This document shows positions 1 through 64,000 of a DNA stretch of 64,000 nucleotides, in pieces. Positions within the stretch are counted from its first letter, which is position 1. Every line of letters begins with the position of its first letter. Below the pieces are notes generated by a model. That model made no database searches. It had not been told where the DNA came from and worked only from the letters and a program-made list of their open reading frames with translations. The stretch is taken from NCBI RefSeq assembly GCF_029960785.1, contig NZ_JASBQE010000014.1:1-64000 (forward strand). The letters run 5' to 3'. The stretch is from Polyangium sp. 15x6 (GTDB lineage: Bacteria; Myxococcota_A; Polyangia; Polyangiales; Polyangiaceae). The translations under genes were made by a program, and so were the position numbers.

Positions 1-10
1 GCAGATCGCT

Positions 11-31
11 AGCCCCCAAAAGGGGCTTTTT
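11..31 (+). terminator. Rho-independent terminator-like hairpin
   Basis: A 6-bp GC-rich stem (AGCCCC at 11-16, GGGGCT at 22-27) closes a 5-nt loop and runs into a T tract at 27-31. The T run is on the plus strand, so it would end a plus-strand transcript that enters from left of the window. No gene for it is visible here. Confidence 0.6.
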
Positions 32-147
32 CTCGGAGTGCTTCAGCTCATGTCGTTACCTCGTGAGCCGCTCCGAGTGCTTCCGGCTGGAGCGACAGTT
101 TGCCGGCCGGGTTTCGCACCCGGAGGAGATGTGCGCCTTGGCAAGGC

Positions 148-378
148 GCACACAACAACCACACCGAAAGAGCCGAACGCGGCGTCGTGGTCGGGCGCAA
201 GAATCACTACGGGTCACGGTCGAAGCGTGGGACCGAGGTGGCTGCGCTTTTTTATTCGTACGTGGAGAGCGCGGAGCTCTGCGGGATCGACCCGAAGGCG
301 TACCTACGTAGGGCGGTCATGGCGGCGTTGCGCGGAGAGAGGATCGCGCTGCCGCATGAGGTCGCGGCTCGGGGATAG
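148..378 (+). pseudogene. IS66-family transposase, C-terminal relic
   Basis: The reading frame from about 148 to the TAG at 376-378 encodes about 76 residues that match, from my knowledge of the family, the C-terminal end of IS66-type transposases. The landmarks are NNHTERAERGVVVGRKNHYG, then SRSKRGTEVAALFYS, then VESAELCGIDPKAYLRR. These correspond to the usual NN..ERALR...GRKN...SxRG...AALYSLxETAKLNGxDP pattern. The rest of the transposase (normally about 500 residues) is missing: upstream sequence in all three frames does not continue the family pattern, and no start codon fits. It is a decayed fragment that marks past insertion at the edge of the PKS cluster. Confidence 0.75.
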
Positions 379-975
379 CGCGAAGCGAACGGCATGCCGC
401 ATTGTCCGGGCCGAAGGCGGCTCGACGAGGGTACGGGCCTGCTCGGAGTATTGATCGCTTGCGACGAACCGGGCGGTCCCGCCGGGAACGCGCCGGCCGG
501 CCCTGCCACGTCCGCGGTCGTCGAGAAAGACGAGGCTAGGCGAGGAGATACTGTCAACCTGTAGGTCAACCAATACTGTCGAGCTACAGGTCGATGCAGC
601 CGCACGGCGATGGGGCCGGCGCGAGCGCGGCTTATGCCAGCGCACGCAGAGACGGTCTGCGAGGGTCTCGAGTGCGGTCCCCGTCCGGAGTTGAGTGGTC
701 CGATTGGGGGGCCCCTGGGCAGCTCCCTGATGGGGGAGTGCGGCATCTTCGTGATGGGTACACGGTCGGGTTTGACCGAGTCGGAAGGCACGATATGGAC
801 AGGTGGGCTGCCCAACGCAGCCTTCAGCTGGCTCGTGTGGTTCCTGCGGGTTCGCTTGGGTATGAACGGTTTGTCCTCGACCGTGCGTGGCACGGCGGTC
901 AGGTTTGTCCCGTTCCGAAGGGGGCAGAACACAACACACCTTGGCGGGTGTTCGCCTCGAGCGGGTCGCGGTCCC
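379..975. other. Gene-free stretch left of the P450
   Basis: I see no credible gene. Open frames here are short or continue antisense into the P450, show no family motif and lack ribosome-binding sites. The stretch contains the repeat pair at 548-596 and a weak hairpin at 723-738 (CTCCC...GGGAG) without a T tract. I found no clear terminator for the P450, whose transcript would run into this region. Confidence 0.6.
548..596. repeat. Pair of imperfect 24-bp repeats with inverted core
   Basis: Two copies with a period of 25 bp start with ATACTGTC at 548 and 573 and agree at about 17 of 24 positions. The inner part also forms an inverted pair: ACCTGTAG at 557-564 and CTACAGGT at 584-591. In addition GTCAACC occurs twice (553-559 and 565-571). 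The arrangement could be a regulator binding site or the scar of a mobile element. No function is assigned. Confidence 0.4.
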
Positions 976-2208
976 TCAGTGCAACGCGACCTCGAACTTC
1001 TTCATCGAGCGAATCAGGGGATGCGGCTCGAATTCAGGCTCGCCGAGCGGCTTCATCTCGGGGAATCGCCTGAACAGGGTCCCGAGCGCTGTCACGAGCT
1101 GCATTCGCGCCAACGCGGCGCCCAGGCAGGTCTGCTGCCCCGAGCCGAAGGATATGGTCTGTCGAAGGTCGCGACGAATATCGAACCGATCAGGCTCTGG
1201 GAACACGTCTTCGTCGCGGAGCGCAGCGGCGATGAGGGGAAGCACCATTTGACCCTTTCGCAGCGACACGCCCGCAAACTCCATTGCCTCCGTGCAGTAC
1301 TTCGGGAAGCCCGACTTCGCGAACATCTCGAAACGCATGGTCTCCTCGGCGGCGTTGCGCATGAGGGACGCGTCACGATGGATCTCGGCGAGAGCCGCCG
1401 GGTGCCGGAGAAGGGTGTGCACCCCCCACGCAATCGCGTTCTTCGTGCTGTCTCCACCCGCCACGAAGAAGGTGAAGACGAGCGAAAGTAGTTCCTCCTC
1501 GGATAGCTTGGCGCCGTCGTCGCGCGCAGTGATGAGCGTGCTCAGGAGGTCATCCTCGCGGGGGTTCTCGCGACGCTCCGCGATGACCCGACGCAACATG
1601 GCCACCCAGCGCGGCGTCGGCGAGATCGAGGCGATGAGCTCATCGGGAGGCAACGCAATGTTGGCGCTTTTCGCCGCGGCCAGGCCGAACGCGCAGAGAT
1701 CCTCGCGCATTTCCGCCGGTATCGCGAGCAGGTCACAGATGACCCGAGCCGGCAGGGGGGCGGCGAATTTGCTGATGTCCAGACGACCACCGTCGACAGT
1801 CACGTCGAGGAGCTCGTCGACGGCTCGCTGAATTCGGCTTTGCATCCGCTCGACGCTCCGCACCGTCAAGGAGCTACTGACGAGCCTGCGCACCGGACCG
1901 TGGCGGTGATCGGGCAGGAGGCTCAAACCATTGTCGAGTAACTTCTGAAAATCGGCGAGCTCGGGAGGCCATTGCTCCGGCTGGGCGAACTCCCACGCAC
2001 GGTAATTGTTGCTGAAACGCCGATCGTTGAGGATTGCCTTGACATCCCGATATCGGCTGAAGACCACCGCGTGGCGAGGTTGCCACACATACGCGGGCGC
2101 ACACTCGCGCAACCACCGGTACGTGGGATGGGGATCAGCGAGGAAGCTCGGCCCATCCATGTCGAGCGCGAACTCGTCCACCGCCTTCTCTTGCACCGTG
2201 TCCGTCAT
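976..2208 (-). CDS. Cytochrome P450 monooxygenase
   Basis: A 410-residue soluble bacterial P450, full length for the class. The I-helix oxygen-activation motif is AGGDST (about 250-255), the ExxR pair is in EETMR (about 288-292), and the heme loop FGSGQQTCLG places the cysteine ligand near residue 361. Two departures from consensus are visible. The usual His before the Cys is Gln, and the conserved Thr after the acidic I-helix residue is Ser. Such enzymes hydroxylate or epoxidise small molecules with electrons from a ferredoxin system, and none is encoded nearby. The role inferred is late oxidation of the polyketide. The ATG at 2208 is preceded by GAGG five bases upstream. It is separated from the main operon by the plus-strand hydrolase and has its own promoter-like sequence. 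The substrate cannot be read from sequence. Confidence 0.93.
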   Translation of the reverse strand: MTDTVQEKAVDEFALDMDGPSFLADPHPTYRWLRECAPAYVWQPRHAVVFSRYRDVKAILNDRRFSNNYRAWEFAQPEQWPPELADFQKLLDNGLSLLPDHRHGPVRRLVSSSLTVRSVERMQSRIQRAVDELLDVTVDGGRLDISKFAAPLPARVICDLLAIPAEMREDLCAFGLAAAKSANIALPPDELIASISPTPRWVAMLRRVIAERRENPREDDLLSTLITARDDGAKLSEEELLSLVFTFFVAGGDSTKNAIAWGVHTLLRHPAALAEIHRDASLMRNAAEETMRFEMFAKSGFPKYCTEAMEFAGVSLRKGQMVLPLIAAALRDEDVFPEPDRFDIRRDLRQTISFGSGQQTCLGAALARMQLVTALGTLFRRFPEMKPLGEPEFEPHPLIRSMKKFEVALH

Positions 2209-2236
2209 CTAGTCCTCGGATCCTCGGAGGTGATGG

Positions 2237-2253
2237 TCACACACACTGTGTGA
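2237..2253. promoter_or_regulatory. 17-bp palindromic operator-like site
   Basis: TCACACA (2237-2243) and TGTGTGA (2247-2253) form a perfect 7-bp inverted repeat around a 3-bp centre. It lies 29 bp upstream of the P450 start codon and just downstream of the predicted transcription start, a position typical for a repressor of the dimeric helix-turn-helix type. No regulator gene is present in the window. Confidence 0.5.
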
Positions 2254-2262
2254 ACAAACCGC

Positions 2263-2291
2263 ATGATATCACCATCTTCCAGGATACACAA
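2263..2291 (-). promoter_or_regulatory. Candidate sigma-70-like promoter of the P450
   Basis: On the minus strand, TTGTGT (2291-2286) and TATCAT (2268-2263) are separated by exactly 17 bp. The -10 matches the consensus at 5 of 6 positions and the -35 at 3 of 6. Transcription would begin near 2256, giving a leader of about 48 nt that contains the palindrome at 2237-2253. Myxobacterial promoters often depart from the E. coli consensus, so this is tentative. Confidence 0.35.
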
Positions 2292-2630
2292 GCAACGCCC
2301 GTCGTGGACGGGATGTATCGATCGAGTCAAAGCCGCGGGTAACCGCATGACGACGGGTCCACGTGGCCACGCGGCTCATGTCAGCACGACATCGAACGGT
2401 CAGGAGATCCTTAAGACCGTGGCGGCTCGAATGAAGGCGCATTCTGAAACGATTTCGCACACGAATCGCCGGGCGACACTTCGACGGAGACCTTCCACGG
2501 TCGCCATGCAGGCGTCCCCCCAGCAAGATCGCAGCGGCACATGCCTTGCTTGGACCGACCACTCGGGCGGCAAACGCCGCTAGAGGAGTGGTTTCGTCAC
2601 CAGCATATCGTGGAAATTACGAGGCGCCAC

Positions 2631-3539
2631 ATGACACCGAACAGAGCCGCGTTCAGATCGGAGCAGTGCTGTCGGAGGTATCTCGAGCGGTACGAGGAGC
2701 GCGCGCGGCGATGGCCCGTGCCCTATACGACGGAGATGATCGATACCCCGTTCGGGCAGACGTTCGTGCGGGTCAGCGGGCCTTCCAGTGGCTCTCCGAT
2801 GGTCGTCGTCCACGGGGCGTCCGCCAACTCGCTCATCTGGTCGCATTGCGTCGCCCGGCTCTCCGAGCGGTATCGTGTATTCGCTCCGGACAACATCTTC
2901 GACTTCGGTCGCAGCGTGTGCACGCAATTTCCGGACACCATCGACGAGCTCTGCGCCTGGCTCGACGGCGTGCTCGAAGGGCTGCACCTCGCGAAGGGCG
3001 TTCACCTCGCGGGGCACTCGTATGGCGGGTGGCTCTCGAGCCGCTACGCGGCGCGGTGCCCGGATCGCTTGCAAACGCTGACGCTCATCGCGCCCGTGCA
3101 CACTCTGGCGCCCTTCTCAATCCAATGGATCAGCCACGCGGCGCTCGTCAGAATTCCGCTCAAGGCCCTGCATACCCACCTCTACTTCTGGTTGCTCGAG
3201 GACTTCGCGAAGAGCAGCAGGGAGGCGCATGACGAGGTGAACGACTGGAGCGAGGACGTATGGCTCGCATCGCACACCTTCACGCCGCGGCATTACGTCC
3301 CTCCCACGCTCGTCGACGACGAGGAGCTCCGGAAGATCCGCGTCCCCACGCTGCTCGTGATGGGTGAGCACGAGAAGACGTGTGATCCGAGGAAAGTCCT
3401 TCGGCGCTGGCGCGAGGTGATGCCGTTGGCCGAAACCGAAATGATCCCCGCGGCAGGGCATGACATCATTCTCGGTCAGGCGGACGCGCTCGACGCGAGG
3501 TGGCTACGGTTCCTCGACGCGCACGACATCCGCCATTAA
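2631..3539 (+). CDS. Alpha/beta hydrolase (serine type)
   Basis: A 302-residue alpha/beta-hydrolase. The oxyanion-hole HG is at about 61-62 and the nucleophile elbow GHSYGG has Ser near 130. An acid is at about Asp252 and GHD provides His near 277, so a complete Ser-Asp-His triad is visible. The nucleophile is Ser, not Asp, which argues against an epoxide hydrolase or dehalogenase. An esterase, lactonase or discrete thioesterase role acting on the polyketide is possible but unproven. The ATG at 2631 is chosen because GAGG lies six bases upstream; an in-frame ATG at 2541 lacks such a site and would add a poorly conserved 30-residue leader. It is the only plus-strand gene and converges on the carboxylase/reductase gene, with overlapping stop codons in TTAA at 3536-3539. 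No signal peptide is seen. Confidence 0.88.
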
Positions 3540-4810
3540 GAAGGGCGCACCGCGCGTTCCGCGGCACTCCTCCAGGATGTGCAGCCGCGGCGGCGCGCAT
3601 TCACGAGGATGGCCATCTTGCCATTGGGATGCCGGTTGTCGCGCATGAGCTGGTGGCAGTGGCCCGTCTCGTGGAGGTCGAACACGCTCGACAAGCAGGG
3701 CGAGAGCAGCCCCTCCGCCACGAGGTTCGTGACGGCGAGGGCCTGCTCGTCGTTTGCGAAATGGGAGCCTTGGAGCCGCTTCTGGCGCATCCAGAGGTAT
3801 CGCAGATCGAGCGAACCGAGGTACCCGGTCGTCCCGGCGCATATGACGACCATGCCACCCGTATCGCAGACGAACATCGACGTCGGCAGCGTGTCCTCGC
3901 CCGGATGCTCGATCACGATCGCAGGGTTTCGCCGTTTTCCGATCGCCTCCCAGAACGCCGCTCCGAACTCCCGGGCTCCCTTGAGGAACGACGCATAGGC
4001 CGCCTTGTCCTCGACCGAACCCAGAGCGCCGAAATGCGTGAATCGATTGCGATCGATGACGCCTACGGCGCCGAGCGAACGGCAATACGCGGCCTTGTCA
4101 GCGCCGCTCACCACGGCGACGGGCAACGCGCCCGCCACCTTCGCAATCTGAATCGCCATGCAGCCGAGCCCGCCGGCCGCGCCCCAGACGAGGACCGGAT
4201 CCCCGGGTTTCACGTCGTTGGGCGGCCATCCATGGAGCATCCTGTAGGCGGTCGCGGCGGAGAGCATGTAGGCCGCCGAGTCCTCCCACGAGACGTGCGG
4301 CGGCTTCGGGATGCATTGGTGCGCCTGCACGCGCGTGAACTGCGCGAAGCTTCCCCAGTTCGTCTCGAACCCCCAGATGAGCTGCGAGGGGGCCATCATC
4401 GGGTCTTTGCCGGCCACGACGTGGGGATCGTCCTCGTCCCAGGTGGCACAGTGGAGCACGACCTCGTCACCGACCGATACGGTCGTGACCTCTTTCCCGA
4501 CAGCCCAGACGATGCCGCTCGCGTCGGAGCCTGCGACGTGGAAATCCTCCCGCTCGCCGCGCCGACGACGCGCATCGATCACGTTCACCGGAGCGCCGAG
4601 CGCGCTCCAGACGCCATTGTAGTTCACCCCCGCAGCCATGACGTAGACGAGCACGTCGCGCGGACCGATCTCGGGGACGGGTACGATCTCCATTCGGTAT
4701 GCGCTCGCGGGCTCGCCGAACCTGTTTTCCCGGATGACCTGGGCGTACATGGTTCGAGGTACCTCGCCGAGGTCCGGGATTTCACCTAGCTCATAGATCT
4801 CACGTTTCAT
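3536..4810 (-). CDS. ccr: Crotonyl-CoA carboxylase/reductase (CCR)
   Basis: A 424-residue medium-chain dehydrogenase/reductase of the CCR family. It reductively carboxylates an alpha,beta-unsaturated acyl-CoA with NADPH and CO2 to an alkylmalonyl-CoA extender (ethylmalonyl-CoA from crotonyl-CoA). Residues that bind CO2 in characterised family members are recognisable: Asn in GVNYNG (61-66), Phe-Glu in GFETN (147-151) and His350 in GSHF. The NADPH loop is AAGGLG (211-216). These mark it as a carboxylating enzyme, not a plain enoyl reductase. The ATG at 4810 overlaps the preceding stop by 11 bp and follows a GAGGGG site. Its product would feed one of the non-malonyl acyltransferases (module 2D, module 5 or modules beyond the window). 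Whether the substrate is crotonyl-CoA or a longer enoyl-CoA cannot be told. Confidence 0.93.
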
Positions 4811-5954
4811 GGGTCCCCTCACCGTAGGCCTTCGCGCCGTGAACGCCGATCACGAGCTGCTGGATCTGGGTACTCCCCTCGATGATCGAAAGCGCCCGCG
4901 CCTCGCGAAAGAGCATCTCCGCCACGCCTCCGTGCAACAGCCCATACGCGCCATGGACCTGGAGCGCGTCGGCCGTCACACGCGTCGCGACCCGCGCCGC
5001 GAACTGCTTCGCGATGGACGACTCGATCATCGCATCGGGGTCCCGTTTGTCGCGGAGCAAGCCCGCGTGCATGCAAAGCGCGCGCGCAGCGTGGACGTCC
5101 GTGACCGCGTCCGCGATCATTGCTTTCACGAGCTGGAACTCGTGGAGGCGCTGACCGAATTGCTCGCGCCGTCCGGCATACGTCGACATCGCCTCGAGCG
5201 CCCCCTGAGCCACGCCGACGGCCGCCCACGCGACGCTGTAGCGGCCGATGTCGAGGGCGGTCGAGCAGACGTACCGGAAACCCGCGCCGAGGCTCCCGAC
5301 GATGTTCTCCTTGGGAATGTCGACGCCGTCGAAATGGATCTCCGCCAGGTGCGAGCCCCGGCCCGCGAGGATGTCTCGAATCGGCTTCACGTGGACATTA
5401 GGCCGATCCCGCTCGACGAGGAACGCCGTCGCCTCGTCACCGCGGCGCGCGAGCACGAGGAAGACGTCCGCCATGGCGCCGAAGGTCGTCCATCGCTTGC
5501 GACCCTCGATGCGGAAGCCTCCCTCCGATGCGTCGTAGCGCGTGCGAACGTTCGCCGCGTCGCTCCCGGTCTCGGGTTCGCTCAAGGCAAACGCGCCGAC
5601 GACCTCGCCCGACGCCAGCGCGGGCAACCATGCCGCCTTCTGCGCGCGGCTCCCCCATCGAGCGAGCGTGCCCGCGACGATCGAGGCGTGTACCGTCAAC
5701 AAATATCGCGTATTGCAGCAGACTTTGCCGATCTCTTCGGTCACGAGGCCCCAGGTCACCGCGTCGAGCGGGCTCCCGCCGAGATCCGCTGGGACGAGCG
5801 CGCCAAGCAGGCCTTCGCGCCCGAGCGCCAGCACGATCTCGCGTGGCACGCCCGCCTCGTCGAATTCGGCCACGCGCGGGCGCAGCCGGGAGCTCGCGAA
5901 TGCCCGCGCGCGCCCGACCACGGCCTCCTGCTCCGCCGTCAATCGGAGCTTCAT
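4800..5954 (-). CDS. Acyl-CoA/ACP dehydrogenase (FkbI-like)
   Basis: A 384-residue flavin-dependent acyl-CoA dehydrogenase. It has the flavin-binding SEPETGSDA segment (about 128-136) and keeps the catalytic glutamate in IEGSTQIQ (about Glu359), with the typical QVHGAYG helix before it. Its start overlaps the ACP stop as ATGA. In FK520-type clusters such a protein (FkbI) oxidises the hydroxy-aldehyde or acyl intermediate on the glyceryl-derived ACP during methoxymalonyl-ACP formation, and adjacency to the ACP supports that role. An alternative is that it supplies an enoyl-CoA to the CCR encoded directly downstream (11-bp overlap). Family assignment is firm; the exact substrate is inferred from context. 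Confidence 0.9.
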
Positions 5955-6211
5955 CGGGCGAGCGTCGTGCCGAGCTTGCGCTCGATGAACGCCACGATCC
6001 TGTTCACCGTGCTGAACGTCGACACGTCGAGATCGTCGTTGTCGACGGTCACCCCGCATTCGGTCTCGACGAAGTTGACGAGCTTGAGGGCCGTCATCGA
6101 GCTCACGAAGCCGAGCTTGAAGATGTCGTCGTCGTCGCCGAGCACGGCGTTACGATGGTTCGACACCATGTTCTCCCGGATGAAGGTACGAATGGACTCG
6201 ACGGTTACCAT
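5951..6211 (-). CDS. Discrete acyl carrier protein (FkbJ-like)
   Basis: A free-standing ACP of 86 residues. The phosphopantetheine attachment motif is LGFVSSM with Ser38 as the expected modified residue. This aligns with the LGFVNS-type motif of methoxymalonate carrier proteins and differs from the GLDSL motif of the PKS ACPs in this window. It would carry the glyceryl to hydroxymalonyl to methoxymalonyl chain. The ATG at 6211 is preferred because AAGGA lies nine bases upstream; an ATG at 6217 would leave only three bases. It follows the FkbH-like gene after 41 bp and overlaps the dehydrogenase by ATGA. Confidence 0.9.
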   Translation of the reverse strand: MVTVESIRTFIRENMVSNHRNAVLGDDDDIFKLGFVSSMTALKLVNFVETECGVTVDNDDLDVSTFSTVNRIVAFIERKLGTTLAR

Positions 6212-6252
6212 GGTCATGTATCCTTTTCGTTCGAAGGGGCTCGAAGATCGAT

Positions 6253-7308
6253 TCAACCAGACGCGGGTTGCGGGGTGACCACGTCGATGTACGCCGGAAA
6301 ACCCTGGACCTGCTCGAGGTTCGCTTCGAGCACGCGTGCCCCCGCGTCACCGTCGCCCACGTCCCGGAAACCATTGAACTTGAACGCGACGTACATCGCC
6401 CGATTGCGGTCGGTGGGGACGAAATCCGCGAAGAGACGGACGCCTGCGCGCTTCGCCTCTTGCATCAGATAGCCGAGCAGGACCGTACCCACCCCGCGCG
6501 ACATCACTCGGCAAGACATGAGAAGCAGCCGGACGAACCAAGCAGATTCAGTGCGTTCCACGAGGGAGAGGCCGATCTTGCCATACGAGCCATAGACGTC
6601 GGTCAACTCGCAGATGTAGAGCCTGTGCGAATTCGACCGACGCAAGGCGTCGAGCTCGTCGTAGCTGTAGGTCCGACCCGTCGCATTGAGCTGATGCGTA
6701 CGTACGGTGAGCTCCGCCGCCCGCGCGAGATCGTCGCCTCCCGCCTCCGCGATCTTGAAGCGCATTCCGAGCCCGCTCAGGAAAGCCTCCTTCGGGCCGT
6801 CGAACGTCTCCTCCGCGCGCTTGCGTTGCTCGTCCTCGCGGTACATCTGGCGCCTGCGCGCCGAATCGGCCGTGATGAACCGAGGGATCAAGCGGCGATC
6901 GTCCAGCAGCGTGGCGTACGAATCGGCAGGCGCGACGTTGACGTCCGGGTTCGCCTTCGCGACCTCGTCACGCTCGAAAGGATCGTCGTCCACGAACAGG
7001 ATCGTGTTCATCCCGATGTTCAGAGCCTTCTGGATGCGTGCAATCGACTCGGATTTGGCGCCCCAGTGGATCTCCGGGTAGAGGAAATAATCCCACAGCC
7101 CGAGCTCCCGGAGCTTCGCGGCGGCGTCGTCGAAGTTGTTCTTGCTGGCAATGGATTGAAGAATGCCGCGTTCGTCCAGCGCGCGGATGATCCGCGCGAT
7201 CTCCGGCTTGGGCGTCAGCGGCCCCGACTCGACCAAGACGCCGTCCCAGAGCGTGTTGTCCAGATCCCAGACGACGCATTTGATGCCCTCTTCGTCGTGC
7301 TTGCTCAT
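6253..7308 (-). CDS. FkbH-like glyceryl-ACP synthase
   Basis: A 351-residue FkbH-domain protein. The N-terminal haloacid-dehalogenase fold carries DLDNTLWDG (Asp15, Asp17), SKNN as the second motif and FVDDDPFERDEV as the acidic motif. The C-terminal part (about 200-345) is the GNAT-like domain usual for this family. These proteins take 1,3-bisphosphoglycerate, remove a phosphate and load the glyceryl group on an ACP, the first step of methoxymalonyl-ACP formation; the ACP is the next gene. The ATG at 7308 overlaps the upstream stop (TGATG) and sits seven bases after AAGG. A GTG at 7311 is an equally legal start with a four-base overlap. Confidence 0.93.
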   Translation of the reverse strand: MSKHDEEGIKCVVWDLDNTLWDGVLVESGPLTPKPEIARIIRALDERGILQSIASKNNFDDAAAKLRELGLWDYFLYPEIHWGAKSESIARIQKALNIGMNTILFVDDDPFERDEVAKANPDVNVAPADSYATLLDDRRLIPRFITADSARRRQMYREDEQRKRAEETFDGPKEAFLSGLGMRFKIAEAGGDDLARAAELTVRTHQLNATGRTYSYDELDALRRSNSHRLYICELTDVYGSYGKIGLSLVERTESAWFVRLLLMSCRVMSRGVGTVLLGYLMQEAKRAGVRLFADFVPTDRNRAMYVAFKFNGFRDVGDGDAGARVLEANLEQVQGFPAYIDVVTPQPASG

Positions 7309-8177
7309 CACGGCACCTTTCCGTAGTCGAAGAAGCCCTTGCCGCTCTTCCGGCCGAGCAGCCCCGCGTCCACCATGCGGACGAGCAGCGGGCAGGGCCG
7401 GAACTTCGGATCCTTGAAGCTATCGTAGAGCACGATGAGCGACTTCAAGATGGTGTCGAGCCCGATGAGATCGCCCGTCGCCAAGGGGCCCATCTTGTGG
7501 CTGAAACCCTCGGTGAAGATCCGGTCCACCTGCGCAGGCTCTGCAATGCGATCGTGCACGACGAACGCCGCCTCGTTGATCGTCAACATCAGGATGCGGT
7601 TGGTGACGAACCCTGGGCTGTCCTGCACCACGACAGCCTCCTTGCCGAGCGAATCGAGGAGCGCCTTCGCGCGATCGATGGTCTCCACAGAGGTATGATG
7701 CCCCACAATAACCTCGACGAGCCGCTTCAGCGGGACAGGATTCAGGAAGTGCATCCCGATCGCGCGATCCGGCCGCGGCAGGAAGGAGCCGATCGTCGTG
7801 ATCGATACGCAGGACGTGTTGACCCCGAAGACAGTATCTTCGCCGCAGTACCGCCCGAGCTCCGCGAAGACCTCGCGCTTCACCGCGAGGTCTTCCACGA
7901 CGTTCTCGACCACGAAATGAACGTCGTCGAGGCCTTCGTAGCTCGTCGTGAAGCGAATGCGAGACATGATGGCATCGAGCTTCGCGCCGCCGAAACGCGC
8001 GCGGTCCATGAGCAAGACGAGCCGGAGGAGCTCCCCCATGCGCTTCTTCGAGCGTACGAGCGCGTCCTCGTGAATGTCCTTCAGGATGACGGAATGCCCG
8101 TGCGCGCTGAGATCGAATGCGAGATCGGCGCCCATGGTGCCAGCGCCGACGACGAGGACTTGCTTCCCTGTGCTCAT
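7308..8177 (-). CDS. 3-hydroxyacyl-CoA dehydrogenase-like (FkbK-like)
   Basis: A 289-residue NAD-dependent dehydrogenase. It has GAGTMG (11-16), the catalytic His in HFLNP (about His143), NTSCVSIT and DSPGFVTNR, and ends with GRKSGKGFFDYG. In methoxymalonyl-ACP pathways the FkbK homologue oxidises the alcohol of glyceryl-ACP. The ATG at 8177 forms an ATGA overlap with the methyltransferase stop and follows an AAGGAAGAG site. It lies between the methyltransferase and FkbH-like genes, which supports this role over a place in beta-oxidation. Confidence 0.92.
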   Translation of the reverse strand: MSTGKQVLVVGAGTMGADLAFDLSAHGHSVILKDIHEDALVRSKKRMGELLRLVLLMDRARFGGAKLDAIMSRIRFTTSYEGLDDVHFVVENVVEDLAVKREVFAELGRYCGEDTVFGVNTSCVSITTIGSFLPRPDRAIGMHFLNPVPLKRLVEVIVGHHTSVETIDRAKALLDSLGKEAVVVQDSPGFVTNRILMLTINEAAFVVHDRIAEPAQVDRIFTEGFSHKMGPLATGDLIGLDTILKSLIVLYDSFKDPKFRPCPLLVRMVDAGLLGRKSGKGFFDYGKVP

Positions 8178-8893
8178 TTCTCTTCCTTTGCTCGCCTGCA
8201 TACGGCGCCCATCATGTCGTAGCTGTAGCCGCGGCTCGTCTCCACCCGGACCACTTCGAGGCCTTGACCGACGAGGATCTCCTTGAACTCGGCCACCGTC
8301 CAGAGCTCACGATACCCGAGGTTCAGCTCTGGATATACCTCGTAGTAGACGCGCGAAAGCGGAGTATCCATAGGCACGAGCAAGAGGAGCATTCCGCCCT
8401 CGCGCAGGTGCTTCGTGTGTGCCCGGAGGATATCCGTCTTGTCCGCGAAGTGCTCGATGACGCCGAAGCTGCACACGACGTCATGCCGCTCGGCAGACGC
8501 GTACGTGAACAGATCCGACATCACGTAGTCTATCCTATCCTTGGTGTGGTCGTCCATGGCGTCGAACGCGCGCCGCGCCTCGGTATTGTTGTCGACGAGC
8601 CTGCCCTCCATGCCGTACTCGCTGACGAGCCACCGGGTGAGGAACCCCGTGCCGGCGCCGAGCTCGAGCACCCTCTGCCCTCGGAAATCGATTCCTCGAA
8701 GCAGGCTACGCAGCATGCGCGTGACGACGAAGGTGAACTGCGGGCGGCTCTCGCCAAGCTCTGCGCGTAGATGCAACAGAACGGCGAGCGGATCCAGTCG
8801 CCCCAAGTAATCCTCGGCGCGCATGCGGGAAAAGTAACCCGACCAATCGAACTCTCCGCCAGAATCGGCCAACATGTTGCGCGTCAGGTACAT
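8174..8893 (-). CDS. SAM-dependent O-methyltransferase (FkbG-like role)
   Basis: A 239-residue class I methyltransferase with the SAM-binding motif VLELGAGTG (75-83) and the post-motif segment SFGVIEHF. The start at 8893 is chosen because GAGGAG lies seven bases upstream; longer frames reach 9091 but would run into the monooxygenase gene and lack family similarity. It follows the monooxygenase after 55 bp. Given the four neighbours of the methoxymalonyl set, the best guess is that it methylates hydroxymalonyl-ACP. It could instead methylate the finished polyketide. Confidence 0.85.
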   Translation of the reverse strand: MYLTRNMLADSGGEFDWSGYFSRMRAEDYLGRLDPLAVLLHLRAELGESRPQFTFVVTRMLRSLLRGIDFRGQRVLELGAGTGFLTRWLVSEYGMEGRLVDNNTEARRAFDAMDDHTKDRIDYVMSDLFTYASAERHDVVCSFGVIEHFADKTDILRAHTKHLREGGMLLLLVPMDTPLSRVYYEVYPELNLGYRELWTVAEFKEILVGQGLEVVRVETSRGYSYDMMGAVCRRAKEEK

Positions 8894-8900
8894 TGGGGCA

Positions 8901-8906
8901 CTCCTC
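8901..8906 (-). promoter_or_regulatory. Shine-Dalgarno site fixing the methyltransferase start
   Basis: GAGGAG on the minus strand lies seven bases upstream of the ATG at 8893-8891. It sits in the largest gap (55 bp) of the operon, where translational coupling by overlap is absent. Confidence 0.6.
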
Positions 8907-8948
8907 GATGGGGATGACGCTCGGCGAGCGCCCTCCGCGATGTCCTTT

Positions 8949-10325
8949 TCATGCCGTCTGCCCCGTGAAATCGCGAGGGGCCGCCGACCCGGCGCGGCGC
9001 GAGGCCGCGAGAACTTCCCAGACCATCCCGGGCGATACGAGCCCGGCCGGTGAACGCAGGAGATGGGTGATCTCGAGGGTCGTCCTGGCAACCATCTCCG
9101 ACACCTGCCCAGCCCCCATCACGCGTCGCATGTAAGCGCCCAGGAGCTTCGTGGCGAAATTCGAGCCCGAGGTGCCCTTCAGCCCCTTCGTCTGCGGGAG
9201 CGTGAGATCGCCCCCGGTGGCCATCTGCCATAACATCGCAATGGGCTTCGCCGCGCGACGGTAAAATGCCTGAACGAACGCGGCGTCGGTCGCCGGGACA
9301 CGCCCGAGCGTCGCTGCGAGGGCCTCCGACTGGAGGACCGCAGACGTCATTCCCTGTCCGTAGACGGGATTCAGGCTGCAAATGGAGTCCCCGAAGAGCA
9401 GGAAGCCGTCAGGGGTGTTCTTCATCCGATCCACGCGGCGCCATTGGCTCGACGGCACCCGGTGGAAGACGATGTCGCCGAGCGACTCGGACTCCGAGAT
9501 CACGTCGGCAATGACGGGCGAAGGGAGGCTGCGCGCGAAATCGAGGAACCCCTGCTCATCGGCGGGCGGATGGTCCCCGTGGTATCCGACGAGCGTCACG
9601 ATCCACCGCGGTCCCTCCATCGGCGATGCGACGCCGAGGCGCTGCGGCGGATCGGTACCCACCATCGCGAGCCGAAAATCGCGGCGAGCGTCTTCCACCC
9701 TGCGGACCACACGGCTCGCATACCCCACGTCGACCGTGACCTCCTCGGCGTCCGGCGTCTCGAAGCCGAGCTCCGGCAGCCAGCGGACGGCGCGAGACGC
9801 GCGGCCCGTGGCATCGACGATCAGATCGGCCTCGACGAGGGAGCCGTCCTCGACCTTCACGCCCACGATGCGTCCGCCGCGCTTGCTCAAGCCGACAGCC
9901 GTCGTCCGCGGCCGGATGCTCACGCCCGGCAGGGAAGCGACGCGCCGGCGGACGTGATGTTCGAGCAATGCCCGCGAGCAGGTGGGTATGTCGAACGATG
10001 ATTCGCAGCGAATGCGCGGGGCCCCGCCGACGAACGCATACCCGTCGCGGCCATGGTTCACGAGCACGGCGCCGTCTTCGAGCAACGCGGCGCCGAGCCC
10101 GGGGAACCATCCTTCGAGCGTGCGCTGCCCGAGGCCGAGCATGGTATGATAATGACGCGCCTGGGGGACGCCGCGTCGATCGTCGGGGGTCTCGGGGATC
10201 TCGTCGCGATCGAGCACGACGACCTCGTCGAAATGCTTCGCGAGCGCCCTCGCCGCACAGAGCCCGCCCATGCTCGCGCCGATGACGACCGCCCGCTGGC
10301 GGCCCGATGCTGCTGCATTCATCAT
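8949..10325 (-). CDS. Flavin monooxygenase, MonCI/squalene-epoxidase type
   Basis: A 458-residue FAD enzyme. The N-terminal dinucleotide fold is VVIGASMGG (13-21), followed by GVPQARHYH (52-60), VDATGR (about 170-175) and [15 protein letters not shown] (312-326). From memory these segments, and their order, closely resemble the polyether epoxidases MonCI and Lsd18, a branch of the squalene-epoxidase-like flavin monooxygenases. The dedicated halogenase motif WxWxIP is absent. The inferred role is epoxidation of one polyketide alkene, possibly followed by cyclic-ether formation, as proposed for a related enzyme in ambruticin biosynthesis. The first ATG at 10325 overlaps the PKS-5 stop by ATGA; a second ATG follows at once. 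Related reductases or hydroxylases remain possible. Confidence 0.85.
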
Positions 10326-13300
10326 GCTGACCTCGTGAATGACATGGTCGTCGCGATCCACTGGTCGATGACCCTCGCGGTATCGCTCACATTGTCCGAG
10401 AGCATCGTAGCATGATCACCAGGTACGACCACGACGTCATGCGGGAGCCGCCAGGTGGCGCGCCACTCCTCCTCGACCGCGGCGCTCTGCGGCGCCTTCG
10501 CGTCGAGAATCCCCGGCAAGGGCTCGGCGACGCGCACGACCAGGGTCGGCGCGGAGATCGGCGAAGGCGCCCACGCCGCGAAGAGATCGAAATACCATAT
10601 CATCGTCGCGAGCTCGTTCGCGGTGCGCGGGTCGATCTCCATGCCGGCCGCCCATACGCGACCGAGCGCTCGTTTGAATCGCGGTGTCACCTCGTGGATC
10701 AGGTACGTATCCAGCAAAACGACCCCGGCAGGAGAGATGCCTCGACGCTCGAGCTCGCTGGCGACCGCGTGCGCGACCCATCCGCCGGAGGAACACGCGA
10801 TCAGGACGAACGGGTGGCCATCGACGCAGCGAAGGACGTTCTCGACGTGCGCGTCGATGACGGAGGCAGCGGTGCGCGGCAGAGGTTCGCCGAGCGCGAA
10901 GCCTGGGTGCGGTAAGACCCAAATATCGCGGTCGTCGCGGAGGTGCGTCGCGAAGCGAGCATACTGGATCGGGCCCGTCGGGGCCGCGAGGGACGGGAGG
11001 CAGACGAAGACGGGCGGTTTGCCCCCGTGCCCGAGGCGCACAGGGCTCGGGGCATCGATCCGGCCACTCGACGACGGCTCGATCCTGCGGCTGATACCGA
11101 GCCGGGACGCGACATCCAAGATCTCCCACGCCCGATCGGCCTCGCCCATTGCATACGCCTGCGCGAAGAGCGAGAACAGGGAGGTCTCCAGGTCGACGCC
11201 AGTCGACACGTCGCGCCCCGCGCGTCCGTCGTCGCTCGATTGCGCGGCGCCCCGCGCCGCGTCGATCCGATCCACGAGCACCGTTGCCAGCTTGTCGACC
11301 GTGGGCGCATCGAAGAGCAGCGTGGCGGGGAGCGGGATGCCGATACGCGCGCCGAGCCGCTGCCGGATCTCGACGGCCATCAAGGAGTTGAGCCCGAGCT
11401 CGAGGAAGGGCCTTTGCAATGGGATGTCACCGGGCGATCCAAGGCCGAGCCGGTCGGCGACCTCCTCGCGCACCATTTCGACGATCGCCGCCCTGCGCTC
11501 GGCCATCGGGAGCTTTTCGAGTTTTTCCCGGAGGAGCGAAGACGTCTGGACCGAATGGCTCGCGCGCGGCCGGACGAGGCTCCGCAGGATCGCGGGGACG
11601 GGTTCCTGCGAGCGTTCGAGCGTCATGCGGAGCCGCACGGGATCGAGCGCCATCGGCACCGAGAAGACATCACCACGGGCGAGCGCGGTCTCGAGCAGGC
11701 GAATGCCCTGATCCATCGACAGCGCGCCCATACCCAGGTTTGCCATCCGCTCGACGTCTGCCCTGTCGAGGTGGGAGGTCATCCCGGTCTTCGCTCCCCA
11801 GTAACCGAACGCGAGCGACGTCGCAGGGAAACCACGCGCGCGACCGTGGTGCGCGAGCGCGTCGAGAAAGACGTTGGCTGCGGCATAGTTGCTCTGCCCC
11901 GGCCCCCCGAGTGTCCCCGCGACGGACGAAAACATCACGAAGCAGCGGAGATCGAGGCCCTGCGCGAGCCGATAGAGATTCCATGCCCCGGCGATCTTGG
12001 GGGCCATCACCCGGGCGAGGCGCTCGGGGGTCACCGTGCGCAAGACGCCATCGTCGAGCACGCCGGCGCAATGAAAGATGCCACGAAGGGGCAGCGCCGC
12101 GGGCATTGCATCGAGCAGCCTGCGGGCCGCGTCTTCGTCTGCTACGTCGCAAGCGGCGACGGTCACGGTCGCGCCGAGCGCTTCGAGCTCCGCTTTGACC
12201 TCCCGAGCAGCCTCGGTTTCCACGCCGCGGCGCGAGACCAGGACGAGGTGCGAAGCCCCCTTCTCGGCGAGCCAGCGAGCCGTCAATCGCCCGAGGCCCC
12301 CGAGGCCACCGGTGACGAGGAAGGAGCCCTCGAAGGAAAGCTCGCTACCGGGCGCCGACGAATTCGATTCCGCTCGAACGAGCCTGGGGACGAGCACGCG
12401 CCCACGACGGAGGGCCACATCCGGCTCGTCCTCCCGAAAGAGCACCTCGACGAGGGCGTCGCCGTCGACGCCCGAGGGGTCGATATCCACGATACGCAGT
12501 CCGAGCTCGGGGTGCTCGTTGCGCGCGCTGCGGGCGAGCCCCCACAAGGGCGATTGCCCTAGCGCAGGCACGTCTTCCCTGCTCTCCGTCGCAATCGCGC
12601 CTCTCGTGACCCAGACGAGGCGCGCGGGCCGACGCTCGTTCGACACGAGCGCCTGCAACTCCGTGAGCGCCTCCGTGGAGAGCGCCATGGTCCGCTCGAA
12701 GAGCCCATCCCCTTCGCTCGGCGACGAAGGCCAGACGCGGAGAATCCCATCGAAGCCGGCGAGCGCGTCGAGGCTGGCCTCCTCGACCCTCACGCCTCGA
12801 CGTTCGAGCGCACGCTTCACGTCGGTCGCGAGGGCACCGCCGTCCGAAATCCATGCGAAGCGCCCGAGCGAGCCGCCCGCGCGCCGCGGCAATTCCTGCC
12901 ATGTGACGGTGTAGTCGTGTCGCTCCGCCCCACTCGCGCGACGCAGCGAGGCTTCGTCGGCCCGCTTGAGGCGAAGCCCGCGGAGCTCGCCCGCGAAAAT
13001 GCCTCGTTCGTCGTAGAGCGTGACATCCGCGCGGTGCACCTCGTCATTCTCCTTGACGCGCGTGACGCGGGCCCAGAGCGCCGTGTGCCCTTTTTGCCAG
13101 ATCTCCATCCCCTCGATCCAGAATGGCAAGTAGAGCCCGTCCTGGACCTCGCCTTGCCAGAGCCCGAGGGCGTGGAGCACACCATCGAGCAGCGCAGGAT
13201 GGATGATATGGCTCTTCGCCTCAGCGTGCCACGAAGTGTCGAGCGAGACGTTCACCCATCGCACGACGCCGTCGTCACCTCGGTCCTCGGTGAACGAGGC

Positions 13301-16300
13301 GCGCAGCGTCTGGAATCCAGGACCATATTCGAGTCCGTGCCGCCGCAATGCCTCGTAGTACCCGGCGAGCGGCTCTTGCACCGCGCCCTCCGGGGGGAGC
13401 TTCCACAATGCGGGCGGCGCCGCCTTCTCTTTCCCCGGCGGCTCGAACGCCGCCTCTGCATGCAAGACCCAGGAGAGCTGCTCCGCCTCGCGCCCGACGG
13501 GCGTGCTGTGGACGAGCACCCGGCGCGCGCCGCCGATGCCCGATGGGACGACGCTGACTTGCAGGCGGACTTCGCCGCGATCCGGCAAGACGAGCGGCGT
13601 ATGCACGAGCCCTTCGGTGAGGCTCGGATGCCCGGCGCCGCCTATCGCCTCGATCGCCGCCTCCATGAGCTCGAACAGCGCGACCGCGGGCAGCAGCGTG
13701 CGGTCGAGCACGACGTGGTCCCGGCACCAGGCCGGATCGTGGCGCGAGAGCGTCGTGTCGAAGAGCCACGCGCCGCTGTCCGCGGCTAGCCGGCCCGCCC
13801 CGAGCAAGGGGTGCTCGCTGCGGATCCAGCCCGCCGCCGCGCGCTTCTTCGTCGGCTCAATCCAGTATCGTTCCTGCTGAAACGAATACGTGGGCAGCGG
13901 GACGCGACGGCCCTTCGGCAATACACGATCGTATTTCAGCGGCAGCCCCCGCGCGTGGAGTTCGCCCCAGGAGAGGAGCATTCGCCTCGTGCCACCCTCG
14001 CCCTTGCGGAGAGACCCGACGACCGCGCCCGGTCGCCCCGATTCCTCCACGGCGGCGTGCAAGGTCAACGTCAGCGTGGGGACGGGGCTCATCTCCACGA
14101 AGAACTGATGCCCGTCTTCGAGCAGCGCTCTCGCACCGTCGGCGAAGCGTACGGTTTGCCGTACGTTCCTGTACCAGTAGTCGGGGCCGAGCTCGGCGCC
14201 GTCGACGGGCCGACCGGCGACCGTCGAATAGAACCGCACGGTCGACGAGCGCGGCGTGATGCCCGCGAGCCGATCGACGAGCGCGCCGCGGAGAGCCTCG
14301 ACCTGCGTGCCGTGCGTGGCGATGGATTCGCCCACGCGCCGCGCGAAGATATTCGCGTCGCGCAGCTCGCGCAAGAAACGGTCGAGGGCCTCGGACTTGC
14401 CGGAGACGACGGTCGATCGCGCGCTGTTGATGGCCGCGATGGCGATTTCGTCCCCGAAGCGGCGCACGCGTTCCTCGAGCTCTGCGGCGGAGAGCTCCAC
14501 GGCGGCCATGGCGCCCTGCCCCGCGAGCGGCAGGAGCGCGCGGCTGCGCAGCGCGATCACCCGGGACGCGTCCTCCAGGGAGAGCGCGCCGGCGACACAC
14601 GCCGCCGCAATCTCCCCCTGGCTGTGGCCAATGACCGCGTCGGGCTCGACGCCCATGGAGCGCCATACCGCCGCGAGGGCGACCATCATGGAGAACAACA
14701 CCGGTTGCACCACGTCGATCCGCTGCATGGATGGCGCGCCTGCATCCCCGCGGAGGACCTCGCGCAAGGACCAATCCACGTGCCGTGACAGGGCTGCCTC
14801 GCACGCATCGATCTGCTCGCGAAAGACGGTCGAGGTGGCGAGGAGCTCCCGGGCCATCTCGGCCCACTGCGAGCCCTGACCGGGAAAAACGAACGCGACC
14901 TTCCCGGAGACGTCGGCGTCGCCCGTGACGACCTCCGGGGAATGCCTCCCTTGCGCGAGCGATTCCAGGGCCGAAAGGAGCGCTTCGCGCTCGGTCGCGA
15001 CGACCACCGCGCGGCGTTCGAATTGCGTCCGCGTGGTGGCCAGCGCGTACGAGAGGTCCGGAAGGTCGATCTCCGGGTGCACGAGGAGGTGCACGCGCAG
15101 CCGGTCCGCCTGGGCGCGCAGTGCCGATTCGGTCTTCGCCGAGACGAGGAACGGTAGCCACTCCGGCCGCGGAGCGGGCGCTCCCACGGCCTCGTCGCGC
15201 GCTGCGGGCGCTGCCTCGAGGATGACGTGCGCATTCGTGCCGCTCAGGCCAAACGACGAGATGGCTGCGCGGCGGGGACGGCCCTTTTCGTGCCACGGCA
15301 CCGGCGACGTGAGGAGGCGGATCGCGCCGGAGGACCAATCCACGTGGGGCGAGGGCGACGCGGCATGGAGGGTCGCCGGCAGCACACCATGTTGCATGGC
15401 AAGCACCATCTTGACGAGGCCCGCGACGCCCGCAGCGGCCTGGGTATGGCCGAAGTTCGATTTGATGCTCCCGAGCCACAAGGGGTTCTCGTGGGAATGA
15501 GCTCGACCGTAGGTGGCGAGGAGCGCCTGGGCCTCGATGGGATCCCCGAGCTTGGTCCCCGTCCCGTGCGCCTCCACGACGTCGATGTCCCCGGGAAGAA
15601 GCCCCGCATGGCCGAGCGCCTTTCGGATCACGATCTGCTGCGCGGGACCATTCGGTGCGGTGAGCCCCTGACTCCTCCCGTCCTGGTTCAGCGCCGAGCC
15701 GCGCACGATGGCGAGCACGGGGTGCCCATTGCGCCGCGCATCGGAGAGCCGTTCGAGCAGGAGCATTCCGATGCCCTCACCCCACCCGGCGCCATCGGCC
15801 GCCGACGAGAACGGCTTGCACCGGCCATCCCGCGCAAGCACGCGCTGGCGGCTGAACTCGGTGAAGCTCGTCGGCGTCGCCATGATGGTCACGCCGCCTG
15901 CGAGGGCGAGCGCGCAATCGCCATTACGAAGCGCCTGGCAGGCCACATGAACCGCCGTGAGGGACGAGCTGCACGCCGTATCGACGGTGACGGCCGGTCC
16001 CTGGAGGCCCAGGGTGTACGAAACCCGCCCCGAGGCAATGCTGCCGCCCGTCCCCGTGGCGACCTGGCCATCGAAGGCGTCGGGCGATTGCAAGAGGTTC
16101 GCCCCGTAATCCTGGAACATGATGCCGACGAAGACGCCGGTCGTGCTGCCTTGCAAGGAGGCCGGGACGATTCCGGCATGTTCGAGGGTCTCCCAGCAGA
16201 CCTCGAGCAGGAGCCGCTGCTGCGGATCCGTTGCGGCAGCTTCGCGTGGACCAATGCCAAAAAACGCGGCGTCGAACCGATCCGCGTCGTGGACGAACCC

Positions 16301-16591
16301 CCCCTCGCGCACGTAGCTCTTTCCGCGGGCGTCGGGGTCCGGATCGTAGAGTTCCTCGACGTTCCAGCCGCGGTTCATCGGGAACGCGGAGATCGCGTCC
16401 GTCCCCGAGGCGAGCAGCCGCCAGAGGTCCTCGGGACTCCGGACGCCGCCGGGAAAACGGCAGCCCATGCCGACGATCGCGATGGGCTCGTTCGCCGCCG
16501 ACGCGAGCTCTCGATTCTGCTGGCGCAGGCGCTCGACTTCCTTCAACGCCGTACGAAGCGCGTCGACGAGTTTGTCAGGGGAGGAGCTCAT
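10322..16591 (-). CDS. Type I PKS-5: module 5 (KS-AT-DH-KR-ACP) and thioesterase
   Basis: A 2089-residue terminal PKS. An N-terminal coiled-coil docking segment (1-33, with LKEVERLR) leads into KS (34-460), AT (about 563-855), DH (925-1220), KR (1230-1690), ACP (Ser near 1737) and TE (1856-2089). It performs the last extension and releases the chain by hydrolysis or lactonisation. The AT is not of the malonyl type. The ACP is the only one here with GLNSL in place of DSL. The DH and TE active-site loops also depart from consensus. It begins inside the PKS-4 stop (ATGA), and its own stop overlaps the monooxygenase start. Details are given in the module and TE entries. Confidence 0.97.
10325..11026 (-). 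other. Thioesterase domain of PKS-5
   Basis: About 230 C-terminal residues form a PKS release thioesterase. It begins near [11 protein letters not shown], has the nucleophile in ACSSGG (Ser near 1932), the acid in LLDTY and the His in GDHATML (near 2060). The nucleophile elbow reads ACSSG in place of the usual GHSxG, but the triad appears complete. An acidic, poorly conserved linker of about 90 residues separates it from the ACP. Macrolactone formation is likely because several chain hydroxyls are available, but hydrolysis cannot be excluded. Confidence 0.85.
11027..16492 (-). other. PKS module 5: KS-AT(non-malonyl)-DH-KR(B)-ACP
   Basis: The KS has TACSSS with EAHGTGT and KSNFGH (class II, see findings). 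The AT has GHSQGE and, where malonyl enzymes read HAFH and methylmalonyl enzymes YASH, it reads IATH; the catalytic His is kept. This predicts an unusual extender, with methoxymalonyl-ACP or ethylmalonyl-CoA as candidates. The DH is of the classical family, with its first motif [12 protein letters not shown] (His near 959, with Asp where Gly is usual and Ala where PG is usual) and second motif HPALLDG (Asp near 1135). The KR has GGLGGLG, a B-type LDD and the Ser/Tyr pair. The ACP reads GLNSL. Predicted outcome: a 2-substituted enoyl ester if the DH works, otherwise a 3-hydroxy ester. Confidence 0.85.
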
Positions 16592-19500
16592 TCGTCGTTC
16601 GTCCCTTCATCCATGGCAGGCGCCGCGATCCCGAGCGCCAGCTCGATCAGCTCTTCGGCCGACATCCCGTCGATCGCTTCGGTCTCGGAGCGACCGGACG
16701 CTCCGGCGGCCTCGGTCGGGGGCCCGGCGGCGAGGTTCAGCAGCGCATCGAGGAGCCCTGCCTCGCGAAGTCGTTCGAGCGGAATCGAAGCGACCCGGCG
16801 GCGCACCTCTTCGTCCGCGAGCGACGGCGTCGCGACGGCGGGGGCGTCGTCGCCGAGGAGCTCGCCGCGCAAAAGCCGGACGAGAGCGGCAGGGCTCGGA
16901 TGATCGAAGAGGAGCGTGGCCGGTAGCCGCAGCCCGGTCGCGGCGCCGAGGCGATTTCGCAGCTCGACCGCCATCAGAGAATCCATTCCGAGCTCCTGGA
17001 GGGGTCGATTCGGCTCGACGGCGTGGCTCGGGCTGCCGAGCACGTGTCCTGCCTCTTTGCGGACGAGGTCGAGGAGGACACGCTCGCGTTCAGCCTCCGG
17101 GAGCGGAGCGAGGCGCTGCCGGAGCGACGCGGAGACCGACGAAGCGGCCGGCGCCGGCGGGCGCGCCTCCGTACGCACGAGGCCCCGCAGGACGGCAGGG
17201 ATCGCCTCGGCGCGGGCGCCGCCTGCCACCCCGATGTCGAGGCGCACCGGGACGAGCAGCGGTTCGCCACGGCCGAGGGCCGCGTCGAAGAGGGCGCATC
17301 CCTCATCGGCCGAGAGGAGCGAAAGGCCATGCCGCGAAAGACGCGCGCGATCGGCGTCGGTCATGCCCGCGGCCATGCCGCCGTCCGCCCACGGCCCCCA
17401 GGCGAGCGAGAGGGCATGTCGCCCCCGCGCCCGCCGCTGCGCCGCGAGCGCGTCGAGGAACGTATTGGCCGCGGCGTAGCTGGCCTGCCCTGCGTTGCCG
17501 AGGAGGCCGCTCAGGGACGAGAAGAGGACAAACGCCGCGAGATCATGGCCCCGCGTGCCCTCGTCGAGCGCGAGCGCGGCGTCGACCTTCGGCCAGAGCA
17601 CCTCGCTCACGCGGCGAGGGTCGAGCGACGAAAAGACGCCGTCGTCGAGCACGCCAGCCGTGTGAATGACCGCGGTGAGGGGGTGCTCCTCGGGGATGCT
17701 GTCGAGGAGCACGGCGAGGGCATTCCGATCGGCGACATCACACGCTGCAACCGTGACGCTCGCGCCCGCGGCACGTAAGGCGGCGCAAAGCTCGTCGACG
17801 CCAGGCGCCTCGGGGCCGCGACGCGAGGCGAGGACGAGGTGACGAACCCCATACCGAGAGACGAGATGCCGGGCGACGAGGCCGCCGAGCGCGCCCGTAC
17901 CTCCGCTGACGAGCACGGTGCCGTCCGGCGGGAAGATCACGGCTGGCGGGTCCGAAGTGGGTCGCGTTCGGGCGATACGCGGCACACGGAGGGTCCCGCC
18001 GCGAAGGGCGACCTGCGGCTCGCCGCTGGCGAGCGCGGCGGGCAGGGCGCGCCAAGAGGGCTGCTCGTCGTCGACGTCGACGAGCAGCAAAGCTCGTTCG
18101 GCGTGCTCCGTCTGTGCGACGCGGACGAGCCCCCAGAGGGGTGCGTGCACGAGATCGGCGACGTCCTCGCCGGTACGCGTTGCAATGGCGCTCCGGGTGA
18201 GGACGACGATGCGACAATCTTGCAGGCGCCGATCGGCGAGCGCCTTCTGGAGGAGCACGAGCGTCCGGTTCGTCTCTGCATGCACGAGGGACGCCGCGTC
18301 GCCGGACGTCGCCGGGAGCGTCATGGGGAGCACGAGGACGTCGGGCGCGCCGTCGCCCCGTTCGAGCGAGGCCTCCAGCGAAGCGACGTCGGCGTGCCAT
18401 TGCAGCCTGTCGAAGGCGAGCGCCAGCCGGGCAGAGACGGCGTCCGCGGCGTCGCCGATCACGGCCACGGCGCCCGTGCGAGCCCCTGGGAGCGAGGCGG
18501 CATCGCCGAGCTCGCTCCACGTCACATCGTAGAGGTCTCGGCGATCGGAATCGGCGAGGAACCGCTCCGCCGGCGCGCGTCGGGTGGCGAATCCATCGAC
18601 ATGGGCGACGGGGCGGCCCTCTTCGTCCCAGAACGTGAGATCGGACCGCGTGATCTCCGTCGACGCGGACGGCGCCGTCCCCAGAGCGTGCTCGACCCAG
18701 GCGGCGGGCCGCTGATCACCATACCAGACGAGCCGTTCCACGGAGAATGGCAATCGTGGGACGTCTTCTTTTGCCGGTCCGTCCGAGGCCGCGCCGCCGA
18801 GGCCGCCGCTCCAGAGACCGAGGCCGAACGCATTGTCGAGCGCGCCGCCCGGCAGGGGGCTGTCGCCGAGCGCCGTGTCCTCGGGGGAGACGAGCTTGCC
18901 GAGCGCCGCCGCCTTCCGCACGGCGACGATTTTTTCGAGCCACCACCACCGCGCGCGCCATTGGAGCTGCGTGGCTCGCAGCGCGACGCCGAGCTCGGAC
19001 AGCGGCCCCGGCGTCGGCCCCACGGGCGGAGGCGTGAACGGGGCCCGACGCGGCGCCTCGTGGTGGTGGAGCCCGCGGAGGAGGGCGGTCACGTGCGTCG
19101 TCCAGCCACCGTCGCTCCGGGTGGAGAGCGTGACGGAGAAACCGACCTCGCCCTCGAGCGGCGTGAGGTGAACGTGCAACGTGACGTGGTCGGTGACGTC
19201 GGCGAACGTCAAGACCTTGAGGAAATGGACGTCGCAGAGCTCGATGGGTCGGTCCGGGAAATGCGACGCGCCGATCGCGAGGAGGACGGACGGATAAAAC
19301 GCGCCTGCGATGACGATGCGATCGTAGACGAGGTGTCCGTCGAGGTACGGCTGGACGCCCGGCCCGATTTCGACGGTGTGGAGAATGGATCCGTCGGGGA
19401 GATCCATCCGGGCACCGGCGAGGCGATACCGTCCAGCGGGCACACCTCCGGGCATCGCCGGTCGCTGGGGGACGTCGATCCAGTGCCGCTCTCGCTGGAA

Positions 19501-22128
19501 GGCATACGTGGGCAGCGCGACGCGGCGCGGACGGGCATCCGCGAAGAACGCGGACCAATCGACGCGGTGCCCCCGGGCGCAGAGCCCCGCGAGTGCCGAC
19601 GTCAGGCTCTCGGGCTCGGGGACGTCCTTGCGCAGGACGGGGAAAAACGCGGCGTCACGCTCGTCGAGCAAGCACGCGGGGCCGAGGCCGCTGAGCACAC
19701 CCCTCGGGCCGAGCTCGACGTACGTGGTGACGTGGTCCGCCGCGAGGGTCTGCATGCCATCACGAAAGCGCACCGCGCGTCGCGCATGCTCGACCCAGTA
19801 TCGCACCGAGCAGAGCTCCTCCACGGTCGCGTGTTTGCCCGAGAGGTTCGAGACGATCGGAATGCAGGGCGCGTGGAACGTCACCCCCGAAACGACGCGG
19901 CGGAACGCGTCGAGCATCCCGTCCATGCGCGGTGAGTGGAATGCGTGCGAGACCTGAAGTTTCGTCGCCTTCCGCCCGAGCGCGCGGGCCACGTCGGCGA
20001 CGGCGAGCACGGCGTCCTCGTCGCCCGCGACGACGGTGGCCTCCGGACCATTCAGGGCGGCGATCTCGGCCCGACCTTCGAGGCCGGCGAGCCACGCCTT
20101 CGCCTCCTCCTCGGTCGCGCGCAAGGAGACCATCGCGCCGCCCAGAGGCAAAGCTTGCATCAGCCTGCCGCGCGCGGCGACGACGGTACAGGCGTCTTCG
20201 AGCGACAGGACACCGGCGACGTGCGCAGCCACGAGCTCCCCGATCGAATGCCCCAAGAGCACGTCCGGCTCGACCCCGAAGGACTCGAACAGCCGGTACA
20301 ACGCGACCTCCAGGGCGAAGAGCGCGGGCTGGGCATACATCGTCGCGTCGAGCAGGCGCGAGGTCGCGGAGTTTTCTTCGGCGAACAGCACCTCTCGCAG
20401 GGGAACGTCGAGCGTCCCGTCGAAATGGGCGCACGCAGCGTCGAGGGCGTCGCGATACACGGAATACGTCGCGTATAGCGTCCGCCCCATCCCCGGCTGC
20501 TGACTGCCTTGGCCCGTGAACAAGAAGGCGAGTTTGCCCCCACGGTCCTCTCCCCCGATCGTCGCGCAGGAAGGCGTCTCTCCCCGTCCCACGGCGCCGA
20601 GTGCGTCGAGGAGGACAGCACGATCCTCCGCGACGATCGCTGCGCGGTATTCGTGGAGCGTCCGCGTCGTCGCCATCGAGAAGGCCACGTCGGCGAGCTC
20701 GACCTCGGGCTTCGCTACGAGGTGCGCCAAGAGCTGCGCCGCCTGAGCGCGCAATGCGGCCGGCGTCCTGCCAGAAACGAGGAACGGCAGCCACTGCGGG
20801 GCACTCGGTCGAGGCGCGTCCGCGGCCCGCGCGTCGGCTCTGGGCGGCTCTTCCAGGATGACGTGCGCGTTCGTCCCGCTCAAGCCGAAGGCGGAGACGC
20901 CCGCACGGCGCACGTGCCCGCCGTCGGATCGAGCCCAGGGAACCGATTCGTCGACCACACGAACCGGCAGGGCGTCCCAGTCGATGTGCGGGTTGCGCGG
21001 CGTCGTGTGCAGCGTGGCCGGCAGCGCATCGTGTCCGAACGAGGCGATGATCTTCGCTACGCCCGCGAGGCCAGCGGCAGCCTCCAGGTGACCCATGCTG
21101 GTCTTGACGGCCCCGAGAAGCAACGGGCGCGCAAGCCCCCGTCCCGGACCATACACCGCGGCGAGCGCCTGCACTTCGATGGGATCGCCGAGCGAGGTAC
21201 CCGTGCCGTGGCATTCGATCACGTCGACCTCGCCGGGCGAGAGGCGCGCGTCCTCCAGCGCGGCGCGCAGCACCTTCTGCTGCGAGGTCCCGTTCGGCGC
21301 GGTGATGCCGCTGCTCGCGCCGTCGTGATTGACGGCGCTGCCGCGGACGATGGCGAGGATCTCGCGACCACGCGCGAGCGCGTCGTCGAGGCGTTCGAGC
21401 GCGAGAACGACGACGCCTTCGCCCCGGCCATATCCATCCGCCTCCGCGGAGAACGTCTTCGACCGGCCGTCCTTCGCGAGCGCGCGCGTGCGCGATAGCA
21501 GGACGAACGCCTCGGGAGCCGCCATCACCTGCACGCCGCCCGCGAGCGCGAGGTCACACTCCCCTCGCCGCAACGACTGGCACGCGAGGTGAAGAGCGAC
21601 GAGCGACGACGAGCAAGCCGTGTCGAGCGACAATGCGGGCCCTTGCAGCCCGAGGGTGAACGCGACCCGCCCCGCGGCAAACGAGGCGTGCGTGCCGAGG
21701 ACCGCGTACGCCTCGCCCTCCTGGGCCGCGGCGTGGAGGACGTTGTAATCGCTCGGGCCGATCCCGACGAAGACCCCGGTCTGGGAGTCCTTCAACGCGG
21801 AGGGGACCGTGCCGGCGCTCTCCAGCGCCTCCCACGCGGCCTCCAAGAGCAGCCGATGCTGCGGATCGATGTTCTTTGCTTCGCGCGGGCTGATACCGAA
21901 GAAGGCCGCGTCGAAGAGGTCCACCTGGTCGAGGAACGCCGCCTCGCGGACGTAACTCTTGCCCTTCGCGTCGGGATCGGGATCGTAGAGCGCATCCATG
22001 TCCCACCGGGCCTTCGGGACGGGCCCCACGGCGTCCGCACCTCGCGAGAGGAAGCGGAAGTAGCTCGGGAGATCCACGACGCCCCCGGGCAAACGCAGCC
22101 CGATGCCGACGATCGCAATGGGCGCGCC
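16588..22128 (-). other. PKS module 4C: KS-AT(malonyl)-DH-KR(B)-ACP
   Basis: KS about 3090-3515 with TACSSS, ECHGTGT (class I) and KTSMGH, where Ser replaces the usual Asn. AT 3617-3905 with HAFH. DH about 3983-4276 belongs to the epothilone-like family, with [11 protein letters not shown] (His near 4018) and LDNAFG as the Asp motif; the Gly of HxxxG is Asp here. KR 4285-4745 has GGTGALG near 4496 and LDD (B type). ACP GMDSL has Ser near 4801. It is followed by the docking segment. Predicted: an E-alkene if the DH is active. Confidence 0.87.
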
Positions 22129-25100
22129 CTCGGCAGACGTTCCCGCCTGCCCGCTGCCCGTAGGCTCGGTCGAACCGACCGGCGGCGCGAGAAGGCCGAG
22201 CAGGTAGGTCGCGACGCCTTCGGGGGATGGGTGGTCGAACGTCAACGTCGCCGGCAAACGCGCGCCGGTGGCTTGCTGGAGTCGACCGCGTAGCTCCACG
22301 CTCGTGAGCGAATCCAGCCCGAGGTCCATGAACCCCGTGCGCGCGTCGAGCCGGGATGCATCGGGATGACCCAGGACGGCCGCCGTTTCGCCGAGCACGA
22401 GGCCCACCAAGCGCGGCGCGCGGTCCTTCTCCGCGAGCGCACGGAGCTCGAGGGCAAACGCGGACGGCGAGCCGTCCGGCCGCCGGTCCGTCCGGGCGCC
22501 TTCGAGAGCCGCGCGCGCTTCTGGAAGATCGCCGAGGAGCGGGCGCGCCCTCGCCGCGGCGAACGACGGGGCAAACAGGGCCCAGTCGACGTCCGCCACG
22601 ATGGCGGCGATGTCCTCCCCCACCAGCACGCGCTCCAGGGCCGAGAGGGCCCTCGCAGGCGCCATCGCGCGGAGCCCACGGCGGCGCAGGAACTCCGCGG
22701 CGCCCGGCTCGGAGGCCATGCCACTCCCGGCCCACGGGCCCCACGCCACGGACAGGCCGGGGAGGCCCTGGCCGCGGCGGTGTTCGACGAGCGCGTCGAG
22801 GAAAGCGTTCGCGGCCCCGTAAGCGCCCTGGTTCCCGCTCCCCCACACCCCGGCGATCGAGGAGAACAGCACGAAAGCATCGAGCGGCGTTCCCGAGAGC
22901 GCCTCGTGGAGATGCCACGCGCCCGCCGCCTTGCCCGAGACCACCTCCGCAAGATCCTCTGCGCTCGTCTGCATGAGCGGCTTCTGCTCGAGGACGCCCG
23001 CGGCGTGGAAGACCGCTCTGAGGGGAGGTGCCGTGGTTCGAAGACGCTCGCAGAGCGCCGCGACGGCGGCTCGATCGGACGTGTCGCACGAAAGGATCGT
23101 CACCCGCGCGCCGAACGCCGTGAGCTCCGCCTCGAGCTCCAGCGCCCCCGGCGTTTGGCTTCCTCGACGGCTCGTCAACACCAGGTGCGTGGCGCCCTTC
23201 CCCGCCAGCCAGCGTGCGACCTCGGCGCCGAGCGCGCCCGTGCCTCCGGTGATCAGGATCGTCCCCTCGGGCACGAAGGCGCGGCGGGCGGCGGCCCCAT
23301 CCTCCTCCTCCACGCGCGCGAGCCGACGCACGTAAATGCCCGTCGCGCGCACCGCGAGCTCGGTCTCCGCGCCGATGCCGGAGAGCGCCAGCCCAAGGCG
23401 CTGCCGTCCCCGGTCGTCGAGCGCGAACGGCACGTCGATGAGCCCACCCCAGCGCTCCGGATGCTCCAGCGCCGCGACGCGCCCGAGACCCCACACGAGT
23501 GATGGCATCGGACGCCGCAGCGGATCCGACCGACCGATGCTCACCGAGCCGCTCGTCACCACCCAGAGCGGCGCCTCGACGCCGGCGTCCCCGAGGGCCT
23601 GCAACAAGCCGAGCATCCGCGTCGCGCCTCGCAGGAGGACAGGCTCGCCCTCCGGCGAACCCTCCTCCTCGGCGAGAAGCAAGACGACCCCTCGCGGAGA
23701 TCGCGCGTCCGTCAGGGCCTCGCGGAGCTGCGCGCCGATTCGACCTCGACCCTCGTCGGTCCTCGACAAACCGAGGGAGACGACGCGCGCGCCCGTCTCC
23801 ACGAGTGCGGCGCGTATCGCGGTATGCAGCGCGCTCCCGACGCCGGCGGCATCGACCACGACCAGCCACGGCCCGTCCGCGGGGCGCGCGTCATGGTGCT
23901 CGAGCGGCCGCCAGACGACGCGATAACGAAGCGCCGCGAGGCTCGATTGCTCCTGCTGCGCCTTCCGCCACCTCGCGAGCACCGGCATCGCCGCGCCGAG
24001 TGCCGCGCGATGGGGCTCGTCTGCGACGTCGAGCATGGCCGTGAGGGTGGGCAGATCCTCGCGCTCGACCGCCGCCCAGAGGCCTGCCTCGGCCGCCGAC
24101 GTGGCGCTCGTGGCCGTGGCGCCATCGCCGCGGGGCTTGGCGCCATCCAGCCAGCAGCGCTCCATCTGGAAGGCGTACGTCGGCAGCGCCACGCGTCGCG
24201 GGCCGAACGGCGCGAAAAACGCGCGCCAATCGACCGCGACGCCATTCGCATGGAGACCTCCGAGCGCCGCCACGACCGCCGCTACCTCGGGGGTCTCCTT
24301 GCGCAGCACGGGGAAAAACGCCGCGCCGCCGTCCCCGGACAGGCACGCCGGTCCGAGCGCGCTCAGCGTTCCCCGGGGGCCGAGCTCGAGGTACGCCCGG
24401 ACCCCGCCCTCGGCGAGGCAACGCATGCCGTCGTGCCAGCGGACGGCGCTCCGCACGTGCCGGACCCAGTACTCCGTGGACTGGATCTCCTCGGCGGTCG
24501 CGCGTTTGCCCGTGAGGTTCGAGACGATCGGGATGCGAGGCTGATCGCGCCGCACGCCCTCCACGACGCGCCGGAAGGCGTCCAGCATCCCCTCCATGCG
24601 CGGCGAGTGGAACGCATGCGAGACCGCAAGCCGCGTCGCCCTGCGCCCGTGCGTGCGTGCATGTTCGGCCACGGCGAGGACCGCATCCTCGTCCCCGGCG
24701 ACGACGGTGGCCTCCGGACCGTTCAGCGCCGCGATGTCCACACGACCCGCCTGCGACGCGAGCCAGCCGCGCGCCTCTTCCTCGCTCGCCTGCAAGGCGA
24801 CCATCGCGCCGCCTTCGGGCAGCTCGCCCATGAGCCTGGCCCTGGCCGCGACGACGGTGCAGGCATCCTCGAGCGTGAAGACGCCCGCGACATGGGCCGC
24901 GACGAGCTCGCCGATCGAATGACCCATGAGCACGTCCGGCGTGACGCCGAAGGACGCGACGAGCCGATACAGCGCGACTTCCAGCGCGAACAGGGCCGGC
25001 TGTGTGTAGGTCGTCCGATCGAGCAGGCTGGCCTCGGGCGTGCCCTCCTGAGCGAACAGGACATCGCGCAGCGGGCGATCGAGGAGTTTGTCGAAGTGCG

Positions 25101-28100
25101 CGCACGCAGCGTCGAGGGCCTCACGAAAGACGGGGTACGTTTCGTAGAGCTCGCGCCCCATTCGCGGGTGCTGGCTGCCCTGCCCCGTGAAGAGCATCGC
25201 GAGCTCGGCCCGCGCGCGCCCCTCTCCGAGCGTGACACCCGGCGGGTTTTCCCCCCGCGCCATCGCGGCCAGCGCGCCCCGCAGGCCGGCTCGATCCTCC
25301 GCGACGACGGCCGCCCGCCTGTCGAGGTGGGCCCTGCTCGTGGCCAGCGAGAAAGCGACGTCCACGAGCCCGACTTCGGGTTCTTCTTCGAGGCGCGTGG
25401 AGAGCTGCTTCGCCTGCGCACGAAGCGCGTCCGTCGTTTTTCCGGACACGACGAAGGGCAGCCACCGCGTCTCCGCGGCACGGGGCGCCGCGGAGACGCG
25501 GGGCTCCTCGGCAGGCGCCTCCTCGAGAATGACGTGCGCGTTCGTCCCGCTCAACCCGAACGCCGATACGGCGGCGCGGCGCACGTGCCCCGCCTCGGAC
25601 CGCGGCCAGGGTACGAGCGTGTCGACCACGCGGACCGGGAGAGCGTCCCATTCGATGTGCGGGTTGCGCGGGTTCGTGTGCAGGGTGGGCGGCAGCGCTT
25701 CGTGCCGCAAGGAGGCGAGGATCTTCGCCACGCTCGCCAGACCCGCGGCCGATTCGAGGTGGCCGATGTTCGTCTTGACCGCGCCGACGAGGATCGGGCG
25801 CTCCGGCCCCCTGCCCTGGCCATACACCGCGGAGAGGGCCTGCACCTCGATCGGATCCCCGAGCGACGTGCCCGTGCCATGGCATTCGACGACGTCGACG
25901 TCGGTGGGGTCGACGCGGGCATCGTCGAGAGCCGCCCGCAACACCTTCTGCTGCGAGGTCCCGTTCGGCGCCGTGATCCCGCTGCTCGCCCCATCGTGGT
26001 TCACGGCGCTGCCGCGCACCACCGCGAGGATCGTGCGTCCCGCCGCCCGAGCATCGCCGAGGCGCTCGAGCGCCAGCACGACCACGCCCTCGCCGCGGCC
26101 ATAACCGTCCGCTCGCGCCGAGAACGTCTTCGAGCGTCCATCCGCGGCGATCGCCCGCGTGCGAGACAGGAGCACGAACGCGTCGGGCGCGGCCATCACC
26201 TGCACGCCGCCCACGAGCGCGAGATCGCACTCTCTTCGGCGCAAGGATTGACAAGCGAGGTGGAGCGCCACCAGGGACGACGAACAGGCCGTATCCAGCG
26301 ACAAAGCCGGGCCCTGCAGCCCGAGCGTGAACGCGATCCGGCCGGCGGCGAAGGACATGTGTGTCCCGGTGACGACGTGCGCGTCGGCCGATTGCTCCGA
26401 GCTACGCACGAGGTCGTAATCGCTCGGCCCGATGCCGATGAAGACGCCGGTCTTCGAATCCTCGAGCCCGTGCGGATCGATGCCGGCGTCCTCCAGCGCC
26501 TGCCACGCCGCGTGGAGCAAGAGCCGGTGCTGCGGGTCGATGTTCTTCGCCTCGCGCGGGCTGATCCCGAAGAACGCGGGGTCGAACAGGTCCACACGAT
26601 CGAGGAACGCTCCCTCCCGGACGTAACTCTTGCCCGCGGCGGCCGGATCCGGGTCGTAATGTGCCTCTGCGTCCCAGCGGTCTACGGGGATCGGCCCGAT
26701 GGCATCCCCGCCGGAGGACAGAAACCGAAAGAAACTCGCGAGGTCGTCGCCCCCGCCCGGGAGCTGCATTCCGATGCCGACGATGGCCAAGGGCTCGTCG
26801 AGCTCCGCCCTGGCCGCGTGCGTGCGCGGTCGATCCGCGGTCGCGTCGCTCGATCGTCCGAGCGCTGGGGCAAGGCGATCGAGCAAGAACCGCGCGACGC
26901 GCGCGGGGGTTGGATGGTCGAACGCCAGCGTCGCCGGCAGGGCGAGGCCGGTCGCGCGCTGAAGCGCCTGGCGGAGCTCGACCGCGAGGAGCGAGTCCAG
27001 GCCGATCTCCATGAAGCCCGCATGTTCGTCGATCCGTGATGTGTCCGTGTGACCGAGGACCCGCGCGGTCTCGACGACCGAGAGCCGGACGAGGCGCCGG
27101 AGCCGCTCGGGCTCGGGGAGCGGGCGGAGCTCCGGAAGAAGGCCGAGCTCGTGGCTCCCGGGCGTCGGGGCGTCGAGGGCCGCCCGCGCCTCGACCAGGT
27201 CGTCGAAGAACGGCTGCGCGCGTACCGCGGAGAAAGCGGGAAGAAGGCGAGACCAGTCGACGTCGGCGACGGTGACGGTCGCCTCCTCCCCGGAGAGCAC
27301 CTGCTCGAGGGCCGCAATCGCGACGGGCGGCGCGAGCCCACGCAGCCCACGGCTGCGAAGGCGCTCCTGCTCGACGGTAGCCCCCGCCATGCCGCTCCCC
27401 GCCCAGGGTCCCCAGGCAATGGACGTTCCAGACAAACCACGGGCGCGCCGCTGCTCGATCAGCGCGTCGAGGAACGCGTTTGCCCCCGCATATGCCCCCT
27501 GGTTCCCACTCCCCCACACGCCGGCGATGGAGGAGAAGGCGATGAACGCATCGAGGGGCGCCGCGGACAGGAGCTCGGAGAGGTGCAAGGCCCCGGCCGC
27601 CTTGCTCGTGAGCACCTCGGCAAGCTCCGCGGCGCTCATGGCGTCGAGCGCCGTCTGATGAACGACGCCCGCGGCATGAAACACGGCGCGAATGGGCTGC
27701 CCCGCTGCGTCGAGCCCCTCGATCAGCGCGCGCACCGCATCGCGGTCGGCCGTGTCGCAGGCGGCGAGGGTCACACGGGCGCCGAGCGCGACGAGCGCGG
27801 ATTCGAGCGCCTCCGCCCCGGGCGCCTCGCGCCCACGACGGCTGACGAGCACGAGGTGCTCGGCTCCCTTGCTGGCCAGCCACCGAGCGACGGCGCCGCC
27901 GAGCGCGCCCGTGCCCCCGGTGATCAGGATCGTCCCCTTCGGCTGGAAGGGCCCACGCGCCGCGGTCGTCGGCTCGGGGGCGCGCGCGAGGCGGCGCACG
28001 TACAGGCCGCTTTGCCGCACCGCGAGCTGGTCCTCCGCGCCGAGCCCGCCCAAAGCCGCGCGCAAATGCGCTCGCGCTCGTTCGTCGAGAGGCCCCGAAA

Positions 28101-31100
28101 CGTCGATGAGCCCACCCCAGCGCTCGGAATGCTCGAGCGCCGCCACGCGCCCGAGGCCCCAGCAAAGCGAGAGATGCAGGCGCAGCAAAGGATCGGACGG
28201 GCCGATGCTCACGGCGCCGCTCGTCACGACCCAGAGCGGCGCGCCGAGGCCGACGTCGCCGAGCGCCTGAAGCAAGGCGAGCGTCCGCGCCGCCCCACGG
28301 ATGTACGCGCCCCCGCCACTCGGCGACGGCGCGTCTTCGTCGAGGAGCAAGACGATTCCCCGCGGCGAGGCGACGTCCGCGAGGGCTTCGCGGAGCGTCG
28401 ATGCGATACGTTCTCGTGCGTCCTCGTGCTCGACCAGGAGGACGGAGGCGACGTGCGCGCCCCCCTCCGTGAGCGCCGCCTCCGTCGCGGCTCCGAGGTC
28501 CGTTTGCCCGCTGCCGTGGACGAGCAGCCACGTGCCGTCGATGGAGCGGGTCTCGTGGATATCGATGGGCTTCCAGGCGACCCGATAACGGAGCGCGCCT
28601 TCCGCGCGGTGCTCTGCTGCGGGTCGAGGGGCGTCGATCCAGAAGCGCTCGCGCTGGAACGCGTACGTGGGCACGGCGGCGCTTCGCGCGCCGAGCGCCG
28701 TAAAAAAGGCCTTCCAGTCGACGGCAACGCCGCGCGCATGGAGCGCGCCGAGCGCGAGCGCGACGGCTTGCTCCTCGGGGAGGCTCTTGCGCAGCGCCGG
28801 GATGAAGGCCGCGTCGCGCCCCTCTTCCTCGGTCAGGCAGAGCGGACCGAGGCCGCTCAGCACCCCTTGCGGACCAAGCTCCAGATACGTGCCGACGCCG
28901 TCCGCCGCGAGGATCCGCACGCAATCTTGCCACCGCACCGCGCGCCGCACGTGACGAACCCAGTATTCCGCCGAGCAGAGCTCTTCCGCCGTCGCGAGCT
29001 TGCCCGTCGTGTTCGATACGATGGGGATCCGGGGCGAATGCAGGGAGACGGACGATACGACGCGCCGGAAGGCGTCCAGCATCCCGTCCATGCGCGGCGA
29101 GTGGAACGCGTGCGAGACCGAAAGCCGCGCCGTCTTGCGCCCGAGCCGCCGCGCCTCGTCGGCGACGGCGAGCACGGCGTCCTCGTCGCCCGCGATGACG
29201 GTGGCCTCGCGGCCGTTGATGGCCGCGATCTCCGCGCGCCCCGCGTGACGGGCGAGCCAGGCGCTCGCCTCCTCCTCGGTCGCCTGCAAGGAGACCATCG
29301 CTCCACCGGGAGGCAGCTCTTGCATCAGCCGTCCCCGCGCGGCCACGACCTTGCAAGCGTCTTCGAGCGACAGGACGCCGGCGATGTGCGCCGCGACGAT
29401 CTCGCCGATCGAATGACCCGCGAGGACGTCGGGCGTGACCCCGAACGACTCGAACAGCCGGTAGAGCGCCACCTCCAGGGCAAACAGCGCCGGCTGGGTG
29501 TATCGCGTCTCGTGGACGAGGCTCGCCTCGGGGGCGTCCTCGCTCGCGAAGAGCACGCCCCGAAGGGATCGATCGAGCAGCGCGTCGAAGCAAGAGAGCG
29601 AAGCGTCGAGGGCGTCGCGAAAAACGGTGTACGTCTCGTAGAGCTCCCGTCCCCGCTGCGGGAGCTGGCTGCCCTGCCCCGTGAAAAGCGCCGCGAGCTT
29701 GCCCGCCCGATGACGCTGGTCGGCCGCCGAAAGCGCCGCGCGTTCGCCCTTCCCGAGCGCCGCGAGCGCGTCGAGCAGCTCGCCGTGGTGCGCGGCGACG
29801 AGGACGGTCCGGTGCTCGAAATGTTTTCGTGTCGTCGCGAGCGCGCACGCCACGTCCACGAGCTCCGCGTCCGGGCGCGCGGCGAGGTGCTGGTGGAGCC
29901 GCGTGGCTTGCGCGTGGAGCGCCGCCGGCGTTTTTCCGGACAAAACGAAGGGGAGCCATCGCGGCGCCGCGGCGGTCGACGTCTGTGCCGCGTGTGGCTC
30001 CTCGCCCGGCGCTGCCTCCAGGATCACGTGTGCGTTCGTGCCGCTGATCCCGAACGACGACACACCCGCGCGCCGGGGACGGCTCCGCGACGGCCACGGG
30101 ACGGCCTCCTGGAGCAGCCGGATCCGGCCCTCGGACCAGTCCACGTACGGCGACGGCGCCTCCACGTGCAGCGTCCTCGGCAAGCGCCCGTGCTGCATCG
30201 CGAGGACCATCTTGATGACGCCGGCGACCCCCGCCGCGGCCTGCGTGTGCCCGATGTTCGACTTGATGCCCCCAAGCCAGAGTGGGTGCTCCGCCGAGCG
30301 GCCGGCGCCGTACGTCGAAAGAAGCGCTCGAGCCTCGATCGGATCGCCGAGCGCCGTCCCCGTGCCGTGCGCCTCGACCGCGTCGACGTCGTCGGCCGAG
30401 AGCCTCGCGGTCGCGAGCGCCTGCTTGATCACCCGCTCCTGCGCGGGCCCGTTCGGCGCGGTGAGCCCCTGGCTCTTGCCGTCCTGGTTCAGCGCCGACC
30501 CGCGCACGAGCCCGAGGATGTTGCGCCCATGGCGACGCGCGTCCGACAGCCGTTCGAGCAAGAGGAGCCCCGCACCCTCCGCCCACCCGACCCCGTCCGC
30601 GTTCGCCGAGAAGGCCTTGCAACGGCCGTCTTTGGCGAGGCCGCGCTGCCGGCTGAACTCGATGAAGCTCATCGGCGTCGCCATCACGGTGACGCCCCCG
30701 GCGAGGGCCAGCGTGCACTCCCCCGCCCGGAGCGCCTGGCAAGCCAGGTGGAGCGCGGCCAGCGACGAGCTGCACGCGGTGTCGATCGTGATCGCCGGGC
30801 CCTCGAGGCCGAGCGCGTACGCCACGCGGCCGGAGGCGACGCTGGGCGCGCTGCCGAGGCCGACGTGCCCTTCGAGCTCGTCGCCCGAGCGCATCAGGGC
30901 CGCGCCATAATCGCTGTACATGATGCCCACGAAGACGCCCGTGGGGCTGCCCTGGAGCGAGGCCGGATCGATACGCGCGCGCTCGATCGCCTCCCACGAA
31001 GCTTCGAGCAGCAAGCGTTGCTGCGGATCTATCGCCGCGGCCTCGCGGGGGCTCACGCCGAAGACCTCGGCGTCGAACCGATCCGCGTCGTACAAGAAGC

Positions 31101-31389
31101 CGCCCTCGCGCACGTAACTCTTGCCGCGCGCGTCCGGGTCCTGATCGAAGAGCGACTCGAGGTCCCACCCGCGGTTCTCCGGGAAGCCGCCGATCGCGTC
31201 CTTGCCCGCGTCGACGAGATCCCAAAGCTCCTCGGGCGAGGACACGCCGCCCGGGTAACGGCAGCTCATCCCGACGATCGCGATCGGCTCGTGCCACCGA
31301 TCCTCGACCTCCGCAAGGCGCTCGCGCGTCTGCCGGAAGGCCGTGGTCAGCCGCTCGAGATAGACCCGAAGCTTCTGCTCCTCGCTCAT
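16588..31389 (-). CDS. Type I PKS-4: three modules (4A, 4B, 4C)
   Basis: A 4933-residue PKS arranged as docking helix (1-32), 4A KS-AT-KR-ACP, 4B KS-AT-KR-ACP, 4C KS-AT-DH-KR-ACP and a C-terminal docking segment (about 4850-4933). All three ATs carry HAFH (malonyl). The two KR-only modules should install consecutive hydroxyls and 4C an alkene. The N-terminal docking helix differs from those of PKS-3 and PKS-5. The C-terminal one ([16 protein letters not shown], then LLDALLNLA) resembles that of PKS-2. Both gene junctions are ATGA overlaps, so it is translationally coupled to PKS-3 and PKS-5. Confidence 0.97.
22129..26799 (-). other. PKS module 4B: KS-AT(malonyl)-KR(A)-ACP
   Basis: KS about 1531-1955 with TACSSS, ECHGTGT and KTNIGH (class I). 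AT 2062-2350 with GHSIGE and HAFH (malonyl). A helical linker ([10 protein letters not shown]...) replaces a DH. KR about 2487-2950 has GGTGALG near 2715 and GVWGSG (A type). ACP GLDSLT has Ser near 3027. Predicted: a second beta-hydroxy, giving a 1,3-diol with module 4A. Confidence 0.9.
26800..31293 (-). other. PKS module 4A: KS-AT(malonyl)-KR(A)-ACP
   Basis: KS about 33-455 with TACSSS, EAHGTGT and KSNIGH (class II). AT 564-850 with GHSIGE and HAFH, malonyl-specific. No dehydratase lies between AT and KR. KR about 930-1400 has GGTGALG near 1158, no LDD and a Trp in [10 protein letters not shown] (A type), with Tyr in [16 protein letters not shown] has Ser near 1465. Predicted product step: a beta-hydroxy (L-type) on an unbranched unit. 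Confidence 0.9.
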
Positions 31390-34300
31390 CGACCAAACCC
31401 CATGTCTTCGAACTCGCGGTCGAGAATGCCGAAGAGCTCGTCGTTCGAGACCGCTTCGAGGTCCCTCGGCACCTCGACCGCGGACGCACCCCCGTCGAGG
31501 GCGCGCCCCTTGGAGAGAAGTGCCCTGAGCCTACGATCGACGCTCCCCCAAGTGGCGTCGTCCCCGGCCGGGATACCGGCGATCAAAGCCTCCAGCGCGT
31601 CGAGCGCCGCGCCGAGCGACGCAGGGGCTCGTTTCGCCGGGACGATCTCGCCGCGGAGCCATCGCGCAATGGCGGCTGGCGTCGGTTGATCGAAGAGCAA
31701 GGTCGCCGGCAGGCGCAACGCGGTGGCGGCGCCGAGGCGATTGCGCAGGTCGAGGGCCATCAGCGAATCGAGCCCCAGCTCTTGCAGCGGGCGATCGGGC
31801 TCGATCGCGGAGGCCTTTCGTCCCATGACCGTGGAGACCTCCTTGCGGACGAGCTCGAGGAGCGCGCGGGTTTGCTCGGCCTCGGAGAGGGACGAGAGCC
31901 GCTCTTTCAAGAGGTCGGCCGAAGCGCGCGTGGCCTCGGGTGCGCGCCGGGGTGCGACGCGGACGAGGCCTCGGAGCATGGCCGGCACAGCCTCGGGCCA
32001 GCTCGCGAGGGCGCCGAGGTCGAGCCGAACGGGGGCGACACACGCGTCCGCACCGGAGAGCGCTGCGTCGAGCACGGCGAGCCCCTCGCGGGCCGAGAAC
32101 GAGAGCAGGCCGTGACGCGCGAGCCGGGCCCGATCCACATCCGAAAGACGAGCCGCCATGCCGTCCTCCGCCCAGGGGCCCCACGCGAGCGAGAGGGCTC
32201 TCTGCCCCTCGGCCTGCCTGTGGCTCGCGAGCGCGTCGAGCAGCGCGTTCGCCGCCGCATAACTCGCCTGCCCAGCGTTGCCCAGCACCCCAGCGAGCGA
32301 CGAGAACAGGACGAACGTGGAGAGTTCCCTCCCGAGCGTCAACGCGTGCAACGCGAGCGCTGCGTCCACCTTGGGCCTGAAGACACGGTCGATCCGCGCA
32401 GCGTCGATCGCCGGGAAAGACGCGTCGTCGACGACGCCCGCCGCGTGAAAAACAGCGGTCAGAGGGGACGCCGCGGGGATGGTGGCGAGGACGCCTTCGA
32501 GCGCCTCGCGATCCCCCACGTCGCACGCGGCGAAGGAGACCGTCGCCCCCGCGGCGCGTAGCTCGTTCGCGAGCACCTCCGCGCCCGGCGCCGCGCCGCC
32601 CCTTCGTGAGACGAGCAGCAGATGGCGCGCGCCGTATCGGGCGACGAGGTGCCGGGCGACGTGGGCGCCGAGCGCGCCCGTGCCCCCCGTGATGAGCACG
32701 GTCTTGTCGGGATCCAGGGCGAACGTCGTCGGCGCGTTCGCAGCGGGGACACGCGCGAGGCGGGGGACGATGGCGCTGCCGCCACGGATCGCGATCTGCC
32801 CTTCGTCGCTCACGAGCGCGAGCGGCAGCGCCTTCAAGGATGCGGCCTCTCCGTCGAGGTCGACGACGCTCACGCGGCGCTCCGGGACCTCGGCCTGGAG
32901 CGAGCGCAAGAGGCCGACGATCGGGGCATGCAGGAGATCGACGGCGCCCTCGTCCGATCGCGTCGAAACGGCCCGCTGGGTGATCATCACGAGCCTCGTG
33001 GCCGAGCACCGCGCATCGCCGAGCCATGCCTGCGCGAGCGTGACGATCCGGTGCACGGCGCCCTGGATACGCGCGGCCAGATCGCCGCTCGTCCCGCGTT
33101 CGGGTCGCGGCGCCACGACGAGAACGTCGGGGACCGGGGCTCCTCCGTCGATGGCTGCCTGGAGTGCGCCCATGTCGGCGTGCGTCTCCACACGCCATCC
33201 CGCCTCGCGCAGCACGGGCTCGAGGCCGGGCTCGGCCGTCCCGAGAATGATCAGCAGCCCCGACGAAGCTCGCGCCTCCGGTGCGTCGAGCGACCTCCAC
33301 TGCACGCGGTAAAGCGAGGACCGATCCAGCGCGACAGCGTCGCGGATCTGCGCCGCGGAAGCCGGCCGCGTATGCAGGCTCTCGATGGTGGCGACGGGCT
33401 CACCACGCTCGTCGGCGAGGTCGATCGACGCCGCATCGCTCCCCTCGCGGGGCGCGAGACGCACACGCAATCGCGTGGCCCCGGTCGCGTGCAGGGAAAC
33501 GCCCACCCAGGAGAAGGGGAGCGGGATCCTGTCTGCATCGAAAGCTGTCTCCAGCGTCGCGACGTGCAGGGCCGCGTCGAGGAGCGCCGGATGCACCCCG
33601 AACGACCCGCCTTCCTCGCCGCTCCCTTCCGGCAACTCCACCTCGGCGAAGAGCTCCGAGCCGCGCCGGAACGCCGCGCGGAGCCCTCGGAACTCACCAC
33701 GGTAGCCGAGCCCCGCGTCGGCGAGCCGTTCGTACAGGCCTCCGATGTCGATCGGCCCCGCTCCCGGGGGAGGCCATTCATGCAGGCCCGGCGGCGCCTT
33801 CGCTTCGCCCGGCGCGAGGACGCCCGTGGCATGGAGGGTCCACGGGGCATTTGCCGGCGCGCCCTCGGGCCTCGAATGGACCGTGAGGGCGCGCGTCCCC
33901 GACTCTCCCTGCGCGCCCACCACGAGCTGGATATGAACCGCCCCGGCGTCAGGAATTCCCATCGGAGCCTCGATCGTCAGCGTCTCGACCTTCGCGAGCC
34001 CCACATGCTGCGCGGCGAACAACGCGAGCTCGACGAGCGCGGCGCCCGGTAGGAGGTTCGTGCCGAAGACGACGTGCCGGGCGAGCCAGGGGTGCGCGGA
34101 CAGCGAAAGCCTGCCGGTGAACACGTGATCGTCCGTCGCGGCGACGGAGACGGACGCTCGCAGGAGCGGGTGCGTTGCCTCGACGAGGCCGGCGGACGCC
34201 ATGTCGACGCGCGAGCGCTGCGGGGCGTCGAGCCAGTATCGCTGGCGCGAGAACCCATAGGTCGGCAGCGGGACGCGGCGCCCGCCGAGCGGCGCGAAAA

Positions 34301-36884
34301 ACGGGGGCCAGTCGACGGGCACACCGCGCGCGTGGAGCCGCGCGAGCGCGGTCACGATCGTCTCCACCTCGGAGGCGTTCTTGCGGAGGGCCGGCAGGAA
34401 CGCGTGCTCGTTTCGGTCGTCCCCGGCGAGACAAGCGGGCCCAAGGCTCGTCAACACGCCCTGGGGCCCGAGCTCGAGGAACGTCTCCACGCCCTCCGCC
34501 GCGAGGCTCTGCATGCCGTCGCGCCACCGGACGGCGCGTCGCACCTGACGAACCCAGTACTCCGCCGTGCAGAGCTCCTCGCTCGTCACCCGTTTGCCAG
34601 TCACGGTCGAGATGATGGGAATCCGTGGAGGGGCGAGCTTCACGCCCGCGAGCACGTGACGGAACGCCTCCAGCATGCCGTCCATGCGAGGGGAGTGGAA
34701 CGCGTGGGATACGACGAGCCTCGTGGCCTTGCGGCCTCTTGCCCGAATGCGCTCGGCGACGGCGAGCACGGCCTCCTCGTCGCCGGAGATGACGGTCGAC
34801 TCCGGCCCATTGATCGCCGCAATGTCGATCCTCGGTCCGTGCTCTCGGAGTAGCGCGGCCACGTCCGCCTCGCTCGCCTCGACCGCCACCATGGCGCCGC
34901 CCTCCGGCAGCTCTCCCATGAGCCGGCCCCGCGCCGCGACGACGGTGCAGGCATCCTCGAGGCTCATGACGCCGCTGATGTGCGCGGCCACGAGCTCGCC
35001 GATGGAGTGACCGCAGAGCAAGTCCGACCGGACGCCGAACGACTCGACGAGCTTTGCGAGCGCGTATTCCAGGGCAAACAACGCCGGCTGCGCATATCGC
35101 GTATTCCCTAGCGAGGCCTCACCCACGCTCCCCTCGGGCGCGAACACGACATCGACGAGCCGCGATTCGAGGTGCCGCTCGAAGCCCGCGCACGCCTGCT
35201 CGAACGCCTCCCGGAAGACGGGGTAGGTTTCGTGAAGCTCCTTGCCCATCCGCGCGTGCTGGCTGCCCTGCCCCGTGAACAGGAACGCGAGCTTGCCGGT
35301 TCGTCGCTGCCGATCGACCACGACGCCTGGGCCGTGCTCGCCGCGCGCGACGGACGAGAGCCCCTCCACGAGCGCGCCCGTGTCCTTCGCGATCACCGAT
35401 GCCCGATATTCGAATTGCGTTCGGTTGGTCAGGAGCGACGACGACACGTCGAGCCCCTGGAGCGATGGGTTTGACAGGACGTACCCCTGGAGCCGCTCCG
35501 CCTGCCTCCGCAAGGCGTCGGGCGTCTTGCCGGACACGACGAACGGAAGCCAGGAGAGCATCGACGACGCGGTCGACGCGGCGCCGGGCGAGGGATCGGG
35601 CGCCTCTTCGAGGATCACGTGGGCGTTCGTCCCGCTGATGCCGAACGACGAGATTCCCGCGCGCCTGGGGCCCCTTCTGCGTTCCCATGCCGCGGCGTCG
35701 CGCAACAATCGAATCGCGCCCGTCGACCAGTCCACGTGCGGCGATGGTTCGTCCACGTGGAGCGTCTTCGGCAAGAGGCCGCGCTGCATCCCGAGGACCA
35801 TCTTCATGATGCCCGCCACACCCGCCGCCGCCTGCGTGTGTCCCAGATTCGATTTGATGCTGCCGAGCCAGAGGGGCGCGTCTCCGGTATGCCCGGAGCC
35901 GTACGTGGCAAGGAGCGCCTGCGCCTCGATGGGGTCGCCGAGCGTCGTACCGGTCCCGTGCGCCTCGACGGCATCGACATCCGCAAACGAGAGCCCTGCG
36001 CTCGCGAGCGCCTGCTTGATCACCCGCTCCTGCGCCGGTCCGTTCGGCGCGGTGAGCCCCTGGCTCTTGCCATCCTGGTTGAGCGCCGAGCCGCGTACCA
36101 CCGCGAGGATCCGTCGACCTTTGCGACGCGCATCCGCGAGGCGTTCGAGCAAAAGAAGGCCCGCGCCCTCCGACCAGGCCGCGCCGTCCGCCCTCGCCGA
36201 AAACGATTTGCAGCGCCCGTCCCTCGCGAGCCCACGCTGCCGGGCGAACTCGATGAAGCTCGCGGGTGTGGCCATCACCGTGACGCCCCCCGCGAGCGCC
36301 AAATCGCATTCGCGGTTGCGCAAGGCCTGGCACGCGAGGTGAACTGCGACGAGCGACGAGCTGCACGCCGTGTCGACCGTGACGGCCGGGCCCTCCAGGC
36401 CGAACGTGTAGGCGATACGGCCGGAAGCGATGCTCGGCGCGCTCCCGATCGCCACGTATCCTTCGAGCGCGGCAGGCGCCTCGGGGAGGCGCGCGCCATA
36501 ATCGCTGTACATCACGCCGACGAAGACGCCCGTCGCGCTCCCCTGGAGGGACGCGGGCTCGATCTCGGCCTGCTCGAACGCCTCCCAGGTCGTCTCGAGG
36601 AGCAGCCGTTGCTGCGGGTCGATGGCCAGCGCCTCGCGCGGCGTGATGCCGAAGAACTCCGCGTCGAAGTCCGCGGCTCCGCGCAAGAATCCCCCCTCGC
36701 GCACGTAGGTCTTGCCGCGCGCGTCGGGGTCCGGATCGTAAAGCGAATCGAGATCCCAGCCGCGATCCGTGGGGAAGCCGCCGATCGCGTCCGTACCGGT
36801 TTCGAGCAACGCCCAGAGCTCCTCGGGCGACTCCACACCGCCCGGGAATCGGCAGCTCATGGCCACGATCGCGATGGCGTCCGA
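31386..36884 (-). other. PKS module 3B: KS-AT(malonyl)-DH-KR(B)-ACP
   Basis: KS about 1816-2240 with TACSSS, EAHGTGT and KSNLGH (class II). AT 2346-2640 with GHSIGE and HAFH. DH about 2720-3000 is of the classical family, with [11 protein letters not shown] (His near 2753) and [10 protein letters not shown] (Asp near 2917), both fully canonical. KR 3010-3470 has GGTGALG near 3217 and VDD at the LDD site (B type). ACP GLDSLM has Ser near 3522. It is followed by the docking tail. Predicted: a second alkene conjugated with that of 3A. Confidence 0.9.
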
Positions 36885-39800
36885 TTCGTCGGTCGCGGTG
36901 GGGGCCGGCTGCACGGGCGACGTCGCCCGCGCCACGCCCACGCGCGAAGGGATCTGGGCTTCGAGGTATCGGGTGAGCGCGATCGGCGTCGGGTGATCGA
37001 AGAGGAGCGTCGCCGGTAGGCGCAAGGCCGTCCTCTTCCCCAGGCGATTGCGCAGCTCGATGGCCAGCAGCGAATCGAGCCCGAGCTCCGAGAGCGGCCG
37101 GTCCGCTTCGAGCGCCTCGGGCTTGCCCCCGAGGACGGCCGCCGCCTCCTCGCGGACCAGATCCAGGAGCGCGTGGGCCCGCTCGGCTTCTGGCAGCGAC
37201 GACAAACGCTGCAGCAGGGGAAGCGCGGCGGACGCGCTTTCGGCCGCGGCGCGTGAGGACCGAGCGCGGCCGAGCCCTTGGAGCATCACGGGCATGCCCT
37301 CTCCGCTGCGGTCGAAGGCCGCGGCGTCGACCCGCATGGGCACCACGACGGCCTCGTCGACCCCAAGCGCCGCGTCGAAGAGCGCAGTTCCCTGCCCTGC
37401 CGACAGGGGGAAGAGCCCGTGGTGGGAGAGCCGCGATCGAAGCGCTTCCGGCAGATGCGCCGCCATGCCGCCGTCCGCCCACGGCCCCCACGCGAGCGAC
37501 GCGCCCGTTTGCCCCCGCGCCCGTCGTCGGCTGATGAGCGCGTCGAGGAATGTATTGGCCGCCGAATAATTGGCTTGCCCCGCATTGCCCAGGACGCCGC
37601 TCAGCGACGAGAACATGACGAATGCGGAGAGCTTGCAATGCTGGGTCAGTTCGTGGAGGGCCCACGCGCCATCGACCTTGGGTCGGAGCACACGGCGCAC
37701 GCGCTCCGAGTCGAGGGTCGAGAGGACCCCGTCCTCGACCGTGCCCGCCGCATGGATCACTGCGGTGAGGGGGTGTTCGGGCGAGATCGTCCGGAGCAAC
37801 GCGCCGAGCGCGACGCGATCGGCGACGTCGCACGCGGCGAGCCGGACGTCCGCGCCCGCCTCCCGGAGCTCGGAGAGGAGCGCCGACGCGGAGGGCGCGT
37901 CGCCGCCCTGCCGCGAGACGAGCAAGAGATGACGCACACCGTGCTGCGCCACGAGGTGACGCGCGAGATGCACGCCGAGCGCGCCCGTGCCGCCGGTGAC
38001 GAGCACGGTCCCATTACTATCGAAGGGAGTGACCTGGGGTTTGTCCGTCGCCGAAAGCTTCGCCAGCCGGGGCACGCGCCCCGCCCCGTTCCGCAACACG
38101 AGCTGGGGTTCGTTGCTCGTCAATGCGGCGGGAAGCGCCGCAAGGGACGCGGCGTCGTCGTCGACATCGACCAGGAACATCGCTCGCTCGGGGAGCTCCG
38201 CCTGCGCCGCGCGGACGAGCCCCCAGATCGGCGCATGGGCGAGGTCCTCGACGTCCTCGCCCGTCTGCGTCGCAATGGCGCGTCGCGTGAGCACGACGAG
38301 GCGACGACTCGAGAGCCGGCCGTCGCCAAGATACGCCTCGAGCCAGGCGAGCGCCCGCTCGGTCGCGGCGTGCGCCGCGCTGGCCACGTTCACCGGATCT
38401 CCGCTCGACATGGCGGCGAGCACGAAGAGCTCGGGGACGTCATGGCCCTGATCGAGCGCCGCGCGCAACGCGTCGACGTCTGGATGATAATCCACGCGCA
38501 CGCCGGCCCGCTCGAGCGTCGCCGCGATGCCGCCGCCGTCGTTCCCGAGGAGCCCCACGGCGAGCGGGCTCCGTGAAGCGCTCGGAGCAGGCTCGACCCA
38601 CTTCACCGCGAAGAGGGCGGCGCTCGCCGGGGAGCCGAGGAACCGCTCCGCGGGCGCGCGGCGGGTGGTGAAACCCTCGATCTGCGCGATGGGTTGGCCC
38701 TCGGCGTCCCAGAATGCGAGATCCGACCGGCTCGTATCGCCCCGGGGATCCTCGCCCTCGCGCAAGGAATGCTCCGCGAAGGCGGCCTGGATGGGCTTTC
38801 CGGACCACACGAGCCGCTCGACGGCGAACGGCAATCGGGGGACGTCGCTGCCCTCGGGCAAACGAGGGACGTCGTCGCCTCCGGCGCCGGTATCGCCGCT
38901 CCACAGCTCGAGTCCGAAAGCATTGTCGATGAGCGCGCCCGGCACGGGAGCATCGAATCCGGCGGCACCCTCGGGGGGCGCGAATCGCCCGAGCGTGGTC
39001 CGCGCACGGCGCCGCAGGACGCCGTGGAGCCAGCACCACCGAGGGCCCCATTCGATCTGGATGGAACGGAGCACGTCGACGTGCGCCTGCCCCATCCCCG
39101 TGGCCTCGAAGGTGGGCAGTTCGACAGGCCCGACCGGCAGGAGCGCGCAGGGCGCCGCGGGGCCGAGCGTCGCCGTGGCGTGGGTCGTCCACGAATCGCC
39201 GCTCCGCGTCGCCAGGGAGGCGAAGTACCCCGCGCCGTCGCCGGATCGAGGGACGAGGTGAACGTGCAGGATCACGTGATCCTCCGCGTCGACGAACGAT
39301 ATCGGCGCCAAGAATTGAATCTGCCCGAGCTCGACGGGCTGCCCGGGCCAGTACGACGCGGCGACAGCGAGCAGGACCGATACGTGGACGGCGCCCGCGA
39401 CGACGATACGGCCATACACGACGTGATCGGCGAGATAGGGCTGGATGCCCGGGCCGAGCTCGACCCGGTGGAGAAACGAGCCGTCCGGGAGCTCGAGCCG
39501 CTCCCCGGCGAGCGGGTATCGACCGGCAGGTGTCGCGCGGCTCGAGGGCTGGCGACGGGCGGGCTCGAGCCAGTAGCGCTCGCGCTGGAACGCATAGGTG
39601 GGGAGCGGGACGCGCCTGCCGCCGGACGTCGCGAAGAACCGCCTCCAATCGACGTTCACGCCGCGCGCGTGGAGGCCGGCGAGCGCCGTCAGGAGCGTTC
39701 GCGCGTCGGAGGCCTCCCTGCGGAGCGCCGGAAAAAACGCGACCTTGCCTTCGTTCTCCTCCGACAAACAAGCCGGGCCGGCGGCCGAGAGCACGCCCTC

Positions 39801-42332
39801 GGGACCGATCTCGAGGCAATGCGTGACGCCTTCGGCCTCGAGGCAGCGGATCCCGTCGAGGAAACGCACCGCGCCCCGGACCTGGCGCACCCAGTACTCC
39901 GGCGCGCGGAGCTCCTCGGCGCTCGCGCGCTTGCCGGTCACGGTGGACACGATCGGTATGCGCGGAGCCCCGAGCGCGACGCCTGCCACCACGCGGCGAT
40001 AGGCCGCGAGGATCCCGTCCATGCGCGGCGAATGGAAGGCATGGGAGACGGAGAGACGCGTCGTCTTGCGCCCGCGCGTCGCGAGCTCCGCCGCCACGGC
40101 GAGGACCGCTTCCTCGTCGCCCGCGATGACCGTGGAGGTCGGGCCATTCAGCGCGGCGATGTCCACCTTGCCCTCGAACGCGGCGAGCAGGGGGCGGATC
40201 TCGTCCTCGGACGCCTGCACCGCGACCATGGCGCCGCCCTCCGGCCCCTCGCCCATCAGCTTTCCGCGGGCGGCGACGAGCCTGCAGGCATCCTCGAGGC
40301 TCAGGACCCCGGCGACGTGGGCCGCGGCGAGCTCGCCGATCGAGTGACCGAGGAGGACGTCGGGCTCGATGCCCCAGGACGAGAGCAGCCGGAAGAGAGA
40401 GACCGAGAGCGCGAAGAGCGCGGGCTGGGTGTATTGCGTTCGATCGAGGAGCGCGGACGTCTCCGGGGTCCGCTCGGCGAAGACGAGCGAGGCGAGAGGC
40501 CGATCGAGAAACCGATCGAGCTCCGCGCACGTGGTATCGAATGCTTCACGAAACACGGGGTACGTCTCGTGAAGCTTCCTCCCCATCCCGACGTACTGGC
40601 TTCCCTGCCCGGTGAAGAGCAGCGCGAGTTTTCCTCCTCGACGCCGGTGATCGATCGCCGCCGCCGGCGCGCTACGCCCGTCCGCCACCGCCGACAGCGA
40701 TTCGAGCAGGCTGCCCCGCGCATCGACGAGGAGCGCCGCACGATGATCGAAATGGGTTCGGCCGGTCGCCAGGGAATGGGCCACGTCCACGAGGTCGAGA
40801 TCCGGGCCCTGTTCGAGGTGCTCGCGCAGTCGCGCCGCCTGCGCGCGCAGGGCCGCCGGCGTGTCGCCGGAGATGAGAATCGGCAGCCACGATGCGCGCG
40901 CGGGCGAAGGCCGGGCGTCGGCCGGCGCCGCGGGAGGAGGCGCCTCCTCGAGAAGGACATGCGCATTCGTCCCGCTCAGGCCGAACGCCGAGACCCCCGC
41001 CCGGCGTTTGCGGCCCTCTTCGTGCCGGGGCCACGAGGTGAGGGAATCGACGACGCGGACCGGGAGGCTGGCCCAGTCGATATGAGGATTCCGCGGGGTC
41101 GTGTGGAGCGTCGGCGGGAGCGCGCCGTGCCGCAGCGACGCGATCACCTTCGCGACGCCGGCGAGACCCGAGGCCGCTTCCAGGTGACCGATCTGGGTCT
41201 TGATCGCGCCGAGCAGGAGCGGCCTCTCCGCGCTCCTTTCCGGGGCATATACGGCGGAGAGCGCGTGCACCTCGATCGGATCCCCGAGCGACGTGCCCGT
41301 GCCGTGGCATTCGACGACGTCCACGTCCGTCGGTGCGAGCGCGGCGTCCTCGAGCGCGGCGCGCAGCACCTTTTGCTGCGAGGTGCCATTGGGGGCCGTG
41401 ATGCCGCTGCTCTCGCCGTCGTGGTTCACGGCGCTGCCGCGGATGACGGCGAGCACCGTCCTGCCCTGCGAAAGCGCCTCCTCCAGACGTTCGAGCACGA
41501 GGACGACAACCCCCTCGCCGCGCCCGTACCCATCGGCTGCGGCCGAAAACGTCTTCGAACGCCCATCGGGCGCGAGCGCGCGTGTGCGCGACAGGAGGAC
41601 GAATGCGTCGGCCCCCACCATCACCTGCGCGCCGGCCGCGATCGCGACGTTGCATTCCCGCCGCCTCAGCGCCTGGCAGGCGAGGTGCAATGCGACGAGC
41701 GACGACGAGCACGCCGTGTCGACGGAGAGCGCCGGGCCTTGCAGGCCGAGCGTGAAGGCAATGCGCCCGGCCGCGAACGCGGGCTGGGTCCCCGTGAGCA
41801 CGTGCGCACCGGCCTCCGGGCCCTCGTTCGGCAGCCGGTCGTATTCACCCGGGCCGATCCCGACGAAGACGCCCGTCCGCGTCTCCCGGAGCTCGGAGGG
41901 GACGAGCCCCGCGTCCTCCAGCGCGCTCCACGTCGCCTCGAGCAGCAGCCGATGCCGCGGATCGATGGTCCTGGCCTCGCGCGGGCTGATCCCGAAGAGG
42001 GCCGCGTCGAAGAGGTCGACGCCCTCCATGAACGCCGCGTGGCGCACGTAACTCTTGCCGTCGGCTTCGGGATCCGGGTCGTAGAAGGCATCGGCGTCCC
42101 AGCGATCCCGCGGGACGGGCGAGACCGCGTCGCCGCCCTCGCTCAGGAATCGCCAGAGCCCGTCGAGATCAACGATCCCAGAAGGCAAACGCAGCCCGAG
42201 CCCCACGACGGCGAGCGGCTCGCGCGACGCAGCTTCGAGCTTCGTGATGGCGCCGCGCAGGCGCTCCACCTCTCGGAGCGATCGGAGCAGCGTCTCCCGG
42301 AGCTTGTTTTTCTGGTCTTCCTGGCTCTCCAT
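31386..42332 (-). CDS. Type I PKS-3: two modules (3A, 3B), both with DH-KR
   Basis: A 3648-residue PKS arranged as docking helix (1-36, LREVERLR), 3A KS-AT-DH-KR-ACP, 3B KS-AT-DH-KR-ACP and a C-terminal docking tail (about 3560-3648). Both ATs are malonyl type. It should install a conjugated diene without branches. The two dehydratases come from different families (see module entries). It starts nine bases after the PKS-2 stop, with only a weak AGGG before the ATG, and ends in an ATGA overlap with PKS-4. Its C-terminal docking tail is unlike those of PKS-2 and PKS-4. Confidence 0.97.
36885..42224 (-). other. PKS module 3A: KS-AT(malonyl)-DH-KR(B-like)-ACP
   Basis: KS about 37-460 with TACSSS, ECHGTGT (class I) and KTQIGH, where Gln replaces Asn. 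AT 568-855 with GHSIGE and HAFH. DH about 934-1230 is of the epothilone-like family, with [12 protein letters not shown] (His near 969) and LIDNAFG. KR about 1240-1700 has GGTGALG near 1447; the LDD position reads VED, a B-type variant. ACP GLDSLL has Ser near 1754. Predicted: an alkene. Confidence 0.88.
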
Positions 42333-42341
42333 GTGACCCTA

Positions 42342-45300
42342 CTACTTCTCTTCCAGGATGGAGCTCGCCGCGGCGATCAGCGCGTCGTCGTCGAATGCAT
42401 CGAGGTCCGTGACCGCGACCTTCGGCGCCTCGTCGGCAGGGCCCGGCTCGGCCAGCGACAAGAGCGCGTCGAGGATGCCTTTCTTTCGCAACATCGGAAT
42501 CGACACGCGGCCGAGGAGCCGTCGAATCTCCTGGTCGCTCACGTCGCTCGCGATGACACTCGACCCCTCCTTCCCTTCCTCGTGCAACGCTGGCTGGAGC
42601 GCCTGCGCGAGGAACGTCGCCGCCCGATGGGGAGTCGGGTGATCGAACGCGAGCGTCGCCGGGAGCTTGACCCCCGTCGCGCGTTCGAGCCGGCGGCGCA
42701 GCTCGAGGGCCATGAGCGAATCGAGGCCGAGGTTCGTGAAGCCCGCGCGCGCGTCGATCGCGCCGCCGTCCGCGTGCCCGAGAACGGATCCCGTCACCTC
42801 GAGCACCAGCGCGACGAGACGCTCGATCCGCTCTCGTTCGGTGAGCGGCCGGAGCTCGGCAAGGAGCTCGGCCTCGGCGCCCGCCTCCCGCCGGTCTTCC
42901 ACGGGCGCTTCGAGGGCCGTCTGCGCTTCGGGGAGCTCGGCGAGCAGAGGCCGCGGGCGCGCCGCGGTGAACGACGGGACAAACCGCGCCCAGCTCACGT
43001 CCGCCACCGTGACGTTGACCTCGTCGTGCTCGATGGCCTTGAGCATCGCCTCGAGCGCCCGACCGATCGGCAGGGCGCCGATCCCCAGGCGGCGCAGCCG
43101 ATCCTGCGCGGCCTCGTCCGAGCCCATGCCGCCGCCCTCCCAGAGGCCCCACGCAATGGATGTCCCCGCGAGCCCGAGCCCTCGCCGATGCTCGGCCAAG
43201 GCGTCGAGGAACGCGTTCGCCGCCGCGTAACCGCCCTGATTGGCGCTGCCCCAGACGCCGGCGATGGAGGCGAACATGACGAAGACGTCGAGCGGCCTCC
43301 CCGCGAAGACCTCGTGCACCCGGAGCGCCCCGATCGCCTTGCCGGACACCACGTCCGCGAAGGTGTCGAGGTTCGTCTCGACGAGCGGCCGCTGATGCGA
43401 GACGCCGGCCGCGTGGAAAACGGAGCGGATCGGCGTGCCCTCGGATTCGAGGCGCTCGACGAGCGCGGAGAGCGCGCTCCGATCCTGCACGTCGCAGGCG
43501 GCCATGGTCACACGCGCGCCGAGCCCTTCGAGCTCCGCAGCGAGCGACGCAGCCCCTGGAGCGTCGCCGCCGCGTCGGCTCGTGAGCACGAGATGACGGG
43601 CGCCGCGCTCGACGAGCCACCGCGAGAGCTCGCTTCCCAGCGCGCCCGTGCCTCCCGTCACGAGCACAGCGCCGGACGGCTCGAATGCACGCGTCGCAGC
43701 CACATTCCCGAGCGGCGCGCGGACCAAGCGACGAACCCGGATTCCGTCCGAACGAAGGGCGAACTGATCCTCGTCGCCGCCATGGCCGAGCATGGACACG
43801 AGCCGCGCGAGGGCGCTCCCGTCGAGCCCCCCCGCCACATCGATCTGGCCACCCCAGCGCGAGGGGTGCTCCATCGAGACGGCCCGCCCGAGCCCCCAGA
43901 CGAGCGCTTGCTCGGGCGCCTTCAGCGGATCGTTCGGCCCGGTGCTCACCGCGCCGCTCGTCACGAGCCAGAGCCGAGCCCCGAGGTTCGCTTCGACGAA
44001 CGCCCGGAGGAGCGTGAACGCCGACGCCGCGCAGCGCGGAAGCGCCGGCGCTGCCTCACGCGGCGCGCCCTCGTACGGCACGAGCGCCACGACGCCGCCC
44101 GGTGAAGCGCCCTGCCCCATGGCGTTCGAAAGCGTCGTGGCGAGGGATGCGACATCCATCGCGTCGTCGGTGAGCCGTACGACGATGACCTCGGCGCCGC
44201 CGTCGACGAGAGCCCGCTCGACGGCGACCTCCAGGGGAGCCATTTCGACGCCGGGCGGGACGACGAGCAGCCATCGCCCCTGAAGGCGAGCGTTCGACGC
44301 GGGAGTCCACGGCCTCCACGCGATCCTGTACCGGCAGGTGTCGAGGGCCTCCCGTTCGCGGCTCTTCTCGTGGAACGACGAGAGCGCGGGCAAGACAGCG
44401 GCGAGCGAGGCGCGCTGCGAATCACCGACGAGGCCGAGCGATCCCGCGAGCGTTTCGACGTCCGCCCTCTCGACGGCAGCCCAGAACTCTCGATCGATGG
44501 GCTTCGCCGCCGCCGCCGGCCCGCCCGCCTCGCCGCGAGCCGCGCGCGCGCTCGACCAGTATCGTTCGCGCTGGAATGCGTACGTGGGCAGCGGGACTTT
44601 GCGTGCCGGCGGCAGAACGCGGGCCCAGTTCACGAGGACGCCCTGCGCGTGGAGCTCCGCGAAGGCCGAGAGCACGCGGTCGAAGCCTCCCTCCTCGCGT
44701 TGCAACGTGCCGATCACGACCCCGACCTCCTCGGCGGCATCGAGGCTCGCCTGCAAGGCCAGGTTGAGGACGGGATGGGGGCTCACCTCGATGAAGACCC
44801 GATGTCCCGTCTCGAGCAGGCACCGCGTGGCCTCGGCGAACCGCACCGTGGAGCGCAGATTTCGGAACCAGTAGGCCGCGTCGAAGAGGCCCTCTGGAGG
44901 CGCGCCCAGGTCCACCGTCGATTGGAAGGGGATGATCGGTCGCCGAGACGACACGGGCGCGAGTGCATCGAGCAGCTCCTCGCGGAGCGAATCCATCTGA
45001 GCGCAGTGAGACGCGAAATCAACGCGCACCTTGCGAGCAAAGACGCCGTCATTCGTGAGCTCGGCGAGCAGTGCGTCGATGGCCGCCGTCTCACCGGAGA
45101 CCACCGTCGAGGACGGCCCATTGATGGCGGCCACCTCGACGAGCTCGCCATGACGAGCGAGCCGCCCGCCGAGCGCGCTCGCGGAGAGCTCCACGGATGC
45201 CATGGCCCCGCGCCCCGCCACCTTCAGGAGCGCGCGGCTGCGGAGCGCCGCAACCCGCGCGGCGTCCTCGAGCGAGAGCCCTCCAGCGACGTACGCCGCC

Positions 45301-47186
45301 GCGATCTCGCCCTGGCTATGCCCGATGACGGCGTCCGGCTCGATGCCGAGCGAGCGCCACAAGGCGGCGAGGGATACCATCACGGCGAACAGGACGGGCT
45401 GGAGGACATCCATCCGATCCATCGATGGCGCCCCAGCCTCGCCGCGCAGGACCTGCTCGAGCGACCAATCGACATGCGGGGCGAGGGCACGCTCGCACGC
45501 CTCGATGGACGCGCGGAAGACGTCGGACGCATCGAGGAGCGGCACCGCCATCCCGGCCCATTGCGATCCTTGCCCCGGGAACACGAATACGACCCTGCCC
45601 GAGCCCCTCACGCGCCCTTGCACGATCCGGCGGTCGGGCCGTCCGGTGGCGAGCGCGGCGAGCGCTTCTCGCGCGCTCTCGCGCTCTGTCGCCACGATCA
45701 CCGCGCGGTGTTCGAGGTGGGCGCGGGTCGTCGCGAGCGAAAATGCCACGTCCGCGAGGTCCAGCTCGGGATGCGACGCGAGGTGGCCGGCGAGCCTCTC
45801 CGCCTGCGTACGCAGCGCCCGCTCCGTCTTGCCCGAGAGGGGCAGGAGGAACGAGCGTGACGGCGCCGTGGCCGGAAGAGGCGCGGTCTCGTAGCCGAAC
45901 GGCGCCTCTTCGATGATCACGTGCGCATTCGTGCCGCTCACGCCGAAGGAGGACACACCCGCGCGGCGAGGCCGACCATTCCGTGTCCAGGAAACTGCAT
46001 CGGCGAGGACGCGCAAAGCTCCCGAGGACCAATCGATGTGCTGCGAGGGAGGATCAGTGTGCAACGTCCTCGGCAGGAGTTCGTGCTGCAAGGCGAGGAT
46101 CATCTTGATGACCCCACCCACGCCCGCGGCGGCCTGGGTATGGCCGATGTTCGACTTCAGCGTGCCGAGCCAGAGGGGCGCTTCGCTCGAATGGCTCCGC
46201 CCATAGACGCCAAGCAGCGCCTCGGCCTCGATGGGATCGCCGAGGGGCGTACCCGTCCCGTGGGCCTCGATGGCGTCGATGTCCCCGGGCGAGAGCTTCG
46301 CGGCCGCGAGCGCCTGACGGATGACGCGGCGCTGGGAAGGGCCATTGGGAGCCGTGAGGCCCTGGCTGCGTCCGTCTTGATTCAATGCGGAACCGCGGAC
46401 GAGCGCGAGGATGGGATGGTTGTTCCGGAGCGCGTCCGAGAGCCGCTCGAGGAGCAACATGCCCGCGCCCTCCCCCCACCCCGCGCCATTCGCGTCGGCC
46501 GAGAACGCGCGGCACCGCCCGTCCGGAGACAACGCCTTCATGCGAGCGAACACGAGCAGCGGCTCGGGCGTGGCGAACACCGTCGCGCCGCCCGCGAGGG
46601 CGAGGGAGCATTCGCCATTTCGCAGCGCCTGACAGGCGAGATGGATCGCCACGAGGGACGAGCTGCACGCCGTATCGACCGTCACCGTGGGCCCTTGCAG
46701 GCCGAACGTGTACGCGATCCGCCCCGAGGCGATCGCCGTCGACGTGCCCATCGCCGGATACGCGTCCTCGGCCTCGCGCGGGCCTGGCACGATGAGCTCG
46801 TAATCGTTGTAGCAAACGCCCACGAAGACGCCCGTCGGGCTCTCGTTCAGCGCGGTGGGGTCGATCCCGGCACGCTCGATCGCCTCCTGGCTCGTCTCGA
46901 GAAAAAGCCGCTGTTGCGGGTCCAGGTAAATGGCCTCGCGCGGGCTCAACCCGAAGAACCCGGGATCGAAGAGATCCGGTCGCGTGAGGAAGCCGCCCTC
47001 CCGCACGTAGATCTTGCCCCTCGCTTCGGGATCCGGGTCGTAGACCGCGTCGACGTCCCAGCCTCGGTCGGACGGGAACGGGCCGATGGCGTCCACGCCC
47101 TCGCGCACGAGCCGCCAGAGGTCCTCCGGGCTCTCGACGCCGCCCGGATAACGACAGCCGATCCCGATGATCGCAATGGGCTCGTT
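42342..47186 (-). other. PKS module 2D: KS-AT(methylmalonyl-like)-KR(A)-ACP
   Basis: KS about 4915-5340 with TACSSS, EAHGTGT and KSNIGH (class II). The AT at 5443-5735 has [14 protein letters not shown] and VDFASHC where methylmalonyl enzymes read YASH. Methylmalonyl is the default guess, with methoxymalonyl or ethylmalonyl as alternatives given the genes downstream. KR about 5863-6320 has GGTGALG near 6091 and GVWGSA (A type). ACP GLDSLM has Ser near 6405. The docking tail follows. Predicted: a beta-hydroxy next to a branched carbon. Confidence 0.87.
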
Positions 47187-50100
47187 TTCAATCGTCGTCC
47201 CCGCGGTGGACGGCGCGACGACGGGGGCGACGGCCTCTTCTTCGCCCAGGATCTCCGAGCGGAGCAGCTTCGCGAGGGCCGTGGGCGTCGGGTGATCGAA
47301 GAGCAGCGTGGCCGGCAGGCGAAGCCCCGTCTCCGCGCCGAGGCGATTGCGGAGCTCGATGGCCATCAGCGAGTCGAGCCCGAGGTCTTGAAGCGGGCGC
47401 TCCGGATCGACAGCCTGGCTCTTCGCGCCGAGGACAGCCGCCGCCTCCTTCCGCACGAGCTCGACGAGGACGCGCTCGCGCTCCGGCTCCGGCAACGAAA
47501 CGAGGCGCTGCTTGATCGCCGTGGGGGCTGCCGAGGTCTCGGACGCGGCATGACGACGCGGAGCCGTGCGCACGAGGCCCTTCAACATCTCCGGAACCGC
47601 GTCGGCTTGCGCGCCGCTCGTGGAGACCTCGATGTGCGCGCCGACGACGAGAGGCGCGTCCCAGTCGAGGGCCGCGTCGAACAGGGCGAGCCCCTCTTCC
47701 CTGGAGAGAAGCGAGAAGCCCCGCTTTCGCATGCGCTCGCGATCGGCCACGGAGAGCCGAGCCGCCATGCCGCCCTCCGCCCACGGTCCATATGCGAGGG
47801 AGACGGCCTTTCGCCCGGAGGCCCGCCGTCGCGCGGCGAGCGCGTCGAGGAAGGCGTTCGCCGCTGCATAACTCGCTTGCCCGGCATTCCCGAGGAGCCC
47901 GGTGAGCGACGAGAAGACGACGAACGCGGAGAGATCGAGCCCGAGCGTCAGCTCGTGCAGGGCGAGAGCGGCGTCGACCTTCGGGCGCAGGACGCGGCTC
48001 GTGCGCTCCGGCGTCAGGGAGAGAAGCACGCCGTCGTCGAGCACCCCGGCGGTATGGATGACCGCGGTGAGAGGATGCTCGTCCGGCATTCCGTCGAGGA
48101 GCGCCTTCAATGCGTCACGATCGGAGACGTCGCAAGCGACGATCGTGACGACGGCGCCGGCGGCGCGAAGGGCCTCGAGCAGCGCATCGGCGCCCGCGGC
48201 CTCCGGGCCTCGTTGCGATACGAGCAGGAGGCGGTCGACGCCGCGTTTTTCCACGAGATGACGGGCGACCTCGGCCCCGAGCGCGCCCGTGCCGCCGGTC
48301 ACCAGCACCGTGCCGCCGGGCGGGAAGGTGATGGACTCGAGGTCGCGCGGGACGCTCGCGCGGGCGAGGCGCGGGACCCGTACCGTGCCATCGCGCAGGA
48401 CGAACTCGACCTCGCCGGTGGAGAGCGCGGCTGGCAAGGCGAGCAGGGACGGCTCGCTCTCATCGATGTCGACGACCACGAGCTCGCGATCGGGGTGCTC
48501 GATCCGCGCGGTCCTGACGAGCCCCCAGAGCGGGGCATGCGCGAGGTCGAGCACGTCCTCGTCGGGCCGCGTGGCGACGGCGCGTTTCGTCAGGATCACG
48601 AGCGCGTGCGTCGAGAGGCGCGCGTCGGCGAGGATCGTTTGGAGCCACGCGACGGCGCGGTGGGTCGCGGCGTGGGCCTCGCCGGCGACGTCGCCGCCCG
48701 CGTCTGGCCGGGTCTCGGCGCAGAGCAGGAGGACCCTCGGTACGTCGCCTCCCTGGTCGAGGGCAGCGCCGAGCGAATCGAGGTCGGCGTAACGCGAGAC
48801 GTGATCGAACGCGCGCGATAGCCGCGCCTGTTCTGCAATGCAGGCCTCGCCGAGCAGCGCGATCGAGGCCGGAGCCTGGCGCGGCGGCTGCGCCGGAGTC
48901 GGGGGCTCGACCCAGGAGACGACGAAGAGGTCTCGGTTCGTCGCTCCGGCGAGGAGACGCTCTTCTGGCGCGCGGCGATTCGTGAAGCCGTCGATGTGGG
49001 CGACGGGCTTGCCTTCGGCGTCCCAGAACGTGAGATCCGCGCGACAAACCTCCGCCTCGACGGGGTTTTCGGTGAGGATCGCGTGCTCGACCCACGCCGG
49101 CACGACGCGGCGTCCGTACCAGACGAACCGATCGACGGCGAAAGGCAACCGCGTGACGCTCCGCCCCTGGGCGACTTCTCCCGCGCTACGTGTCCCGATC
49201 CATTGCGCGAACGCGAACCCATTGTCGACGAGGCCTCCGGGCAGGGGCGCGTCGTCGCTCGGGATGCCGTCGGGGGCCTCGAACCGGCCGAGGCCGACCC
49301 GGTCGCGCGTGGTGTGGAGCTTTTGGAGCCACCACCATCGCGCGCCGAACTCGACGCCGGCCGCGCGGAGCATCGTGTCGAGCCGGGAGACCTCGTCGGG
49401 TGTGGCGTCGGCGGGCGGCGGCGACAGGTTCGCGCGCGGCGACACGGCGCTCGGGGCGACGGGGGCGAGGACGGCGGTGACGTGCGTCGTCCATTCGTCG
49501 TCCTTTCGGGTGCACACGACGACCGAGAAGCCCGGAGCGCCTCCGCCGAGACGCGTGAGCTGGACGTGCAGCGTCGCGTGCTCGCTCGCGTGTGCGAAGG
49601 CGAGGACCCTCGCGAAATGGACCTGTCGCAGCTCGATGGCCTGGTCGGGATAGTGGGCCTCCGCGATGGCCAGCAGGATGGTCAGGTAAAACGCGCCGGC
49701 GATGACGATGCGGCCATACACGACGTGATCGGCCAGGTACGGCTGCACGCCCGGCCCGACGTCGACGGTATGGAGGACGGAGCCGTCGGGGAGGTCGACG
49801 CGAGTGCCCGAGAGAGGATATCGGCCCGCGGCCGATCCGAGGCTCGTGAGCCCGCCCCGGGGCCTGTCGATCCAGTGGCGCTCGCGCTGAAACGCATACG
49901 TCGGGAGGGTGACGCGTCGCCGTGAGATTGGCGCGAAAAACGCCTCCCAGTCGACGGCGTGGCCGTGGGCGAAGAGGCCGGCGAGCGCAGCGACGAGCGA
50001 ACGTGTCTCGGCGTTGTCCTTGCGGAGCGCCGGGACGAACGTGGCCCGCACGCCAGCGCCGTCGGACAGGCAATCCGGACCGAGCCCACACAGGACGCCG

Positions 50101-53100
50101 CGCGGGCCGAGCTCGAGGAAACTCGAGACGCCCTCGGCCTCGAGGGTTCGCATGCCGTCGAGCCATCGGACGGCATGGCGCACGTGACGAACCCAGTATT
50201 CGGGGCTCGTGAGCTCCTCCTCGGTGGCTCGTTTGCCCGTGACGTCGGAGATGATGGGGAGGTTCGGCGGCGCGAGGCGGATCCCCTCCACGACGCGCCG
50301 GAACGCGTCGAGCATGGGGGCAATCCTCGGGGAGTGGAACGCGTGGGAGACGGCGAGGCGCGTGGCCTTGCGTCCCAGGGCGGTCACCTTTGCAGCGACG
50401 GCGAGCACCGCGTCTTCGTCGCCCGCGACGACGGTGGCGAGGGGACCATTGAGCGAAGCGATGTCGACGCGCCCCGGATGCTCCGCGATCCACGGGAGGA
50501 CCTCGGCCTCGGAGGCCTGCAAGGAGACCATCGCGCCGCCGGGAGGGAGCTCTTGCATGAGCCTGGCGCGGGCGGCGACGAGGGTGCAGGCGTCTCCGAG
50601 CGTCATGACGGACGCGACGTGCGCCGCGACGATCTCGCCGATGGAGTGACCAAAAAGGACGTCGGGTCGGAGGCCCCAGGAGGTGACGAGCGCGTGGAGG
50701 GCGACCTCGATGGCGAAGAGGGCCGGCTGCGTATAGAGGGTTTGATCGAGCAGCGCCGCGTCGGCGGAGCCTTCGGGGGCGAACATCACGTCGAGGAGCG
50801 GACGGTCGAGCGAGGTATCGAAATGCGCGCAGCAGGCTTCGAGCGCGTCTCGGAAAACGGGATGCACCTCGGCGAGCTGCTTGCCCATGCGGGGGTGCTG
50901 GCTGCCCTGGCCCGTGAAGAGGAACACGAGCTTGCGTGGCTTTCGATGCTCCCCGAACATCACGCCCGCCGGGCGCTCGGCGCGCGCGAGGGCTCCGAGC
51001 GACTCGACGAGGGCGCTCGGCTGGTCCGCCACGATCACAGCGCGGTGCTCGAAATGGGTGCGGCTGTTCGCGAGAGAATGGGCGACGTCGGCGAGCGCGA
51101 GCTCCGGATGGGCCTCGACGTGCTCGCGGAGCCGCGCGGCCTGCTCCAGGAGCGCCCCTGGGGTCTTGCCCGAGAGCAGGAAGGGAAGCGGCTGCGGTGC
51201 CTTCGGGGACGCGGGCGCGACCGGGAGCTCCTCGGCCGGATACTCCTCCAGGATGACGTGCGCGTTGGTGCCGCTGAGGCCGAACGCAGAGACGGCGGCC
51301 CTGCGGGGACGCCCATCGGCGCGCCGCGGCCAGGGCGTGATGGTATCCACGACGCGGACCGGGAGAGATTCCCAGTCGATATGGGGGTTTCGCGGCGTCG
51401 TGTGGAGCGTGGGCGGCAGCGCACCGTATCGAAGCGCGGCGATCATTTTCACGACGCCCGTGATGCCCGCGGCGGACTCGAGGTGGCCGACGTTCGTCTT
51501 GACGGCGCCAAGGAGGAGCGGCGCCACCTTGGGGCGACCAGCTCCATAGACGGCGGAGAGCGCCTGGACCTCGATGGGATCGCCGAGCGACGTACCGGTG
51601 CCGTGGCATTCCACGACGTCGACGTCCGTGGGTGCGAGGCGAGCGTCGTCCAGCGCGGCCCGCAGCACTTTCTGCTGCGAGGTCCCGTTCGGCGCCGTGA
51701 TGCCGCTGCTCGCGCCGTCATGATTGACCGCGCTGCCGCGAAGAACGGCGAGGATGTTCCTCCCGTGCCGTCGCGCGTCCGCGAGGCGCTCGAGCGCGAG
51801 GACGACGACGCCCTCGCCGCGGCCATAACCATCCGCGGCCGCAGAGAACGTCTTCGAGCGGCCGTCGGGCGCGAGCGCGCGTGTACGGGAGAGAAGAACG
51901 AACGGCTCGGGCGCGGCGATCACCTGCACGCCGGCCGCGAGCGCGGTGTCGCATTCACCATTCCGCAGCGCTCGGCAGGCGAGGTGGAGCGCGACGAGGG
52001 AGGACGAGCACGCGGTGTCCACCGACAACGCGGGCCCCTGCAAGCCGAGGGTGAACGCGACGCGGCCGGCGGCGAAGCTCGCATGCGTCCCGAGGACGGT
52101 GTAGGCCTCCGCGTCGGAAGCGCCTGCCTGGAGCAGACCGTAATCGCCGGCTCCGATGCCGACGAAGACGCCGGTCTTCGAGTCCTTCAGATCGCCTGGC
52201 CTCCGCCCCGCGTCCTCGAGCGCCTGCCACGAGGCTTCGAGCAGGAGCCGGTGCTGCGGGTCGATGTTCTTCGCCTCGCGCGGGCTGATCCCGAAGAACG
52301 AGGCATCGAACTGGTCGACCCGGTCGAGCAGCGCGGCCTCCCGGACGTAGCTCTTCCCGCTCTGCTCCGGGTTTGGATCGTAAAACGCCGTGACGTCCCA
52401 GCGATCGGCGGGGATCTCCACGACGGCGTCGTTCCCCGCGGCGAGGAAGCGGAAAAACGTCGAGAGGTCCACGCCGCCGCCCGGCAGGCGGAGCCCGATC
52501 CCGACGACCGCAATGGGCTCGTCGCTGGCGGTCGAGGCCGTCTCTGCGGTCGCATCCACGGTGACCGGGGTCGTTCGTCCGAGCAACGCGGCGAGACCAT
52601 CCAGCAGAAAGACGGCGACGTGACGGGGAGACGGATGATCGAACGTCAACGTGACGGGAAGCGGAAGGCCCGTGACCAGCCTGAGCCTGCGTCGCAGCTC
52701 GACGGCCATGAGCGAGTCGACGCCGAGGTCCATGAAGCCGGCGCGCGCATCGAGGCCCTCCGCGTCGGCGTGACCGAGGACGGCCGCCGTCTCGGCGAGC
52801 ACCAGGCGGACCAGATGCTCGACGCGCTCATCCGTGGGCAGCGGACGGAGCGCCGCGCAGAGAGCTGACGACTCGTCGCTCGCGTCCCCGCGCGCAGGCT
52901 CCGTCGCGAGTGCTGCGCGCGCGTCGGGCAGATCGTCGAGCCATGCGCGCGTACGCGCGGCGGCGAGGAGCGGCGCGAACACCGGCCAGTCGATGTCGGC
53001 CACCGTGACGGTTGCGTCCTCCGAGCGGAGCGCCCGATCGAGGCAGAGGAGCGCGAGCGGCGGCGCGAGCGGCCGCACTCCGCGGCGTTCCATGAAGCTC

Positions 53101-56100
53101 CGCGCGGCCTCGTCGGACGCCATCCCGCCCCCGTCCCACATCCCCCAGGCGATGGACGTTCCGGCCAAACCTCGCTGGCGACGGTGCTCCATCAAGGCGT
53201 CGAGGAATGCGTTCGCCGCGGCGTACACGGCCTGATGCGCGCTCCCCCATACACCGGCGATCGAGGAGAACACGACGAAGGCATCGAGCGGCCTGTGTGA
53301 GAGGAGCTCGTGCAGGTGCCATGCGCCCGCGGCCTTGCCGGAGATGACGCTCGCGAGATCCGCTGGCTCGACGGACGAGAACGGCGAGAGCTGCACGACC
53401 CCGGCCGCGTGGAAGACGGCGCGGATCGGCGACCCCGCGGCGTCGAGCCCTTCGACGAGCTTCGCCACCGACGCACGATTGGCGACGTCGCACGCAGCCA
53501 CGGTCACGCGCGCGCCGAGCGCACCGAGCTCCGCCGAAAGCTCCGCCGCTCCCGGAGCCTCTCCCCCGCGGCGGCTCGTGAGCACGATGTGCGTCGCTCC
53601 ACGCTTCGCGAGCCAGCGCGCCACCTCGGCGCCGAGCGCGCCCGTGCCGCCGGTGATGAGGATCGTCCCTCGAGGCTCATACGACGGGCGGTTCGCGTCG
53701 TCCTCGCGCGACGCGCGCGTGATCCGACGCACATACCGGCCGCTCGATCGCAAGGCGATCTCCGTCTCGCCGTTCTGCGAGACAAACGCCCCCGCGAGCC
53801 GCGCGCGCCCCCTCGCGTCGAGCGGACCCACCACGTCCACGAGCCCACCCCAGCGCTCGGGATGCTCGAGACCGAAGACGCGCCCGAGCCCCCACGAGAG
53901 AGCTCCGAGCGGGCGCTCGCATCGATCCGAGCGCCCCACGCGGACCGCGCCCGAGGTGACGATCCATAGGGGCGCCTGCACGCTCACGTCGAGGAGCGCC
54001 TGCGCGAGCGCGAGCGTCCTGACAAACCCACGCGGGATCGTCGCCTGCCCATCGAGGGGCGCCTCGTCGAGGCTCGCGAGCGACACGACGCCGGCGAGCG
54101 CGACGCCCCTGGAGACCGCCTCCGTGATGCGCGCGCCGAGCGTTCGGCGATCCACGTCGCCGTCCCCGAGGACCACGCGGACCACCTCACCCCCATGCTC
54201 GCGGAGCGCGTGCTCCACCGCCTCGGCGAGGGAGGAGCGCGCGTCTTCGTCCCCCACGACCACGAGCCACGTCCCTCGTGTCTCGCTCGGGCCGCTGTCG
54301 GGCAGCGGTCGCCACGTCACGTGGTACCGAAGCGCGAGCGCCGCCTCCGTCTCCGCCTGCGTACGGCGCCATCGCCGCAGCGACGGCAACGCGGCCGCGA
54401 TCGACGCCCGCTGCGTGGCCTCGTCGACCCCCAGCAAGGCCTGCACATCCTCGGCGTCCTCGCTCTCGACGGCATTCCAGAAGCGCGCCTCGACAGCGGG
54501 GCGTTCCCCGACGCCCGATGCGAGCGCGCGCGACGGTGCGGGGAGCCAGTATCGTTCATGCTGAAAGGCGTACGTCGGGAGCGCGACGCGGCGCGGCGCA
54601 TGCGGCGCGAAGAAGGCCTGCCAGTCGACGGGGTTTCCGCGCGCGAAGATCCCTCCGAGCGCTGCAGCGAGCGTACGCGTCTCCGGCGTGTCCCGGCGAA
54701 GCGCCGGGAAAAACGCGGCGTGCTCGCCGTCGAGCAGGCAATCCGGACCGAGGCCGGAGAGGGTCCCTCTCGGCCCGAGCTCGAGGAAACTCGTGACGCC
54801 GGCCGCTTCGAGCAGCCGCATCCCGTCGAGCCAACGGACGACCTGGCGGACGTGACGAACCCAGTACTCGGGGTTGCAGAGCTCCTCGTCGGTCGCGAGC
54901 TTGCCCGTCACGTTGGAGACGATCGGGATGGAAGGCCGATTCGCGCGCACGCCCTGGAGAACGCGGCGAAACGCGTCCAGCATCGGGACGATGCGCGGCG
55001 AATGAAACGCGTGGGAGACGACGAGGCGCGTCGTTTTTCGCCCGAGGGCGGCCGCTCTTCCGGCGACGGCCATCACGGCGCCCTCGTCGCCTGCGATCAC
55101 CGTGGAGGTCGGACCATTGAGCGCGGCGATGTCGACACGACCACCGTCCCCCTCGAGCCAGGGCACCACCTCGGCCTCGGACGCCTGCAGCGCGACCATG
55201 GCGCCGCCGGCGGGAAGCTCCTGCATGAGCCGACCCCGCGCCGCAACGATCGTGCATGCGTCCTCGAGCGAAAAAACGCCCGCGACGTGGGCGGCGGCGA
55301 GCTCGCCGATCGAATGGCCCGAAAGTACGTCCGGACGAACGCCGCACGAAGAAACGAGCCTGTAGAGCGCGACCTCGACGGCGAACAGCGCAGGCTGGGC
55401 ATATGCGGTCCGATCGAGCAACGCGGCGTCCGCGGAGCCCTCCGGCGCGAAGAGCACCTCGCGCAGCGGACGGTCGAGGCCCCTGTCGAAGAAAGCCGCG
55501 CACGCGTCGAACGCGTCACGGAACACCGGGTACGCCTCATGGAGCAGCTTGCCCATGCCCGGGTGCTGGCTCCCCTGCCCCGTGAAGAGGACGGCGAGCT
55601 TCCCCGTCTTCCGGTTGTCTCCGAACGTGATGCCTGCCGGCCGCTCCCCGCGAGCGAGGGCTCCGAGCGTGCCGACGAGCGCGCCCCGGTCCTCGGCCAC
55701 CACCGCGGCCCGGTACACGAAATGCGTGCGGCTGTTCGCCAGCGAATGGGCGACGTCGAGGAGCTCCTCGTCCTGTCGTGTCGCGAGGTGCTCACCGAGC
55801 CTCGCCGCCTGCGCACGCAGGGCCTCGACGCTCGCGCCGGAGATCAAGAAAGGAAGCGACGCCGGCGCCGTGACGGACGCGCGCGCGGGCGCGTCTTCGG
55901 CGGGAGGTTCTTCCAGGATGACGTGGGCGTTCGTGCCGCTAAGGCCGAACGCCGAGACGGAGGCCCTGCGAGGACCACCCTCGCTGCGCCGCGGCCACGG
56001 TGTGAGGGCATCGGTCACGCGGACGGGGAGCGCATCCCATTCGATGTGAGGGTTGCGCGGCGTCGTGTGCAACGTCGGCGGGAGGGCCTCATGGCGCAAG

Positions 56101-59100
56101 GCCGCGAGGACCTTCGCGACGCCCGCGAGACCTGCGGCGGATTCGAGGTGACCGATGTTCGATTTGACCGCCCCGAGGAGGAGCGGCCGTTCCTTGGGAC
56201 GTCCCTGGCCATACACCGCGGAGATCGCCTGGACCTCGATCGGATCGCCGAGAGAGGTCCCCGTTCCGTGGCACTCCACGACATCGATGTCCGCGGGCGA
56301 GAGCCCGGCATCTTCGAGCGCGGCGCGGAGCACCTTCTGCTGGGAGGTGCCGTTCGGCGCGGTCAACGCGCTGCTCGCGCCGTCGTGATTCACTGCGCTC
56401 CCGCGGACGACCGCGAGGATGGTTCTGCCATGCTTGCGTGCGTCCGAGAGCCGCTCCAGGGCCAGGACCACGACGCCCTCGCCGCGCCCGTAGCCATTGG
56501 CGTTCGCGGAGAACGGCTTGCTGCGGCCGTCGGGCGCGAGCGCGCGCGTACGGGAGAGAAGAACGAACGGCTCGGGCGCCGCGATCACCTGCACGCCCGC
56601 GGCGAGCGCCACGTCGCACTCGCCGTGCCGCAGCGCACGGCACGCGAGGTGGAGGGCCACGAGCGACGACGAGCACGCCGTGTCCACCGACAACGCAGGG
56701 CCCTGAAGCCCCAGGATGAACGCGATGCGTCCCGCGGCAAACGACGCGTGCGTCCCGAGCAGGGCGTGTGCGTCGGCGCTCCGCACGCCGTCCTGGAGTC
56801 GTTCGTATTCGCTCGGCCCCATCCCGACGAAGACGCCCGTCCGCGAATTTTTGAGGTCGAACGGCTTCACGCCGGCATCCTCCAGCGCTCGCCACGTGGC
56901 CTCGAGCAGGAGCCGGTGCTGAGGATCGAGGCTCTTCGCCTCGCGCGGGCTCACGCCGAAGAACGCCGCGTCGAACCGATCGACCCGATCGACGAACGCG
57001 GCCTCCTTCACGTAGCTCTTGCCGATCGCGTCCGGATCGGGATCGTAAAATCCTTCGAGGGACCACCGGTCCGTCGGGACCGACCCGATGGTGTCCTCGG
57101 CGCGCGACAGCACTTCGAAAAGGCTCGACAGATCGGCGCAGCCGCCTGGCAGGTCGAGGCCGACACCCACGATGGCGATCGGCTCGTCGTCCGCCCTGGG
57201 CGTTGCGCGGAGCTCTGGGACACCAACGAGCGCGGGGCGCGACTCTCCGAGCGCGTGCGATAGTTGGTCCAGCAAGAACCGCGCGACGTGATCCGGCGTC
57301 GGATGGTCGAACGCCAGCGTCGCGGGCAGACTCACTCCGGTCGCGCGACGCAGCCGCTGCCGAAGGCCGACCGCCATGAGCGAGTCGAGCCCGAGGTCCA
57401 TGAAGCCCGACATCGGGTCGAGCCGCTCCACGCTCTTGTGCCCGAGGACGATCGCCGTCTCCTTCAGCACCAGCGCGACGAGCCGCTCCTTGCGTTCTCG
57501 CTCTCCGACGGAGCGGAGCTCGAGCAAGAGATCACTCGCGCCGCTCGCGTTCGCGGGGGACGTCGAAGAGCGAGCCATCGCCGTCGACGCCTCGGGCATG
57601 TCCGCGAGAAGCGAGCGCGCACGCGCAGCCGCGAACCACGGAGCGAACCGCGCCCAATCGATGTCGGCGACCACGCCGGTGGACTCGCCATGCTCGAGCG
57701 CTCGTTGCAGCGCGCGTAACGCGTCGGCCGGCGCCATGGCCCGGAAGCCGCGGCGGCGGAGGTGCTCTTGCACGGATGCGTCGGCGGCCATGCCCGCGCC
57801 GCCCCACATGCCCCATGCGATCGACAGGCCAGGGAGGCCGCTCGCCACGCGGTGCTCGACGAGCGCATCGAGGAACGCGTTCGCGGCGGCATACGCGCAC
57901 TGATGGCCGTTCCCCAGGACACCGGCGACCGAAGAGAACACGACGAACGCGTCGAGTGGCGTCGCTGAGAGCGCCTCGTGCAGGTGCCACGCGCCCGCGG
58001 CCTTGCCCGCGACGATCTGCCGGAGCTCCTCCGCGTTCGTCTCTGCGAACGGCGTGTCGTGCGTGACGCCGGCCGCGTGGAAGACGGCGCGTATGGGCGT
58101 CTGCCCCGCGTCGAGACGTCGGACGAGCGCGTCGACCTCGGCGCGCTCCGCGACATCACAGGCAACGAGGGTAACCTTCGCGCCGAGCGCCTCGAGCTCC
58201 GCCCCGAGCTCGCGCGCGCCCGGGGTCTCCGCCCCGCGGCGGCTCGTGAGCACGATGTGCTCTGCGCCGAGCCTCGCGAGCCACCGGCCGATCTCACCTC
58301 CGATCGCGCCGGTCCCTCCCGTGATCAGGACCGTGCCACGCGGACGGAACGCCGGCCTCTCCGCCTCGTCCTCGCGAGGCGCGCGGCGGAGCCGGCACGC
58401 ATAGGTTGCGCCCGGACGCGCGGCGATCTGATCCTCGCCTCCGCTGCCGAACAACGCAGCCACGAGGCGCGCGCGCCCAGGGGCGTCGAGCGTGCCGGCG
58501 ATGTCGACGAGCCCTCCCCAGCGCTCGGGATGTTCCAGGGCAAACACGCGCCCGAGCCCCCACGAGAGGGCCTGCACCGGGTGCGCCAGCCGATCCGATC
58601 GGCCAATACTCACAGCCCCGCTCGTCACCAGAAAGAGCGGCGCTTCGAGTGCGATGTCTCCGAGCGCCTGTGCGAGGGCGAGCGCACGGATCGCCCCGAG
58701 CGGCAAGGCTGCCTCGCCGAACGCAGGCCGCTCGTCGAGCGAGAGCAGAGAAAACACCGCCCTCGGCGGCGCCGCGCCGGACGCGCCCACGCGCAGGCTC
58801 GCGGCGATCCGCTCGCGATCCGCATCCGCGTCGGAGAGCACGACGCTCTCGACACGAACGCCCTGCTCCTCCAGCGCTTCACGAAGGCTCGTTTCGACGG
58901 GACACGCACGTTCGCGCTCCCCCAGGACGAGCCAGCACGTGCCGCCCGAGGCCCGCACCTCCGGGACCTCCAGGGGCTTCCATTCGATCTGATACCGGAG
59001 GGAATCGATCGCAGACCGCTCGCGGAGCTTCCGCCGCCACCTCGACAGCACGGAGACCGCCGTGCCGAGCGCCGAGCGCTCCCCGTCGTCGCCCACGCCG

Positions 59101-61928
59101 AGCACGGCCGAAACACGCCCGAAATCGCCCCGCTCGACCGCCTCCCAGAAGCCCGCCTCGTCGAGCGAATGCGTGCTCCCGCGCGTGGTGTCCTGCGGCT
59201 TGCCGCCCTCCAGCCAGTATCGCTCGCGCTGGAATGCGTACGTGGGCAGAGCGACGGGGCGCGCAGAGAGCGGCGCGAAAAACGCCGCCCAGTCCACGTC
59301 GACGCCCCGGGCGAAGAGCCCCGCGAGCGCCGAAAGCAAGGTCTGCACTCCATCGGCGTTCTTGCGGAGCGCAGAGAAAAACGCCGCTGCGCTCTCCTCC
59401 TCTTCCGACAAACACGCGGGGCCGAGCCCACTCAGCACGCCCTGCGGACCGAGCTCGAGGTAGGTCCCGACCCCTTCGGCCACCAGGCTTCGCATGCCGT
59501 CGTGCCACCGCACGGCGCGCCGCGCGTGCGCGACCCAGTAGTCGGCGCTGCAAAGCTCGTCGGCGGTCGCGCGTCTCCCCGTCACGTTCGAGACGAGGGG
59601 GATCTGCGGCGCCCGAAATTCGAGGCCACGCACGGCGCGACGGAATGCTTCGAGCATCTCGTCCATGCGTGGCGAATGGAAGGCGTGCGAGACGGAGAGC
59701 CGCGTCGTCTTGCGGCCCATGGCGCGCGCGAGCGCCTCGACGGCAAGCACGGCGTCCTCGTCCCCGGCGATGACGGTGGCCTCGGGGCCATTCTGCGCCG
59801 CGACGTCCACACGTCCCCGGTGCGCCGCCAGCCACGAGAGGACCTCCTGCTCGGTCGCCTGCAATGCGACCATGGCGCCCCCTTCGGGCAGCGCCCCCAT
59901 GAGGCGCGCCCGCGCGGCGACCAGCGCACAGGCATCGTCGAGCGAAAACACCCCCGCGACGTGCGCCGCGACGATCTCTCCGATGGAATGCCCACCGAGC
60001 ACGTCGGGCTTCACCCCCCACGACGCGAGCAGCCGGTAAAGCGAGACCTCGAGCGCGAACAGCGCCGGCTGCGTGTATTGCGTCCTCTGCAACGCGCCCC
60101 GATCCCCGAGCGCATCCTTCGCGAGGACGAGGTCCCGGAGCGGCTCGTCGAGGAGACCATCGAAGCGTGCGCACACGGCGTCGAACGCTTCGCGATACAC
60201 GGGGTACGCCTCGTAGAGATCACGCCCCATGCCGGGGTACTGGCTGCCCTGCCCGGTGAACAGCAGCGCCAGCTTTCCAGCGCGACGCCTTTGATCGGTG
60301 ACGACGCCCGGCGAGCGCTCGTCACGCGCGAGGGCCGAGAGCCCATCGTCGAGCGAACGCCGGTCGCCCGCAATCACGACCGCCCTGTGCTCGAAGTACG
60401 TGCGACGCATCGCGAGCGAATACGCCACGTCGGAGAGGCTCGACTCCGGCTGCGCCGCGAGGTGCTCACGGAGCCTCGCGGCTTGCGCCTGGAGCGCCGC
60501 AACGCTCCGCCCCGAAACGAGGAAGGGCAGCCGCGCGGGCTCTATCGCGCGGCCCTGGTCTGGTCTTGCGGGGGCCTCCTCGAGGATGACGTGGGCATTG
60601 GTGCCGCTCAATCCGAAGGAGGACACCCCGCCGAGCCTCCGGTTGCCTACGGGCGACCAGGGGATCGATTCAGACACGGGCGAGAGAGGCGTCCCCGCGA
60701 TCCGGACACGCGGATTCAGGTGGCGCAGGTGCAAATTGGGAGGCAGTCGGCGGTGACCGAGGGCGAGCACGACCTTGATGAACCCTGCGATCCCCGCGGC
60801 CGCCTCGAGATGCCCGATGTTCGTCTTGAGCGCCCCGAGCCACAGCCGCGATCCGTCCTTGCGCTGTGCGCCGAAGACACTGCGGATCGCCTCGGTCTCG
60901 ATGGGATCGCCGAGCGAAGTCCCCGTCCCGTGGCATTCGATGAAGCCCACCTCGTGAGGCTCGACGCGCGCATTACGCAACGCGTCCCCGAGCAGCGCCT
61001 CCTGCGCGAGCACGTTCGGCGCCGTGAGCCCGGTCGATCGCCCATCTTGATTCACGGCCGACCCGCGCACCAGGGCGAGGATCGTGTCGCCGTCGCGCTG
61101 CGCGTCGGAGAGGCGCTTCAGCACGACGATCCCGGCGCCCTCGCCGCGCACGAATCCATTGGCCGATGCGTCGAACGTCTTGCAGCGGCCCTCCGGTGAG
61201 AGCGCCTGCAAGAGCGCGACCGCCGCCGTCGTCCGCTCCGAGAGAATGAGGTTGACCCCGCCGGCGAGCGCGAGATCGACCTCGCCGTCCCGCAGGCTCT
61301 GGCATGCGAGATGAACGGATACGAGCGAGCTCGAGCACGCCGTATCCACCGTGACTGCGGGGCCCCGCAGGCCGAGCACATACGAAAGCCTGCCCGCGGC
61401 CGTGCTGGCGAGGTTCCCCGTGAAATCTCCGGCGTCGCGCTCCTCGAACGGCCGCAGGCGCAAACGCTGGCGATAATCAGTGAAACACAACCCCACGAAC
61501 ACGCCCGTCCGTGAGCCGTGCAATCGTTCGGGGACGAACCCCGCGTCCTCGAGCGCTTCCCAGCTCACCTCGAGCAGCAAGCGTTGCTGGGGGTCGAGGC
61601 TCTGCGCCTCGCGCGGCGAGATGCCGAAGAATGCAGCGTCGAATCGATCCGGCTCGTCGTCGAGGAGCCCCGCCCACCGCGGCACGCCCTCGGGCCAGGG
61701 ACCGAGCAGTCGGCTCTCCGGCACCTCCCGGATCATGTCGGCGCCGGTGGCCATCGTGGCCCAGAACGTCGCTGGCGTCCGCCCGCCGGGGAACCTGCAA
61801 CCGATACCCACGACGGCGATCGGCTCGTGCGCCCTTGCCTCCAGCTCTGCGATGCGGCTCTTTGCGTTCCGGAGAGCGGCGAGCACCCGCTGGGGGTCCA
61901 AGACCCCCGGACCAGCCTGATCAGCCAC
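42342..61928 (-). CDS. Type I PKS-2: four modules (2A, 2B, 2C, 2D)
   Basis: A 6528-residue PKS, the largest gene here. The order is N-terminal docking helix (1-33), 2A KS-AT-KR-ACP, 2B KS-AT-KR-ACP, 2C KS-AT-DH-KR-ACP, 2D KS-AT-KR-ACP, docking tail (about 6450-6528). Three ATs are malonyl type and 2D is methylmalonyl-like. The GTG at 61928 is chosen because AGGAGG lies six bases upstream and it overlaps the PKS-1 stop by 8 bp (GTGGCTGA). An upstream frame to 62018 would run inside PKS-1 and encodes a basic, non-conserved leader. The tail ([17 protein letters not shown], then [12 protein letters not shown]) resembles that of PKS-4. Confidence 0.97.
47187..52523 (-). other. PKS module 2C: KS-AT(malonyl)-DH-KR(B)-ACP
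   Basis: KS about 3136-3560 with TACSSS, ECHGTGT and KTNVGH (class I). AT 3666-3955 with GHSIGE and HAFH. DH about 4033-4323 is of the epothilone-like family, with [12 protein letters not shown] and LVDNGF. KR 4333-4776 has GGTGALG near 4546 and LDD (B type). ACP GLDSLM has Ser near 4852. Predicted: an E-alkene. Confidence 0.9.
52524..57188 (-). other. PKS module 2B: KS-AT(malonyl)-KR(A)-ACP
   Basis: KS about 1581-2005 with TACSSS, ECHGTGT and KSNIGH (class I). AT 2109-2400 with GHSIGE and HAFH. KR about 2529-2985 has GGTGALG near 2760 and GVWGSA (A type). ACP GVDSLM has Ser near 3072. Predicted: a beta-hydroxy that forms a 1,3-diol with module 2A. Confidence 0.9.
57189..61829 (-). other. 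PKS module 2A: KS-AT(malonyl)-KR-ACP
   Basis: KS about 34-455 with TACSSS, ECHGTGT and KTNIGH. Its N-terminal part ([10 protein letters not shown] region, no YDPDP motif) and [13 protein letters not shown] differ from every other KS here (class III). AT 555-850 with GHSIGE and HAFH. KR about 975-1430 has GGTGAIGG near 1204 and an intact Ser/Tyr. It lacks LDD, and it also lacks the A-type Trp ([10 protein letters not shown]), so its stereotype is uncertain. ACP GLDSLM has Ser near 1513. Predicted: a beta-hydroxy. Confidence 0.9.
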
Positions 61929-64000
61929 CAACGACCTCCTCGAGCTCCTCGAGCTCCCGCCGGAGCGCATCCTCGATGGCCCCGAGCGGGACAGGCGCTG
62001 CGGCGGGTTTGTCCGCAATCGCCTCTACGGCGGGTGTCGCCTCGCGGCGCGTCTCCGGAGCGGGGCGGAGCCGCCCGAACAGGAACTCGGTCAACGCGTT
62101 CGCCGTCGGATACGTCCACACGATCGTGGCGGGCATGGATTGGCCTGTGCTCGCCTCCAGCCGGTTTCTGAGCTCCAGACCGATGAGGCTATCGACGCCG
62201 AGCGCGCGGAAGGGCGTGCTCGGGTCTAGCTTGGCCGGGTCCATGCGGAGCACGTGCCCGACGTGCTCGAGGACGAGGGCACAGACGAGCTGGCGTGCCC
62301 GCTCGGGATCCGCGCCGCGGATCGAGCCGACGAGATCCTGATCCGAGGCGCGCGTGTCCGTGTGGGTGCTATCCGCGAAGAGGGAGGTGAGATAAGGCCA
62401 CCCGACCGCGGTCGGATAGAAATCGGCCCACTGGCGCACGTCGATCGGGCACGGAGCGACGTGCGCCAGCCCGGTCGCCGCGACCCGCGCGAAGATGGCA
62501 TGACCGTCGCGCGGGCCGAGGAGGCCGAGCCCGCGGCCTTCGAGCCTCGCTCCGCGGTTGTCGGACGCCGCGGCGAGCCCGATCTCCGCGAAAGGCCCCC
62601 AGGCGATGGCCGATGCCGGCAAGCCGAGGCTCCGGCGATGATACGCGAGCGCATCGAGGAACGCATTGGCGGCGGTATAATTCGCCTGCCCGGGACTGCC
62701 GAGGAGGGTCATCGCCGAGCTGTAAAGCACGAAGAAATCGAGCTTCATGTCTCGCGTGAGCGCGTCGAGGTGGACAGCGCCGGCGACCTTCGGGCCGAAC
62801 ACGGCGCGGGCGCGCGCGACGGATTGATCGGGAATCATTCCGTCGTCGAGCACCATGGCCGCGTGCACCACGCCCTTCAAGGGGAAGGCGGCGGGGAGCG
62901 ACGCCAGGATGGCTGAGAGCGCCGCGCGGTCGACCACGTCGGCCTGCGCCACCGTCACCTCGGCCCCGAGGCGCCGCATCGCTTCGATGGCCTCGCGTTG
63001 CGTTTCATTTTGCGGGCCGCGTCGACCGACGAGCACGATATGGCCCGCCCCTCGTTCGGCCATCCACGAAGCGAGCGACATCCCGAGCCCGCCGAGGCCG
63101 CCCGTGACGAGGTAGCTGGCATCCTGCTTCAACAGCGTCGCCTGCGCGTCCCCCGTTACCTTCACGCTGGGCTTCGTGGGTTCGTCGACCCGCAGGACGA
63201 GCTTGCCCGTGTGCTTGCCGCCGCGCATCTCCCAGAATGCCTCCTGCGCGCGGGACAGCGGGAACGTGCTGCGGGGAAGCGGCCGAATCTCGCCCCTCCT
63301 CACGTGCTCGAGGATCTCCAGGAAGAGCTCGCGAACGAGCTCCGGGCGCCTGTCGATCATCGTCCCGAGATCGACGAACGAGAACGTGAGCCCCTTCAGA
63401 AACGGCCTCAAGCCAATTCGATGATTCGCCTGGTAGTCCCGCCTGCCGAGCTCGACGAAGCGGCCCCCCTCGCGCAAGAGATCGAGGCTCTTCTCCAGGA
63501 AGGGTCCACCCAGCGAATTGAGGACGACGTCGACGCCCTCGCCGCCCGTGAACCGCAGCACGTCCTCCGCGAAGCGATCCGAGCGAGAATCCGTGACGAG
63601 CTGCACTCCCTGAGATCGCAGCCACGCGCGCTTCTCTTCGGTGCCCGCCGTGGCGATGATCTGGGCGCCCACGTGACGGGCCCACGCGAGCGCCGCCATT
63701 CCGACGCCGCCCGCGGCCGAATGGATGAGCACACGCTCGCCCGCCCGGAGCTTGGCGGCGCGGCAGAGCGAATGGTAGGCCGTCAGGTGCGCGATGGGGA
63801 GCGTCACCGCGTCCTCGGAGGCGAGGTCATCGGGCAGCGGGAACGTCAATACGGCGGAGGAAAGCACGTGCGTCGCGAACCCAGAGAAGCCCACGGCGAT
63901 CACGCGCTGCCCTTCGCGGAGACCCGTGACGCCCGGGCCGAGCCGCGCGACCCTCCCGACGCATTCGAGCCCCATGTTCGTCCTGCGCCCCTCCACCGCG
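61921..64000 (-). CDS. Type I PKS-1, C-terminal part (ER-KR-ACP), partial
   Basis: The frame is open to the window edge, so the gene continues to the right; about 692 residues are visible. The first part (64000 to about 63190) is an enoylreductase with the NADPH motif HSAAGGVGMAAL. KR (about 63122-62400) has [11 protein letters not shown] (B type), SSAMTLLGSPG and Tyr in NYTAANAF. ACP GVDSL has Ser near 62190, followed by a short acidic tail ending in EELEEVVGG. An ER next to a B-type KR implies a complete reducing loop with a DH outside the window, giving a saturated unit. The tail presumably docks with PKS-2. The ER-KR-ACP part resembles, from memory, fully reducing epothilone modules. The stop overlaps the PKS-2 start by 8 bp. 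Confidence 0.95.
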   Translation of the reverse strand, partial: AVEGRRTNMGLECVGRVARLGPGVTGLREGQRVIAVGFSGFATHVLSSAVLTFPLPDDLASEDAVTLPIAHLTAYHSLCRAAKLRAGERVLIHSAAGGVGMAALAWARHVGAQIIATAGTEEKRAWLRSQGVQLVTDSRSDRFAEDVLRFTGGEGVDVVLNSLGGPFLEKSLDLLREGGRFVELGRRDYQANHRIGLRPFLKGLTFSFVDLGTMIDRRPELVRELFLEILEHVRRGEIRPLPRSTFPLSRAQEAFWEMRGGKHTGKLVLRVDEPTKPSVKVTGDAQATLLKQDASYLVTGGLGGLGMSLASWMAERGAGHIVLVGRRGPQNETQREAIEAMRRLGAEVTVAQADVVDRAALSAILASLPAAFPLKGVVHAAMVLDDGMIPDQSVARARAVFGPKVAGAVHLDALTRDMKLDFFVLYSSAMTLLGSPGQANYTAANAFLDALAYHRRSLGLPASAIAWGPFAEIGLAAASDNRGARLEGRGLGLLGPRDGHAIFARVAATGLAHVAPCPIDVRQWADFYPTAVGWPYLTSLFADSTHTDTRASDQDLVGSIRGADPERARQLVCALVLEHVGHVLRMDPAKLDPSTPFRALGVDSLIGLELRNRLEASTGQSMPATIVWTYPTANALTEFLFGRLRPAPETRREATPAVEAIADKPAAAPVPLGAIEDALRRELEELEEVVGG
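61935..61940 (-). promoter_or_regulatory. Shine-Dalgarno site fixing the PKS-2 GTG start
   Basis: A consensus AGGAGG on the minus strand, six bases before GTG at 61928-61926, lies inside the end of the PKS-1 coding sequence. It decides the start of PKS-2. Confidence 0.75.

Follow-up and report, generated by a model that had tools for sequence, protein, structure and literature searches.

A rare IATH motif in the terminal acyltransferase of a Polyangium polyketide synthase and its possible extender unit

Prediction of the extender unit loaded by an acyltransferase (AT) is a weak point of polyketide synthase (PKS) structure prediction, and the present locus raises that question for an AT whose specificity motif reads IATH. 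The window, that is, the whole stretch of DNA that was analysed, comprised the first 64000 bases of contig C55, which is 182 kb long and belongs to a genome of 13.4 Mb. All large PKS genes were on the minus strand, and their order gave an assembly line of eleven modules.

61921-70098 of C55 (61921-64000 inside the window, the rest outside), minus strand: PksA, module 1, ACP-KS-AT-AT-DH-ER-KR-ACP
42342-62018, minus strand: PksB, modules 2-5, HAFH three times followed by FASH; uncertain start codon and an overlap with PksA
44637-45590, minus strand: AT of module 5, FASH
31386-42332, minus strand: PksC, modules 6-7, HAFH twice, both modules DH-KR
16588-31389, minus strand: PksD, modules 8-10, HAFH three times
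10322-16591, minus strand: PksE, terminal module 11, 2089 residues, KS-AT-DH-KR-ACP-TE, from the open reading frame and Pfam domains

The Pfam domains of PksE included a docking domain and a thioesterase, and the motifs DTACSSS, HPALLD and GLNSLM were present. Eight of the ten ATs in the window, those of modules 2-4 and 6-10, combined GHSIGE with HAFH; the remaining two carried GHSQGE, with FASH in module 5 and IATH in module 11. The original prediction had assigned the IATH AT to module 5. Its reading of the motifs, IATH with GHSQGE, was confirmed, but the module number was rejected: by gene order the domain belongs to PksE, module 11 of 11, and the AT of module 5 reads FASH.

Module 1 held two ATs, one with FAAH (GHSMGE, starter-like) and one with VATH (GHSQGE). 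The former (L009:7936, at about 67.9 kb of C55) is more likely to be a starter AT than a methoxymalonyl AT; FAAH has been given as the motif of one predicted methoxymalonyl AT (PMC8944477).

The module-11 AT was mapped as follows.

13946-14893, minus strand: AT domain of module 11 (PF00698 Acyl_transf_1, E 4.6e-87)
14612-14629, minus strand: nucleophile motif GHSQGE with Ser657 of PksE
14312-14338, minus strand: small-subunit specificity motif RVGESIATH, with IATH proper at 14312-14323 and the catalytic His760

The ten-residue specificity segment of the original prediction was located at 14303-14332 on the minus strand. The distance from Ser to His was 103 residues in the IATH AT and likewise in all ten ATs of PksB-PksE in the window, and IATH is therefore the real specificity site. 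Ser657, His760 and an Arg at +25 from the Ser, which we take to have the carboxylate role, were all present, in agreement with the pattern of modular PKS ATs (a GHSxG Ser, a His about 100 residues later, and the Arg), and by these residues the domain qualifies as an extender-loading AT. By the same residues it counts as an active cis-AT that acts on a dicarboxylic extender. Of the methylmalonyl-specific signature, GHSQGE was retained and V/D/Y/S were replaced by E/S/I/T; the malonyl-specific signature (GHSIGE/GHSLGE-type with HAFH) was absent. Set against the alkyl-type motifs TAGH, RAGH, VASH and CPTH, IATH had no exact match and shared its Thr with CPTH. The domain was 93% identical to its ortholog in the sister species Polyangium sp. 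y55x31.

A further substitution was seen at Val837 of PksE (14081-14083, minus strand), 180 residues after the AT Ser, where SPVP replaces the His of SPHP. This His was kept in 53 of 54 YASH ATs, and the Val recurred in the module-11 AT of the sister species.

The frequency of the motif was assessed in a sample of 253 distinct GHSxGE ATs (109 from the phylum, including the ten of the window, 35 from named genomes, 89 from plasmids and 20 from actinobacterial genomes reached through loci). ATs without GHSxGE, with stops or too near a locus end were left out, as were duplicates identical over about 200 residues; 16 of the 253 ATs had no locatable motif and were retained in the denominator. Because its members were picked for similarity and for proximity to FkbH genes, the sample was not random and was biased to relatives and FkbH-bearing genomes. 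Within this biased sample, Thr directly before the catalytic His (xATH) occurred in 4/253 distinct ATs and 4/105 GHSQGE ATs, all four being the IATH and VATH ATs of the cluster and their orthologs in Polyangium sp. y55x31. The earlier description of the signature as rare was thus borne out: for xATH the word is safe, and the exact rate is not, given the bias. A limited literature search found no earlier description of an IATH motif in polyketide ATs. The VATH domain, with KLHFNVATH and GHSQGE, lies outside the window at C55:65899-66852 (L009, GHSQGE at about 6592).

At the equivalents of EryAT6 positions 742, 743, 744 and 746, the 105 GHSQGE ATs had V in 75, D in 77, Y in 76 and S in 93 cases; these counts are taken from the 105, the Y and S of a 54-row comparison being 100% by choice of rows. 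The IATH AT reads E/S/I/T at these positions, the VATH AT F/N/V/T and the FASH AT of module 5 V/D/F/S, so that IATH and VATH are both altered at the same four small-subunit positions. E or F at 742 was found among the 105 only in the xATH ATs. According to the available text of one study of EryAT6, the small-subunit motif has a stronger influence on the extender chosen than the large-subunit one; Y744R and S746G act together, and D743E or S746G singly had little effect (PMC13351777). Motif changes had a partial effect in epothilone AT4 (PMC8058987), and in FkbB AT4, an allyl/ethylmalonyl AT, a change of CPTH to VASH is described as without effect in the available part of the source (PMC6090053). 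The rule on which the original prediction relied, HAFH for malonyl and YASH for methylmalonyl, proved too simple here: EPOAT7 of epothilone reads VASH and is treated as methylmalonyl-type (PMC8058987), and of the 29 distinct GHSMGE ATs sampled in the phylum of the window, 23 read VASH.

The origin of the IATH AT was examined in a quick tree of 115 rows, drawn from 188 ATs by taking GHSQGE and GHSMGE rows that were long enough and had a located motif, with two rows for GHSVGE ATs and two for PDB entries added. IATH fell into a clade (SH-aLRT 88) made up of 27 GHSQGE ATs, of which 25 were from its own family and 17 read YASH. Its best non-orthologous matches showed 58-62% identity and for the most part read YASH (62% and 61% in genome G005, about 60% in G036; the top match by score read VASH, another LASH). 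Given this mostly YASH, own-family clade and these nearest matches, the IATH AT is best read as a rebuilt descendant of the methylmalonyl-type GHSQGE ATs of its own family, in which an RVRVDYASH-like small-subunit motif would have become RVGESIATH. In a careful tree of 34 rows VATH paired with FASH (81/86), and a joint clade of IATH and VATH was not rejected (AU p 0.41), so that one shared origin of their Thr, instead of convergence, is possible.

The large-subunit motif of the module-11 AT, RIDVVQP, is one that we take to be methylmalonyl-like. Together with the mostly YASH matches, this motif is what would be expected if the AT still loaded methylmalonyl-CoA and IATH were drift inside the methylmalonyl clade, as is the partial role of the YASH motif in determining specificity (PMC13351777, PMC8058987). 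Drift fits poorly with the change of four usually conserved residues in two ATs, in both species, when the module-5 AT was altered there only from Y to F, and retention of methylmalonyl is considered quite unlikely.

The genes that directly follow PksE lie on the same strand, with frames that overlap or are close.

8949-10361, minus strand: FAD-dependent oxidoreductase, probably a tailoring enzyme; frame overlapping with adjacent genes, uncertain start codon, 90% identical in the sister species
8174-9091, minus strand: SAM methyltransferase, probable hydroxymalonyl-ACP O-methyltransferase, substrate assigned from position
7308-8201, minus strand: 3-hydroxyacyl-CoA dehydrogenase family (FkbK-like), with homologs in five other cassettes
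6253-7311, minus strand: FkbH-like HAD-IIIC protein for glyceryl transfer to ACP (TIGR01686 267.9 bits, cut-off 146.65)
5951-6256, minus strand: free ACP, probable glyceryl/methoxymalonyl carrier (PF00550 26.6 bits)
4800-6059, minus strand: acyl-CoA dehydrogenase belonging to the methoxymalonyl set; true start probably internal to this frame
3536-4822, minus strand: crotonyl-CoA carboxylase/reductase (CCR; TIGR01751 563.9 bits)

At the gene level, the expectation that the cluster makes at least one non-standard extender was supported by a methoxymalonyl-ACP set beside PksE, in which the methyltransferase has a presumed role. Identities with Polyangium sp. y55x31 were 92% for the CCR, 94% for the acyl-CoA dehydrogenase, 93% for the ACP, 93% for FkbH, 96% for the 3-hydroxyacyl-CoA dehydrogenase and 89% for the methyltransferase. 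The free ACP was 43-45% identical to the free ACPs of four other cassettes, and among the best 80 loci listed in a genome scan with FkbH, one alone (L103) was near-identical (93%), the others reaching 51-61%. The methyltransferase gave 12 weak PDB matches, including the malonyl-ACP O-methyltransferase 8x8i (E 8e-4), and searches of five other myxobacterial cassettes revealed no homolog; its probable function as a hydroxymalonyl-ACP O-methyltransferase thus rests on gene position. A cytochrome P450, probably a tailoring enzyme, was encoded at 976-2208 of the window (minus strand). The cluster may extend past the start of the window, since the window begins at a contig end.

The best solved-structure matches of the CCR were AntE. 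Within the genus a CCR (E up to 1e-100) was found in two of six genomes, exactly the two that hold this cluster, and its ten best relatives elsewhere were 60-70% identical. One related gene adjoins clpA in genome G032 and another lies two open reading frames from clpA in G011; these genomes gave one and two AT matches, respectively, so the CCRs there serve no such PKS. In a third genome, G024, the two open reading frames flanking the CCR gave no family at E 1e-60. The clpA neighbours and the few ATs suggest that the cluster recruited a housekeeping-type CCR, which is the likely source of a second unusual extender. With a methoxymalonyl-ACP gene set and a CCR in one operon, two unusual extenders are plausible for the assembly line, which probably uses both.

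We favour methoxymalonyl, supplied by the free ACP, as the substrate of the IATH AT, with a probability of about 0.45; this figure and the gradings of the other substrates are judgements and not computed values. The free ACP from the adjoining genes would deliver methoxymalonyl to the module-11 AT, which would load it onto the module-11 ACP. The DH and KR of the module would then yield a 2-methoxy-2-enoyl chain, to be freed by the TE, probably as a macrolactone. In support, the supply gene set adjoins the gene of the IATH module, and a terminal module with a DH is also the setting of the methoxymalonyl assignment in bafilomycin (PMC3679948). The Thr of IATH does not widen the pocket, an effect that Gly may have in several alkyl ATs. 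In addition, the ethylmalonyl motif reported in X-14952B is FASH (PMC8365161); module 5 could thus accommodate the CCR product, and the methoxy unit would be left to the two xATH ATs. Against methoxymalonyl stand the lack of a close characterised match for the methyltransferase, the occurrence of Thr at the third place in an allyl/ethylmalonyl AT (CPTH of FkbB AT4), the slight effect of single D743E and S746G changes in EryAT6, and the competitors within the cluster, namely VATH in module 1 and the CCR; as the latter is in the same gene run, the two extenders cannot be told apart by gene position.

The presence of these competitors leads to a different assignment, in which the substrate of IATH would be the CCR product, either ethylmalonyl-CoA or an alkylmalonyl-CoA of slightly greater length, and VATH of module 1 or FASH of module 5 would receive methoxymalonyl. 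The gene run includes the CCR, which within the genus was found (E up to 1e-100) only in the two cluster-bearing members; its AntE matches, and its relatives near clpA in genomes with so few ATs, point the same way. Exotic alkylmalonyl ATs are known to alter the YASH site, to SPGH and VASH (PMC6490886), and one alkylmalonyl AT, with CPTH, has the Thr (PMC6090053). Several alkyl ATs, however, have Gly at the third place (TylAT5 with TAGH; CinAT1 and ThaAT13 in PMC13351777), and Thr is larger, not smaller; moreover, FASH may take the ethylmalonyl unit (PMC8365161). Loading of the CCR product by IATH is accordingly regarded as unlikely, if with a real chance of being correct.

It is improbable, and the weakest of the substrates considered, that the unit accepted by IATH is hydroxymalonyl-ACP without its methyl group or some other polar one, or that the AT is promiscuous. 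The motif does contain the polar Glu and Ser, the Glu at 742 being found in 2/105 GHSQGE ATs, which are orthologs of each other, and the methyltransferase assignment is weak; yet the methyltransferase is encoded within the gene run and is 89% identical in the sister species.

Methoxymalonyl AT motifs have been described as poorly defined, and MadAVI AT13 reads YASH (PMC7489565), which makes the motif at this site a poor predictor for methoxymalonyl. Module 12 of bafilomycin was assigned to methoxymalonyl from the product structure, and the available part of that description found no distinct motif (PMC3679948). No link of a CASH motif with methoxymalonyl ATs was found in the literature searched. 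ATs associated with FkbH served as an inferred reference set, with presumed substrates: of ten from FkbH-bearing actinobacteria, four (L130, L187, L188 and L190) had FkbH within their own plasmid region or locus, and six had only the genome in common with it. In the 115-row tree IATH did not group with these ten, nor with two myxobacterial GHSVGE ATs about 10 kb from cassettes (G000:C210 and G036). All 12 of these ATs had Ala at the 742 equivalent, which IATH lacks, and both observations count against methoxymalonyl; the same Ala was found in two RAGH ATs. Ala at 742 is a possible marker of methoxymalonyl ATs. The ATs of L130, L187, L188, L190, L193, L194, L198, L199, L203 and L207 formed one clade with a motif of the type DD-D-CGKL-A-[V/C/M]-A-[S/A]-H.

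One of the myxobacterial cassettes belongs to a second PKS cluster of the genome that holds the window (L097:1409, G000:C210), with FkbH, ACP, acyl-CoA dehydrogenase and 3-hydroxyacyl-CoA dehydrogenase homologs. The AT about 10 kb from it has GHSVGE with FCGAGVADVASHTPRM, and carries FAPHGSQW instead of FPGQGSQW; in the tree it is closest to a similar AT, L094 (G036:C1:7201023-7202567), about 12 kb from an FkbH gene. A second FkbH domain on the contig of the window (G000:C55:105200-106162, about 98 kb away) lies inside a frame of 3288 residues, has matches in similar long frames of genomes G004 and G001, and is a separate system. On a Streptomyces albidoflavus plasmid (NZ_CP109227.1; L183, L186, L187), a methoxymalonyl-type cassette and CCR genes were found in one cluster, in which consecutive RAGH and CASH ATs share one gene; by analogy, this cluster is an actinobacterial parallel to the proposed two-extender arrangement.

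Among known systems, the GHSQGE/YASH methylmalonyl-type ATs gave the best PDB match to the IATH AT (7s6b/7s6c, Lsd14), which we take to be of lasalocid origin and to use methylmalonyl. They share with it PF00698, GHSQGE, the His at +103 and the Arg at +25, but have PVDYASH and an SPHP-type site where the IATH AT has GESIATH and SPVP. The third best distinct PDB match was a tylosin AT (TAGH, 8jpu, from tylactone synthase modules 4 and 5; TylAT5), presumably specific for ethylmalonyl, in which the Y and S positions are changed as in IATH; unlike IATH, it has Gly at the third place and groups with actinobacterial ATs in trees. The ATs from FkbH-bearing actinobacteria (CASH/VASH/MAAH with CGKL-A), whose substrates are presumed, fall within the same GHSQGE superclade as IATH but in a separate clade marked by the Ala at 742. 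Two further systems were compared by description. Bafilomycin module 12 is likewise a terminal module with a DH, with its cassette just downstream of the PKS genes, but unlike module 11 here its AT has no distinct motif in the available account (PMC3679948). FkbB AT4 of FK506 shares GHSQGE and the Thr before the catalytic His with IATH, from which it differs in a Pro at the second place and in its alkylmalonyl substrates (PMC6090053). Lanyamycin was ruled out as the product of the cluster, since its structure would require an amide unit and many methyl branches (PMC6037015).

A bolder proposal, and a doubtful one, is that modules 1 and 11 share an unrecognised small-subunit code, [E/F]-[S/N]-[I/V]-A-T-H, that would select methoxymalonyl-ACP within the family of the source organism and would have been reached from methylmalonyl ATs separately from the CGKL-A-VASH actinobacterial and the GHSVGE CG...AD-VASH myxobacterial types. 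If this were true, methoxymalonyl selection would be an evolvable trait, reached in at least three ways.

The IATH AT is a real and unusual motif in a coherent context, a prediction and not a new kind of biology, and methoxymalonyl is a reasonable but unproven substrate for it. Two supply systems, two ATs with the same four changes and a conservative sister AT together make a compact natural test set, and the locus points to a Polyangium macrolide not yet characterised, possibly ending in a 2-methoxy-enoate.
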